From: Deltaproteobacteria bacterium
GTDB taxonomy: Bacteria; Desulfobacterota; Desulfarculia; JACQYL01
Direction of reading: 5' to 3'
DNA length: 52,474 bases
Assembly: GCA_016208165.1 (NCBI GenBank)
Contig: JACQYL010000058.1
Span: 98,460 to 150,933, forward strand
The notes beneath the pieces were generated by a model. The model was given only the letters and a program-made list of their open reading frames with translations. It was not told where the DNA came from and did no database searches. Made by a program: the position numbers and the translations under genes. Positions 1 through 52,474 of this stretch are shown piece after piece; within the stretch, counting starts at the first letter, position 1, and every line of letters begins with the position of its first letter.

Positions 1-2
1 CT

Positions 3-929
3 AACCTGATCGTAGGCCGGGGAACGTCCGACGATGCCGGTGTATACAAAATCTCCGAGACCGTAGCTCTTATTCAAACGGTGGATTTCTTTACCCCTAT
101 TGTGGACGATCCATACGACTTCGGCCGCATCGCCGCAGCCAACGCGTTGAGCGACGTATACGCCATGGGCGGACGTCCTATCACCGCGATGAACATCGTA
201 TGCTTCCCCATCAACGAACTGGACAAAAGCATACTGAAGGAGATCCTGAGAGGTGGCTCGGATGTGGTTCGGCGGTCCGGAGCCGCTCTGGTCGGAGGAC
301 ACAGTGTCGAGGATCCGGAGATCAAGTACGGGCTTTCCGTTACGGGTGTGGTGCACCCCGATGAGGTGCGGACCAACGCCGGAGCACGGCCGGGCGACGA
401 TTTGATTCTCACCAAACCCATCGGCACAGGCATCATCGCCACAGCCATCAAGGCCGGCATGGCCCCTCCCGACCTCGAAAAAAAGATCATCGAAATCATG
501 GCCGCCCTCAACAGAGAAGCCGCGGAAATCATGTCCCGGTTCCCCGTAAACGCCTGCACGGACATTACGGGTTTTGGCCTGCTGGGACACGCGTTGGAAG
601 TGGCCCGGGCCAGCCACGCGGAAATGCACCTTTACGCCCGCAACGTACCCCTGATCGAAGAAGCCGTCGAGTTTGCAGGCTTGGGCCTCGTGCCCGTGGG
701 TACGCACAAGAACAGAAACTTCTGCCGGAAGGCCCTGCAGATTTCCGACACCGTGGACCCGGTACTGCTCGACATTCTGGCCGACGCTCAGACGTCCGGC
801 GGCCTGCTCATTTCAAGTCCTGACGGTGACGCCCTTTTGAAGGCCCTCCATGAAGGGGGCCTGTCCGACGCAAGGCTGATAGGAAAGGTATCGGCGAGAC
901 ACGACAGCGGATTTTTGAAGGTCACTTAA
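3..929 (+). CDS. selD: Selenophosphate synthase SelD (5' end outside window)
   Basis: SelD makes selenophosphate from selenide and ATP in the cytoplasm; this is the selenium donor for selenocysteine and selenouridine. The reading frame is open from the window edge and starts in the conserved segment LIVGRGTSDDAGVYKI. The family motif GRIAAANALSDVYAMGGRP follows, then the Asp- and Gly-rich ATP and metal loops, and the usual C-terminal TSGGLLIS segment. Compared with a normal SelD of about 345 residues, roughly the first 40 are missing. That part carries the catalytic Cys or Sec and the Lys, so it cannot be said whether this SelD is itself a selenoprotein. It converges on a minus-strand operon 98 bp downstream; I see no clear terminator between them. 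The identification is firm. Confidence 0.95.
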   Translation, partial: NLIVGRGTSDDAGVYKISETVALIQTVDFFTPIVDDPYDFGRIAAANALSDVYAMGGRPITAMNIVCFPINELDKSILKEILRGGSDVVRRSGAALVGGHSVEDPEIKYGLSVTGVVHPDEVRTNAGARPGDDLILTKPIGTGIIATAIKAGMAPPDLEKKIIEIMAALNREAAEIMSRFPVNACTDITGFGLLGHALEVARASHAEMHLYARNVPLIEEAVEFAGLGLVPVGTHKNRNFCRKALQISDTVDPVLLDILADAQTSGGLLISSPDGDALLKALHEGGLSDARLIGKVSARHDSGFLKVT

Positions 930-1027
930 CCTGAAACTCGGGCCGGACAGCCTTACGTCCGAAGGAAGCCCTCCCGGCTCCATCCGACAGACCGCGCAAA
1001 GACTCCCGGCTATACGGTGAACACCGG

Positions 1028-2272
1028 TCACCGGTATTCGAGGATGCTTTCCGTCAATCGTTCCGCTCGGGAACGGACCACCGGGTCCGGGTCCATCTCT
1101 CCGAGTTTGCGGATCTCACGATGAACGTGGGCGTCCTTGATGCCTCCTTTGAGTGTGGTAGTGTTCAATTGGTCGATGCATTCAAGTACGCGAAGACGCG
1201 TGTCCGATGGAATTCCCTTGGCCGAGGCCAGATGCACGCTCTTTTCCAGGCTGGATAGAAATACCCATAGGTAGCCGTCCCGCCGCTCGGCATAGTCGTA
1301 AAGCAGCCCCCCACCCGTCCCCTCTTTCTCTACCTTCACACGGATGATTCGATCCTGTTCCAGACGCATCGCGCGAGCCGACAACACGGTTCTGAGCAGT
1401 TCGACGGCGAGTACTCCCTCGGATGCCTCCTCTTTCTTCAAAGTCACGTTCGAGAAATAGGCTTCGATGGACTCGAGCCGGCGTCGCGTTCCTTCTGAAA
1501 ACGGCTCGGCCGATATTCCCGATTCTTCGTCAGCGAATACGCTCGAAAGTTGCAGCAATGTGTTCCATAGGATCGGATTGGCGTATGGCCCTAAATCCCG
1601 GCCGTAGCCGACAACGGACGCCACCCGTTTCAGCGCCGCCTCGATATTTCCTTCAAACGCGATCTCTCGAGCATCGAGCGCCTCGATTCGAAACAGCCTC
1701 TCCCAGGTTCTCTCGACATCCGTTTGGCCGGCAAGGGTTTTCACGAAATCCTGTGCGGCGCCTTCCACGCTCGGGAACTGCTTTCCCAACAGGTCCGAGC
1801 CGCTTTGCTCATTCATGGCTTCCAGTTCGAATGACGTATGCGCCGGATCCCACCTTTGGAAGACAAAAAGTGTTTTCCCGCTTCGGATCGTCACGGCTAA
1901 AACAGCCACAGGCCCTTCAATAGAGTCCGCTCTCCTTGACAGCAGTACATAGGTGCCTGGTTCAAGAATCCCCATTGTGCAGGTTTCGCACCCGATGCGC
2001 CCCAGAGGCCGATACCCCGCGCGCACGTCTATTTGCACGTCCGTCCCGCTGCAGCGGGATGCCAACACGCAAAGGAGACCCGCGTCCGCCGGTGCGGCTT
2101 TTCGCAGGCCGTTCAGGACCGCAGCGCCGTTTCTTCCGGACAGATCCGCTACCGAGGATCTTATGGAGCCGCCCCCGGGGCCGGACGTGCAACCGAGGAA
2201 TCCAACCAACATCGCCGTCAGGACGATCGATACACACGACCGTCCTGCACTCGATCTCCGTGAATACGACAT
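1028..2272 (-). CDS. Predicted outer-membrane lipoprotein of unknown function
   Basis: I do not recognise the family. The start was placed at the Met followed by SYSRRSSAGRS because a signal sequence with lipobox LGC (Cys28) comes directly after it; the frame stays open upstream to a GTG at 2419, but those 49 residues look like untranslated leader. The mature part of about 385 residues is mixed alpha/beta without obvious repeats or membrane segments. Its middle and C-terminal half, from about residue 180, is rich in Leu, Glu and Arg and probably helical. It is the last gene of the minus-strand run with the M48 protease, SH3 protein and giant CHAT lipoprotein, 224 bp behind the M48 gene, so it may have its own promoter. 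Assignment to the same envelope system is by position only. Confidence 0.7.
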   Translation of the reverse strand: MSYSRRSSAGRSCVSIVLTAMLVGFLGCTSGPGGGSIRSSVADLSGRNGAAVLNGLRKAAPADAGLLCVLASRCSGTDVQIDVRAGYRPLGRIGCETCTMGILEPGTYVLLSRRADSIEGPVAVLAVTIRSGKTLFVFQRWDPAHTSFELEAMNEQSGSDLLGKQFPSVEGAAQDFVKTLAGQTDVERTWERLFRIEALDAREIAFEGNIEAALKRVASVVGYGRDLGPYANPILWNTLLQLSSVFADEESGISAEPFSEGTRRRLESIEAYFSNVTLKKEEASEGVLAVELLRTVLSARAMRLEQDRIIRVKVEKEGTGGGLLYDYAERRDGYLWVFLSSLEKSVHLASAKGIPSDTRLRVLECIDQLNTTTLKGGIKDAHVHREIRKLGEMDPDPVVRSRAERLTESILEYR

Positions 2273-2496
2273 CGGTCTCAGATATCCGGACAAAGACTTC
2301 TTTCTCTCGAATATGTAGCCGGCGCCGAAACGCAGGGTCCGGCGTAGGAACTCAGGGGTCTGTAGCACGGTAATCACGATCTGTTGGGGAAGCTCCGGCG
2401 ACGCCACGAAAAGCAGCACGACGCTTCACGCATGTGATCGACTTCTTAAGGGTCCGGCATCTTCCAACAATGTAGTTGGGTGTCCTTTTTAATGAC

Positions 2497-3456
2497 TTAT
2501 TTTACGCCTTTCTCGTACTTCTGGAATCTTCTCTCGACCGTGGCCAGATCCTTCCGGCCCGGATATTGATTCAGACGTTCTTCCAATTTGGCAATCCGCT
2601 GGTCCAGGGGAGGATGGGTCGAAAACCAGGAGCCTTTTTTCTCGGATCGGCTCTGCACCTCTTCCAATGCCTTCAACACTTCGATCATGCCCATGGGATC
2701 GTAACCGGTACGATAGGCGGTTTCCATACCCGCTTGATCGGCTTCGAATTCCATCGCCTTGTCCAATCCCTTGTCAAAGAGTACAGTCTGCAGGTCGCCG
2801 ATCATGCTCTCGAATTGCTTGCCTTTCTCCCCTTTCATGTTGGCGGCCGTTATTTTTCCGATTCCCTCGAAAAAACGCGCGCGCCGAATGGACTGCAGCG
2901 CATGTTTGTGCGCTACGTGTCCAACCTCGTGAGCCAGCACACACGCCAGTTGGGCCTCGTTGTCCAGCAGCTTCACCAAACCTTCGCTGACGAATATGAT
3001 TCCGCCCGGACAGCTGAACGCGTTCAAAATATCGCTCTGCACCACGACAAACCGGTACGGAATCGTAGGTCTTGTGGAATTCCTGGCAACGGCCATGCCG
3101 ACGAGATTCACGTATTTCTGTAGCGCTGCATTGTTCACCGGCAGACCGTATCGATGAAACCCTTCCAAGGCCAGACTTTCGCCAATGGTTCTTTCAGATT
3201 CAAAGTCAATTTCCGTGGCGCCGGAGAGAAGAGTGGTGACTCCCTCGAAAATCTTTCGCTCTTTCGAGTCTTCCTTTCCCAGGAAGTCCAAAAGTCCCGC
3301 CATTCGAATCTCTTCGGCTGCGGATTCCGTTTGCTGCGACGGCGTATCGACCGATTCCGTTTGGCGCGCGTCTTCGCATGCCACCATGTTGGCCGCTACC
3401 AGGGTCGCAGCCAGGACCAAACCAACCATGCTCAAGATCAACATCTTCGATTTCAT
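2497..3456 (-). CDS. M48-family metalloprotease lipoprotein
   Basis: This is a zinc endopeptidase of the M48 family, the family of the E. coli envelope proteases LoiP, BepA and YcaL. The zinc motif HEVGH (His176, Glu177, His180) is followed by the third ligand region FEADQ with Glu238. The fold around it (NAFSCPGGIIFVSEGL before the motif) is typical, and the length of 319 residues fits family members without added TPRs. The N-terminus has a hydrophobic segment ending in MVAC, a plausible lipobox with Cys27, so it probably sits in the periplasm on a membrane. The start used has GAGGAAG at good spacing; an in-frame GTG seven codons upstream overlaps the previous gene and is less likely. It lies 17 bp behind the SH3 gene and is probably co-transcribed with the CHAT gene. 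Confidence 0.92.
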   Translation of the reverse strand: MKSKMLILSMVGLVLAATLVAANMVACEDARQTESVDTPSQQTESAAEEIRMAGLLDFLGKEDSKERKIFEGVTTLLSGATEIDFESERTIGESLALEGFHRYGLPVNNAALQKYVNLVGMAVARNSTRPTIPYRFVVVQSDILNAFSCPGGIIFVSEGLVKLLDNEAQLACVLAHEVGHVAHKHALQSIRRARFFEGIGKITAANMKGEKGKQFESMIGDLQTVLFDKGLDKAMEFEADQAGMETAYRTGYDPMGMIEVLKALEEVQSRSEKKGSWFSTHPPLDQRIAKLEERLNQYPGRKDLATVERRFQKYEKGVK

Positions 3457-3473
3457 GATAGCTTCCTCACGGT

Positions 3474-3986
3474 TCACTCAGCATATTCGCCGATTTTGCC
3501 TTCTCTGAGAAAGGCAAACAGTTCATCTTCCGTCACGTTTATCGAAAGGACGCGATCCAACGCCTCTTTGTACTTGGCCGGCGTACCCTGGTTCTCGGCA
3601 TAGGTCGCCGACTCTTTGGACAAGCCCCTGATGCTTCGAGCCGTATCGGCCTCGTCGGCTTGGATGCTGCTCCCCGAGAGCGCGGAGAAAAGCTGAGTCC
3701 CTTCGCCCTCCACTTCCTTTTGGGGAGGGGAATCCGAAAGGCGGCCTCTGTACATCCAGCCCTCCCGTCCGTCCGAGGTCCGAATCTTGTACCAACTTCC
3801 CTCTTCCGATACCAGTTTCACCTCGTCACCAACAGCAAGGGTGGCGATGGTCTCCGAAGAGGCCTTTTTGTCGGCTTTGAGCTTGGCGGCCTGGGAAGTC
3901 ACCCAAAGCGTACTCTGGGCCAGGGCCAAGGCGCCTGCGAACATCAGACTCGTGATGAGCAGCCATAGAAACCTCTGAACTCTCAT
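3474..3986 (-). CDS. Exported protein with bacterial SH3 domain
   Basis: The first 22 residues form a signal peptide ending in ALA. Residues about 25-88 match a bacterial SH3 domain (SH3_3 type), with the hallmark order AKLKADKKASSETIATLAVGD, then GSWYKI, then GREGWMYR. Such domains bind peptidoglycan or peptides in the periplasm. The C-terminal 80 residues (SALSGSSIQADEADTARSI onward) are polar and helical, with no known domain. The pattern resembles SH3-containing partners that travel with M48 proteases. A Shine-Dalgarno sequence GGGAGA precedes the ATG. The gene lies 69 bp downstream of the giant CHAT gene and 17 bp upstream of the M48 gene, so all three are probably one transcript. Substrate or ligand is unknown. 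Confidence 0.85.
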   Translation of the reverse strand: MRVQRFLWLLITSLMFAGALALAQSTLWVTSQAAKLKADKKASSETIATLAVGDEVKLVSEEGSWYKIRTSDGREGWMYRGRLSDSPPQKEVEGEGTQLFSALSGSSIQADEADTARSIRGLSKESATYAENQGTPAKYKEALDRVLSINVTEDELFAFLREGKIGEYAE

Positions 3987-4055
3987 GAATCATCTCCCTC
4001 TGTTATCTTGGAACATTAGCGCATGTACGAACATGTTCGCCCTCCGCTCCGAGAC

Positions 4056-7000
4056 CTAAAAGTAATCCCCCACCAGGACGAACGCTCCCCAGTAACCCGG
4101 ATGCGGATAGCGGTTTTTCACGTGAAGTATGGCCCGTCTCAGGCTTTCGGATTTGCTTCTGAGACTGTATTCGCGATAGAACTTTTTAACCAGCATGGCG
4201 GTGGAAACATCGCTCACCCGCCACAGGCTGGATATGATCGCGTGCGTGCCCGCATACAGAAACGCACGGTTCATGCCGATTACATCATCGCCGCTCGTTA
4301 GTTTTCCCAGGCCGGTCTGACAGGCGCTAAGCACGACGAGATCTGCGTTAATCCGAAGGCCAAACACTTCGGCCGCCTCGAGATTCCCGTCCGATTGAGC
4401 GTCCCTCGCCAGCAGCACGGCTGAAAACAGCGGGTTAATGGGGTCGAATTCACCATGGGAAGCCAGATGGATAATGCCGAACTCCCCGATATGTTCGATT
4501 ATCCAGCTTTCCGTGGCCCTGTCGCCGGTGAGCGTTGTAACATTGGGAAAATTCCAGCCGATGCTGGTGACTTCACGCTCGGCGAAGGGAAGCTCCAGGG
4601 CCGGATTGTGCAAGTCCGGATTTCCGATGGCCAGAACCCGAACGTTCTTGTCCCCTCTCCTCCGCTCGAGTGTATACTTTAGCACACTTGCGCTCGGCAG
4701 GTAAAACAGCGGATACCGGTCGGCCAGGTACGCTTCCCCATCCTGGAGCGTGGCAAAGGAAAGATAGTGTAACGGCCCGTGGGGAACGATGCCCACCAGT
4801 TGGCCGCTTTTCAGACGGGAAATCACCGGCGAAAAGAGGTTCGCATATAAGCCTCGGGACTCGGTTTCGAGTGGTTCCAGATTCTGAAGCCTCCGCCGGT
4901 AGTTCACGATGGAAGCGGCAAGGAACTCCCGTCCCACGGGCACTCGAAACAGGTCCAGCGAATCCGCTTTCATGATCCAGCAGAATGTTTCCACCGCCGT
5001 GACGTAATAGGCTAGAAGCGCCACGTCGGGGGCCAGCAACTCCTGCACTCCTTTCGAGGAGAGGGGATTTACCGAAACCAGCGAGGCCAGTTCCGGATTA
5101 GAAGCCTCGATGTCCAGCATGATGTCCCGATACTCGTCGTTGAGCTGCTGAAGCGTCCGCTGATAGATGGCTCGTTCGGCCTCGTCGGCGGACTGGGCCG
5201 CCAGAGCCTCCTGCTCCCGTATTCCCGCCCTGACCGTCGTCAACTTTTGGTATAGCTGCTGATCCAGTTGGCCTCGCAAGGTCAACTGCTGGTTTCCCAG
5301 AAGATCGATGAGACCGCGGGCACGGGATCGCTCCCCCACGTCGAACGCTTCCTCGACGTGGCCGAGATCGCAAAGCAGGGTAACCAAGGCTTCGTACACC
5401 ACCAGCTTATTGTTAATGAACCCGTCTTTAAGCTGATCCAGCTTGATTTCCGCACGCATGCCTTCAACGATATCGGCGGCTCGAGTCAGCAGCTCACGGG
5501 CCTCCTGTTTGCGACCTTCATCGAGTCGTATCAGAGCGATCCCATACAAAGCACGCCATTCCGTTTCCCGCAAAGCCATGGAACGGGAAGCTTCCAGAGC
5601 CTTTTCGAAAGCCGAGAGGGCTTCTTTGCTTCGCTTTAACGCGCTGAGAGCCTCGCCCAGAGCCAAGAGAATCTTGGCCTCGTTTATTCGGTTTCCGATA
5701 CTCGAAGCTTCCGCGAGAGCATCCTCGAGATAGGGAACGGCCTTCTCCGGCTGTCCCATGCGCAGGTAGGTGAGGCCCGTGTTGCGCAGGTCATACGCAA
5801 TAGCCCATCGGGACTTGAGTTTCCGATCCATGGCCAAGGCCTGATCCAGGCTCGCAAGTGCGTCCTCGAACCTGCCCATCTCACGATACACCATCCCCTT
5901 ATTGTTCAAAATGGTGGCGATTTCATCCTTCCTGACCCTCAGCTTCTGCGCCGAAGTCATGGCTTGCTCCAATTGGCGCAGGGCCCTTTGGGGATCCCCA
6001 AGGGTCCACCAGATGAGCCCCGAGGTGTTCAAGGCGAGCACTTCCTCGAGAGGCCAACCGTTTTGCCGGGCCCAGTCAAGCACCTGGCGCTGAAGCTTGA
6101 AAGCTTCCTGGTATCTGGCCTGGTACCAGGCGTTGTTCGCTTGTTCGATAACAACACCGGCCTTCAGGCGCAGCAGAGACGCATCGTTACCTGCCAGATC
6201 CAGGGATTGGGAGTAGTTTCGTTCCGCCTCAACGAAATCGCCCAGCAGCCGGCAGCAGCGTCCGAGGTCCAGGAGCGCCTGCGCCATTCCGTGTTTTGAT
6301 CCGAGTTCCTTGTAGATACCCAAGGCCCGTTCATAATTCTGCCGGGCCAGAGCGTATTGGCTGAGCCTGAGGTCGTAGATGCGGCCGATGCTCTCATATT
6401 GACGGGCCAGCAGCTCCTTCTTGTCCAGCGCCTTGCTGAGGGAAGCGGCATCCTGGAATTTCACCAGGGCGCGATCGTATTCCGTAGCGTTCTCGAGAAC
6501 CACGCCAAGATCGGATAGGGCCCGAACCTGTTCCGGTCTGAGTTCGAGATTGGACATGATCTCGAGGGCGTCTTCCAAGGCGGGAACGGCTTCTGCGTAT
6601 CGTTCCGCACGGGCCAGCACGAGACCCCACTTCAGCAGGGCTTCAGCGTGGCTTTCCGAGTCCGGTTGGCTGCCGGCTATGATGTCCACTAATGCCTTCG
6701 CGTAAGACGCCGCCTCGTCCAACCGATCGGCAAGGAATGCGGATTCGCGCGCGTAGCGGTACAGGTCCGGAAGGTGGCGCTTTAGAGACTCCGTTTCCCC
6801 GGCAACGCTCAACGCGTTTTCCAAAAGAGAAAGGGCTTTCAGATACTCTCCGGATTTGAACGCACCCACTCCCCGGTCCACGTAACCCACGAACTGCTGC
6901 CTGCCCAGTTCCAAAGCGGCTTCCGGGGAAAGGCCCCAGTATCCGACAAGATGCCAATCTTCCGTCGCCCCCTCGGACCGGACAGCCCGAATCGCGTCCA

Positions 7001-10000
7001 ATGCGGACGTATCCGCGTAGAGTCGGAAAAACGGTTCGAGGAAAGCCGATTTCTCCTGCGGACGCGTCGGCAGCAACAGCGTTGGACATCCCATGAGCGA
7101 AAACAGCTGACCCAACTCGTACGCATATTCCAGGGAAGCTTTGGGGAGAACCGCCATGGAGATTCCCGGCAGTCGGCCGAACAGCCGGTCTAGCGGCAGG
7201 TTGCGGCCCTGACTCAATTCAATGGCAGGCTTCCTTTGAGCGCTTTCCCCGGGTCTGGTGGGTACGGAAATGGCCGAATATACGTTCGTATTGACCAGGA
7301 GACTGTGGGCCCCGGAAACCGAAGCGAAAATGTCGCTTTCCACCGCATCCTCAGGCAGACTCGTTACCTTGAACGGCCCCGGGAGGGCATATACGCCGGG
7401 GAATTCGAGCACTTTCCGTTTGAACGGCTTCCGGTTCCGAGCCGAACGAACCAGATGAGTGCCGCTGAGAGCCAGGGGGCCCTGAACGTCAAACGGAAGT
7501 CTCGACGGTTCCTCGAATGCCCGAACCTCAACCCCGGATTCCGATCGTTTCAGAGTTTCCCGGCGAACCGGATGTTCGACGCGGATCTCGTCGGGTGTCA
7601 GAACGAACGCCGCCCATTGCGGCTTTGGATCGGACAGTGCGAAAAACCGCATACACAGGCCGTCGGCCGGCAGCGATTCCATCACATCGATAGCTTCCAC
7701 CGGCTCGGGAACAAAAATCCCCACAACGCCGGCAGGCTCCTCGATAGAGCGGGAGAGAGCGGCATCTTCGACCTCGCTCCCGTATCTTCGAACGAGATCG
7801 AGGTATTTCGTCAGGTGGGGTCCGTTCTTTTCCGCCTCTCCGTCCCGGACCGCGTTTCTCGCCTCCTCCTCGGCATCGAGCGCCAGCCCCAGGAGGATCA
7901 GCAACCGATCCTGGTCGGATTCCTTAGTGGCCAATGTAGCCGGAAAAGGGAGATTCTCGCGGTTTTTCCCGATGGACAGGGATAGAAGTTCCTTTTCCTG
8001 CCCCAATCGTATGGAAACATACTCTCGTTCCGCTTCGTTGGCCTTTGTGCGATCACGGTCGAGCTTCCTCAAGGACAACAGCACCGGGTAGCTTTTACGA
8101 ATACGTTCCTGCTCTTTCCTGGGGATATCGCCCAAGACCAAGGGAGCCATCCGCTGGACCCGATCAAGCTCCGAAAGGCGCTCGATCAGATTGAAAGCCT
8201 CTTCCGTCCGCCCGGATCCGATCATTTCCGTCACCATCGGGGCGAACCGGTCTGCGACCTCCATGGGACCGCAACCGGCCCGAATCGCGGTTACCGATTC
8301 GAGCGCTTCCAGGGCCTCCTCGAACCGGCCGAGCCCGGCAAGCGCACGCCACTGGATGTCCGGCAACAAGCCCCGACGGGACAGGTCCAGCGCAAATTCG
8401 AAATGGTTCCTCATGCCTTTAACGTCGCCGTTCGATCTCGCGGTGTCCGCCAAGTTTATCTGAATCGCCCCCCCGAGGGCCAGGGATTCTCTGTCCACCG
8501 ACGGTTTGTCGAGTTCAAGGGTCTCGAGGCCCAAATAGAAATGGGTGGCCGCGCGCTCCACGGCCGTCATCCGTCGAACCGCAGCCTCCACTTTATCGAT
8601 ATCGCCGGAAACCGGAGTGCTCAGCGCCGCGACTCCCATGGTATTGTGATAGGTTGCCACGGTCCGGCGATCGGCCGGATCGGGGAAACGGGACAACAGC
8701 TGCATGGTTTTGCGATCGAGGTCGATCAACAGTTCCCGGCGCCGCTCCTGTTGGCTTTCGCCCGCAGGCATGGCCAACATACAGCGAACCATATTGGTAA
8801 CATTGAGCACTGTGCTCACAGGATTCCCGAGACGAAGGGTCAACTCCGCCGAACGTCGGAAGTAATCGAAAGCCCGGAGGGGGTCTTGCCGGGCATAAGC
8901 CACCAGACCCGCCCGGTGGAACAACAAGGACACACCGTAGGCATTTTCGTCCTGAACTTCCGTATCCGGCGGATACCGTTGCAACTCCTTTTCCAGCGCC
9001 GCTTCGGCCGGCTGCAACGCCCCCAAATCCGTCTGGATTCGGGCGATGAAAGCTTCGGCCAACCGCTCCTCCTGTTCCGCGGTAAATCCGTACATGGCCT
9101 GAGTGGAACCGATTTTGTCCAGAGCCACGTCAAAGGCCAAACCCACCCCCGCGCCTGTCGGTTTTTCCTGTTGCTTCGACGTCACGCCGTATTTGCGCGC
9201 AAGGTCTATGACTTCCCGAAAGTCCTTGGATGCCCCTTCGAGTAACCGGTTTCGTTCCTCTCCGGAAACCGCTCCCGCTTCCATATACGCGTTGAAAGCG
9301 ATGGACCGTTTGTTTGTCGCCAGATTCCTTGTAAGGCCCAGCCGCTGGTTAATCTCGTAAGCTCCTTCAAACATCTCCTGCGCCGGCGGCCAATTCCCGT
9401 CTTCCTGGTACGCCAATCCCAACCGGTCCAACATCTCGGCCTTCAACTCGGTCAGTCGGGAGGGAAATACGAGGGCGTCCCGAACTCTTGAAAGCTTATA
9501 CGCCAACGCCTGTTGGGCTTCGTCCCGATTCTTCGGGACCAGCTTCAGCAGATCGGGGATTAGAGACGCCTGTTCGGACAGCAGCGATTCCATGGCCTTC
9601 CGGTAGGATTGCCACGCAGGGCTGGGCGGCGGGTCCACTGTCTTCCGGCTGATCTCGAACAATTTCTGGTTGAGCGCAGCCTGGCGCCGCGCCAAGTCTT
9701 TGGCCTTTCCTTCGAGCTCTTTTTCTCCCATGGCTGGATTGAGGATGCTTTCGGATATGTAACGATCCATGCGGCCGAACAGCTCGGAGGCATGACGCGG
9801 CTGAATCCGCTCCTCGATGAGTGTGAGGGCCTGCTTATACGCTGCGATACTCTGTTTTCGGTCTCCGACTTGAAAAGCGGCGGCGCCAAAACGTCGAAGA
9901 AAAAGTACTTCCGTGTCTTCGTTATCGAACGCCATTCCGGTTTCGAACCGCTTCGAATAGTACTCAAATGCTTTCCCGTATTGCCCGAGCAAAAAGTGCA

Positions 10001-12599
10001 CATTGCCCAGATTCAGCAGCAGATTCGAATGGTTGTCAGGGTTTCTCGCGGCATCGTTCAGGAAGAAAGCCTTCCGGTACTCTTCCAGCCCCTTCTCGAG
10101 TTGGCCCTTTTCGTCGTGCACGGTCTCCAGGACTTCGTACACATAGCCCAGCGTCTGGTGGAAATACTCGATCTGCCCCTGGAGATGAATGGCCCGCTCG
10201 ATGAGTGTCCGGGCCTCATCGAGTTCTTTTTTGCCCTCGAAATACGTGTAGCAGAGACCTGCACTGTACAGTGCAACAGCGTCCGCGGAATCCTGTCCGA
10301 TCTGTTTTCGATACAGAGACAGGACTTCCGGCAACTGTTTTTGAGCCGCCGCGCACTTGATATAGCCCCTGTGAGCTTCCACTATGGTATAGTCGTAGCG
10401 AATCAGATCCCGGAACGTCGTCCGCGCGGAGGCCACCTCACCAATCCTGTACAAGAAGTCGCCGGCGGAAACGGACTTTCGTATGTACCCTTCTCTAGCC
10501 AGAAGGTAGATGTGATCCTCGTAGGGACGCTTAGCGATCTCCGTCTCGTATAGATTCAAAGCCTCGTGAAATCGTTCTTCCCGATACAGTATTTCCGCCA
10601 GCGCCAGCCGGGCGGCCGCCGTCTGCGTGGTCACCCCGGGAAACGTTTCGAGGACTCGCCTGTACGCCTCCTTGGCCGCCTGCCATTCGTTGTCCGCGAA
10701 GTGAAGATCGCCGATACGGTTCCATGCGCCCATGGCCAATCTCGGCAGAGACTCCAAACGCTTGTGCGCAATCCTCTGCAGCAAAGCCACACGGGTTTCA
10801 ACCTTGCTGTCGCCGACGCCCTCCGTGCTGAGTTCCAATATCCGGTCCACGGCGAGGTCCGCCCATGTCTCAACATCCGAGTAGTCTTTGACCACTTCCA
10901 TGTACGCAGGAATCACGGCATCGGCGCGGCCCAAGCGGCTGAGCGTGTCCGCCCGCAAAACGCGCGCCTCCGCCGCCTGGCTGCGATCATCCGAAGCGTT
11001 CCGGATCACCCTGTCCAATATATGAACCGCATCGAGCAACGAGTCCGATTTCCGCCCCAGATCCAACAGCAGACGTCCCTGCTCGATGCCGCTCCGAAGC
11101 CCAATCGCGAGTTGTTGCTCATGCTTTTTCGCCGGCGATTCGAGGTCCGCTCGTCCCTTTTTCAGCAGGGCTTGCTGCTCAGCCTCGTTTCGGGAAGCAC
11201 TCCATTGCCGGCGCGTTCTGATGGACACCAGGTGAATCTCCGAAAAGCCCGCCTGAGGCTGAATCTCAGGAAAACGTTCCACTACGAGGCGAAAGGCGTT
11301 TTCCGCTGCAGAGGACATGTGCAGCCGCAGATACAATTCGCCCATGTCATAGGCTGCCTTCGCCACGTACGGACGTTGGTCCGGAAAACGCTCGACGACT
11401 TTGTAATATCCCAATACGGCCAGATGAAGATCCGGAGGATAGGCCCGTGACAGTTCTCCGGCCAGGTCCATTTGTGAGGCCACTTCGGATTGCAGCGGGA
11501 TCTCTCCCTCCGTCGGAAGGGCCCAGACATTGCTGATACCCGAGCGACCGGACAGGAAGTAGAGTCCGGACTCACCGGTCTTGGGTTCCAGGGCCGAGTA
11601 GGACGCAGACGTCAACGGATAGGCCGTCTCCACCTTTCCGGTAACAGGCGCTCGAGCCACTACGGCGTTGTCCAACGTGTTTATTGTTCCGTCGCCATTC
11701 GTATCCGATCCAAATCGCGTAAAATAAACGCTTTCCGCGTCTCCGGACCAGGTGGGGAAAAGGTCCCATTCGGGTCCCTGCGTGAGCGCGGTAACCGTCC
11801 CGTGCGGTAAGTCCAGGAGAAAAAGATCGCCTCCGCCGTCGTTTCTGTCGGATACGAACGCGCACTTGGACCCGTCCGGCGATACCGACGGAAATGCTGC
11901 ATCTCCTCCCGTATCCAGGACGCGAGGTACGGTTTCCACTGCACGAAGGTCCAAAGTCGCCAGGTGACGTTGGGGGTCGGGTGGACGGTTCAGATGGAAC
12001 ATCAAGGTTCCGCCGTCCGGAAAAAAGCAGGGCGAGCTGTCTTCCGTATCTCGTCCCGTTAGACGCCGGGGCCGGACTCCGTCCTGGTCGAGCGGCATGA
12101 CGAAAATGTCGCCCTTGGCGTCGTAACTGGTTCCCACATAGGCGATCCAACGGCCGTCCTGAGAGAAGGCCGGAGCAAGGATCTTGCCCGGATCCGTCGC
12201 GACCCGCCTGGGTAATACCACCACCGAAGGATCGGCGGATCTCAACCAGAGAGCCGAAATACCCCCGCGTTCCGTAACGTAGGCCAACCATTTACCGTCA
12301 TGGGACAACGTCGTGTATAGAACGGGGTCGGATTCGAACGTAATTTGGAGTGGAACATTTACGGGAAGTCGTTTGGGGCGAATCTGCTCCGTACTTTGAA
12401 ACATCACGGGTTTCGGCGCATATCCGGAAGGAGGAGCCGCGTCTACAGACGGTTGCGGCGCCGGCGCCGTCCCCGTCGCCGCACCTCGCCATCCGGAGCA
12501 CGCGCTTATAACGAGTGAGGAAGCGAGGACGAAGAGCAATAGCAGAGCGAAACGCGCCCTGATGCACAAGGTTGAAACGGATAACCCGAACCCGTTCAT
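4056..12599 (-). CDS. Giant lipoprotein: beta-propeller, TPR arrays, pseudo-CHAT and CHAT protease
   Basis: The 2847-residue product has a signal sequence with lipobox ISAC (Cys34), so it should be lipid-anchored outside the cytoplasm. Residues about 60-370 are PD40/TolB-like propeller blades (repeats of the type 'SPDGSKCAFVSDR' and 'SQDGRWIAYVGT') with a DTNGDGTIN loop near residue 300. Tandem TPRs fill about 390-1560 and 1885-2480. Residues about 2510-2845 are a CHAT domain, a caspase-like Cys protease, with an intact His-Cys pair: HLASHGEF (His2715) and VVLSACQTGLG (Cys2760). Residues about 1600-1880 look like a second CHAT domain without the dyad: LVNTNVY and VLPKASLE stand where His and Cys should be. 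The start overlaps the stop of the DUF1318 gene by 4 bp, which indicates translational coupling. Function is unknown; a protease or a scaffold of the envelope is the best inference. Confidence 0.93.
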   Translation of the reverse strand: MNGFGLSVSTLCIRARFALLLLFVLASSLVISACSGWRGAATGTAPAPQPSVDAAPPSGYAPKPVMFQSTEQIRPKRLPVNVPLQITFESDPVLYTTLSHDGKWLAYVTERGGISALWLRSADPSVVVLPRRVATDPGKILAPAFSQDGRWIAYVGTSYDAKGDIFVMPLDQDGVRPRRLTGRDTEDSSPCFFPDGGTLMFHLNRPPDPQRHLATLDLRAVETVPRVLDTGGDAAFPSVSPDGSKCAFVSDRNDGGGDLFLLDLPHGTVTALTQGPEWDLFPTWSGDAESVYFTRFGSDTNGDGTINTLDNAVVARAPVTGKVETAYPLTSASYSALEPKTGESGLYFLSGRSGISNVWALPTEGEIPLQSEVASQMDLAGELSRAYPPDLHLAVLGYYKVVERFPDQRPYVAKAAYDMGELYLRLHMSSAAENAFRLVVERFPEIQPQAGFSEIHLVSIRTRRQWSASRNEAEQQALLKKGRADLESPAKKHEQQLAIGLRSGIEQGRLLLDLGRKSDSLLDAVHILDRVIRNASDDRSQAAEARVLRADTLSRLGRADAVIPAYMEVVKDYSDVETWADLAVDRILELSTEGVGDSKVETRVALLQRIAHKRLESLPRLAMGAWNRIGDLHFADNEWQAAKEAYRRVLETFPGVTTQTAAARLALAEILYREERFHEALNLYETEIAKRPYEDHIYLLAREGYIRKSVSAGDFLYRIGEVASARTTFRDLIRYDYTIVEAHRGYIKCAAAQKQLPEVLSLYRKQIGQDSADAVALYSAGLCYTYFEGKKELDEARTLIERAIHLQGQIEYFHQTLGYVYEVLETVHDEKGQLEKGLEEYRKAFFLNDAARNPDNHSNLLLNLGNVHFLLGQYGKAFEYYSKRFETGMAFDNEDTEVLFLRRFGAAAFQVGDRKQSIAAYKQALTLIEERIQPRHASELFGRMDRYISESILNPAMGEKELEGKAKDLARRQAALNQKLFEISRKTVDPPPSPAWQSYRKAMESLLSEQASLIPDLLKLVPKNRDEAQQALAYKLSRVRDALVFPSRLTELKAEMLDRLGLAYQEDGNWPPAQEMFEGAYEINQRLGLTRNLATNKRSIAFNAYMEAGAVSGEERNRLLEGASKDFREVIDLARKYGVTSKQQEKPTGAGVGLAFDVALDKIGSTQAMYGFTAEQEERLAEAFIARIQTDLGALQPAEAALEKELQRYPPDTEVQDENAYGVSLLFHRAGLVAYARQDPLRAFDYFRRSAELTLRLGNPVSTVLNVTNMVRCMLAMPAGESQQERRRELLIDLDRKTMQLLSRFPDPADRRTVATYHNTMGVAALSTPVSGDIDKVEAAVRRMTAVERAATHFYLGLETLELDKPSVDRESLALGGAIQINLADTARSNGDVKGMRNHFEFALDLSRRGLLPDIQWRALAGLGRFEEALEALESVTAIRAGCGPMEVADRFAPMVTEMIGSGRTEEAFNLIERLSELDRVQRMAPLVLGDIPRKEQERIRKSYPVLLSLRKLDRDRTKANEAEREYVSIRLGQEKELLSLSIGKNRENLPFPATLATKESDQDRLLILLGLALDAEEEARNAVRDGEAEKNGPHLTKYLDLVRRYGSEVEDAALSRSIEEPAGVVGIFVPEPVEAIDVMESLPADGLCMRFFALSDPKPQWAAFVLTPDEIRVEHPVRRETLKRSESGVEVRAFEEPSRLPFDVQGPLALSGTHLVRSARNRKPFKRKVLEFPGVYALPGPFKVTSLPEDAVESDIFASVSGAHSLLVNTNVYSAISVPTRPGESAQRKPAIELSQGRNLPLDRLFGRLPGISMAVLPKASLEYAYELGQLFSLMGCPTLLLPTRPQEKSAFLEPFFRLYADTSALDAIRAVRSEGATEDWHLVGYWGLSPEAALELGRQQFVGYVDRGVGAFKSGEYLKALSLLENALSVAGETESLKRHLPDLYRYARESAFLADRLDEAASYAKALVDIIAGSQPDSESHAEALLKWGLVLARAERYAEAVPALEDALEIMSNLELRPEQVRALSDLGVVLENATEYDRALVKFQDAASLSKALDKKELLARQYESIGRIYDLRLSQYALARQNYERALGIYKELGSKHGMAQALLDLGRCCRLLGDFVEAERNYSQSLDLAGNDASLLRLKAGVVIEQANNAWYQARYQEAFKLQRQVLDWARQNGWPLEEVLALNTSGLIWWTLGDPQRALRQLEQAMTSAQKLRVRKDEIATILNNKGMVYREMGRFEDALASLDQALAMDRKLKSRWAIAYDLRNTGLTYLRMGQPEKAVPYLEDALAEASSIGNRINEAKILLALGEALSALKRSKEALSAFEKALEASRSMALRETEWRALYGIALIRLDEGRKQEARELLTRAADIVEGMRAEIKLDQLKDGFINNKLVVYEALVTLLCDLGHVEEAFDVGERSRARGLIDLLGNQQLTLRGQLDQQLYQKLTTVRAGIREQEALAAQSADEAERAIYQRTLQQLNDEYRDIMLDIEASNPELASLVSVNPLSSKGVQELLAPDVALLAYYVTAVETFCWIMKADSLDLFRVPVGREFLAASIVNYRRRLQNLEPLETESRGLYANLFSPVISRLKSGQLVGIVPHGPLHYLSFATLQDGEAYLADRYPLFYLPSASVLKYTLERRRGDKNVRVLAIGNPDLHNPALELPFAEREVTSIGWNFPNVTTLTGDRATESWIIEHIGEFGIIHLASHGEFDPINPLFSAVLLARDAQSDGNLEAAEVFGLRINADLVVLSACQTGLGKLTSGDDVIGMNRAFLYAGTHAIISSLWRVSDVSTAMLVKKFYREYSLRSKSESLRRAILHVKNRYPHPGYWGAFVLVGDYF

Positions 12600-13183
12600 G
12601 GTTTCACCGTCCAGGCGCCGTCTTCCGCCTGCACCCGGTCCCCGGAAGAGGCATTTTCCCGGTTAAGATCGCCGAAGACGCGCCTGATTTTGGGCAGATC
12701 GTCCTGGGTGAAGCTTTCATTGATCTGGATCACCCGTCGCATGACTTTTTCCCGCGCGTCATTGATCTGCCCTACCACGTATTTGAACTCGTCTTCTTTA
12801 TACCGAGCCGCGAACTCTCCGAGACTCTCGGGCGCGTTATCCTTGTCCATGGGAAACGACGCCAGAAGTCCTTCATTGTTCTCTCCCACCCATCCCAGTC
12901 GCTTGAACGCGTCAAGATCGTCCGCATGAAAGGCGATCGTTTCCAGGGCGGTGTTTACCTCCTCCTGTTCCCCACTTGTGCGGGGAGGCTCCTCGATACG
13001 TCCCAGAGGATCCACTCCACGAACGGACGCAACGGTCAGCACCTCCCTGTTCAACGAATTGTATGAACCCAACACCTGGTTTTCCAGAGCGGTACGTTCG
13101 CTCACCACGTTCACTTGCACCTTCGCCAACGTACACCCGAACAGGGCGATCAATGGAACGAGCACAATGAGAACTCGCCGCAT
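12596..13183 (-). CDS. YdbL-like DUF1318 lipoprotein
   Basis: This 195-residue protein has a short signal with lipobox LFGC (Cys17). The start was chosen at the ATG preceded by AAAGGAG; an in-frame upstream start 7 codons earlier has no such site. After a linker (VQVNVVSERTALENQVLGSY) it shows two marks of the DUF1318/YdbL family: an RLGWVGENNEGLL segment, like the 'vGE...GyL' core of YdbL, and a C-terminal SGDRVQAEDGAWTVK segment, like the 'pGe.vQ...G.Wv' end of YdbL. In E. coli, YdbL is encoded with YdbH and the lipoprotein YnbE, which form an intermembrane phospholipid bridge. Here the YdbH-like gene lies 33 bp upstream, supporting the same pathway. The combination of a lipid anchor and the YdbL core in one chain differs from E. 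coli, where the anchor is a separate small protein. Confidence 0.85.
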   Translation of the reverse strand: MRRVLIVLVPLIALFGCTLAKVQVNVVSERTALENQVLGSYNSLNREVLTVASVRGVDPLGRIEEPPRTSGEQEEVNTALETIAFHADDLDAFKRLGWVGENNEGLLASFPMDKDNAPESLGEFAARYKEDEFKYVVGQINDAREKVMRRVIQINESFTQDDLPKIRRVFGDLNRENASSGDRVQAEDGAWTVKP

Positions 13184-13216
13184 GTAGGCTCCTTTCAAAA
13201 CCAAAGAGATCGGAAG

Positions 13217-16200
13217 TTAAGACCGATCGTTTTCAAACTTGAGTCGGCCGTCCGAGTCCACCGTGATGGCCGTGGCGCCGGCCGCTCTCATCAAAGAGAT
13301 CACCATACCCAGGCCTGAAAGGCTCTTTTCAATGCCCTGAAGTTTGGGCAGATTCGCTATATTGACTCTGTCGATGCCCGGCAAATCGATGCGAGCGCCG
13401 CCCGCCTCGACCTCGCCGGATAAAGAAAGATTTCCTTCGCGAATACCCAGTTTGATCCATCTGGGGGTCCCGATACGCAAGAGCTTTCGCTGGCTGACGA
13501 TGCTCTCGTTATTTTCATACGGGTCCAATGCAAAAAGGAATCTCTCGAGGGCTCTCGATCCGATTCGAGTGAAATCCAAGTCCAGGTTCAGGTCTTCAAG
13601 GAACCGGTTTACGTCCTGGAGAAGAGGCGCGCGCAGGGACACCTGTCCGCTGATTTCCGCCTCTTCGTCCGGCACGCCTCCGATGGTATCGGGCATCAGT
13701 TTCTTGGCGTTTATGCCGGAAAACGCAAGGTCCGCTCTAATCATAAAGTCCGTTTCAGCCCGGTCAACGGAAAACGAGCCAAGGATACTTCCTCCCAGCA
13801 GATCCATGCGAAAATAGTCGACAACCGGCAGTCCCTTCACGAGCCGGAATTCCATCTGCTCGTTGGTCAGGTCAATGTTCAACCCACCCGCGTGAAGGCG
13901 GGCCGCATCGAAAGCCAGACTACGCTGCCTTCCGAAACGTCCCTGCAGATCGTCCGCCAGTCTTCTCGCCATCTGGTCGTCCATGTTCCCGCTTTGCGAA
14001 ATGAGGGGCCTGGGTTCGAGCACCTGCACGGACAGAAACGACTTTTCATTCGTAGGGGAACTCGCGGCCTTGCCGTCCATGGTCAGATGGTATTGCTTCT
14101 CTATGTTGATATGACTCTGAAAATTGGACACCTGGAGCAGATCACCCACACGGGCATCGAGTTTGGGGCTGTTGAACCAGACCCTGGCCTGCAATTCTTT
14201 GTCCGGGGTCACTTGTAGTTGGGCCCCGGCGTCAATAGCCCCTTTCAGGGTCACGACGGCGACGGTCTCGTCCAGGGAAATGCGCTTGAAGTCTTCAAAA
14301 GATCCGAAAAGGGTCAGATTCAGTTTAAGCGGTTGAGCGAGGTCCCCCAAGACAGGGAGCGACTCGATTTGCTCCATTTCCAATTCACCCGAAATCCGGT
14401 TTCGCAAAAGGCCCTCTTCCATCGTCAGTTGGAAGGGCTTTTTCGAGCCGATTCGACCGATCTTTAAAACGGTTTCGTTTTCTCCGGGAATGTCCACAGA
14501 GATATGGTTCAATGAAGTCACCAATTGAATCTGGTCAACGAAGGGGATACGTTTAGCCGGCCGATCCTTGGAGGACCAGCTTGCTTTCACGTCTTCCACT
14601 TCTTGGGTCGAGGGAAGCCGCCCGGAAAACCGCCAATTCAAAGTCAGTTCCCCGTCCACTTTTCCTTTAACCCCCAGGTCCGGGGGCAACAAAGGCATCA
14701 ACTCGGCCGGGCGTAAGGTCGTATGACCTTCAGCGTCCAATCGTTCGAAGCCCGTGTTGCGCGCTCCGACCTTGACTCCGGCATCGATGAATTTTCCCAG
14801 TTGCAACCGGGCCTCGAAGCGCCCCGCATCCAAACGCACCGGGTTCAATCCGGTCAAACGGATCGTGTCGGCGGCCCCCTTCAAATCCAACGAGGTTGTC
14901 ACGTTCCCTTGGGGCAAGGCCTGCAACTCGATGGAAGGCGCGGCGACACCCAATTCTTTCACATCGATGGTGATAGACCGGTCGGCTTCCAGACGGCATT
15001 GAAGGCCCAGACCTTGCCGCAGTTCGGCGATGCGAATCTTCTTCGGAACTTCCAGCCCCTTAAGAATCAAGGTCTCCGACACGGATATGCTGCCGAGGAG
15101 GCCGAACAAGGTATTTTCCGACGGCGCAAGGTCCTCGCCGGAAATCTCGACCGGCGTCAGCTCGAGTTTCTCGAAAGACATTGGTTGGGATCCGCTCAGC
15201 TCGAACCGCTCGACCCCGCAGTTGGCCGACAATCGGAACCGTGAGGGCAGGCCGGCCTCGATGCCGGCCTCTCCCCGCAATATCAGAAATACCACCTTGT
15301 CTAAGGAAGCGGCTCCTCCAGGGAGATCCAGGACCAGACCAGGCACGGTCAAGGAAACGCCTTCGATTTCCACTTGATTCGGCCCTTCCGGTACAGGCCC
15401 TGTCAGACGCAGTGCGTCCATCAAGAGTTCGGCGTTGATCATTTCTCCGTTGCGTCCCTTGGGAAGAGCGAGGGATGCAGGCAACAGCGGTTGGACCAGG
15501 GTCAGCAGTTGGCCCAAGTCCAGAGAGACCGGACCCAGATGAATGTCCGCTATGGGCTTTGCCTGACTCAACCCTTCAAGATTGCCCCGCCAGGCCAATC
15601 GACAGTTCTTCTGAAGCTGCAACTCGCCCGATTTCACTTCCAGCAGGTCCTTCTTCCGGTGGAACGCCCCATCCTGAAACACTTTTAAGTCTGCCGGTCC
15701 CATCCGGCCCGCCTTCAAAGGTCCACCCGAGATTTCCAGGCCTATGGCGGCCACTTTGGTGTCAAAAAGAAACGTCTCCGGATCCGGGGCCTTCGCAGTA
15801 ACACTAAGATCCACGGAGCCGGTGCATGTCGGCAGGCCGACCGGAAGGAACGGCTCAACAGATTTCAGCAATTGAGCCAGATCCAGATGAATCCGGGTGT
15901 CCAGGCTGGTTTCCTCCAGCGAACCATCGACCAGCACTCGGCCTCCGGGTACATTCAATTCCATATGCGTCCTGGCCAAAGTGAGGGCGATCCGGCCGTG
16001 GGTATCTGTAAAATTCTCTATTCGTGCAGACATCGTGACGCCCTGCAAGGGTTTACCGTCCACCTCCAAATTCAACGAAGTTTTCAATTCGATCGGCTGA
16101 TCCATGGAAGGTATATCGAGTTGTAGGGATCCTTCGTCCGCCTTCAGCGTGCTTCCTCGGACTCGATCCTCGTACAGCAACGACAGGTTGTTCAGGCGAA

Positions 16201-16723
16201 CGCGTCCCTCCATCTCCTTCGGAGCTTCGAACGTGAGGGTTCTCCAATCCCCTACGGAGGGTTCCGGTTCTTCCTCTTCGGAAGGTTCGAACGGGGCGAG
16301 CAGGCGTTCGAGATTGGTCCGGCCGTCAGGTCCTTTGATCAGGCGCGCGGCCAATCCGTCCACATCGACATCGAATAGGATTCTCCGACGAAGCAGGTTT
16401 TTCAGGTCCACAAACAGATGTGCATACTCGAGCTCGAACAACGGCTTTTGGGAAAGTTCGGGATCGTCGGGAATGCGCACGCCCTCGAGAATGATTCCCC
16501 GAGACCAGGTCCACGTTAACGAATCCACCTCGACGGGGCGATGAAGAGATTGCGACGCCTGTTGTTCAAGGCGGTTTCTGAACCACTCTGTTGAAACCAC
16601 TTGGGGCAAAAAGAAGACTGCGACCGCAATGAACGCGATCAGCATCAGGAGGGATGCGCCAAACCAGAGCAGCCATTTACCGGCCCGGCGTGTTTTCGTT
16701 CCGGAATCTATACCGTCGGCCAT
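13217..16723 (-). CDS. AsmA/YdbH-like intermembrane lipid-transport protein
   Basis: The 1168-residue product has a short cytoplasmic N-terminus, one membrane segment (about residues 18-40) and then a long periplasmic region. The segment VSTEWFRNRLEQQASQSLHR followed by PVEVDSLTW is the start typical of AsmA superfamily proteins. The rest is a repetitive pattern of amphipathic beta strands, as expected for the hydrophobic-groove bridge of this superfamily. The C-terminal part (LDLLGGSILGSF-like segment MDLLGGSILGSFSV, then FSGINAKKL) matches the conserved C-terminal region of YdbH-like members. It is presumably anchored in the inner membrane and reaches towards the outer membrane to move phospholipids. 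It is the first gene of the minus-strand operon, with a DUF1318 lipoprotein gene directly behind it, as in the E. coli ydbH locus. The length is greater than YdbH (about 880 residues). Confidence 0.85.
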   Translation of the reverse strand: MADGIDSGTKTRRAGKWLLWFGASLLMLIAFIAVAVFFLPQVVSTEWFRNRLEQQASQSLHRPVEVDSLTWTWSRGIILEGVRIPDDPELSQKPLFELEYAHLFVDLKNLLRRRILFDVDVDGLAARLIKGPDGRTNLERLLAPFEPSEEEEPEPSVGDWRTLTFEAPKEMEGRVRLNNLSLLYEDRVRGSTLKADEGSLQLDIPSMDQPIELKTSLNLEVDGKPLQGVTMSARIENFTDTHGRIALTLARTHMELNVPGGRVLVDGSLEETSLDTRIHLDLAQLLKSVEPFLPVGLPTCTGSVDLSVTAKAPDPETFLFDTKVAAIGLEISGGPLKAGRMGPADLKVFQDGAFHRKKDLLEVKSGELQLQKNCRLAWRGNLEGLSQAKPIADIHLGPVSLDLGQLLTLVQPLLPASLALPKGRNGEMINAELLMDALRLTGPVPEGPNQVEIEGVSLTVPGLVLDLPGGAASLDKVVFLILRGEAGIEAGLPSRFRLSANCGVERFELSGSQPMSFEKLELTPVEISGEDLAPSENTLFGLLGSISVSETLILKGLEVPKKIRIAELRQGLGLQCRLEADRSITIDVKELGVAAPSIELQALPQGNVTTSLDLKGAADTIRLTGLNPVRLDAGRFEARLQLGKFIDAGVKVGARNTGFERLDAEGHTTLRPAELMPLLPPDLGVKGKVDGELTLNWRFSGRLPSTQEVEDVKASWSSKDRPAKRIPFVDQIQLVTSLNHISVDIPGENETVLKIGRIGSKKPFQLTMEEGLLRNRISGELEMEQIESLPVLGDLAQPLKLNLTLFGSFEDFKRISLDETVAVVTLKGAIDAGAQLQVTPDKELQARVWFNSPKLDARVGDLLQVSNFQSHINIEKQYHLTMDGKAASSPTNEKSFLSVQVLEPRPLISQSGNMDDQMARRLADDLQGRFGRQRSLAFDAARLHAGGLNIDLTNEQMEFRLVKGLPVVDYFRMDLLGGSILGSFSVDRAETDFMIRADLAFSGINAKKLMPDTIGGVPDEEAEISGQVSLRAPLLQDVNRFLEDLNLDLDFTRIGSRALERFLFALDPYENNESIVSQRKLLRIGTPRWIKLGIREGNLSLSGEVEAGGARIDLPGIDRVNIANLPKLQGIEKSLSGLGMVISLMRAAGATAITVDSDGRLKFENDRS

Positions 16724-16926
16724 GGTCGCTTTCCGAATAGGAAATTATATCTTCTCACAACGTCCCGACCTGCGTAACCGGAGTTGGCGGGGCATTGGAT
16801 CTTGGCGACGGAAATCCCCGTTGCCGTCCTACCATCGCAGTAGAGGTGTTTTCCGAGTCGGCCGAGCTCACGTTCCCTCAGCCCAACTCATTCTGTTTCT
16901 TTTAAGTATCGAAGATCAATAAAATG

Positions 16927-16954
16927 AGTATATCATAAATCGGTAGGTTCTTAA
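16927..16954 (-). promoter_or_regulatory. Candidate sigma-70 promoter of the envelope operon
   Basis: On the minus strand TTAAGA and TATACT are separated by 16 bp, with 4 of 6 and 5 of 6 consensus matches. The site lies about 200 bp upstream of the AsmA-like start in AT-rich DNA, so a long leader would result. It is a motif match only. Confidence 0.35.
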
Positions 16955-16999
16955 TATTCCCTTCGCACATCCGGCGTTGCACGCCGTAGAGAACATCGC

Positions 17000-17059
17000 G
17001 GAATTGTTTCCGGGCAACGCCGAAAGCAATGGTGCTTACGGTTGTCCGGACACAATTCC
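17000..17059. repeat. Long imperfect inverted repeat (19-bp arms)
   Basis: The arms 17000-17018 and 17041-17059 pair over 19 positions with 17 Watson-Crick pairs, one G-T pair and one mismatch; the loop is 22 nt. The outer part is GGAATTGT against ACAATTCC. It lies 140 bp beyond the stop of the acyl-CoA dehydrogenase gene and is not followed by a T-run on either strand, so it is not a standard terminator. It could be an RNA hairpin, a REP-like element or a protein site. Confidence 0.75.
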
Positions 17060-17201
17060 ATACCCTAGTGGCGTATACAGGGCTCTCTTGCCGGGAATGA
17101 TCGACACCGGCAGCCGAAAGGCATTGGAGGTCGGTATTTCACCTTAAAATAAGGGCATTCGGAAAACGCCGTTTGGAGAATCTCTTAGGGTGCTTCTCCG
17201 T

Positions 17202-18992
17202 TCAATCCAGGGGGTAGCCTTCCTTCTCCACCACCACGGACGCAATATCTCTCCGGATGTTGATGCCGTTCACGGGCGGGTGGTCGAGGAGTCCGTCCAT
17301 TCCCTTCAACAGAGCGCTCAGCTTCTCGCCGGATTCCAGATACGCCAGCGCCTCTTTTGAACGGGCGGCCATCCCCGGAATCTGCTCATCCACATACGAC
17401 TGCACCATGTGCACGTAAAATCGAGCCTTTTCCACCCCCAGCCGGTCCAAAACCTTCCGGGCCCGCAACAGGCCGGACTCCATGACGAACGTTTCGATGA
17501 TCATATCCGCCAGTCGGGTGAGGAGTTCCTGATCCTCAGCCGTCTGTCTTCCGAGTTTTTCGACCGCTGCGGAAGCCGTCAGGCGAATCAGTTCCTTGCA
17601 CCCCCAAATCCATCGCTCCTGGAGGCCCAAAGGATCGCTTTCAGAGAAAGCCTCGGGAAAGGAAGACGCTCCGATTTTTTCCAGGATCTGTTCCACGCGG
17701 TCGATCAGGGGCAGCTTTTCAGCGGCGGCGCGTTTCAAGGTATCGCCGGCGATCAGGAGCCGGTTGATCTCGTTGGTGCCCTCGAAAATCCGATTGATGC
17801 GAGCGTCGCGGTAGTAACGATCCGCCGGATACTCGGCCACATAGCCGTAACCGCCATGGATTTGAACGCACTCGTCCACAATGAAATCAAGGGCCTCCGT
17901 GCAGTACACCTTGTTGATGGCGCACTCGACCACATACTCCCGTATCGCGGCCGCCGTGGCTTTGGCGTAGTTGTCCACCGAAGTGTCCATGGTTTCCAGC
18001 GAGGCGTCGATCAGGCCCGCGGCGCGATAGACGGCGGATTCGCCCATGTACAGTCGGGTGGCCATGCGCGCCAGTTTCTCCCGGATGGCTCCGAAATCGC
18101 TGATGGGGACTTTGAATTGAACGCGTGATTTGGCATAGCCGACGGCGGACTTGAGGGCGATCTTGCACGCGCCGATGGCCGAGGCCCCCAGCTTGAAACG
18201 TCCGATGTTGAGGACGTTGAGCGCCACCACGTGTCCCTTTCCCGGCTCGTGGAGCAAATTGTCGACAGGGACCCGGACGTCCTCCAGAACGACGGTGGTG
18301 GTGCTGCTCCCCTTGATCCCCATCTTCACCTCTTCCGCGCCCGTCTGAACTCCTGAAAGGGATCGTTCCACGATGAACGCCGAAAAGCCCGAGCCTTCCA
18401 GGTTGGCGAAAACGATGAAGGAATCGGCCCACCCGGCGTTCGTGATGAACACCTTTTCGCCGTTCAGAACATAATGGGTCCCTTCCGCACTCAAGACCGC
18501 CTTGGTGCGGCACCCCCCTATGGCGTCGGAGCCGGCGCCGGATTCGGTGAGAGCGAAAGCGCCTATGGCGGCGCCCGACGCCAGATCCGGAAGGTACTTG
18601 TCTTTTTGCTCATCGTTTCCGAAAAACACGATGGGCAGAGACCCGATACCCGTGGCGCCCCCCAAAATCACGGAAAACGTGCCGGTGGACCCCAGTTCCT
18701 CCGCCACCACGACACTCGAGATCTTGTCCAGCCCGAGGCCGCCGAATGCCTCAGGTACGTCAATCGCCAGAAGCCCCAGCTCTCCCGCCTGATGCAAAAG
18801 GTCGATGATCAATGTTTCGTCTTTGGCATCGATTCGGTCCAGGCGAGGAATCACCTCTTTATGGGCGAAATCCCGGGACGTTTTGCGGATCATTCGGTGC
18901 TCGTCGGTGAGATCTTCGGGAATAAAGCAATGTTCGGGCAGGCTTTCCTTGAACAAGAATTCGATTCCCTTTGGAATGCGGTCGTGGGTCAT
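17202..18992 (-). CDS. Acyl-CoA dehydrogenase, long-chain type
   Basis: This FAD enzyme makes the trans-2,3 double bond in acyl-CoA and passes electrons to ETF in the cytoplasm. The N-terminal helical domain (residues about 30-145) is followed by the signature ALTESGAGSD (147-156) and the beta domain. The C-terminal helical domain contains QIHGGYGY and the catalytic base region RIFEGTNEINR with Glu404. At 596 residues it is longer than short- and medium-chain enzymes (about 380) and resembles the Bacillus FadE/VLCAD-like group with an extra C-terminal helical domain (about 430-596). A Shine-Dalgarno AAGGGAG precedes the ATG and a good promoter lies 49-76 bp upstream. It is divergent from the Liv/ligase operon, suggesting a joint role in acid breakdown. 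Chain-length preference cannot be read from the sequence. Confidence 0.93.
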   Translation of the reverse strand: MTHDRIPKGIEFLFKESLPEHCFIPEDLTDEHRMIRKTSRDFAHKEVIPRLDRIDAKDETLIIDLLHQAGELGLLAIDVPEAFGGLGLDKISSVVVAEELGSTGTFSVILGGATGIGSLPIVFFGNDEQKDKYLPDLASGAAIGAFALTESGAGSDAIGGCRTKAVLSAEGTHYVLNGEKVFITNAGWADSFIVFANLEGSGFSAFIVERSLSGVQTGAEEVKMGIKGSSTTTVVLEDVRVPVDNLLHEPGKGHVVALNVLNIGRFKLGASAIGACKIALKSAVGYAKSRVQFKVPISDFGAIREKLARMATRLYMGESAVYRAAGLIDASLETMDTSVDNYAKATAAAIREYVVECAINKVYCTEALDFIVDECVQIHGGYGYVAEYPADRYYRDARINRIFEGTNEINRLLIAGDTLKRAAAEKLPLIDRVEQILEKIGASSFPEAFSESDPLGLQERWIWGCKELIRLTASAAVEKLGRQTAEDQELLTRLADMIIETFVMESGLLRARKVLDRLGVEKARFYVHMVQSYVDEQIPGMAARSKEALAYLESGEKLSALLKGMDGLLDHPPVNGINIRRDIASVVVEKEGYPLD

Positions 18993-19040
18993 TGTTGCTC
19001 CCTTGCGTAGATATGCGTGTTATGGACGGTAAGGAGTCTG

Positions 19041-19068
19041 ATTAGAACCGTTTGCCGATGGTTGTCAA
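19041..19068 (-). promoter_or_regulatory. Sigma-70 promoter of the acyl-CoA dehydrogenase gene
   Basis: On the minus strand a perfect TTGACA (19063-19068) is followed after 16 bp by TCTAAT (19041-19046, 5 of 6 matches). Transcription would begin about 40 nt upstream of the start codon. The palindromic repeat begins at the base next to the -35 box. Confidence 0.6.
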
Positions 19069-19096
19069 GTAGGGGCGTATCGCGATACGCCCTCAT
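19069..19096. repeat. Palindromic intergenic repeat, copy A
   Basis: The core GGGCGTATCG and its exact complement form a 20-bp perfect palindrome (19073-19092). The left flank reads GTAGGGGCG as in the other two copies at 32587 and 46283, while the right flank has mutated (CCCTCAT in place of CCCCTAC). Confidence 0.8.
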
Positions 19097-19222
19097 CATC
19101 GCACGACCAACATTCAAAAAGAGGGCTGGAAATTGGACTCGGTGCAAAACGTGTTGCCGGGGAAGTGGGGTCCGACTCCGCGACGAGCACGACGCAACCT
19201 GCACACCTAGCAAATTAATCAT

Positions 19223-19241
19223 GTATAACAATATGTTACAC
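19223..19241. promoter_or_regulatory. Candidate operator dyad
   Basis: GTaTAACA and TGTTAcAC are mirrored around a central ATA, giving seven paired positions on each side of which only one is broken. The size and symmetry suit a TetR- or GntR-type dimer. It lies in the intergenic region between two divergent genes, 225 bp before the liv operon. No regulator gene is present in the window, so the partner is unknown. Confidence 0.35.
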
Positions 19242-19465
19242 GTACGTCTCGAACACTGTAGAAAAAAATTGTATACAGGGCGGCGTTTTCGTGTATAAAA
19301 GATTTGTGACAGATGATAGAAACGGGTTCCCACAGCTTCTCAATTTTCCGAACGACTAATCATCACCCTCCTAAAAAACGCCAGTGGGAAGTTGGTGAGC
19401 AGCTCAACGGTTGTCGCAGCTTCCTTCTTTAACGATTGAACCTTTTAGCTTCGGGAGGCAATGAC

Positions 19466-20746
19466 ATGAAGGCACGTGCGCTTGGCTACCTAGTGGCGAT
19501 CCTCGTGGGAGTTTTGGTTGTTTGTCCAACCGGAAAACTGTACGCCGCCGAAAGTATCGTCATCGGCGTGCCGACCTCCCTCACGTTTCTAGAGGGCGAA
19601 GAGAGTCTAAACTGCGTCCGACTGGCCGTGGATGAAATCAACGCGCAGGGCGGCGTACAAGTCGGCGACAAGAAAATGCCGCTGGAAATAGAATCCATTG
19701 ACATACGCGACGCGGCTCCGGGGGTTCCCGTGCCCGAGGCGTTGTTGGGAATCGAAAAAATCATTCTCGAGAAGAAAGTCAATGCCCTCGTGGTGGGGCC
19801 GTTTCGATCCGAAGCCCTTCTGGCGGCCATGGACATCATCGCCAAATACAAAGTGCCCATGTTGGGCACCATCGCCGTGGCGCCCACTTCAGAAGCCAAG
19901 CTCATGGAAAACCCCGAAAAATACAAATATATTTTCCGCACTTGTCTGAACGGCAAGTATCTGGTGGGGTATCTCATCGGCGGCATGAAGTTCCTGAACC
20001 AGGAGTTCGGTTTCAACAAGGTGTTTGTCATGAACCAGGACGTGGCTTGGGCTCGAGGTGTGGCGAAGGCCATGATCGACAACTTTTTCCAGAAGACCGG
20101 ATGGACCGTGCTGGGTCAGGAGATCTATCCCACCGGGTCTTCCGATTTCTCGGCCGGTCTCATGAAGGTAAGAGCAACAGGAGCCCAGGTCATTTTGAAC
20201 ATTTTCGACATGCCGCAAAGCGGCATCCTGGTAAAACAGTGGAAAAGCATGAAGGTTCCCGCCATCATAGCCGGCTTCAATTCCCCGCTGGCCGGTCCGG
20301 GCGCCTGGAAGACCTTCGACGGACAAATCGGCGGCGCGTTGAACTCCATCTTCGAGATCGGCAACATCCCGACCGAAAAATACGCCCCGGCTAAGGATTT
20401 CTACTACGCGTACGAGAAGAAGTACGGCAAGCCCATCGAGGCCGGTCATGGTCCCGCTCCCTCCTACGAGTCCGTATACCTCCTGGCGGAGGCTATAACG
20501 AGGGCGGGGTCCCTGGACCCGGACAAGATCGTGGAGGCGCTCAAGGCGACGGACAGACAGGGTGTCATGGGCAGGATCAAATTCAGCGAGTCCAATCAGG
20601 TCCTTTATGGAGCCGATCCGCAAGCCGAGGCCTTGGGCTGTGTCTATCAATGGACCGAGGACGGAAAGCGAGTTATCGTATATCCCCCGTCCCTTGAAGA
20701 GGGAAAAATCGTACTACCCTCCTTCGTAACGCCGGCTAAACAGTAA
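19466..20746 (+). CDS. Liv-type ABC transporter substrate-binding protein
   Basis: This is the periplasmic binding protein of a branched-chain amino acid/amide type (HAAT) importer. The start is the ATG preceded by GGGAGG; the frame extends 10 codons upstream without a ribosome site. A signal peptide (about 30 residues, ending near LYA) leads into SIVIGVPTSLTFLEGEE, the first strand of a type I periplasmic-binding fold. The usual two-lobe pattern follows, including a VNALVVGPFRSEALLAAMD segment and a conserved YEKKYGKPIEAGHGPAPSYE segment. The length of 426 residues is slightly above LivK. The genes behind it encode the permeases, ATPases and an acyl-CoA ligase, so the ligand may be an aromatic or branched carboxylic acid and not leucine; this is inferred from context. 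Confidence 0.9.
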   Translation: MKARALGYLVAILVGVLVVCPTGKLYAAESIVIGVPTSLTFLEGEESLNCVRLAVDEINAQGGVQVGDKKMPLEIESIDIRDAAPGVPVPEALLGIEKIILEKKVNALVVGPFRSEALLAAMDIIAKYKVPMLGTIAVAPTSEAKLMENPEKYKYIFRTCLNGKYLVGYLIGGMKFLNQEFGFNKVFVMNQDVAWARGVAKAMIDNFFQKTGWTVLGQEIYPTGSSDFSAGLMKVRATGAQVILNIFDMPQSGILVKQWKSMKVPAIIAGFNSPLAGPGAWKTFDGQIGGALNSIFEIGNIPTEKYAPAKDFYYAYEKKYGKPIEAGHGPAPSYESVYLLAEAITRAGSLDPDKIVEALKATDRQGVMGRIKFSESNQVLYGADPQAEALGCVYQWTEDGKRVIVYPPSLEEGKIVLPSFVTPAKQ

Positions 20747-20816
20747 ACCGTTCGATCGGTCACCCCGTCTCCTCCCGATCCAGGGAGGATTCGGGGCTGC
20801 TACAGGGGCTTGATTC

Positions 20817-21689
20817 TTGCTCGTCGGAACTCTCGTCTACGGCTTTATAAACAGCGTCATTCTGGCCCTGATTGCCCTGGGTTTTAACCTCACCTTCGGT
20901 ATCAGCGGCGTCGCCAACTTTTCTTACGGCGCCTTGTACGTGCTCGCCGGATACCTGGTTTGGATTTTCATCAACCTGGTCTCCCTTCCCTACCTGGTGA
21001 GTGTTGCGTTATCGATCCTTGCCACAGCGTTGGTCGGAGCCCTGACGTACAGGTTCGTACTCCTACGGCTCCGAGGCATGGTCGTGTCCGAGGTGATCGC
21101 CACCTTCGCCATCGGACTGACCATACTCGAAACGTTCCGATACCTGGGGTTTATCGGCTTTCAGTACACGCTCCCGGTTTTTTCATCAGAGAGCATCGAG
21201 TTCCTAGGCGTGTACGTGGATTATCAGCGGCTCGGCATTGTGGGCATCGGCCTGCTTCTGGCCGCTTTTCTTTATGTGTTCACTCATCATACGAAAACCG
21301 GGCTGGCTTTTCGAGGGATTGCCCAGGAGGAGCAGACCGCTCTGTCCCTCGGCATCCACTCCGACTGGGTGGCCACGTTGAGCGTGGCCTTTGGAGCGGG
21401 TCTATCGGCCGTAGCGGCCGTGACCATCCTCCCGCTGGGAACCATCTCGGTGGAGGGCGGCTACGACGTTCTGGTAAACGCCCTTGCCGTATGCATCGTA
21501 GGAGGACTCGGAAGCACCGTTGGAGTGGTGGTGGCAAGCTTCCTCATCGGGTACGCTCAGATGTTCACCTCCACCTATCTTGGGGCGAGTTGGGTAATGA
21601 TTGTCAGTCTTGTGGCGATTCTCATCATCCTGGTGGCCAAGCCTTCCGGACTGTTCGGCAAGCAAAAAGAACTGGAAGAAAGGATCTGA
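20817..21689 (+). CDS. livH: Liv-type ABC transporter permease (LivH family)
   Basis: The 290-residue protein is a multi-span inner-membrane permease. It begins LVGTLVYGFINSVILALIAL followed by GFNLTFGISGVANFSYGALY, the standard LivH N-terminus. The conserved cytoplasmic loop GLAFRGIAQEEQTALSLGI, which contacts the ATPase subunits, lies in the middle, and the C-terminus ends KPSGLFGKQKELEERI. The start is a TTG, the only codon that fits the family's N-terminus; upstream only the weak AGGGG motif can serve as ribosome site. It follows the binding-protein gene by 70 bp and precedes livM by 7 bp. Confidence 0.9.
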   Translation: MLVGTLVYGFINSVILALIALGFNLTFGISGVANFSYGALYVLAGYLVWIFINLVSLPYLVSVALSILATALVGALTYRFVLLRLRGMVVSEVIATFAIGLTILETFRYLGFIGFQYTLPVFSSESIEFLGVYVDYQRLGIVGIGLLLAAFLYVFTHHTKTGLAFRGIAQEEQTALSLGIHSDWVATLSVAFGAGLSAVAAVTILPLGTISVEGGYDVLVNALAVCIVGGLGSTVGVVVASFLIGYAQMFTSTYLGASWVMIVSLVAILIILVAKPSGLFGKQKELEERI

Positions 21690-21696
21690 GGCAGGC

Positions 21697-22695
21697 ATGG
21701 GACTGCGCAAGGAACGGATAGATCGGGGCATCAAGGCGCGCAGCGAGGATATCTTCGCCGTGACTTCCTACAGGGAGATGCTCTACCTGATCGCCCCCCG
21801 CGCCGTGCCCATTCTTGCAGCCATCGTCTTGTCCCTGATTGCCCCCCCTTACTGGCAGAGAGTGCTCATCTCCGCATCCGTTTTCGGCATCCTGGCTTTG
21901 AGTTGGGATTTCCTGCAACGCTGCGGCATGGTGTCCCTGGGGCAGGCCCTCTTTTTCGGAGCGGGCGCGTACGTGTCCGGATACCTGAATCATTCCCTCG
22001 GATGGAGTCCGGTCATTACGGTCCCCCTCGGCGCCGTCCTCGGCGGGGCGTTCTGTACGTTGCTGCTGGTCCCGGTACTCAGGCTTCGGGGCATCTATTT
22101 CTCCATGGTGACCCTGGTGTTGCCCCTGATGTTCGAACGCATCATCGAGGCCACCAAGATTCTGGGAGGCACGGAAGGCATCAGCGGCCTGGATCCGTTT
22201 CCCAATTCTTGGGTTGAACTGTATCTTCCGCTGATCGCCGTGTGGGTTGCCCTGTTCGGACTGCGCCGCCTGATGGGTTCCGATTACGGGCTCGTGCTCT
22301 CGGGCATCAATGACAACGACCGGTCCGTCATCAGTTCCGGCATAAACATTTATGTGTTGAAAGCCCAGGCTCTCTTCATCGGAGCCTCCATGAGCGCGTT
22401 CGCCGGGGGAATCATGACCCACATCTATATGTTTGTGGGCATGCCGGTGTTTGCCCTGGACTATTCGATCCTCCCCATTGCGTCCGCCGTGGTGGGCGGC
22501 ATGGGCACTTTTGCCGGGCCGATGCTAGGTTCTTTTATCCTTGTGCCCCTGTCCGAACTGCTTCGGGGCATAGGAGGACTTCGCATCATCGTCTACTCCC
22601 TGTCTTTAGTGGTGTTTATTGTGGCGCTGCCTGAAGGCATATTCCATTACCTCCAGAGGAAGTACTCCCAATTCGAACGATGGAAAGAGCTTTAG
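21697..22695 (+). CDS. livM: Liv-type ABC transporter permease (LivM family)
   Basis: This is the second permease of the importer, with the LivM pattern: a charged N-terminal extension of about 35 residues, then hydrophobic segments, the motif GMVSLGQALFFGAGAYVSGY, the coupling loop GSDYGLVLSGINDNDRSVI, and GLRIIVYSLSLVVFIVALPE near the end. The start at MGLRKERI was preferred because the longer frame would overlap livH by about 90 bp. The protein has 332 residues, normal for LivM. Its 3' end overlaps the next gene by 16 bp, so the two are translated together. Confidence 0.9.
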   Translation: MGLRKERIDRGIKARSEDIFAVTSYREMLYLIAPRAVPILAAIVLSLIAPPYWQRVLISASVFGILALSWDFLQRCGMVSLGQALFFGAGAYVSGYLNHSLGWSPVITVPLGAVLGGAFCTLLLVPVLRLRGIYFSMVTLVLPLMFERIIEATKILGGTEGISGLDPFPNSWVELYLPLIAVWVALFGLRRLMGSDYGLVLSGINDNDRSVISSGINIYVLKAQALFIGASMSAFAGGIMTHIYMFVGMPVFALDYSILPIASAVVGGMGTFAGPMLGSFILVPLSELLRGIGGLRIIVYSLSLVVFIVALPEGIFHYLQRKYSQFERWKEL

Positions 22696-23456
22696 CCGAA
22701 AAAGACCATACCCTTCTATCGGTATCCGGACTCACCAAAAGATTCGGTGGGGTCACAGCCATCGATTCGGTGAGTTTCGACCTCCAGGAAGGCCGCCTTC
22801 TCGGGATCATCGGTCCCAACGGCTCCGGGAAAACGACCCTGGTGAATCTGATCACCGGATTCGTGAAACCGGATTCGGGCCGGGTCGTATTCCAAGGCGC
22901 GGATATTACGCGAATGTCGCCCAGCAAGAGGGCCCATGCCGGCATTGTCCGTACCTTCCAGATGGTGCGGCCCTTTTATCAGTTGCCCGCCTTCAAGAAT
23001 CTCGTCGTACCCCTCTACTCCCCTAGGGTGAAACGACTGGCCGGCGGAAAATATGGAGACCGGGACGCCGTTGCCAAGGACATCCTGGAGGAAGTCGGAT
23101 TCGAGCGGGATTCCGACGTTATCAACAAAGCCGCCAAAGTGCTGCCCCACGGCTATTTGAAACGCCTCGAACTGGGCAAGTGCCTGGCTATGCGGGCGGA
23201 TCTCGTCATTCTCGATGAACTGTTTTCCGGGCTTAGCATGGCGGAAGTGGCTTCCATCCTTCCGATCATCGAGAAACTTCGGGTCGATGGGAAAACCATC
23301 GTCATGATCGAACACCGCCTGCGCGAGCTGTTCCGCATCGCCGATAAGGTGATGGTGCTTAATTTCGGCCGAAAAATAGCGGAGGGACCGCCGCAGACGG
23401 TTATGGACAGCGAAGCCGTCAAGAAAGCCTACCTGGGTACGGAAACGGAGGGGTAA
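22680..23456 (+). CDS. livG: Liv-type ABC transporter ATPase (LivG family)
   Basis: This is one of the two ATPases of the importer, on the cytoplasmic face. The Walker A motif GPNGSGKT spans residues 45-52, and RTFQMVRPF is the LivG-type Q-loop. The signature loop reads LPHGYLKRLEL in place of the usual LSYGQQRRLEI or LSGGQ pattern. Walker B reads LVILDEL where DEP is usual, followed by the switch His in MIEHRLRELF. The degenerate signature suggests one weak ATP site in the LivG-LivF dimer; the other motifs are intact. Overlap with livM and a 4-bp gap to livF place it in the operon. Confidence 0.9.
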   Translation: MERALAEKDHTLLSVSGLTKRFGGVTAIDSVSFDLQEGRLLGIIGPNGSGKTTLVNLITGFVKPDSGRVVFQGADITRMSPSKRAHAGIVRTFQMVRPFYQLPAFKNLVVPLYSPRVKRLAGGKYGDRDAVAKDILEEVGFERDSDVINKAAKVLPHGYLKRLELGKCLAMRADLVILDELFSGLSMAEVASILPIIEKLRVDGKTIVMIEHRLRELFRIADKVMVLNFGRKIAEGPPQTVMDSEAVKKAYLGTETEG

Positions 23457-23460
23457 GTCC

Positions 23461-24207
23461 GTGCTGAAGATTCGGAACCTCATGGTTTTTTATGAAAACG
23501 CCCTCGCGATCAACGAATTCAGCATGGACGTAGATCAAGGTGAAATCGTGGGCGTGATCGGTTCCAACAGCGCGGGGAAAACGACGCTGATGAACACCAT
23601 CTCCGGCCTGATCATCGATATGAAAATCAAGGAACAGCGAAAGGGGGGCGAACGAATCACCCTGGTAGGAACGGTGTCTTTCAAAGGGGAAGACGTCACT
23701 CCAATGCCTCCTCACGAACGGGTGAAAAAGGGAATCGTGCTGTGCCGGGAACGTCATCCCATTTTCCGGGAAAGCGATGTGCACGAGAACTTGAAAATCG
23801 CCGGCTACCTCTGCAGCCGAAAGGAACGAGACCGCAACATCGATTCCGTTTTTGAACTGTTTCCCATTCTGGGTCCATTGAGACGCCGCAAGGCGGGGTT
23901 CATGAGCGGGGGCGAGCAGCAGATGCTGGCCATCGGAATGGCTCTCGTGGTCCGGCCTTCCCTGCTCCTGCTCGACGAACCGCTGCTGGGCCTGAGTCCT
24001 GCCATGCAAAACTCGCTGGTGGAATCCATAAAAAAAGTCAACGAGGCCTCAGGAGCTACCATTCTCATCACCGAGCAGTTCGCCCGACCCATATTGCCCA
24101 TGATCGATCGGGGCTACGTTATTGAAAACGGTATGCTCACGCTGAAAGGGACGGGAAAGGAACTGATGGACAATCCCGAAGTAAAATCAGCGTACTTTGG
24201 AGTGTAA
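23461..24207 (+). CDS. livF: Liv-type ABC transporter ATPase (LivF family)
   Basis: This is the second ATPase of the importer. Walker A reads GSNSAGKT (residues 34-41), the signature MSGGEQQM is canonical and Walker B is LLLLDEP, followed by LLGLSPAM and the switch-region ITEQF. The start is a GTG directly after the livG stop. An insertion of about 15 residues (IIDMKIKEQRKGGERITLVG) after the first helix makes it slightly longer than a standard LivF. It lies 13 bp before the acyl-CoA ligase gene. Confidence 0.9.
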   Translation: MLKIRNLMVFYENALAINEFSMDVDQGEIVGVIGSNSAGKTTLMNTISGLIIDMKIKEQRKGGERITLVGTVSFKGEDVTPMPPHERVKKGIVLCRERHPIFRESDVHENLKIAGYLCSRKERDRNIDSVFELFPILGPLRRRKAGFMSGGEQQMLAIGMALVVRPSLLLLDEPLLGLSPAMQNSLVESIKKVNEASGATILITEQFARPILPMIDRGYVIENGMLTLKGTGKELMDNPEVKSAYFGV

Positions 24208-24220
24208 GTAAAGGTATTTC

Positions 24221-25855
24221 ATGACAGCGCCGGAAAATCCGACCATCCTCGACGCATTTGAACAGTCCGTCCGGACGAACGCCCGGAAAACCGCCCTCAT
24301 CTATCTCGGCGCCACATACACGTACGAGCGGCTGGGTCATTACGTCCGGAGATTTGCCGGCGGACTGCAGGACCTTGGAGTGCGCCAAGGTCATAAGGTG
24401 ATCCTGTACGCGCCCAATTCCATCCAGTGGGTAGTGGCCTGGCTCGGCATCTTGAGGGCAGGAGCCGTTGCCGTTCCCATCACCCCCATTTACACGCCGT
24501 ACGATCTCGACTACATCGCCAATGACACCGGCGCCTTCGCCATTGTGTGCACGGATCGGAACTTCGGATACGTGAAACAGATCAAGCCTGACTCGAACAT
24601 CGAGCAGATCGTGATCACCCGAGTGGTGGACTTGCTCCCGTGGTACAAGAAGGCCGTGGGATGGCTGTTTGACAGGGCGCCTTCCGGAAACGTCGTTTCC
24701 GGTCGGGACACCCACTCGTTTCTGAACATCGTCAAGAAAGGCGGATCCGGCGCATCGCTTCCGGACGTGAAGCCGGAAGACACGGCCGAAATTCTGTACA
24801 CCGGCGGCACCACGAAATACCCCAAGGGAGTGCCGATCACCCACGACGCGTTCATGCAGGCATCTCTCGAACAACTGGCCGTTTGTGAGGGACTGTTCAA
24901 AAAAGAAGACAACGTTATCATGTGCGCCGCCCCCCTCTTTCATATACTGGGCCAGGCATGCGGCCTGGGAACGCTACTCGTGGGCGGAACGCTCATCGTG
25001 GCTCCGAAGGTCAACATAGACGGCATCCTCGACGCCATACAACGTTCCGGCGCCAAAACGTTCATCGGAGTACCCGCGCTGTACCGCATGATCCTCGAGC
25101 ATGATCGCTTGGACCAGTATGATCTGACCTCCCTCGAATACTGCTTCAGCGCAGGAGACGTGCTTCCCGCCGAAGTGGGAAAACGATGGCGGTCCACCCT
25201 CGACCGGCAGGTCTATCAGGGCTACGGGGCCACCGAAACCGTCGGAGGCGTGGCCATGTGCCCGACCGGAGTCGAAAACCCCTCGGGAGCCATGGGCCTG
25301 CCCCTTCCAAGCAAGAAAATCCTCATCGTGGATGCTGTGAGCCTCGATCGCGTGACTCCGGGCGACCCTGGGGAACTTCTGGTATCCTCGGACAAGATGG
25401 TGAGTTCCTACTGGAATAAGCCCGAGGAAACCCAATCGTCCTTCGTCCGTATCGGCGAACGCAATTGGTACCGTACGGGTGACATCGTCCGGCAGGATGA
25501 AAACGGATATCTGTACTTCGTGGATCGCACGGTGGACACCATCAAGCACAAAGGATATCGGGTAAGCGCCAGCGAAATCGAAGCGGTGCTCCAGGAGCAT
25601 CCGGCCGTGATCAGCTCGTGTGTGGTGGGCATACCGGACGAAAAGCTCGGCGAACGCATAAAAGCGTTTGTGGTTTTGAAAAAAGACATAAAAGGAATAA
25701 CGGGTTACGACCTTATGAAATGGACCCGGCAACGACTACCTTCCTACAAAGTACCTCAATACATCGAGTTCAGGGACATGCTTCCCAAGTCCAAAGTAGG
25801 AAAACTGCTCCGGCGCGAGATCCGCAGCGAAGAACAGAAGCGCCTGACCGTGTAA
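24221..25855 (+). CDS. AMP-forming acyl-CoA ligase
   Basis: The 544-residue protein belongs to the ANL superfamily and forms an acyl-adenylate, then an acyl-CoA, in the cytoplasm. The P-loop ILYTGGTTKYPKGVP lies at about residues 191-205, the core motif GYGATETVGG and the hinge region WYRTGDIVRQDENGYLYFVD follow, and the C-terminal domain carries the catalytic Lys in the segment SKVGKLLRR. It groups with medium/long-chain or aromatic acid ligases; the substrate cannot be set from motifs. The gene follows livF by 13 bp, so it is co-transcribed with the importer. That arrangement suggests activation of the imported acid as soon as it enters the cell. The Shine-Dalgarno site is AAAGG. Confidence 0.92.
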   Translation: MTAPENPTILDAFEQSVRTNARKTALIYLGATYTYERLGHYVRRFAGGLQDLGVRQGHKVILYAPNSIQWVVAWLGILRAGAVAVPITPIYTPYDLDYIANDTGAFAIVCTDRNFGYVKQIKPDSNIEQIVITRVVDLLPWYKKAVGWLFDRAPSGNVVSGRDTHSFLNIVKKGGSGASLPDVKPEDTAEILYTGGTTKYPKGVPITHDAFMQASLEQLAVCEGLFKKEDNVIMCAAPLFHILGQACGLGTLLVGGTLIVAPKVNIDGILDAIQRSGAKTFIGVPALYRMILEHDRLDQYDLTSLEYCFSAGDVLPAEVGKRWRSTLDRQVYQGYGATETVGGVAMCPTGVENPSGAMGLPLPSKKILIVDAVSLDRVTPGDPGELLVSSDKMVSSYWNKPEETQSSFVRIGERNWYRTGDIVRQDENGYLYFVDRTVDTIKHKGYRVSASEIEAVLQEHPAVISSCVVGIPDEKLGERIKAFVVLKKDIKGITGYDLMKWTRQRLPSYKVPQYIEFRDMLPKSKVGKLLRREIRSEEQKRLTV

Positions 25856-25869
25856 ATACGGAGGGACAC

Positions 25870-26463
25870 ATGATCAGACGATGCGCCTGGGCCGACACGG
25901 ATCCGCTGTATATCGAATACCACGACAAGGAATGGGGGACGCCCCGGCACGAGGATCGAAAGCTCTTCGAAATGCTTATACTGGAAGGCGCCCAGGCAGG
26001 ATTGAGTTGGTTGACGATTTTAAGGAAACGGGAAAACTATCGCAATGCGTTCGACCACTGGATCGTGGAAGATATTGCCCGATACGACACAGAGAAAATC
26101 GAATCGCTTCTTGCCAATCCGGGAATCATCCGAAACCGGAGAAAAATAACGTCGGCGATTCGGAACGCCCGGGCCTTTCTCGAGGTTCAGGAGAGCTTTG
26201 GAAGTTTCGACCGGTACATCTGGCAATTCGTTCAGGGAACCCCCATCCAGAACGCCTGGGACCGCCCGGATCAGATCCCCGCAAGCACCGACGAATCCTC
26301 GGCTATGAGCCGGGACCTCAAAAAACGAGGATTTACCTTCGTAGGCCCCACCATCTGTTATGCGTTCATGCAGGCCGTGGGCATGGTGAACGATCATGTG
26401 ACGGACTGTTTCCGGTACCGCCGGTTGAGAGAACAGGCCGGATCTCCCCAAGAAAAGACTTGA
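25870..26463 (+). CDS. tag: DNA-3-methyladenine glycosylase I
   Basis: Tag removes 3-methyladenine from alkylated DNA. All four zinc ligands of the family are present: Cys5 and His18 near the N-terminus, His176 and Cys180 in VNDHVTDC near the C-terminus. The substrate pocket region MLILEGAQAGLSWLTILRKR contains the expected Glu39 and Trp47. The length of 197 residues is normal. The start is the ATG with GGAGGG upstream; the frame extends much further into the ligase gene but without family similarity. The gene lies 14 bp after the ligase gene and is probably read through from the liv operon, although no functional link is known. Confidence 0.95.
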   Translation: MIRRCAWADTDPLYIEYHDKEWGTPRHEDRKLFEMLILEGAQAGLSWLTILRKRENYRNAFDHWIVEDIARYDTEKIESLLANPGIIRNRRKITSAIRNARAFLEVQESFGSFDRYIWQFVQGTPIQNAWDRPDQIPASTDESSAMSRDLKKRGFTFVGPTICYAFMQAVGMVNDHVTDCFRYRRLREQAGSPQEKT

Positions 26464-26737
26464 GGGAGTTTAGCGGATACACTATGCTATTAGATAGAGA
26501 ACAACAACCCGCCCTGTATACGGATTTGCGTACGACAGTGGGATTCTTCCGCGGAACGGACCGAGTGGACAGGCTACTCCATGAAACAAGAGTGCGGGAG
26601 GGACGGAAGGCGCATTTCGCACCCGAAGACGCATTGAACGGCCAGCCCGTTCAGAGACATTCCGCGACCGGCCTTCCTTGGAGAGCGTTCGATTTTTGAT
26701 CTACACCCAACCATTACGACAAGAAGGAGTCAAGGCT

Positions 26738-28492
26738 ATGAGGCGAAAAGCGTTTCTGGTTTTCTCGACCATTTCCATAGTCTTTCTGTTTTGCACGGCT
26801 GGTCTGGCGGCAGAGGTGGACGGTATCTGGTTCACCGAGGATGCCGGCCAATCGCTGGCCGGCTATATCCAGACATACACCACACACTCGATTTTAGTGA
26901 TTCTCACCCCGCAGGGCGATGATTTTCACGTATTTCTGGATCCGGATCACCGCGACGGAGTGGATATCGCAGGACTCGACAACGCAAACAAACATCTCCA
27001 GTTGACGTTCAGCGGCGATTCGTCCGCAACGGGAACCTTGACCCTGCCGGGCCAACCCCAGCGATCGCTGATCCTGAGCCGATCTTTCACTTCTCCGGAT
27101 ACTGGACACGTAGGCGACGGCATTTATCAGTCTCCCGCTACCATGAGCAGCACGTTCCGGCCCACGGCCGACGCCGTCAGCTGTTACTTGCAGTTCTACA
27201 CCGCCAAATCCATGATCGCCATCTTCACCAAGGATCTGGCGACGTATTATGTGTTTCTGGATAACGACTACACGGACGGGGTTCAAGTCACCGACTACAT
27301 TCACGGCGCCAGCAACCTCACCATGACGTTCAACCAGGACGGCACCGTAGGCGCCACCATAGAGTCGGGTCAGAACGGTTCAGAGGCCTGGACCTTGACA
27401 AAGAGCTTCACCGCACCGGACGTCACGAACGGTATCAGCGATTGCGACGTGGGACCCGAGGAGGCTCAGGATATATCGGCTACTCTCAGTACACTGTACA
27501 GCGTGGGCGGGGAAACACCGGCAAGCGCTCTTCTGGACGCTCTGAGCACCCTTGTGCAGGGAATTCTGGGCGGCGCCGGTACGTGTCCCACGGTGACCTT
27601 CGATCCGCCCCTTAACCTGCTTAATATTCCCTCGAGCATGACCATCACGCTCGACTTCGTAACCGGCTGCACTTTGGGGGACCTGACGGTTTCCGGTTCA
27701 GCGGTCATACAACTCGACAATCTCGATATCGATTTAGGCAGTCTGACCGACATTGGCGTCAAGGGAGACTTTGCCCTAACGATCAATAATCTGGATATCG
27801 GCGCCGCCGAAGGGGCGGTCAATGGCACGGCGACAGGCAACGTGGACATAACCGTTGCGGGAGACATTACGGGAACGCAAGTTCAACTCTCCGGACAGGT
27901 AAACCTCCTTTCTTCCAGCATACAGCAGGGAGCAACCCAGTTGCTTGCCGGAGGGGGGTCGCTGGTCTTTGATCTGGACGCCACTTCCATGGATAATATC
28001 CCCTTTACGGCCACCTTCACGTCCAACGGACTGACGGTTATGGGCAACGCCATCAACGGCTCGGCTTCGGCAACCGGTACGGCGGCCGCCAGTAATAACC
28101 AGTTGCAGAAAATAGCCGCTGATCTGACCTTCACCAACTTCGGCTCCGCCGAGGTTTCCCTGAACGGAACCGCGTCGATTGACGCCGAATTGTCTGACGC
28201 CCAGAGCACGGCCAACGTGACGACCGACATGACCATCACAGGCACAACCGGATCCCACCTTACCCAGGCGGAACTCACGTTTGTGGTGCTCAACGACATC
28301 CTGACGGTGAATACTTCGTCCCAGACCACGAGCACCTTCGGCAACACCAGTCTGACGATCACGGATATGACGGTGGACCTGGCGCAGAACTGCAACTATC
28401 CTACGGGGGGCCAGATCGTCTTTACGTGCGCGAGTCAGGCAACCACAACCATTACGTACCAGGGATGCGATACGCCGCCTGTGGTTCAGTGA
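26738..28492 (+). CDS. Exported protein with two tandem N-terminal repeats, unknown function
   Basis: The start is the ATG preceded by AAGGAG. A signal peptide (about 24 residues, ending GLA) precedes a Cys-poor mature chain rich in Thr, Ser, Gly and Asn and predicted as beta strands. Residues about 28-121 and 127-228 are two copies of one domain: both carry YxQxYTxxSxxxIxT, then VFLDxDxxDGV, then an LxxTF segment, and end with SFTxPD. The C-terminal 350 residues contain patterns such as LDNLDIDLGSLTDIGVKGDF and NGSASATG, as in repetitive beta-sheet surface proteins. No membrane anchor is seen. It is followed by a strong terminator. I do not recognise the family; it may be a secreted or cell-surface protein. 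Confidence 0.85.
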   Translation: MRRKAFLVFSTISIVFLFCTAGLAAEVDGIWFTEDAGQSLAGYIQTYTTHSILVILTPQGDDFHVFLDPDHRDGVDIAGLDNANKHLQLTFSGDSSATGTLTLPGQPQRSLILSRSFTSPDTGHVGDGIYQSPATMSSTFRPTADAVSCYLQFYTAKSMIAIFTKDLATYYVFLDNDYTDGVQVTDYIHGASNLTMTFNQDGTVGATIESGQNGSEAWTLTKSFTAPDVTNGISDCDVGPEEAQDISATLSTLYSVGGETPASALLDALSTLVQGILGGAGTCPTVTFDPPLNLLNIPSSMTITLDFVTGCTLGDLTVSGSAVIQLDNLDIDLGSLTDIGVKGDFALTINNLDIGAAEGAVNGTATGNVDITVAGDITGTQVQLSGQVNLLSSSIQQGATQLLAGGGSLVFDLDATSMDNIPFTATFTSNGLTVMGNAINGSASATGTAAASNNQLQKIAADLTFTNFGSAEVSLNGTASIDAELSDAQSTANVTTDMTITGTTGSHLTQAELTFVVLNDILTVNTSSQTTSTFGNTSLTITDMTVDLAQNCNYPTGGQIVFTCASQATTTITYQGCDTPPVVQ

Positions 28493-28548
28493 ACGCCCGT
28501 GGAATGAACCTGTTGTCGCAATAAGATAACGGAATCCTATGGAACAGC

Positions 28549-28588
28549 CCGGGGAAGCTTCTGGTAAAAGAACTTCCCCGGACTTTTT
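28549..28588 (+). terminator. Rho-independent terminator
   Basis: The perfect 9-bp arms CCGGGGAAG and CTTCCCCGG (with further inner pairing around one bulged base) are followed by ACTTTTT. It lies 56 bp after the stop of the exported repeat protein. Confidence 0.9.
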
Positions 28589-28802
28589 CGAAGGCTCGTG
28601 AGCGACGCGTGTCGGCTCTTATTTTCCTCTCGGCCGGGACGACCATCGGCGCCTTCCGAGGGGACGAGGTGGAGCGGGAAACGTGAGTCCCATCGTCGCA
28701 CCCCGCCACAGCGGATCTTAGAGGCGGTTCGCTGCGGTGCGTTTGTTCAGCAGCGCCGTATCGAGCGTGTGCTCCATCTCTCTGACCACTTCCAACCCAT
28801 AC

Positions 28803-30734
28803 TCACAATACGAAGCAATCACAGCCCATTCTCCATAATTCTCCGGATGAACCGAGCACGAGTGGATAGCCATGACCCTCGTGTGGGTGAGCGCAAGAAC
28901 AAGATGAAACGCTCGATGAAAGAGGAGCGGCAGAGCGGTGATACCCGCCATACTCGTTAACCGGGGACCAATCAGGGCTTACAGAAAGAAGCGGCGGAGC
29001 CAAGCGGCCAAAATCACCCGTCGCGTAGACGATTTTGCCATCGACGATGGTTAAAACGGATTCAATGCGCTTTATTCGTTCTTCCTCCACCGAGAAGTAG
29101 TCGTCAGAGAGAATCGCCAGGTCGGCGAACTTTCCCGGCGCGATCATCCCTTTCTTCCCTTCCTCGCCTGAGAACCAGCTACTGCCTGCGGTCCAGAGCC
29201 TCAGCGCCTCCGTTCGGCTGAGACGATTTAGTTCGGGATAGAGCGGCGTTCCGCCGACCGTCCTGCCTGCAACAAGCCAATAGAGGCTTACCCACGGGTT
29301 GTAACTGGCAACGCGGGTGGCGTCGGTACCGCCGCCGACAGGCACTCCCATTTCGAGCATCCTCTTAACGGGGGGCGTATGCTCGGCGGCTTGTGCGCCG
29401 TAACGCCCGATAAAATATTCTCCCTGAAACGCCATACGGTGCTGAATGGCGATGCCGCCGCCCAATGCGCGCACGCGCTCGATGTTCTGGGAGGTAATCG
29501 TTTCTGCGTGGTCGATGAACCAGCGCATACCGTTGAAAGGAACTTCCTTGTTGACCTCTTCGAAGATCCGCAGAAAGCGTGAAATGGATTCGTTGTACGT
29601 TGCGTGGATGCGGAAGGGCCACCGATTTTCAGCGAGCAACCCGACCACGGCTTTCAATTCGTTTTCCATGACAGGGGAGAGGTCGGGGCGAGGCTCAAGG
29701 AAGTTCTCGAAGTCCGCCGCGGACCAGACGAGGTTTTCGCCGCCCCCGTTCATGCGCAGGAAATCGTTCCCCCTTCCAGGGCCCGTCATTTTGATCCATC
29801 GGGCAAAGTCTTGCAGCTCGTTCGAGGGCTTCTGTGCAAAGAGGTTATAAGCAAACCGCAGGGTGAGGTGGCCGCTCTTTGCGAGATCTTCGATCACCCT
29901 GTAATCCTCTGGGTAATTCTGTCCCCCTCCGCCTGCATCGATAACACTCGTCACGCCGAGCCGGTTTAACTCGCGCATAAACTGACGGCTCGAGTTGAGC
30001 TGGTCTTCATAGGAAAGTCGCGGCGCTTTTGCGATCGTCGAATAGAGAATAAACGCGTTGGGCTCGGCAATCAGCATGCCCGTGGGGATACCCTTCCCGT
30101 CACGCTCGATGAGGCCGCCCGGAGGATTCGGCGTATCTTTAGTAAAACCGAGGGCTCGGAGAGCCGCTTGATTGAGTAGTGCACGGGCATAAAGCAGCAG
30201 CACAAATACGGGAGTGTCAGGCGCAGCGGTATTGATCTCTTGGAGCGTAGGCATCCGCTGTTCGGCGAACTGGAATTCCGACCACCCACCGATAACGCGC
30301 ACCCACTGAGGAGGTGGGGTGCGTTTCGCCTGCTCTCGGAGCATCCGCAACGCATCGGCGAGGGAAGGAACGCCATCCCACCTCAGCTCCAAATTGTAGT
30401 TCAGACCCCCACGGATGACATGGGTATGTGAGTCATTAAGGCCGGGGATGACGGTCCCCCGGCCGGCATCGATCACCTCTGTTCCGATTCCCCTGTGCGC
30501 CATCGCCTCGTCATCGGAACCCACAGCCAGAAAGAGGCCGTCTTTTATTGCTATCGCAGATGCTGATGGGTTTCTTGGGTCCATCGTCGCGACGCGTGCA
30601 TTCGTAATCACCCGGTCGGCAACGTTGTTCTTCTCCAACCTTGCATGAGCGATCATGCCTCCACCACTCAACGAATAGGCCGTTGTCACCGCCGCCAGCT
30701 TCAGAAAATCTCTCCTTGTGCAGTTGCCATCCAT
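28803..30734 (-). CDS. Tat-exported amidohydrolase (YtcJ-like)
   Basis: The 643-residue protein starts with a twin-arginine-type signal, CTRRDFLKLAAVTTAYSLSG, so it should be exported folded with its metals. The amidohydrolase_3 order follows: the metal motif SHTHV, the RIHATYNES and FIDHAE segments, and a C-terminal GGGTDATR. The protein ends with a Cys/His-rich tail (SSCSCAHPHEGHG, then the final MGCDCFVL), which I recall from related exported amidohydrolases. The start is the ATG of MDGNCTRRD, with AGGAGGT 11 nt upstream; the frame extends another 51 codons without a signal. The substrate is unknown. It lies 171 bp behind an exported isochorismatase-like gene on the same strand, probably in one operon. 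Confidence 0.88.
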   Translation of the reverse strand: MDGNCTRRDFLKLAAVTTAYSLSGGGMIAHARLEKNNVADRVITNARVATMDPRNPSASAIAIKDGLFLAVGSDDEAMAHRGIGTEVIDAGRGTVIPGLNDSHTHVIRGGLNYNLELRWDGVPSLADALRMLREQAKRTPPPQWVRVIGGWSEFQFAEQRMPTLQEINTAAPDTPVFVLLLYARALLNQAALRALGFTKDTPNPPGGLIERDGKGIPTGMLIAEPNAFILYSTIAKAPRLSYEDQLNSSRQFMRELNRLGVTSVIDAGGGGQNYPEDYRVIEDLAKSGHLTLRFAYNLFAQKPSNELQDFARWIKMTGPGRGNDFLRMNGGGENLVWSAADFENFLEPRPDLSPVMENELKAVVGLLAENRWPFRIHATYNESISRFLRIFEEVNKEVPFNGMRWFIDHAETITSQNIERVRALGGGIAIQHRMAFQGEYFIGRYGAQAAEHTPPVKRMLEMGVPVGGGTDATRVASYNPWVSLYWLVAGRTVGGTPLYPELNRLSRTEALRLWTAGSSWFSGEEGKKGMIAPGKFADLAILSDDYFSVEEERIKRIESVLTIVDGKIVYATGDFGRLAPPLLSVSPDWSPVNEYGGYHRSAAPLSSSVSSCSCAHPHEGHGYPLVLGSSGELWRMGCDCFVL

Positions 30735-30905
30735 GCTCTGGAGCCACCTCCTTCCATTCAAGGCATTCACAACCAAACTAGAAACCGAACCATCTAAGCA
30801 GACTGGAGAATGACGTTCGTTCTCTCTTGGCGGAGGCGCAACCTGAGACAAACGCCTCGGCCGCTTACAAATGCCTTCCGGACGCATTGGCTTCCGGCGA
30901 TGCTC

Positions 30906-31682
30906 CTACTTCTTCTCTCCCTTGAGGGCTGCTTGCGCTTTTCCGAAGCTCTCCATCACGGCCCGGTAGTTCGGAGCATAGGCGGCATACAGTTCGGCAA
31001 AATCCGCAGCGTCAGGCCGATTCCAAGTGCGTTGCAGTTCACAAAACACCACGTTTGTACTGACCGGGATAACCCCGGCCTGGGTCAGACGCGCCAGCGT
31101 TGTTCTGGATGCCATCTCACTCGGGTCGCCGGAAGCATCCATCACCGCGTAAACCTCATAGCCATCCGCCTTCGCCTGAAGAGCCGGGAAGGCAACGCAA
31201 ACGCTGGTCCACACGCCGGCAATGATCAGTGTTTTCCTGCCGGTGTTGCGTACGGTTTTTATGAAATCTTCGTTGTCCCAGGCGCTGATTTCGCCTTTGC
31301 GCGGCACGTAGATCGCATCGGGTGCGTATTGCCGGATCTCCTCCATTAAGGGACCATTCGGCCCATCCGGTACGGATGCGGTCGTGATAACAGGGACCTT
31401 CATGAGCTTGGCCGCTTTCATCAGGATTACGGTGTTGGTTCGCAATTCCGCCACGCTGATGTCCTTGACGGTCTGAAACAGGCCGGTCTGGTGATCGAGC
31501 AAGAGCAGCACGGTATCCGCGGGGTCGAGCAGGGGCATACTCACCTCCGTTTTCGCCGCCCCGGACGGCTTCTCCTGCGCACCCGCGCGGTCGCCTCCAG
31601 ATTGGATCGCGAGCACGCCTGCCGCAAGCAAGGTTATAGCCAGGAACATCACAACCATTCTTGATGACTGAAGTGATTTCAT
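30906..31682 (-). CDS. Exported isochorismatase-like hydrolase (YcaC type)
   Basis: The core (residues about 48-255) strongly resembles YcaC-type cysteine hydrolases: LLLLDHQTG (Asp63), VPRKGEISAWDNEDF (Lys129) and AGVWTSVCVAFPAL (nucleophile Cys162) give the family's Asp-Lys-Cys set. YcaC itself is cytosolic and about 208 residues long. This one adds about 40 N-terminal residues with a hydrophobic stretch (VVMFLAITLLAAGVLA), which looks like a signal peptide, so the enzyme is probably periplasmic. The Shine-Dalgarno site is GGGGAGAG. The next gene on the strand is a Tat-exported amidohydrolase; together they may break down an external amide or similar compound. The substrate is unknown. Confidence 0.88.
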   Translation of the reverse strand: MKSLQSSRMVVMFLAITLLAAGVLAIQSGGDRAGAQEKPSGAAKTEVSMPLLDPADTVLLLLDHQTGLFQTVKDISVAELRTNTVILMKAAKLMKVPVITTASVPDGPNGPLMEEIRQYAPDAIYVPRKGEISAWDNEDFIKTVRNTGRKTLIIAGVWTSVCVAFPALQAKADGYEVYAVMDASGDPSEMASRTTLARLTQAGVIPVSTNVVFCELQRTWNRPDAADFAELYAAYAPNYRAVMESFGKAQAALKGEKK

Positions 31683-31739
31683 AGATCTCTCCCCTGTGCT
31701 CTTCTCGGTTTAATCAATTCCCTCTACTTGCTGCTCAGA

Positions 31740-31781
31740 GATGGAAACTTGCGTGTTTCCATCACAGCGAGGGTTTCCATC
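31740..31781. repeat. Hairpin with an extra direct repeat of one arm
   Basis: GATGGAAAC and GTTTCCATC form perfect 9-bp arms around a 6-nt loop (31740-31763). A third copy of GTTTCCATC follows at 31773-31781. It lies in the leader upstream of the isochorismatase-like gene, 58 to 99 bp before its start. Confidence 0.7.
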
Positions 31782-32033
31782 GACCACAACCGGGGTCCCC
31801 CGCTCCAAACACCGCTATTCTGATCGAGTCCAAGCGAATCCTGCGGATCCCACGGCAGCCGTTGAACCCGGGCGCTCAAGGATACTCTGAGGCTATCAGC
31901 AGCTCTTGAATGGGCGAATCGGGTGAATATTGTATTCTTGCCGGTCCACACCGTATTCTACAGTATTCCATGCTGGGGATTCGCTTGATCTCATATATGC
32001 GGCAATGAACGCAACCAGAGGAGTCGCACCCGC

Positions 32034-32063
32034 TTGAGAATCAAGGGTCACATCTGCTACACT
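32034..32063 (+). promoter_or_regulatory. Candidate promoter of the yjbQ remnant
   Basis: TTGAGA and TACACT are separated by 18 bp, about 45 bp before the start codon. The match is moderate. Confidence 0.4.
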
Positions 32064-32108
32064 TGGTTCTTATCGGGACCGTTTTCCCAAGTGCAAAGGA
32101 GAATGCAG

Positions 32109-32527
32109 ATGAAAAGCTATCGCAAGGAATTCTGGTTGAATGTCCCCACTCGAACAGCCTTTGTTCATATTACGCCGCAAGTTGAAGAGTGTCTCGAGGA
32201 GTCGGGAATCCAGGAGGGGTTGTGCCTGGTAAACGCCATGCACATCACTGCTTCCGTGTTCATCAACGACAACGAATCCGGCCTTCACGATGACTTCGAA
32301 CATTGGCTGGAAAAGCTGGCCCCACATGAACCGGTCAGGCAGTACAAGCACAACCAGACCGGAGAGGAAAACGGCGGCGCTCACCTCAAGCGCTCGATCA
32401 TGGGCCGCGAAGTGGTCGTTGCCGTCACCGGGGAAGACTGGATTTCGGAACATGGGAACGCATTTTCTACGGGGAATTCGACGGAGGCCGAAAGAAATGG
32501 GTCCTTGTCAAGATCATTGGCGAATGA
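32109..32527 (+). pseudogene. yjbQ: yjbQ (UPF0047) with a frameshift near the 3' end
   Basis: The first 107 codons encode a typical YjbQ/UPF0047 protein (thiamine-phosphate-synthase-like beta-barrel), with the segments [28 protein letters not shown] and [11 protein letters not shown]. The original frame then reads nonsense from position about 32430. In the next frame the expected C-terminus is intact: [15 protein letters not shown], then [11 protein letters not shown] and a stop at 32525-32527. One base is missing in or beside the GGGG run at 32430-32433. The gene therefore is either recently broken or carries a sequencing error. The start has AAAGGAG upstream. Family members are near 138 residues, matching the two pieces joined. 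Confidence 0.88.
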
Positions 32528-32875
32528 GCAAGGGGGGCAGTAGGAAGACCGGAAAAAGCAAATGACGTCATGAGGTTTCTTAGTCATAGGGGCGTATGGC
32601 CATACGCCCCTACCCTCCTTCCTGCTGCAACCGGAACGAATCTTTTTTTCATCTTTTCTTCATCTCCCGCTGTCTTATATTCCGAGCTTGTCGAGAGCAT
32701 AGAAGAACTGAATTAAAGGCATGCTATATGTCAATTCGGAATTAGTATAACCCGCGAAAGGATACGCTCCCGGAGCACCTTCCGGTCAGACCGGATGTTG
32801 ACCTCGATGTAGGCATGTTCCCGCCGTCGGAGTCCGCTTCCGATTTCCAACCAAACTCGAGCCAACGGATTAGCG
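32528..32875. other. Intergenic region before the MATE gene
   Basis: It holds the perfect palindromic repeat copy B. A TATAAC at 32744-32749 could be a -10 box for the MATE gene, but no -35 at proper spacing was found. No gene is supported. Confidence 0.55.
32587..32612. repeat. Palindromic intergenic repeat, copy B
   Basis: This is a perfect 26-bp palindrome whose half is TAGGGGCGTATGG. It shares the outer TAGGGGCG with copies A and C and the next TAT with copy A. Confidence 0.85.
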
Positions 32876-34246
32876 ATGTTGAAACGCTGGGATTCGCCCA
32901 ACGGGTACAGAGATGTGTTTGCCATCAGCCTGCCTATGGTGGCCAGCATGGGCTCCCTGACGCTTATGCATTTCACGGATCGGGTGTTCCTCGCCAACTA
33001 CTCGGTGGACACCATCGCGGCTTCCATGCCGGCGGGCATCGCCTCCTTCGCGCTCGTCTCTTTTTTTCTAGGGGTCGCCGGCTATACCAATACGTTCGTC
33101 GCTCAGTACACGGGCTCGGGCGCCTACAACCGGTTGGGAGCGGCGCTTTGGCAGGCCGTCTATTTCTCGCTGGCTTCCGGCGTTTTGCTTGGGATTGCGG
33201 CCGCTCTAGCCGGCCCGCTGTTTGATCTGGTTGGACATCCTCCCGAGGTCAGGAAGCTGGAAATCGTTTATTTTCAGATCCTTACTTTGGGTTCCATCTT
33301 CCTGTTGTTGGAATGGACCCTCGCCTGCTTCTACTCGGGGCGCGGACTCACGCGCACGGTCATGGCCGTGAACGCCGTGGGCGCGGCCCTCAATATTCCA
33401 TTGGACTATGCGCTGATCAACGGTGTCTGGGGATTTCCGGAAATGGGTATTGCCGGAGCGGGCATCGCCACCGTAGCGGGCCAGGCTTTGATGTTCCTTT
33501 TGTACGTGCGTCTGATTTTTACACAAAAACACGACGCCGCCTTCGGCGTTTGGCGAAACCGCTCGTTCGACGGAAAGCTGTTTTTGCGATTGATGAAATT
33601 CGGAATCCCCAAAGGGATCCAGTTCTTTATGGACGTATTCGCATTCACGTTCTTTGTGTTCATGATCGGTCGCCTCGGCACCGTGGAACTGGCGGCCACC
33701 AATATTGTTTTCGCCATCAATACGCTGGCCTTCATGCCCATGATCGGCTTTTCCATCGGCGTCAGTACACTTGTGGGACAGGCCATCGGCGCCCGTAAGC
33801 CCGAGGCGGGTGAAGAAGCCGCCACGAGCACGATCCATATCACGACGGCGTACATGGCGTTTGTCGCCCTGTTGTTTCTGCTTATTCCGGAAACACTGCT
33901 GCGCCCCTTTGTGAGCGGAGGCCGGGATCAGGCCGAAATGTCGACCTTGGTCCGCCTGGGCGTGGCGCTCTTGCGGTTTGTGGCCTTGTATTGCGTGCTG
34001 GACGCCATGAATCTGGTGTACGCCGGCGCGCTGCAGGGGGCCGGAGACACCCGCTTCGTCATGGAGGCCTCGGCGGTATTGTCCCTGGGGGTCATGATCA
34101 TCCCGGTGTTCATCTGCATACGCTTTCTCGATGCCGGCCTCTATGCGGCCTGGGCGTTCGCTACGGCTTATGCATTCGCCCTGGCCCTGATATTCTGGTG
34201 GCGCTACAGACAAGGCCAATGGAAACAGATGAGGGTCATCGAATGA
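32876..34246 (+). CDS. MATE-family multidrug efflux pump
   Basis: The 456-residue protein has about 12 membrane segments in two homologous halves, as in MATE exporters (NorM/MepA type), which expel cationic drugs or metabolites in exchange for Na+ or H+. Family features include FAISLPMVASMGSLTLMHFTDRVFLANY at the start, in which the loop before the second helix is conserved, and PLDYALINGVWGFPEMGIAGAG, the second-half marker. The C-terminal half opens with the RLMKFGIPKGIQFFMDVFAF segment. The start ATG lacks a strong ribosome site. It precedes the threonine operon promoter by 34 bp and is not part of that operon. The substrate is unknown. Confidence 0.9.
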   Translation: MLKRWDSPNGYRDVFAISLPMVASMGSLTLMHFTDRVFLANYSVDTIAASMPAGIASFALVSFFLGVAGYTNTFVAQYTGSGAYNRLGAALWQAVYFSLASGVLLGIAAALAGPLFDLVGHPPEVRKLEIVYFQILTLGSIFLLLEWTLACFYSGRGLTRTVMAVNAVGAALNIPLDYALINGVWGFPEMGIAGAGIATVAGQALMFLLYVRLIFTQKHDAAFGVWRNRSFDGKLFLRLMKFGIPKGIQFFMDVFAFTFFVFMIGRLGTVELAATNIVFAINTLAFMPMIGFSIGVSTLVGQAIGARKPEAGEEAATSTIHITTAYMAFVALLFLLIPETLLRPFVSGGRDQAEMSTLVRLGVALLRFVALYCVLDAMNLVYAGALQGAGDTRFVMEASAVLSLGVMIIPVFICIRFLDAGLYAAWAFATAYAFALALIFWWRYRQGQWKQMRVIE

Positions 34247-34280
34247 CAGGCCTCAAGAAAGTTCCCCCCGATGATTTTTT

Positions 34281-34309
34281 TTGACGGACGCCGGCGAATT
34301 GTATAAAAT
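34281..34309 (+). promoter_or_regulatory. Sigma-70 promoter of the aminotransferase-hom operon
   Basis: TTGACG (5 of 6) and TAAAAT (5 of 6) are separated by exactly 17 bp and preceded by a run of eight T. The start codon is 35 bp beyond the -10 box. Confidence 0.7.
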
Positions 34310-34344
34310 ACGTGATTCATCTCAAGCTTTGGAAGGAACGCGTC

Positions 34345-35517
34345 ATGGAAGAATTCAGGCGAATGAAACGCCTCCCACCGTATGTATTTGCTACGGTCAA
34401 CCAACTCAAAATGCAGATGAGGCGGGCAGGCGAAGATATTATAGACCTTGGTATGGGGAACCCGGACATTCCCACTCCGGAGCACATTGTGGCAAAGCTC
34501 ATCGAAGCCTCCCAGAAAGGAGCCAACCACCGGTATTCCGCATCGAGAGGTATTACCGGTCTGCGAAAGGCCATCTGCAACTGGTACAAGCGCAAGTACG
34601 ACGTGGACCTGGATCCCGAAACCGAGGCGATTGCCACCATCGGGGCCAAGGAAGGCCTGTCGCACCTCGTTCTGGCCATTATCACCCCGGGTGATGTGGT
34701 CTTCGCTCCCAATCCCACGTATCCGATCCACCCGTACTCGGTGATCATTGCCGGAGGCGATCTGCGGAGCATCCCCATCGGGGGAGGACGGGACTTTTTC
34801 GACGATCTGCTCACAGCCACCAAAACCACCTGGCCGGCTCCAAAAATGCTGATCATCTCGTTTCCGCACAATCCGACCACGGAAATCGTTGACCTGACTT
34901 TCTTTGAACGGATCGTGGAGTTCGCCAGGGAACACAACATTCTGGTGATCCATGACTTCGCGTACGCGGATCTCGTGTTCGACGGATACAAGGCTCCGAG
35001 TTTCCTACAGGTTCCGGGGGCCAAGGATCTGGGCGTGGAGCTGTTTTCCATGTCCAAAAGCTACAGCATGCCCGGCTGGCGAATGGGATTCGCCGTGGGC
35101 AATGTGGAGATGATCAAGGCCCTGACTCGACTGAAAAGCTATCTGGATTACGGCGTTTTCCAGCCCATTCAGATCGCTTCCGTCATCGGCTTGGACGGAC
35201 CGGACGACTGCGTCAAGGAGATTGTCGACATTTATCGGGAGCGCAGAGACGCTTTGGTCGGCGGTCTCAACCGCATTGGATGGGAAGTGGAATCGCCCAA
35301 AGCCACCATGTTTGTCTGGGCGAAGATTCCGGACGAGTTCCTGCATATGGGCTCGGTGGAATTTTCCCTGATGCTGATGCGGGAAGCCAAAGTGGCCGTA
35401 TCTCCCGGCCGCGGATTCGGCGAATATGGTGACGATCACGTGCGTTTCGCACTGGTCGAAAACGTGCAGCGAACCAATCAGGCCATTCGGGGATTGCGTA
35501 AGGTATTCAGCAAATGA
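34345..35517 (+). CDS. Class I/II PLP aminotransferase (AlaC-like)
   Basis: This is a fold-type I PLP aminotransferase of the AlaC/YfdZ group, with 390 residues. The PLP Lys238 lies in [15 protein letters not shown], the phosphate and ring contacts in FPHNPTTE and [10 protein letters not shown] (Asp204), and the N-terminus reads [19 protein letters not shown], followed by [10 protein letters not shown]. coli AlaC is an alanine-glutamate transaminase; related enzymes act on aspartate or LL-diaminopimelate. Here the gene overlaps the homoserine dehydrogenase gene by 4 bp, which supports a role in aspartate-family amino acid synthesis, for example supplying aspartate. The start is the ATG preceded by GGAAGGAA; the longer frame adds 11 residues that are not family-like. 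Confidence 0.9.
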
Positions 35518-36857
35518 ACAACACCCGCCGTGACATCAACGTTGGTCTTATCGGGCTGGGGACCGTGGGCGCCGGCGTAGCTCGCATTCTGCTCGAGCAA
35601 GGCGATCGGATACGAAATCGGCTGGGCGTGAACCTGAACCTCAAGGCCATAGCGGATTTGGACGTCAGCCGTGACCGGGGACTGAACCTTCCCCCCGGCC
35701 TATTATCCGGGGATGTATCGAGGATTCTGGACGATCCGGAAATTGACGTGGTCGTAGAACTCATCGGCGGCAAAGACGCAGCCAAGCGTTTTATATTGAA
35801 AGCCCTCGAGAACGGAAAACACGTGGTCACGGCCAACAAAGCCCTTCTGGCGGAAGACGGAAAACCCCTGTTCGAGGCGTCGACCCGGTACGGCAAGGAC
35901 CTCCTGTTCGAAGCCAGCGTGGCCGGAGGCATTCCCATCATCCGAACTCTGAAGGAAGGCCTGGCCGCCAACCGGATCCTCCAGATTCAGGGCATCCTCA
36001 ACGGTACGTGCAACTACATCCTGACCAAGATGACCGAAGAGGGCAGCGACTTCGAAACCGTTCTGGCGGAAGCTCAGAACCTGGGTTACGCGGAAGCGGA
36101 TCCCACCTTCGACGTGGACGGACATGACACTGCGCACAAAGTAGCCATACTGACGGCGTTGTCCTTCGGCGTGGACGTGGATTTCAGCCGGTTATACGTG
36201 GAAGGCATCCGCCACATCACGCCACTGGACATTCAGCTTGCCGGGGAATTCGGATACCGCGTTAAATTACTGGGTATGTGCCGGTGTGATGGGGGCGATA
36301 TCGAGGCGCGGGTTCATCCCACCATGATTCCCGAAAAGCACATGCTGGCCACTGTGAATCTGGCCTACAACGCGCTGCTCGTGGTGGGGGACGCCGTAGG
36401 AAATATCATGTTGTACGGCGCGGGGGCAGGCGAGATGCCCACGGCCAGCGCCGTGGTGGCGGACATCATCGAACTGGCCCGAAACATCCCCCATAATGTC
36501 AGCGGCCGGGTTCCGAGCCTGGCTTTCGAGCAGAGTTATCTGAAAGAGCGGCCGATTAAACCCATGGACGACGTAGAAAGCCGGTACTATTTCCGTTTTT
36601 CCGCCCTGGACCGCCCCGGTGTGCTGTCCAAGATTTCAGGCATCCTCGGAAACCGTCTGATCAGCATAGCGTCCGTGATTCAGAAGGCCCGGCGTTACAG
36701 GGGCGCGGTCCCTATTGTCATGCTGACCCACCGGGCCCTCGAGCGAAACGTTCAAGCCGCGTTGGCTGAAATCGATCGGCTCGAGGAGGTCCGGAACAAG
36801 ACCATGATGATCCGCGTTGAAGATGAAGACGAAACCGTGGAGCCGGAACCACAATGA
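35514..36857 (+). CDS. hom: Homoserine dehydrogenase with ACT domain
   Basis: The enzyme reduces aspartate semialdehyde to homoserine with NAD(P)H. The Rossmann motif GLGTVG lies at residues 14-19, the NKALLAEDG segment follows, and the catalytic domain carries [14 protein letters not shown] and [17 protein letters not shown]. Residues about 360-435 form an ACT domain ([14 protein letters not shown]), which usually gives feedback inhibition by threonine. The length of 447 residues fits the bacterial monofunctional type. The start overlaps the aminotransferase stop (ATGA). The next gene encodes an ApgM-like enzyme that may be the homoserine kinase of the pathway. Confidence 0.95.
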
Positions 36858-36920
36858 TCATTGACAGGGGTAAACCGCTCCACAGGGGCTCCCCAAATCA
36901 TCTTTGAATGGATTCCAAGC

Positions 36921-38114
36921 ATGAGCCGGCATAAAACCGTTATTCTGGTGGGCGACGGCATGGGAGACTATCCCTTGGAGGAGCTTTCCGGCCGTACCCC
37001 GCTGCAGGCGGCGCACACGCCGAATATGGACGCCATCGCCCGCCGTGGCCGCCTCGGACTGGTGCGCACCATTCCCCAGGGCATGGAAGCGGGCAGCGAT
37101 GTGGCCAATCTGAGCATTATGGGGTACGACCCTAGGAAATACCACACCGGACGGGCTCCCCTGGAAGCCGCCAGCATGGGCATCGAGTTGGCGCCGGACG
37201 AAGTGGCGTTTCGTTGCAATCTGGTCACCCTCGATTTCCGGCAAGGCGCCGTCTATATGGAGGACTATTCCGCCGGCCATATCGAATCCGCGTCAGCCCG
37301 CCCGTTGATCGAAGCACTGGATAAAGAACTGGGAAACGGCGAGTTGGCTTTCTATCCCGGTGTCAGCTACAGGCATCTGATGGTGTGGAAAGGCGGCCCT
37401 GAAAACGCCCCGAGTTTTCCTCCCCACGACCTCCTCGGTCAGGAGGTGAGTACACTGCTGACCGACGAAAGGATGCCGGTCCTGAACGAGCTCATCCGGC
37501 GATCCTGGGGGATCATCGAATCGACCCCCCGCACGGGAAACGGCCTCAAGGCCAACTCGATCTGGCTTTGGGGATCCGGCAAGGCGCCCAACATGCCGGG
37601 CCTTTTCGAACGCTTCGGCATCAGAGGCGGGGTGATTTCGGCCGTGGATCTATTGAAAGGCATCGGAGTATATGCGGGCATGGAGAGCATCGAGGTGCCG
37701 GGGGCCACGGGGTACCTCGACACCAATTACGAGGGAAAGGCTCAATATGCGCTGGATCGTTTAAAGGACCTGGATCTGGTGTATCTGCACGTCGAGGCCC
37801 CGGACGAGGCGGCCCATTCCGGCTCCATCGAGAACAAGATCCGCGCCATAGAAGACTTTGACCGGCGGGTTGTGGGCCCTGTGATCAAGGGTCTACGGCA
37901 ATTCGGGCGCTACAGGGTCCTCTTGATCACGGATCACAATACGCCCATTTCCGTGCGGACCCACACGAGCGAGCCGGTACCCTTCGCCGTGCTGGACAGC
38001 TCGGATTTGCTCGAGGAAAACCCGGACAGATCCTTTGACGAGACGGCCGCCGCACGCACGGGAGACGTTGTGGAAGCCGCCCACGAACTGATGGGACAGG
38101 TGGCGCGGCCGTGA
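36921..38114 (+). CDS. ApgM-family phosphotransferase, probable homoserine kinase
   Basis: The protein belongs to the archaeal-type, cofactor-independent phosphoglycerate mutase (ApgM) family of the alkaline-phosphatase superfamily. The start at MSRHKTVILVGDGMGD matches the family N-terminus. The nucleophile region reads GSDVANLSIMGYDP, and metal-binding segments include HVEAPDEAAH and LITDHNTP. Length 397 residues. Some ApgM-like proteins encoded beside hom have been shown to act as homoserine kinases in bacteria without ThrB. Here it lies 63 bp after hom and no classic thrB is in the window, so that role is more likely than glycolytic mutase activity. The ribosome site is weak. The gene overlaps the thioesterase gene by 4 bp. 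Confidence 0.85.
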   Translation: MSRHKTVILVGDGMGDYPLEELSGRTPLQAAHTPNMDAIARRGRLGLVRTIPQGMEAGSDVANLSIMGYDPRKYHTGRAPLEAASMGIELAPDEVAFRCNLVTLDFRQGAVYMEDYSAGHIESASARPLIEALDKELGNGELAFYPGVSYRHLMVWKGGPENAPSFPPHDLLGQEVSTLLTDERMPVLNELIRRSWGIIESTPRTGNGLKANSIWLWGSGKAPNMPGLFERFGIRGGVISAVDLLKGIGVYAGMESIEVPGATGYLDTNYEGKAQYALDRLKDLDLVYLHVEAPDEAAHSGSIENKIRAIEDFDRRVVGPVIKGLRQFGRYRVLLITDHNTPISVRTHTSEPVPFAVLDSSDLLEENPDRSFDETAAARTGDVVEAAHELMGQVARP

Positions 38115-38527
38115 CCACACAGCGCCACCGCACGCAGGTCCGCGTCCTTTACGGGGACGTGGACGCCATGAAATTCGCTTATTACGGCCAGTACATGCGC
38201 TGGTTCGAAATCGGTCGGGCCGAATACATGCGCGCCCGGGGTCTGTCCTACGCCGAAGTGGAACGTCGAGGCACCTTTCTGCCGGTGCATGAAGCCTACT
38301 GCAAATACCGCAGACCCATCCGTTACGACGATCTCATTTCCATCGAAGCGTGGCCGGACAACCTCCGCAAAGTGAGCGCCCAGTTCAACTACCGGCTGTT
38401 GGATGCAAAAGAACGGGTCCTGGCCACGGGTTATACCGTGCACGTATGTATGGACCGCGACGGACGGATGGTGCGCATGCCGGACTTTCTTGCCGAAGCC
38501 CTGTCCGCCGGCGCGTCTGAACTTTAG
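38111..38527 (+). CDS. Hot-dog-fold acyl-CoA thioesterase (YbgC/4HBT type)
   Basis: This 138-residue protein is a small 4HBT-type thioesterase. The active segment is VLYGDVDAMKFAYYGQYMRW, equivalent to the 'yyaDtDamgvvyhg.Y..w' helix of YbgC, with the Asp of GDVD as the catalytic residue. The segment CKYRRPIRYDDLISIEAW is the typical second strand. The start is a GTG overlapping the ApgM-family stop (GTGA). The substrate is unknown; the operon position may only reflect shared transcription. A weak hairpin (TTCCC with GGGAA, 38546-38561) follows. Confidence 0.88.
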   Translation: MTTQRHRTQVRVLYGDVDAMKFAYYGQYMRWFEIGRAEYMRARGLSYAEVERRGTFLPVHEAYCKYRRPIRYDDLISIEAWPDNLRKVSAQFNYRLLDAKERVLATGYTVHVCMDRDGRMVRMPDFLAEALSAGASEL

Positions 38528-38599
38528 CCCTCCGCCGAACTAAACTTCCCTGAACCGGGAACGGTCTCTTTTATAAATGATAAGACGTCAGGAATGCTC

Positions 38600-38628
38600 T
38601 TGACAGGAAGGCTCGGAATAAGTATTAA
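38600..38628 (+). promoter_or_regulatory. Sigma-70 promoter of the initiator tRNA gene
   Basis: A perfect TTGACA is followed after 17 bp by TATTAA. Transcription would start about 7 nt before the tRNA, as is usual for a tRNA gene. Confidence 0.75.
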
Positions 38629-38641
38629 TAAGAAATTGTGC

Positions 38642-38718
<77 letters not shown>

Positions 38719-38726
38719 AAAAGTTC

Positions 38727-38758
38727 AGGGACTGAGGAGAAATCGGAGGTCCTTTTTT
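38727..38758 (+). terminator. Probable terminator of the tRNA gene
   Basis: A short stem (AGGGACT with GGTCCTT region, two G-T pairs) is followed by six T. It lies 8 bp behind the CCA end. Confidence 0.5.
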
Positions 38759-39059
38759 ATTGCCCTGTGTATTGCTCCCCTCAGTATTCCCCTCATAGGC
38801 GTTCTTATTGAGACTCTACTCTATAACGCCAGCGTACCGGAAACAGGTTCCTGGCCGGGAAGTGACGGAAACCTTCTGGCAAGCAGCGATTCAGTACATA
38901 GAAGACGGATCGGTCTTGGAGCCGCTTGAATTCGGTGATTTTGCATTATGGCTTACATGTGGATGTGTTGGAGGTAAAGAAAAGGTTCCCTTGGATAGTA
39001 AATAACCGATGGCTGCGTTGTCTATGCCGAGCACCCATTGGTTTGCAAACACTGGATAG
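38759..39059. other. AT-rich stretch after tRNA-fMet
   Basis: The stretch contains two overlapping short frames, one on each strand (38808-39005 plus, 38891-39091 minus), neither with a ribosome site or family resemblance. No copy of the tRNA 3' end was seen that would mark an attachment site. Confidence 0.4.
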
Positions 39060-39278
39060 TCACTTGCTAACTTTCCTGTAAGTTCGCTCAATTTTTATTA
39101 TAACATTTTTTTTTGCGTTACCAATATACATTCTGTGATTACCAGTCCGAAATTCCTTGGAGGTTTTGAAGTCAATAGGATTTCGGCATAGTATTAATAC
39201 GTTTTCGGCTTGAAAACACTTGCCCTCATCGGGAAATGTCGTTTCATTGCATCCTATTTGTTTAGAAATACTACTCAA
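39060..39278 (-). CDS. Possible small protein of the AT-rich cassette
   Basis: The frame of 72 residues opens with a TTG overlapping the end of the preceding gene by 8 bp, an arrangement that suggests coupling. The product has three Cys (IGCNE, GKCFQ, ILCRN) and a basic C-terminus (KIERTYRKVSK). No family is recognised. The weak start and short length keep confidence low; it may be a remnant of a larger gene. Confidence 0.3.
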   Translation of the reverse strand: MSSISKQIGCNETTFPDEGKCFQAENVLILCRNPIDFKTSKEFRTGNHRMYIGNAKKNVIIKIERTYRKVSK

Positions 39279-39690
39279 TTTCCCCTTCCTCTCTCAATTC
39301 TTCGCATATCCTGGAAACTAAAACATACTCGATATTAAGTTCAAACATAATATCTGAAGGAACAATATCTTCGTTTGGATGTTTATTAAAAAACTGTCGA
39401 ATTTCGTTCTTTGCCTCTTCATAAGGCATCTCACGTAATTGCATCTCTCTTGTAGTTTCAGTATTCTCATATAGCTGATAAATACATCTCTTAGAATTGT
39501 CATCAAATGTGTTTTCTACGTAACTAGCTATTTGAGCAGCATAATTTTTCCACGATCTTACTGCCAATCTTGCAGTTGTTTGGTCCATTCCACCTATAGG
39601 GCTATCATAGGAACGCTCAGGATAAAGTAGTTCATTTAGGAAGGGATACATATCGTAATTCTTCGCTGAGTAGAGGTTACTCGCCATCAT
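39271..39690 (-). CDS. Hypothetical protein with winged-helix-like C-terminus
   Basis: The 139-residue protein is not assigned to a family by me. The N-terminal half (YDMYPFLNELLYPERSY, then AVRSWKNYAAQIASYV) is helical. The C-terminal 45 residues have the spacing of a winged helix: EIRQFFNKHPNEDIVPSDIM, then FELNIEYVLVSRICEELREE, ending GEIE. This suggests a DNA-binding or regulatory role. The start codon overlaps the stop of the preceding gene by one base (TAATG), so translation is coupled. Base composition is clearly AT-richer than in the neighbouring genes, which suggests transfer. Confidence 0.7.
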   Translation of the reverse strand: MMASNLYSAKNYDMYPFLNELLYPERSYDSPIGGMDQTTARLAVRSWKNYAAQIASYVENTFDDNSKRCIYQLYENTETTREMQLREMPYEEAKNEIRQFFNKHPNEDIVPSDIMFELNIEYVLVSRICEELREEGEIE

Positions 39691-40067
39691 TAGATCCTCT
39701 CTTGACTAGAAGCTTGCTGCAAAATCGTCTTTAAATTTTCGGCTTCTTCTATTTTCTGCTGAAGCCAAACATTCAATTCTCTCGCTGATTCTACAGACAT
39801 AACTACACCTGTGGATATGAATCGCACCATAGTGGCATTTAGATTTTTAGGGTCAGTTCTGATTACTTTTCCCAGTCTTCCAGATGAGTCGAGGTCATGT
39901 GTTATCTCATTCGCCAAATCCCGGCGCTCGTGGAAAAAATTTAATTCAATTTCGCCCCTCGGCGAGGTGCCTCCATAAACCCCATTCACGTAAACCGGCT
40001 TGTAGTCATTTTGGTAAACGTACTTGAAGGTGATTTCCGATTTTTGCTTCGGCTTTTCAGTGGCCAT
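39690..40067 (-). CDS. Hypothetical protein, first gene of the AT-rich pair
   Basis: The start is the ATG with GGGAGG upstream; the frame extends 18 codons further without support. The 125-residue product begins with a charged stretch (MATEKPKQKSEITFK) and has a conserved-looking core: YKPVYVNGVYGGTSPRGEIE, then LNFFHERRDL, then MVRFISTGVVMSVESARELN, and a C-terminal coiled helix (VWLQQKIEEAENLKTILQQA). The VNGVYGGxSPxGEI pattern looks familiar from unannotated bacterial proteins paired with a small partner, but I cannot name the family. No signal or membrane segment is present. It is translationally coupled to the winged-helix-like gene. Confidence 0.75.
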   Translation of the reverse strand: MATEKPKQKSEITFKYVYQNDYKPVYVNGVYGGTSPRGEIELNFFHERRDLANEITHDLDSSGRLGKVIRTDPKNLNATMVRFISTGVVMSVESARELNVWLQQKIEEAENLKTILQQASSQERI

Positions 40068-40471
40068 TTCAGCGCCTCCCATTTCCTGATCCGTTGAAAT
40101 CCTTGTATATCTTAGGTACACATTACACCATCCTTCGTCAATTTCAATTCGTATTTGAATCTCGATTAATCATCGCTCCCTACCTCCTGTTCCCCGGGGT
40201 GGCGCGGCAACAAGAGGTCCAACCCGGCGTATAACATCAAGCAGCCCTACGGTTTAAGACGTACAGCCGCCTCCTGTCCTTGGGACCCGGACAACAACTT
40301 GTCCGGGCCACCCAACGATCATGATCGATACCTAATGCGGCGACGAATGAAACGGACAGGAAACGCCTTTCCGTTCACATCGGCCAACAGTGTTCCCCCC
40401 AGAAACACAGGATTCGCGTGAACCTGAGAACAGGTACCACCGTACTACGTCTCGTCCCAGGTAACTCCAGG
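40068..40471. other. Intergenic region between AT-rich pair and chemoreceptor gene
   Basis: The part near the AT-rich genes (40085-40170) contains TTGACG on the minus strand (40133-40138), but no good -10 box at 16-18 bp. The rest is GC-rich and shows no gene or clear terminator. Confidence 0.45.
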
Positions 40472-42616
40472 CTAGAAATTCTCAAAGCCCTCAGGGTCGT
40501 CCATTGCTTTATCGCCGGACACGGATGTCGTTTTATTTGGCAAAGATTTCGGAGCCTTTGCGCCGGCCGGTGCAGGAAGCCTTTTCGTCGTTCCTGGTCG
40601 ATTTTCAGAATTTACAGATGCGGAAGGCTTGATTTGCCGCGATGTTCGGCCGTCCTTGCCCACCAGGGCCGATAGCTGGTCCGCCATTCCTGCCATATGT
40701 TCAGCGCGGGTATTCATCCGTTCGGAGGCGCCGGCCGAATCCCCGGCAATGGAGGCCACTTCCTGCACAACGCCTTCCATCTCCGTTACGGCATCCTTAA
40801 TCTGGGTAATGCCATGGCTCTGCTCGTCCGATGCGGCGGCGATTTCGCTTACGAGATGGCCGGCTCTGCCGGCGTTTCTTGAAATCCCCCTGAACGCCTC
40901 ATTGGTGGCCGCCACTATGTGTGAACCGCTCTCCACCCGTTTCACGGTGCCATCGATCATGTTCGCCGTGCTCTTGGCCGCCTCGGCTGAGCGCATTGCC
41001 AAGTTGCGCACTTCGTCGGCCACCACGGCGAACCCTGCCCCGGCTTCACCGGCTCGAGCCGCTTCCACCGCGGCATTCAGCGCAAGGAGGTTTGTTTGAA
41101 AGGCGATTTCATCAATGGTCTTTATGATCTTGAACGTTTCCGCACTGGCTTTGGAAATTTCCTCCATGGATGAGGTCAACGCAGTCATGGATTCATTGGC
41201 CTTGTCTATGACATGACCGGTCTCCTTCATTAATTTGTCCGCCTCCGCCGCATTTTGGGCGTTTTGCTTGGTCATCGAGGAAATTTCTTCAAGGGAGGCT
41301 GACGTCTCTTCGATGGAAGCGGCCTGCGCGGCGGCTTTGTCGGCTAAGTTGCGACTGGATGCGAAAACGCCCTGTGAGGCATCGATCACTCGTTGGGTTT
41401 CCTCGGTAAATCCCTCGGCCACCGTCCGCAGAGCCTTTGATATCCGCATGGCAAAAACCAGGCACAAAAAGATCACCGCAGCGATGATGAAGCACGAGAT
41501 CAGGATGAATCGGACATTGAACTGCCGGCCGATTTCCCTGATTCTGTTCTGGGTTTCCATGAACTCATCTTCGGGCGCATCGGCCACGATGATCCAATCC
41601 CAGGGCTTAAAATATTTCGCCAATGCAATTTTGGTCCTAGTCCCACCGTTGGGTGAGTTCCACACGTAGGTGTGCGTAACGATGTCGTTGTCCGGCGCGG
41701 CTACGGCCTTGCCGATGATTTCCTCAATATATCGTCCGCCATTGGCGTCCGTCGCATCCAGACCGTTCTCCAACGCCCCCCGGCCGTTCTTTTCAGGCAC
41801 GACAAACCCGCCTTTTGAATCCACAACAAAGACATATCCGGTTTGCCCGATCGTTGTATCGCCGATCTCGGCCATAACGCCTTTCGCCACCGTGTTTTGT
41901 TTGAGACCCACGTATAGAATGCCCGCAATGGAACCGTTCTCAGCCCGAATCGGCTCGTAGGCCGTGACGTACCAGGCGTTCACGACAAACGCGCGTCCTC
42001 GATAGATGTTGCCGTCCAATATAGTGGCAATAACCGGATTGGGTTTGCCGTCTGGGTTAACCGCGGGAATATAGGTGCCTATGGCGCGAGTACCGTCCGG
42101 CTTTTCCACATTGGTGCAAACCCTCAGCATATCGCCTTTGGGGTTCATGCGTTGAAACACCGTGCAGGTTTCTACGGAGAGATCCCGAGTTTTGTCCACG
42201 ATCATGGACGAGGTCTTCATGTCAGTGTTTTGGCCCAGCCATTGGCCCCCAACCAGCATTTTGGGCAGATCTACGGTTGTGGCGTCCTTGGTGAATTGAT
42301 TGATCGCGTTCCAGGAGGCGGTATCGTTCTCGGCAAAGGTCACCGCACCGGTTTCATCGAGAATATTGCGCGCCGTTTTCAGAGCATTGTCCACCATTTG
42401 CTGCGCCAAATCGTTCTGGGCGACGCTCATGTCAAAAATACCGCCTACGATGTGCCTCAGGCCGGTTTTGGCCATATTCAGAGCTTCTTCCGCGGCGATG
42501 CGGCTCATTTTATTGTTGGTAATGTAGGAGAGCATCAGACTGATTACGAACGGGATGATCGAAATCGCCACTCCGAACGAGAGCAGCTTTGAACGCAGCG
42601 ACATTTTTCTTAACAT
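40472..42616 (-). CDS. Methyl-accepting chemotaxis protein with Cache sensor
   Basis: This is a transmembrane chemoreceptor of 714 residues. One membrane helix (about 10-31) is followed by a large periplasmic Cache region (about 40-355, with segments [18 protein letters not shown] and [17 protein letters not shown]), a second helix (about 372-395) and a cytoplasmic signalling domain. The hairpin tip is canonical: [20 protein letters not shown] followed by [19 protein letters not shown]. After it comes a basic, Pro-rich linker of about 45 residues and the final peptide GFENF, which fits the x-[HFYW]-x-x-[HFYW] tether for CheR/CheB. The Cache region probably binds a small organic ligand, not identified. 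A sigma-28-like promoter lies upstream. The ribosome site is AGGTGAG. Confidence 0.95.
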
Positions 42617-43101
42617 GTTTGCTCACCTGTGTTGAGGTTACCGGATTGGGCCAAACCGACTTTTCACCATAGAAATAAAATCGGCACTTTTCCATCCAAG
42701 TTGAGCCCTTTATTTCATGGAGCTGATTTAGAAACGCGTATTCTGTCTTACAGATCTGCGAACATCGTGTGAAGACGGAAGGTCCGGTCGATTCGTGCGG
42801 CGGATCGCCGAAAGCGGATATTCCATATTCGGCGGATGGAGTGGTGCTCCGGCTTTATGCCGCACGAGGACGGAGGAATAAGGGACGGACGTTTTCTTAT
42901 GAAGTCGCGAATGGCTTCCTGATCAGCGCACGGGATAGAAGGAGGATGTTTTGGGAGGTATCCCGAAGCGCAATCCGTACATAGGAGGTGGTTTATATAG
43001 GCATCCACCGGGACACAAGGCGATTTCCGGCGGCCGTTACTTGCGCTCACGGGCCCTCTTCGAGCCATGAAAGACCGCCCGGTTTTCATTCTTGAATATC
43101 A
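42617..43101. other. Intergenic region upstream of the chemoreceptor gene
   Basis: Apart from the sigma-28-like promoter, nothing is supported. A minus-strand frame of 113 codons (42748-43089) has biased composition (many Arg, Pro and Ser), no ribosome site and no family resemblance. Confidence 0.45.
42678..42704 (-). promoter_or_regulatory. Candidate sigma-28 (FliA) promoter of the chemoreceptor gene
   Basis: On the minus strand TCAA and GCCGATTT are separated by 15 bp, against the flagellar consensus TAAA-N15-GCCGATAA. The -10 element matches 6 of 8 positions. The start codon is about 55 nt beyond, and a chemoreceptor is an expected target. Confidence 0.5.
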
Positions 43102-43121
43102 CAAATATCAACACTTCACGG
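43102..43121 (+). repeat. Direct repeat, left copy (flanks degraded region)
   Basis: The 20-nt sequence beginning CAAATATCAACAC matches the right copy at 44094-44113 in 19 of 20 positions. Similarity continues weakly (GTCTC) for about 8 more bases. Confidence 0.75.
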
Positions 43122-43498
43122 CAGTCTCCAAGTATGGATGATTCCTGCAATGGCGCTCATGCACTCCTTCACTGACGGGCGAATACGCGCGCCTATCGAG
43201 CCTTGGTGCGAACAACTCCACCCTGCTCGACAAAACGCGCTCTTGGTCAGGGAGTGTAGGAAGAACCGTCTTTGAGGTCAAGGTGAATCGAAACCCCCTT
43301 TTAGTCCGCTTCGTGAGGACGGACCGTACAATCATATCTGCTGTCTTCCGTCCGATGAAGGATTCCAACACCCTTTCGCATCATCCACCTCTGCTGAGAA
43401 ACGTTCCACCGTCTTCCGCCTTTTGCTTTGACATTCCCCGCACCGGAGGCTATTTTTTCCCGCGGACCGACGATTTCCAATTCCAGGAGCTTCCGACG
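43122..43498. other. Non-coding DNA before the truncated aminotransferase gene
   Basis: The stretch lies inside the pair of direct repeats. Short frames on both strands overlap one another and show no ribosome site or domain. I see no terminator or promoter with good spacing. Confidence 0.4.
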
Positions 43499-43767
43499 AT
43501 GACCTTTTCGACGAACCCAATAACGGCGGGATTGCCGATACCCTTTTTGCCCAAGTACCGGGTGGACGAGTGTCTCGACCAAATCCGCGAGTGTTTTACC
43601 GCAGGCTGGACAGGGCTCGGGTTCAAGACCTTGGAGTTCGAGACGGCGTGGAAAACATCCACCTGGCTCCCCCACGCTCACTTTTTATGCTCGAGCACGG
43701 CCGGGCTTCATCTGGCTTTTCACATCCCGAAAAGCGAGCTGGATTGGCGGGATGGAGACGAAATCAG
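43499..43767 (+). pseudogene. Truncated DegT/DnrJ/EryC1-family aminotransferase (N-terminal fragment)
   Basis: After an ATG with AGGAG upstream, about 88 codons encode the N-terminus of a sugar aminotransferase of the DegT family: PFLPKYRVDECLDQIRECF, GWTGLGFKTLEFE, then HFLCSSTAGLHLAFH. The PLP-binding Lys and the rest of a protein of about 400 residues are absent. From about codon 90 the frame runs into unrelated residues and stops at 43801. The next part of the sequence, in another frame, belongs to a glycosyltransferase, so a deletion has fused remnants of two genes. Such genes usually work in surface polysaccharide synthesis. Confidence 0.8.
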
Positions 43768-44085
43768 ATGGAAGAGTTCCGGGATAACACGGACCTGGTG
43801 AATACGCTCGACGAGATGGTCGGGAATGCCTCGTGCGTCATTGTCAATTCAGAGATCCTGGCGGAGGACGTTCGCAGGCGAAATCCGACCGTCGAGGTGC
43901 TTCCCGCATTCTATGACTTTGGTATGCTGGACGGTGTGGAGAAAGAAGCGCATCCGGACGAGATCCGAATCGGGTTTACGTCGTGCGCCGGCCATCTTCC
44001 CGACATCGAACCCTTGGTCCCGGTCATTCGAAAGTCCTGTTCGCGCACGTGGGCGCTTGCCATAGCTCGAATTCCACCCATCTGA
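43768..44085 (+). pseudogene. Glycosyltransferase fragment
   Basis: The frame encodes a middle piece of a GT4-like glycosyltransferase: VNTLDEMVGNASCVIVNSEI followed by LAEDVRRRNPTVEVLP is the end of the first Rossmann lobe, and DEIRIGFTSCAGHLPDIEPL with VPVIRK is the start of the second lobe. The donor-binding C-terminal part is missing, and after about 44034 the frame reads unrelated residues to a stop at 44083-44085. The 5' end joins the DegT fragment out of frame. A near-copy of the left direct repeat follows 8 bp later. Confidence 0.7.
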
Positions 44086-44093
44086 AAATGCAC

Positions 44094-44113
44094 CAAATAT
44101 CAACACCTCACGG
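44094..44113 (+). repeat. Direct repeat, right copy
   Basis: This is the partner of the 20-nt repeat at 43102, with one mismatch (C for T at the fourteenth base). The copies are 992 bp apart and enclose the two gene fragments. Confidence 0.75.
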
Positions 44114-44146
44114 ACGTCTCTGAAACGTTTCATGTCGTTTAGGTCG

Positions 44147-44175
44147 TTGAAAACCGACCGGACATCCTCTAAACT
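44147..44175 (+). promoter_or_regulatory. Candidate sigma-70 promoter of the NimA-like gene
   Basis: TTGAAA and TAAACT are separated by 17 bp, with 5 of 6 and 4 of 6 matches. The start codon is 77 bp beyond. Confidence 0.5.
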
Positions 44176-44252
44176 CCTTGCACCCGGTAACGCCGGCCTT
44201 GGAGACCGCCGCATAGGCTTCTGTCCCTTAACACTGTGCTACAAGGAACCAC

Positions 44253-44897
44253 ATGCACCGCGCCAAATGTGAAATTACGGATTCATTGGAGATCGCCCGG
44301 ATTCTCGATTCCACCAACATCGGCCGGTTGGCCACCATGGATGCTGAAGGATATCCTTACGTCACGCCGGTCAACTTCGTTTTCATGGATAAGCGGATCT
44401 ATTTTCACTGCGCGCTCAAGGGCGAAAAGCTCGATAATCTGCTTCGCGAACCCAAAGTCGGATTTGAAGTAGACCGGCCGTTGGCGTACCTCGAGGTTCG
44501 ATTCAATCCCGACCGCTTGCCCTGCAGGGCTCACCAATTCTACAGGAGCGTGGTCATACGGGGCCGCGCCCGCATCGTTACGGATCCCGCACTGAAAACA
44601 GCGGCCCTCAACGCGCTCCTTGCCAAGCACGAACAGCATCCGGATTTTCAACGAGTCACGCCGGATGCGCCGGGCCACGCCAGGTGTCACGTGGTCGAAA
44701 TTACGCCCATCCGCACCACGGCCAAGGCGGATCTGGGACAGTCCTCGTTTCAACGCCCCTACCGGGATTTTATCGCGGAACAATTGGCCAAACGGGGACT
44801 TCCCGTCGATCTGGAGACCCTGGAGGCCATGGGATATGAGATCGAAAAAGGCGGATCGGGCGGTTGGAAGATCAGACAAGGGCCCACCGACGGATAG
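44253..44897 (+). CDS. NimA-like FMN-binding protein (pyridoxamine 5'-phosphate oxidase fold)
   Basis: The 214-residue protein has the split-barrel flavin-binding fold of the PNPOx superfamily. The N-terminal half is typical of NimA-like proteins: IGRLATMDAEGYPYVTPVNF, then KRIYFHCALKGEKLDNL, then VGFEVD. NimA proteins of anaerobes reduce nitroimidazoles; most chromosomal homologues have no known substrate. The C-terminal 50 residues (DFIAEQLAKRGLPVDLETLE) are an added helical tail. It is preceded by AAGGAA and a candidate promoter and stands alone between a gene scar and a broken transporter gene. Confidence 0.88.
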   Translation: MHRAKCEITDSLEIARILDSTNIGRLATMDAEGYPYVTPVNFVFMDKRIYFHCALKGEKLDNLLREPKVGFEVDRPLAYLEVRFNPDRLPCRAHQFYRSVVIRGRARIVTDPALKTAALNALLAKHEQHPDFQRVTPDAPGHARCHVVEITPIRTTAKADLGQSSFQRPYRDFIAEQLAKRGLPVDLETLEAMGYEIEKGGSGGWKIRQGPTDG

Positions 44898-45057
44898 GGA
44901 CCATGGCGCACGGGAGAAGTGGAGCGCTCGAAAGGGGTCCGGGGTTGCTTCCGGCCGGTGGAATTCCCCCGGTTCATAGCTGGCCGATTGACTTTTTTGA
45001 CGAGTAGCCGATCGCGGTTCAGGCTCTCTATCCAGCAATATTCACGAAGCTTAATTT

Positions 45058-45076
45058 GCCTGCCGGGAAGGCAGGC
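45058..45076. repeat. Perfect short hairpin
   Basis: GCCTGCC and GGCAGGC form 7-bp arms around a 5-nt loop, 64 bp upstream of the broken gene. It resembles widespread intergenic GCCTGCC hairpins; no T-run follows. Confidence 0.7.
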
Positions 45077-45139
45077 GAGGTCGACAAAGGACGGAACGTG
45101 CAGGATCGACATCCCGTTGAACCTCGGCGGACTCAACGC

Positions 45140-46058
45140 ATGGGATGGATAGGAGTGATCTGGAGCGCCCTTCGAAACTCCGGCCGGGTCTGTCTTATAC
45201 TGTTCAAGATCCTCATACCCGTGATCGTCCTGGTCAAAATCCTCCAGGAACTGCACGTGATTCAATACCTCGCCCTGCCCCTCGGACCCGTGATGGAGAT
45301 TGTCGGGCTGCCGGCCGAACTGGGTCTTGTGTGGGCCACAGCCATGCTCAACAATCTTTACACCGCTCTCGTGGTGCTGGCGGCCCTGACGGCGAAAACG
45401 CCCATCACGCAGGCCCAGGCCACGATACTATGCACCATGATGCTGGTAGCCCACGCCCTTCCCTGGGAGCTGAGAATCGCGCAGGAATGCGGCGCCCGGC
45501 CCCTGTTTCAGTTGGTTTTCCGGGTGAGCGGCGCCTTTGTTCTGGGTTGGCTGCTTCATATCGCCTACTCCCGATCCGGACTGCTGCAAGGCCCCGCACA
45601 TATCCTGCTGCACGTCGAACCGGAGGCTCTGAAGGGCGGCCAAACGATTCTGTTCTGGGTCCTGGGGGAAATCCGCAATCTGGTGTACGTCTTTCTTATT
45701 GTTACGGGGCTGATGCTCGTGGTGGAATTCCTTCGCCGCATCAAAATCATCGATCTCATGGAACGTCTGCTCAAACCGGTGTTGAAGCTCATGGGAGTGC
45801 GGCCAAAGGCCTCCTCCATCAATCCATGAAGCACATCAGGGCCAGGTCGAACCCAGGGACATCTTCTTCTCCCTATCGTTGATGGGACTCAGCCACGGCC
45901 TCATCGAGGACACCCTGCTCATGGTGGTGGGGGGCGGACATCTGTCCGGGATTCTGTGGGCCAGGCTGTTGTTCTCGCTGGCGGTCATCGGTGTGCTGGT
46001 TCGCCTGTGCGGATTGATGAGCGAGCGGACGTGCCGGCGGTTTTTCTGGCGAAACTGA
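45140..46058 (+). pseudogene. Nucleoside-recognition (gate) membrane protein gene with internal deletion
   Basis: The first 230 codons encode a multi-span membrane protein of the nucleoside-recognition/gate family (spore-maturation-protein A-like), including PLGPVMEIVGLPAELGLVWA and LLKPVLKLMGVRPKASS. Normally this is followed by a TM segment of the type 'TvvGmtlGlayGggLiiqEa'. Here that segment is gone and the frame stops at 45827-45829. In another frame the C-terminus resumes at about 45831 with EAHQGQVEPRDIFFSLSLMG, then LSHGLIEDTLLMVVGGGHLS, and continues to a stop at 46056-46058. About 50 bp appear deleted, not a multiple of three. The start is the ATG of MGWIGVIWS. The gene is probably non-functional. 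Confidence 0.82.
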
Positions 46059-46282
46059 AAAAGCGCTGCATTGCCGTCCACTTCAGACAACTCGACGGTG
46101 CGCGGCGCGCACCCTACTTCTGCTGATAAACACACAGAAGAAGCGCAGGAGGCCCTCTTTCGCCATTCGCGCGAAAGCCTGAATCCCGTTATTTCAAATG
46201 CTTTCGGATGCCGGATCAAGTCCGGCAGGAGGACTTGGGAATCTCTTACGAAGGTATCCTATCAATCGACCACCGGCCTCGA

Positions 46283-46310
46283 GTAGGGGCGGTTCGCGAA
46301 CCGCCCCTAC
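46283..46310. repeat. Palindromic intergenic repeat, copy C
   Basis: This is a perfect 28-bp palindrome with half GTAGGGGCGGTTCG. The outer nine bases match copy A, while the centre differs (GTTCG in place of TATCG). Confidence 0.88.
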
Positions 46311-46363
46311 CGCGCATGAATGGTCTACGAGGTCGTCGGGGTCAAGGAACGCCAAAATCGACA

Positions 46364-46392
46364 CCCTCCCTGGGAGAAGGCCGGGATGAGGG
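46364..46392. repeat. CCCTCCCTGGGAG-type intergenic repeat
   Basis: CCCTCCCTGGGAG is followed by AAGGCCGGGATGAGGG. The element looks like a widespread GC-rich intergenic repeat of many proteobacteria; the inner CTCCC/GGGAG and the outer CCCT/AGGG pair. Confidence 0.5.
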
Positions 46393-46541
46393 CGTGACGT
46401 GCGTCATCGAACGGGAGCGATGGGATTGAGTCTCATCCGGTCGGCCGATCCTCACGGTTTCCTCGCACGACTCCCGGGATCGTACGTTCCTCTCTCCCCT
46501 TTCATCCGATTTGGTTGCTCCCGTGTGCACCCTTCGACCGA

Positions 46542-48143
46542 TCATGCGCTCTGCTCTTTCTCCTTAATGCCCTTCATCGCATGCTCCGCCAAAGCGGTAA
46601 TGGTGAGACTCGGATTGACGCCGAGGTTGGCGGGAATGACGGAGCCGTCCACAACATACAGATTGTCATAGCCGAAGACCCGGCAATCCTCGTCCACCAC
46701 GCCGCGCGCGGGATCTTTACCGATGACGCAGCCCCCTAATATGTGAGCCGTGGCCGGAATATTCAAAACCGCTTCCGTGATGGTGCTTTGGGGAATGCCC
46801 TTCACTTTCTTGGAGAACCGCTTGGCCACGTCGTAGCCGATTTGAATGTAAGCGGAAATCCGTTTGCCTTTGTCCGGAGTGGTGACCAGTTTCGCTCCGG
46901 GAAACGGCGGCATGCTCCGCTTTATGCTGAAATGAAGCCGGGTGTCCACTGTTTGCATAACCAGAAAAATGATGCTGCTCCGCGCCCAGTTGAGATGAAA
47001 GATCAGATGAAACGAATCCAAGGGGTGCAGGAATATGTTGGCGATGAACTTGACGGCTCGAGTCAGCCGGGATCGGCCTTCCGTCAAGGGTCCGGCAACG
47101 AGCTTCATAAACGACGAGCCTTCCGGATAGCGGACGGGCTCGATATACGTGACGTCGTCCGGGTAAAAGCCCGACGTGATGCCCACACCTTCGGAAAAGT
47201 TAATACTCTTGTCTCTGGTGGTGACGCCCAGGAGGGTTTCGCTGTTGGTGCGGGCGTTGCGGCCCAATTGGGCCGATAGCTTTGGAAGGGACCGGTTGAT
47301 TTCCTTGCACCGCAGAAGCAGGTCCACCGTGCCCAGAGCGCCGGCGGCCACCACCACGGACCGAGCCGTGAGGCGGCGCTTACTCTTCGTCAGCCAGGCC
47401 GAAGGGTCCTGAAAAAGAACCGTATAACCCTCTTTTCCTTCTTGTATGGGCAGGATGTCATAGACCTGCGCATCCGGAACGATCTTGGTTCCGTTTTTTT
47501 CGGCAAAATGAAGATAGTTCTTGTCCAGGGTGTTCTTGGCGTTGTACCGGCACCCGACCATGCATCCTCCGCAGAAGTTGCATCCCGCGCGGTCGGGGCC
47601 GCCTCCGCCGAAGTACGGATCCGGTACTGTTTTCTCCGGCTCCCCGAAAAAGACCCCCACGTCGAGCATTCTGAACGTGCGGTCGCGTCCCATCCCGCGG
47701 GCGACATCGAGCAATGTCTCGTCGGCAACGGTGGATCTTGGGTTCTTTACCACGCCCAGCATTCGTTTGGCCTCGGCGTAACAGGGCGCCAACGTCTCTT
47801 TCCAATTCCGAAGACCTTTCCAGCTTTCGGCGTTGTAGAACGCGTCTCCGGGCTCCATCAGTACGTTTCCATAATTCAGGCTGCCCCCGCCGACACCGCT
47901 CCCGCTCAGAATCAGAATGTTCTTGAAGAGAGTAATGACCTGAATCCCCAGAAGTTTCATTTTGGGCGCCCAGAGAAACCTTCGGAGGTTCCAGTTCGTC
48001 TTGGGAAAATCTTCCGCACGGTACCGCCGCCCTCGCTCGAGCACGCACACGGAATAGCCCTTTTCGGAAAGCCTCATGGCGGATACGCTGCCACCGAATC
48101 CCGAACCGATCACAATGAAATCGAAGTCGTATGCTTCGGACAC
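46542..48143 (-). CDS. GMC-type FAD oxidoreductase (cholesterol-oxidase-like)
   Basis: The 533-residue protein has the FAD motif VIGSGFGGS (residues 11-19) and the GMC core segment GSGVGGGSLNYGNVLM. The C-terminus reads ATAHILGGCVIGKDPARGVV and LGVNPSLTITALAEHAMKGI, which contains the active-site His/Asn region. It differs from fungal GMC enzymes by a cluster CNFCGGCMVGCRYNAKNT, which could bind an iron-sulfur centre or a disulfide. Similar proteins are annotated as cholesterol-oxidase-like dehydrogenases of alcohols or sterols. The start is a GTG with AAAGGGG upstream; an upstream in-frame extension of 31 residues (rich in Arg, His, Cys) is not family-like. Location is cytoplasmic, as no signal is seen. 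Confidence 0.9.
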   Translation of the reverse strand: MSEAYDFDFIVIGSGFGGSVSAMRLSEKGYSVCVLERGRRYRAEDFPKTNWNLRRFLWAPKMKLLGIQVITLFKNILILSGSGVGGGSLNYGNVLMEPGDAFYNAESWKGLRNWKETLAPCYAEAKRMLGVVKNPRSTVADETLLDVARGMGRDRTFRMLDVGVFFGEPEKTVPDPYFGGGGPDRAGCNFCGGCMVGCRYNAKNTLDKNYLHFAEKNGTKIVPDAQVYDILPIQEGKEGYTVLFQDPSAWLTKSKRRLTARSVVVAAGALGTVDLLLRCKEINRSLPKLSAQLGRNARTNSETLLGVTTRDKSINFSEGVGITSGFYPDDVTYIEPVRYPEGSSFMKLVAGPLTEGRSRLTRAVKFIANIFLHPLDSFHLIFHLNWARSSIIFLVMQTVDTRLHFSIKRSMPPFPGAKLVTTPDKGKRISAYIQIGYDVAKRFSKKVKGIPQSTITEAVLNIPATAHILGGCVIGKDPARGVVDEDCRVFGYDNLYVVDGSVIPANLGVNPSLTITALAEHAMKGIKEKEQSA

Positions 48144-48662
48144 CTTGGACCCCTTTCGGCTGCGACAGTGTATTGGTTCTTGCCTAACTCGATTCAGATG
48201 GTGAAACATTCCTCGGCATAAGGTGGATCGGGACATCGTCCATGGAGCGACCCAGAAGCAAAATAACGGACCCGCGCAGTATGAGCCTTGAGAAGAACGG
48301 CCGCTTACGGTATCTATCCGTTTGTGACGTGCAGCGGAATACTCGGCGCGAACGGTATACGGTTTTCGGCTCTTTTCTTCCGGATCCGGCTCGTTGGAAA
48401 CGCCACAACAGACCTATACTCCGACAACCTTCACTTGCCTGTCAACAATTAATCATTCTCTCGAGGGCATTGCCGGCGGGGGCCGGAGCAGGTAGTATAG
48501 GCGGGCAAATGCCCCGTGCTTGCATGGGGTGGACGGGAGCCCCTTCTGCTTGGTCGTCATGCCGGCGCAGATCCGAAACCGGTTCGTCTCGCGGGCCGGC
48601 CGAGAACGGGCGTTCTGCAACAGGGTAACTCCTCATTTTTTAACACAAGGAGAGATCATCCC
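48144..48662. other. Divergent intergenic region upstream of the DUF3124 gene
   Basis: It holds a candidate promoter (listed) and about 160 nt of GC-rich leader with several GC-rich inverted repeats such as GCCGGC at 48562 and GCCGGC at 48594, which could fold. No coding sequence is supported, although frames are open by composition. Confidence 0.5.
48470..48498 (+). promoter_or_regulatory. Candidate sigma-70 promoter of the DUF3124 gene
   Basis: TTGCCG and TAGTAT are separated by 17 bp. The leader to the start codon would be about 160 nt. Confidence 0.35.
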
Positions 48663-49157
48663 ATGACCAGCCAAAGGACGTCGGTGATCTTAAGCCGATT
48701 TCTGCTCGTCGCCGTAATCTCCTGTTTTTGCTCGGGCGCTTCATGGGCCGGGAACACCCTATCCTTATCCAGGGGACAGACCGTGTACGCGCCCATCTAC
48801 TCGCACATTTACAGCGGCGATAAGGAGCAGCCGTTCTACTTGGCCGCCACTCTCAGTATTCGAAATGTGGATCCGAACCATCAAATAACGATTACGAAAG
48901 TGGATTACTATGATTCCGCCGGTAGTCTATTGAAGAAATATCTAGAAAAAGCGGTGGTCCTGGATCCAATGGCGTCGACTCGATACGTGGTAAAAGAATC
49001 GGACAAGACCGGAGGCTCCGGAGCGAACTTCCTTGTGCAATGGAAATCGGAAAAAATGGTAAATCCGCCCATCGTCGAATCGGTCATGATCGGTGCGCAG
49101 CGCCAGCAGGGAATCTCATTTACGTCTCGAGGAAAGGTCATCGAAGAGACCGAATAA
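48663..49157 (+). CDS. Exported DUF3124-family protein
   Basis: The product has 164 residues. It has a signal peptide ending SWA (about residue 29) and then the DUF3124 pattern: GQTVYAPIYSHIYSGDKEQP, LAATLSIRNVDPNHQITIT, KVDYYDSAGSLLKKYLEK, and GGSGANFLVQWKSE. The family has no known function; the fold appears to be a single beta-sandwich-like domain in the periplasm. Members are common in Desulfobacterota and cyanobacteria as far as I recall. The start is the ATG with AAGGAG upstream. It lies 101 bp before the crotonase gene on the same strand, but nothing connects the two. Confidence 0.88.
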   Translation: MTSQRTSVILSRFLLVAVISCFCSGASWAGNTLSLSRGQTVYAPIYSHIYSGDKEQPFYLAATLSIRNVDPNHQITITKVDYYDSAGSLLKKYLEKAVVLDPMASTRYVVKESDKTGGSGANFLVQWKSEKMVNPPIVESVMIGAQRQQGISFTSRGKVIEETE

Positions 49158-49258
49158 CGTGTTCGCGGATACGCCTTGAATAAGGTATCGAGGGGGGCCT
49201 CACCACAAAGTCCGGAGCATCGGATCAGAATGCTCCATCCATCTGGAAGGGAGGTACT

Positions 49259-50029
49259 ATGCGAGTGCTGGTTGAAAAGGCGGGACCGGTCACCACGGTG
49301 GTCATCAACCGTCCGGAAGCGCGCAACGCGGTGGATTACCAGACCTGCCTGGAACTGAGAAACGCGTTTAGGGCCTTTAACGAGGACCCGGACGCCTCGG
49401 TGGCCGTGCTTTGCGGAATCGGAGGTACGTTCTGCGCGGGGTACGACCTCAAAAGCGCGGCCCGGGGAGACGTGGAATCCATCTACGAACCGGAAGGCGA
49501 AGGTCCGATGGGCCCTTCCCGCATGCTTCTTTCCAAGCCGGTCATAGCCGCCGTGGAGGGCTTTGCCGTGGCGGGCGGCCTCGAGCTTGCCCTGTGGTGC
49601 GATATGCGCGTCATGGCGGAGGACGCCGTCTTCGGAGTGTTCTGTCGTCGCTGGGGAGTGCCCCTGGTGGATGGCGGTACGGTGCGGTTGCCGCGCTTGA
49701 TCGGCCTGAGCAGAGCACTGGACATGATCCTCACGGGCCGGCCCGTGGGTTCCCGCGAAGCCCTCGAGTGGGGTTTGGCCAACCGGGTGACCCCTTCAGG
49801 GGAGGCGCGAACCGCGGCGGAGGATTTGGCTCGGGACATCGCCGGTTTTCCGCAGATCTGCATGCGTACGGATCGCGAATCCGCGTACCGGCAGTGGGAT
49901 CTGACGATCGAGGAAGCCCTCAAGAATGAGGGCCGGCAAGGGCTCAAACCGCTCATGGCTGAGGCTAAGACCGGCGCCGCCCGGTTTGCGTCCGGGGCCG
50001 GACGTGGGGGCGCCTTCGACAAGAGCTGA
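49259..50029 (+). CDS. Crotonase-family protein (enoyl-CoA hydratase/isomerase)
   Basis: The 256-residue protein has the crotonase fold. The CoA and oxyanion-hole segments are present (INRPEARNAVDY, FCAGYDLK, GFAVAGGLELAL). The residues that carry the first catalytic Glu in rat enoyl-CoA hydratase (segment 'FGQPEI') read FGVFCRRWGVPLVDGGTVRL here, so the canonical Glu is absent. This sequence is shared by a large group of bacterial crotonases with unproven reactions. The enzyme may be a hydratase with another base, an isomerase or a hydrolase. GGGAGGT precedes the ATG. It might act with the acyl-CoA dehydrogenase and ligase elsewhere in the window, but is not linked by an operon. Confidence 0.88.
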   Translation: MRVLVEKAGPVTTVVINRPEARNAVDYQTCLELRNAFRAFNEDPDASVAVLCGIGGTFCAGYDLKSAARGDVESIYEPEGEGPMGPSRMLLSKPVIAAVEGFAVAGGLELALWCDMRVMAEDAVFGVFCRRWGVPLVDGGTVRLPRLIGLSRALDMILTGRPVGSREALEWGLANRVTPSGEARTAAEDLARDIAGFPQICMRTDRESAYRQWDLTIEEALKNEGRQGLKPLMAEAKTGAARFASGAGRGGAFDKS

Positions 50030-50273
50030 TGTCGTATGGGTTGATCTCGGTCGTTGCCATGGACAGGATACCGATTCGAAGCGCCCTATGCTCTGATTTC
50101 AAAGCAACCTTTTGCATGCCTGCAGGCATACTGAACGAAATCGAGGAAAAAGCGCGGGAGCGATCACAAGGCAACCTACCTCGAGGGGCCCAGGGCTTTT
50201 CAAGCGGATGTCGAACAAGACCGATCGCTCTACCTTGGCCCACCCTAAACAGTATTCACGTCCAGAGGAACCC

Positions 50274-52474
50274 ATGTTCATAGAAGCTTTCCAAATCATC
50301 GCGGGACCGCTCGGGAATGATAGGCTTCGACGGGTCGCCCTCGGGGCCTTTCGAACGTTGATCCTATCAGTGACTCTTCTGTGTTCAGGGCTTTCTTCGG
50401 CCCAGACGCCCGGCGTTCCGGCTGGAAGAAGTTCCTCGCCGTCGGAAAACCCGGCATCCTCCATCGAACAGGCTGTAGCATCCGAGAAAGTCAATCTCGG
50501 GGTACTAAAACAAACCCTTGAAGAGTTCCAAGCTAGAGCCCGGGAAATCGATCGAGAAGTCGAAAGGTACAACGCCGGAATTGCCGCTCATGGCAGTCTC
50601 CTTCATCTGAACGACACTCGGATCGAAGACCTCCAGAACATCCGAAGCGAGATCTCGGCTTCCCTGGACCTCATATCTCGACAGTCCGCGGACTTGAGAA
50701 AGCAACGTGACCAATTCGATCATGCGTTCAATAAAATCGAGGAACAGCTCGCTCTGAACTCGCGGTATTTGGAGGATATCGCATCGGAGCGACCCCAAGC
50801 CGTGGGCCGGGAAAAACTTTTGGGACCCCTTCGCGAGCTGACACGACTCCTTCAAGAGAAACGAAGCACCACGGAAAAGCTTCGAAACCTGTATTCCGAC
50901 AAGCTGGCCCGGTTGCAGGATGTGCATCGAGCCTACGAGGCGTTGGACAAACAGTACGAACGGTACATACAGCAAGAAAGAAAGGAAGCTCTATTCCAGC
51001 GGAAGTTCGGCCCCCTGACCCTGTCGGCCTTGAGCGAGATCCGATCCGAAGTACTCGATCTTGGGGGCAAAGTCCGGACGATTGGTTCCCCGGACTACTG
51101 GTCGAGACAGTTCGGGACCATCGGCGAGTCCGGACTGGAACTGCTTTTTCCGCTCGTGCTGCTGCTCGCATTGGTGCAATACTTCGCATGGCGGGTCCGG
51201 AGTCTGTTCGGGAAATGGCTCGATAGGCCTCGAGCCCGCAGGCACTTCTGGTGGAAGGTCTCTCTGGAGGTATTCGGAAACTCCCTTCCCCTGGCGGGAG
51301 CGGCGCTCTTCCTGTATTCATACGCACTCACCAAAAGTTTCTATCCGGGAGTACCTATTATTCGTCTCCTGATTCAACTGCTGGTCCTCTGGCTCTTCAC
51401 CCAATGGGGCCTCCGCTTTGTGAAGGTATGCCTCTCGGAAAAGAAACCCGGCGCCCTCCAGTCGCTCCTGCCCTCGGTTCGCCTGTTTCTCGTCTCCGTG
51501 CGCGCCTTGGTAACTACGTATTTGTTGGCCCAATGGTTTCTCGGAGGATCGAGCACGATCCTGGTTCTCGTACGGTTCCTCATGGAAGTGGGTTTGGTGC
51601 TCTGGTGCAGCCGGTTTGCCATGCATCTGAAACAAGAGGAAGGGCAACCAGGCCTGATGCAAAAGGGTACTCCGCCCGGATTGGAAGCATTCGTGTCCGC
51701 CGCGTGTTACGGGATCGGCATTGGGGGGATCGTGTTGGAGTTGTCGGGATATGGTTCCTTTGCCCTTTACTGGTATACGTCTTGGGGCCGCACGGCCGTG
51801 GTCCTCCTCTGGGCCGGCCTGCTGATCCTGTCCCTTCGGGGTTGGAGTCGCCGGCTCAAGGAAGCGGCGGCGCTTACCGGCGTCCAGGCGCATGCTGCAA
51901 GTCCGACACTCCAGTGGTTCCTGACGCGACTCTGCGGCTTGGCATGGATGGGATTGCTTCTGATGAGTCTGTTTATGGCCTGGGGCGCCGGATATTCCTT
52001 CCTGTTCAAGGTCCTGAACGCCCTGAGATCGCCTGTTTCCATAGGAAGCATAAGCCTGAGTTTGTCGAGCCTGGTCTATGCCTTCGTCATCCTGCTGATC
52101 ACCCACGCAGTGGCCCGGCTGTCGAGTTCCTTTCTTCTGACCCGCTTCCTCGCCGACAGCGGTCTGCAGTCCGGCCTGCAGGAATCCATTGTCAAGATTA
52201 CAGGTTACACGATCTGGGTTTTTGGAATCCTCCTCTCCTTCAACGTGCTCGGTTTCAGCACCGCATCCATGGCCGTGGTCCTGGGCGCTCTGGTAATCGG
52301 GCTCGGATTCGGGCTCCAGAACATCTTCAACAACTTCGTAAGCGGACTCATTCTCCTGTTCGAGCGACCCATTCAGGTGGGAGACGCACTAGAGATCAAC
52401 GGGGTATGGGGGGTGGTCCGTAAGATAAACGTTCGATCCACGGTGGTGCAGACCTGGGACAACGCCGCCCTCAT
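50274..52474 (+). CDS. Large MscS-type mechanosensitive channel (3' end outside window)
   Basis: The frame is open from an ATG with AGAGGA upstream to the window edge, 733 codons without a stop. A signal peptide ends at SSA (residue 43). Residues about 70-240 are a periplasmic coiled-coil region of charged heptads (LKQTLEEFQARAREIDREVE and similar), followed by about ten hydrophobic segments from residue 285. The pore-lining helix and beta domain of MscS follow: GLGFGLQNIFNNFVSGLILL, then FERPIQVGDALEINGVWGVV. This layout matches MscK/YjeP-type channels, which open in response to membrane tension. The rest of the beta domain and C-terminus lie downstream of the window. Confidence 0.9.
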   Translation, partial: MFIEAFQIIAGPLGNDRLRRVALGAFRTLILSVTLLCSGLSSAQTPGVPAGRSSSPSENPASSIEQAVASEKVNLGVLKQTLEEFQARAREIDREVERYNAGIAAHGSLLHLNDTRIEDLQNIRSEISASLDLISRQSADLRKQRDQFDHAFNKIEEQLALNSRYLEDIASERPQAVGREKLLGPLRELTRLLQEKRSTTEKLRNLYSDKLARLQDVHRAYEALDKQYERYIQQERKEALFQRKFGPLTLSALSEIRSEVLDLGGKVRTIGSPDYWSRQFGTIGESGLELLFPLVLLLALVQYFAWRVRSLFGKWLDRPRARRHFWWKVSLEVFGNSLPLAGAALFLYSYALTKSFYPGVPIIRLLIQLLVLWLFTQWGLRFVKVCLSEKKPGALQSLLPSVRLFLVSVRALVTTYLLAQWFLGGSSTILVLVRFLMEVGLVLWCSRFAMHLKQEEGQPGLMQKGTPPGLEAFVSAACYGIGIGGIVLELSGYGSFALYWYTSWGRTAVVLLWAGLLILSLRGWSRRLKEAAALTGVQAHAASPTLQWFLTRLCGLAWMGLLLMSLFMAWGAGYSFLFKVLNALRSPVSIGSISLSLSSLVYAFVILLITHAVARLSSSFLLTRFLADSGLQSGLQESIVKITGYTIWVFGILLSFNVLGFSTASMAVVLGALVIGLGFGLQNIFNNFVSGLILLFERPIQVGDALEINGVWGVVRKINVRSTVVQTWDNAAL

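Follow-up and report, generated by a model that had tools for sequence, protein, structure and literature searches.

The stretch of DNA examined here, a window of 52,474 nucleotides from a deltaproteobacterial genome, carries five neighbouring genes, here referred to as A to E, that constitute a conserved envelope module in Desulfobacterota. As listed in Table 1, they encode an AsmA-type bridge protein (A), a lipoprotein with a YdbL-like domain (B), a very large exported CHAT protein (C), an exported SH3-domain protein (D) and an exported M48 metalloprotease (E). The arrangement of these genes is far beyond chance. What is observed, at the level of sequence, are the parts themselves, their predicted export signals, their catalytic residues and their retention together.

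Table 1. Positions of the genes and protein features in the window
Feature	Position	Strand	Size or residues	Matches and remarks
A, AsmA-type trans-envelope bridge gene	13217-16723	minus	1168 aa	
B, lipoprotein with YdbL-like DUF1318 domain	12596-13204	minus	202 aa as listed from TTG	
DUF1318 (YdbL-like) domain of B	12602-12925	minus	residues 94-201	
C, exported propeller/TPR/pseudo-CHAT/TPR/CHAT protein	4056-12599	minus	2847 aa	
TolB-like PD40 beta-propeller of C	11460-12347	minus	residues ~85-380	PF07676, TIGR02800
Pseudo-CHAT of C	6924-7703	minus	residues ~1633-1892	separase/Csx29-like fold
Catalytic CHAT of C	4065-4859	minus	residues 2581-2845	PF12770, 9.1e-59, 199.7 bits
CHAT dyad of C	4455-4457 (His2715); 4320-4322 (Cys2760)	minus	His2715, Cys2760	
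D, exported SH3-domain protein	3474-3986	minus	170 aa	PF08239
E, exported M48 metalloprotease	2497-3477	minus	326 aa	PF01435, 1.3e-34
F, unclassified lipoprotein	1028-2419	minus	463 aa	without family match

An earlier note on this DNA had described an operon of six genes, and the six minus-strand open reading frames, with their gaps and overlaps, were found at the positions it gave; its domain assignments also proved correct in outline when compared with Pfam and NCBIfam. A and B are separated by 12 bp, or by 33 bp when counted from the ATG at position 13183, which is more likely to be the start of B than the listed TTG. B and C overlap by 4 bp (ATGA), C and D are 69 bp apart, and D and E again overlap by 4 bp. 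Scans of the locus for promoters and terminators gave no excess over shuffled sequences. The sixth gene, F, follows E after 77 bp, or after approximately 220 bp if it begins at a more plausible ATG. Since F matches no family and has no homologue at orthologous loci, we rejected it as a module member; it probably lies outside the unit.

The source genome has no order-level kin among the genomes compared. A single-sequence query with B against 60 relatives matched the source genome only, and no ortholog of C was found among 63 genomes of the source's class. On these class-level results, the module could have been taken for a one-off. In a phylum sample of 395 genomes, C was present full length or nearly so, with 42 to 49% identity, in ten further genomes, one of them with the gene divided between two contigs. 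Divergent full-size relatives are encoded in a few additional genomes. In the neighbourhoods of these orthologs the order A-B-C was seen again, with D and E usually coming next and F never being present.

In a further test, an alignment of B was used as the anchor, chosen to avoid selection on C, and 84,980 species genomes were scanned. The best 80 of the 112 relatives of B were used for locus counts; by name, all belong to Desulfobacterota or to unplaced deltaproteobacterial MAGs. Among these best 80 of 112, 70 of the 77 loci with enough sequence have C as the gene adjoining B, in L050 in truncated form, and A lies upstream of B in 74 of 76. The earlier note had named adjacency in other genomes as a test of its proposal, and in nearly all of them the homologous genes do adjoin one another. 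In the same set, D follows in 41 of 49 loci and E in 35 of 44, again where there is enough sequence. In 58 of 72 loci, a start codon of C and the stop codon of B share an overlap of 4 bp. D and E are fused into one open reading frame in eight loci, which belong to Desulfovibrionales by their names and by the C tree. Cultured carriers include Geomonas species, Geobacter sp. OR-1, Desulfonema magnum and strain NaphS2, and the module is conserved in many sulfate- and metal-reducing bacteria.

In one of the seven loci without an adjacent C (L068), the C gene is broken by a run of N, and for the other six a full-length C is encoded elsewhere in the genome, the copy belonging to L071 being split over two contigs. 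In the complete genome of Desulfonema magnum, the positions are 7.51 Mb for A-B, 0.41 Mb for C and 1.56 Mb for D-E. The unlinked copies of C that were checked have kept the His-Cys dyad. The idea that C is dispensable where A-B occur without it was rejected, as the whole-genome search found C elsewhere. Where no D lies beside C or B, a strong D is encoded elsewhere in eight or more of the checked genomes, two genomes have a weak D only, and one has a D that is split over contigs. Unlinked D genes are followed by E in nearly all mapped cases, L181 being a locus for which the ORF caller gave no clear genes. That D and E are optional was likewise mostly rejected, since a whole-genome search usually found them unlinked.

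A strong B is present in 12 of the 395 genomes, which were drawn evenly from the phylum, and a full-length C in all 12 of these (hypergeometric probability of 5e-22, uncorrected for shared ancestry). In G121, one of these 12 genomes, the two genes are divergent and lie on different contigs. Two examples of loci with generic TPR-CHAT proteins (L140 and L141) have no A or B nearby. Because A to E are inherited and kept together even when the genes are no longer neighbours, the parts very probably depend on one another; other than by a joint function, it is difficult to account for genes that are retained together without being linked.

Between its propeller and its catalytic CHAT domain, protein C contains many TPRs as identified by Pfam. 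An alignment of 58 full-length orthologs revealed that His2715 and Cys2760 are invariant in all of them, and this CHAT domain is the single strong one in the source genome. A second, degenerate CHAT domain, which the earlier note had overlooked, is located between two TPR arrays. Pfam gives no CHAT match to residues ~1560-1900 in any ortholog; when the region was compared with C's own CHAT domain by hhalign, a probability of 86% was obtained (E of 5e-6), whereas five other segments of C that served as controls gave at most 0.3%. An AlphaFold model of this pseudo-CHAT domain (pLDDT of 91.2) matched separase (Z of 16.1), Csx29 (Z of 15.8) and DdvA (Z of 15.5) in structural comparisons (VIA; Foldseek was also run). 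The catalytic His and Cys are absent, no Cys is frequent at the equivalent strand among the 58 orthologs, and judging from these residues the second CHAT domain is catalytically dead.

Separase is the protease that separates chromosomes in human cells, and an intact and a dead CHAT domain on a TPR scaffold are its layout, which makes C separase-like in architecture, not in ancestry. A PDB sequence search with the CHAT profile returned no match, nor did one with the AsmA profile, and the structural links of both C and A therefore rest on fold comparison. The CHAT dyad, a TPR-like superhelix and a further CHAT-fold domain in the chain are features that C shares with separase, and the dyad and superhelix are also shared with Csx29, the TPR-CHAT protein of Craspase. 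Unlike these two proteins, C is exported, has a beta-propeller and shows no association with securin, cohesin, Cas7-11 or CRISPR. Separase partners such as securin or cohesin were not found in its conserved neighbourhood, the Csx29 equivalog NF041237 scored 41 against 300 bits with C, and no Cas genes were present among the neighbourhood proteins scanned. DdvA (PDB 8rot and 8rw5), a transmembrane anti-sigma factor, resembles C in having the CHAT fold in an envelope context; however, C is soluble or a lipoprotein, is much larger, has an intact CHAT dyad and contains no anti-sigma part.

An export-type hydrophobic N terminus is predicted for all 58 full-length orthologs of C. This agrees with an extracytoplasmic location of the CHAT protein, on which the earlier note had made its proposal depend. 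Its description of C as a lipoprotein applies to the source protein, which has a lipobox, but not to C in general, as a simple pattern found a lipobox in only approximately 9 of the 58 orthologs, the rest having mostly ordinary signal peptides. In its broad lines, the C tree agrees with taxonomy and shows groups of Geobacterales and of Desulfovibrionales, subject to long-branch caveats.

Protein A matches the AsmA family (PF05170) with 49.9 bits against a cut-off of 29.8, and from its sequence it is predicted to be a membrane-anchored, lipid-bridge-like protein of the AsmA type. In its AlphaFold model (pLDDT of 81.7), a transmembrane helix (residues 10 to 37) is followed by long beta strands over the length of the protein, and fold comparison (VIA) yielded as best matches those to apolipoprotein B (Z of 15.9, with a high rmsd) and to the N terminus of Vps13 (Z of 8.8, 14% identity). 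As many of the other matches were to unrelated beta barrels, these are supportive, not proof, of the modelled architecture being that of bridge-like lipid transfer proteins. A conserved motif, TRIGSRALERFLFALDPYENNESIVSQRKLLR, is present in the C-terminal part of A (residues ~1053-1084). The source genome contains further AsmA-family genes besides A. A YdbH-like identity, as had been claimed for A, is without family-level support: no YdbH-type Pfam model matched the source protein or 36 orthologs at E values up to 1, and the only recurring Pfam matches of the orthologs are AsmA, DUF748 and YhdP.

The assignment of B as a DUF1318 lipoprotein was upheld, as PF07027 matched with 35 bits against a cut-off of 27, and in 11 of 11 B members, and a lipobox (LFGC) is present. 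The best PDB sequence match was YdbL (28oj), which is weak (E of 0.015). B also contains a conserved segment, CTLAxVxVNVVSERTALENQVLGSYN, whose Cys-ERT[AS]LE pattern was found in 77 of the 80 loci (best 80 of 112). As in the YdbH-YnbE-YdbL intermembrane bridge of E. coli, an AsmA-superfamily bridge gene is followed by a small lipoprotein/YdbL gene, and DUF1318 is common to both. The module differs in that A falls outside the YdbH family, in that DUF1318 resides in a lipoprotein, which has a new conserved segment towards its N terminus, and in the addition of two proteases and an SH3 protein. It also has no separate YnbE, for which the 12 to 33 bp between A and B leave no room, and no YnbE-type match was obtained in the 11 B proteins. 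That the conserved N-terminal segment of B does the job of YnbE is a guess.

Protein D has an SH3_3 domain and, in the alignment, conserved RSIRGLSPE and GKIGEYA motifs. In E, the zinc motif HEVGH is encoded at positions 2917-2931; HExxH is found in 29 of 30 orthologs, and an EAD-type third-ligand motif is kept with few exceptions. Of the earlier view of E as an M48 lipoprotein, the M48 part stands, but MVAC makes a weak lipobox, and several of the orthologs carry a plain or a Tat-like signal. No S41 domain was detected in A to F with Pfam and NCBIfam, save a weak match of the SH3 region of D to a MXAN_5808-type model.

How these parts might work together was inferred in the earlier note to be a membrane-lipid surveillance or quality-control cascade. 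We tentatively propose that an A-B lipid conduit, the C protease and a D/E partner protease make up one envelope module, and we infer its lipid cargo, contacts, activation and substrates as follows. Phospholipid would travel from the inner membrane to the outer one through a conduit formed by A and B. With its propeller and TPRs, C may dock on this conduit or, at the outer membrane, on B, and the state of the bridge, be it lipid flux or a lipid-derived ligand, would hold its CHAT protease inactive or active, upon which C would cleave envelope substrates. D/E would be the partner protease, assumed to bind peptidoglycan through the SH3 domain.

Previous work in Pseudomonas aeruginosa showed that LbcA-CtpA, which consists of a TPR outer-membrane lipoprotein and a protease, is less active when tamB, yhdP or ydbH is overproduced, and regulation by phospholipid flux has been proposed for NlpI-Prc of E. 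coli (PMC12569750). Separase and Csx29 are TPR-CHAT proteases that are switched by partners and cut selected substrates, often encoded nearby (PMC9729208). Control of the CHAT protease by the state of the conduit is suggested by these two precedents taken together with the switching of separase and Csx29. With LbcA-CtpA and NlpI-Prc, the module shares a TPR protein and a periplasmic protease functionally tied to AsmA bridges and phospholipid flux (PMC12569750); it differs in having a CHAT cysteine protease and an M48 protease in place of S41 and in encoding the bridge in the same operon. It is conceivable, if doubtful, that lipid passage or bridge occupancy switches a separase-like protease, with the bridge and the active/dead CHAT pair working as a single machine. 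We counted against the lipid-bridge and protease reading that A is outside the YdbH family, that there is no YnbE-like gene and that most lineages have a C without lipid anchor. Nor is the module a substitute for TamB: 8 of the 12 module genomes have TamB as well, compared with 194 of 395 overall, so that the module may have a special and not a bulk role in lipid handling.

The main rival to the lipid-conduit reading is a quality control function like that of BepA, in which the C scaffold would hold assembling outer-membrane proteins or lipoproteins beside A-B while E and C remove stalled or misfolded ones, C and D/E thus being a split and enlarged BepA. The M48 domain of E is common to BepA and LoiP, and BepA, which has TPRs of its own, is its best curated match; E has no TPR match, and C would supply the TPRs. 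The zinc site of E is conserved, and the title of 28oj terms DUF1318/YdbL chaperone-like. However, the match to BepA amounts to 97.4 bits, far below the equivalog cut-off of 570, and E comes paired or fused with an SH3 protein. In the module neighbourhoods, no gene for a beta-barrel or for LPS was seen to recur, and the presence of a pseudo-protease domain in a CHAT protease points to selective cleavage and not bulk degradation. We regard this explanation as somewhat unlikely.

The conduit might instead be regulated from within: C and/or E would process A-B to maturity, gate it or take it apart, with B or the A-B junction as conceivable places of cutting. No genes neighbour C more constantly than A and B, and the 4-bp overlap of B and C described above suggests translational coupling; against this, no conserved cleavage site was identified, and the fact that D/E and C can be unlinked from A-B weakens the case for a protease-substrate pair, so that we consider it unlikely. 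Quite improbable is a role in extracytoplasmic signalling, with C as a soluble counterpart of DdvA that senses the state of the envelope and relays it by regulated proteolysis. The structural match of the pseudo-CHAT domain to DdvA would fit such a role, as would the occurrence of other exported TPR-CHAT lipoproteins of the phylum in tandem near a zinc-finger-like open reading frame (L140), but no sigma or anti-sigma gene was seen to recur in the A-E neighbourhood and C has no membrane-spanning anti-sigma part. A role in phage defence or cell death, as other CHAT proteases have, was set aside as very improbable: CHAT and TPR proteins are common in defence, but the only PADLOC match was that of a generic TPR model to C, with none to A, B, D, E or F, the C tree is not scattered across taxonomy, and the partner genes belong to envelope housekeeping families.

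Across 5.4 million papers of the open literature, subscription papers being mostly beyond the search, we found no published description of the A-E set, in line with the earlier statement that no described system linking such a bridge with a caspase-like protease and a metalloprotease was known. What is new here is the hidden, by its residues catalytically dead, CHAT domain of C, the parts themselves coming from known families and the concept having a functional parallel; there is a real chance that A to E are a new kind of machine. AsmA bridges have so far been tied to periplasmic TPR-protease complexes indirectly, by overexpression (PMC12569750). Here, an AsmA bridge and a separase-like protease are encoded in one operon and have been kept together even after chromosomal scattering, and since the module is also found in cultured relatives, the link between bridge and protease becomes directly testable. 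If bridge and protease do work as a single switched machine, several orders of Desulfobacterota would possess a lipid transporter that has a caspase-like protease built in, the first of its kind. The module also brings the separase type of architecture, a TPR superhelix bearing an active and a pseudo-protease CHAT domain, into the periplasm of bacteria. It suggests an as yet unstudied way of coupling membrane traffic to protein cutting, and may bear on how outer-membrane growth, the cell wall and lipid supply stay in step.

The best conserved part by far of gene A, which encodes the AsmA-type bridge protein of the module, is a C-terminal motif, IGSRxLERxLYALDPYESNE...QRxLLR, at residues about 1053 to 1084. 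This motif naturally suggests itself as a candidate site at which B, the DUF1318/YdbL-like lipoprotein, would dock. The genes for the SH3 protein (D) and the M48 metalloprotease (E) form a single fused ORF at eight Desulfovibrionales-type loci (L049, L053, L058, L059, L060, L068, L072, and L092). In close relatives of these (L055, L057, and L079), D is located at another genomic place, with one case clearly mapped: in L180 (for L079), E follows the unlinked D. ORF F, the sixth, belongs to no known family and is without a counterpart at orthologous loci; its real start probably lies near 2275.

In lineage f51, genome G121 encodes a divergent B (L137, G121:C87:8288-8851) and a divergent full-size C, the propeller-TPR-CHAT protein (L041, G121:C28), on separate contigs, and no A was recognized near either. 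This arrangement possibly represents the module in a reduced or an early form.

Elsewhere in the window, the G+C-poor stretch, which the tRNA gene adjoins, may be an insertion site or a low-coding stretch.

Features of the window discussed here
Feature	Position	Strand	Length	Remarks
F	1028-2419	minus	463 aa	lipoprotein-like
A	13217-16723	minus		AsmA-type bridge
Long ORF	26678-28492		604 aa	no Pfam matches
G+C-poor stretch	38001-40000			G+C 47% vs about 53-60% in rest of window
tRNA-Met	38642-38718			
Long ORF	51251-52423		390 aa	no Pfam matches

At a further locus (L140, G253:C38:25001-45000), three tandem genes for exported TPR-CHAT lipoproteins of 838 to 976 aa come after two other ORFs, of which one is short and shows a zinc-finger-like Cys pattern, and the other, of 658 aa, matches TPR/CHAT weakly. 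The tandem lipoproteins look like an extracytoplasmic CHAT family distinct from C, which, by analogy with the transmembrane anti-sigma factor DdvA, might be linked to sigma/anti-sigma signaling.
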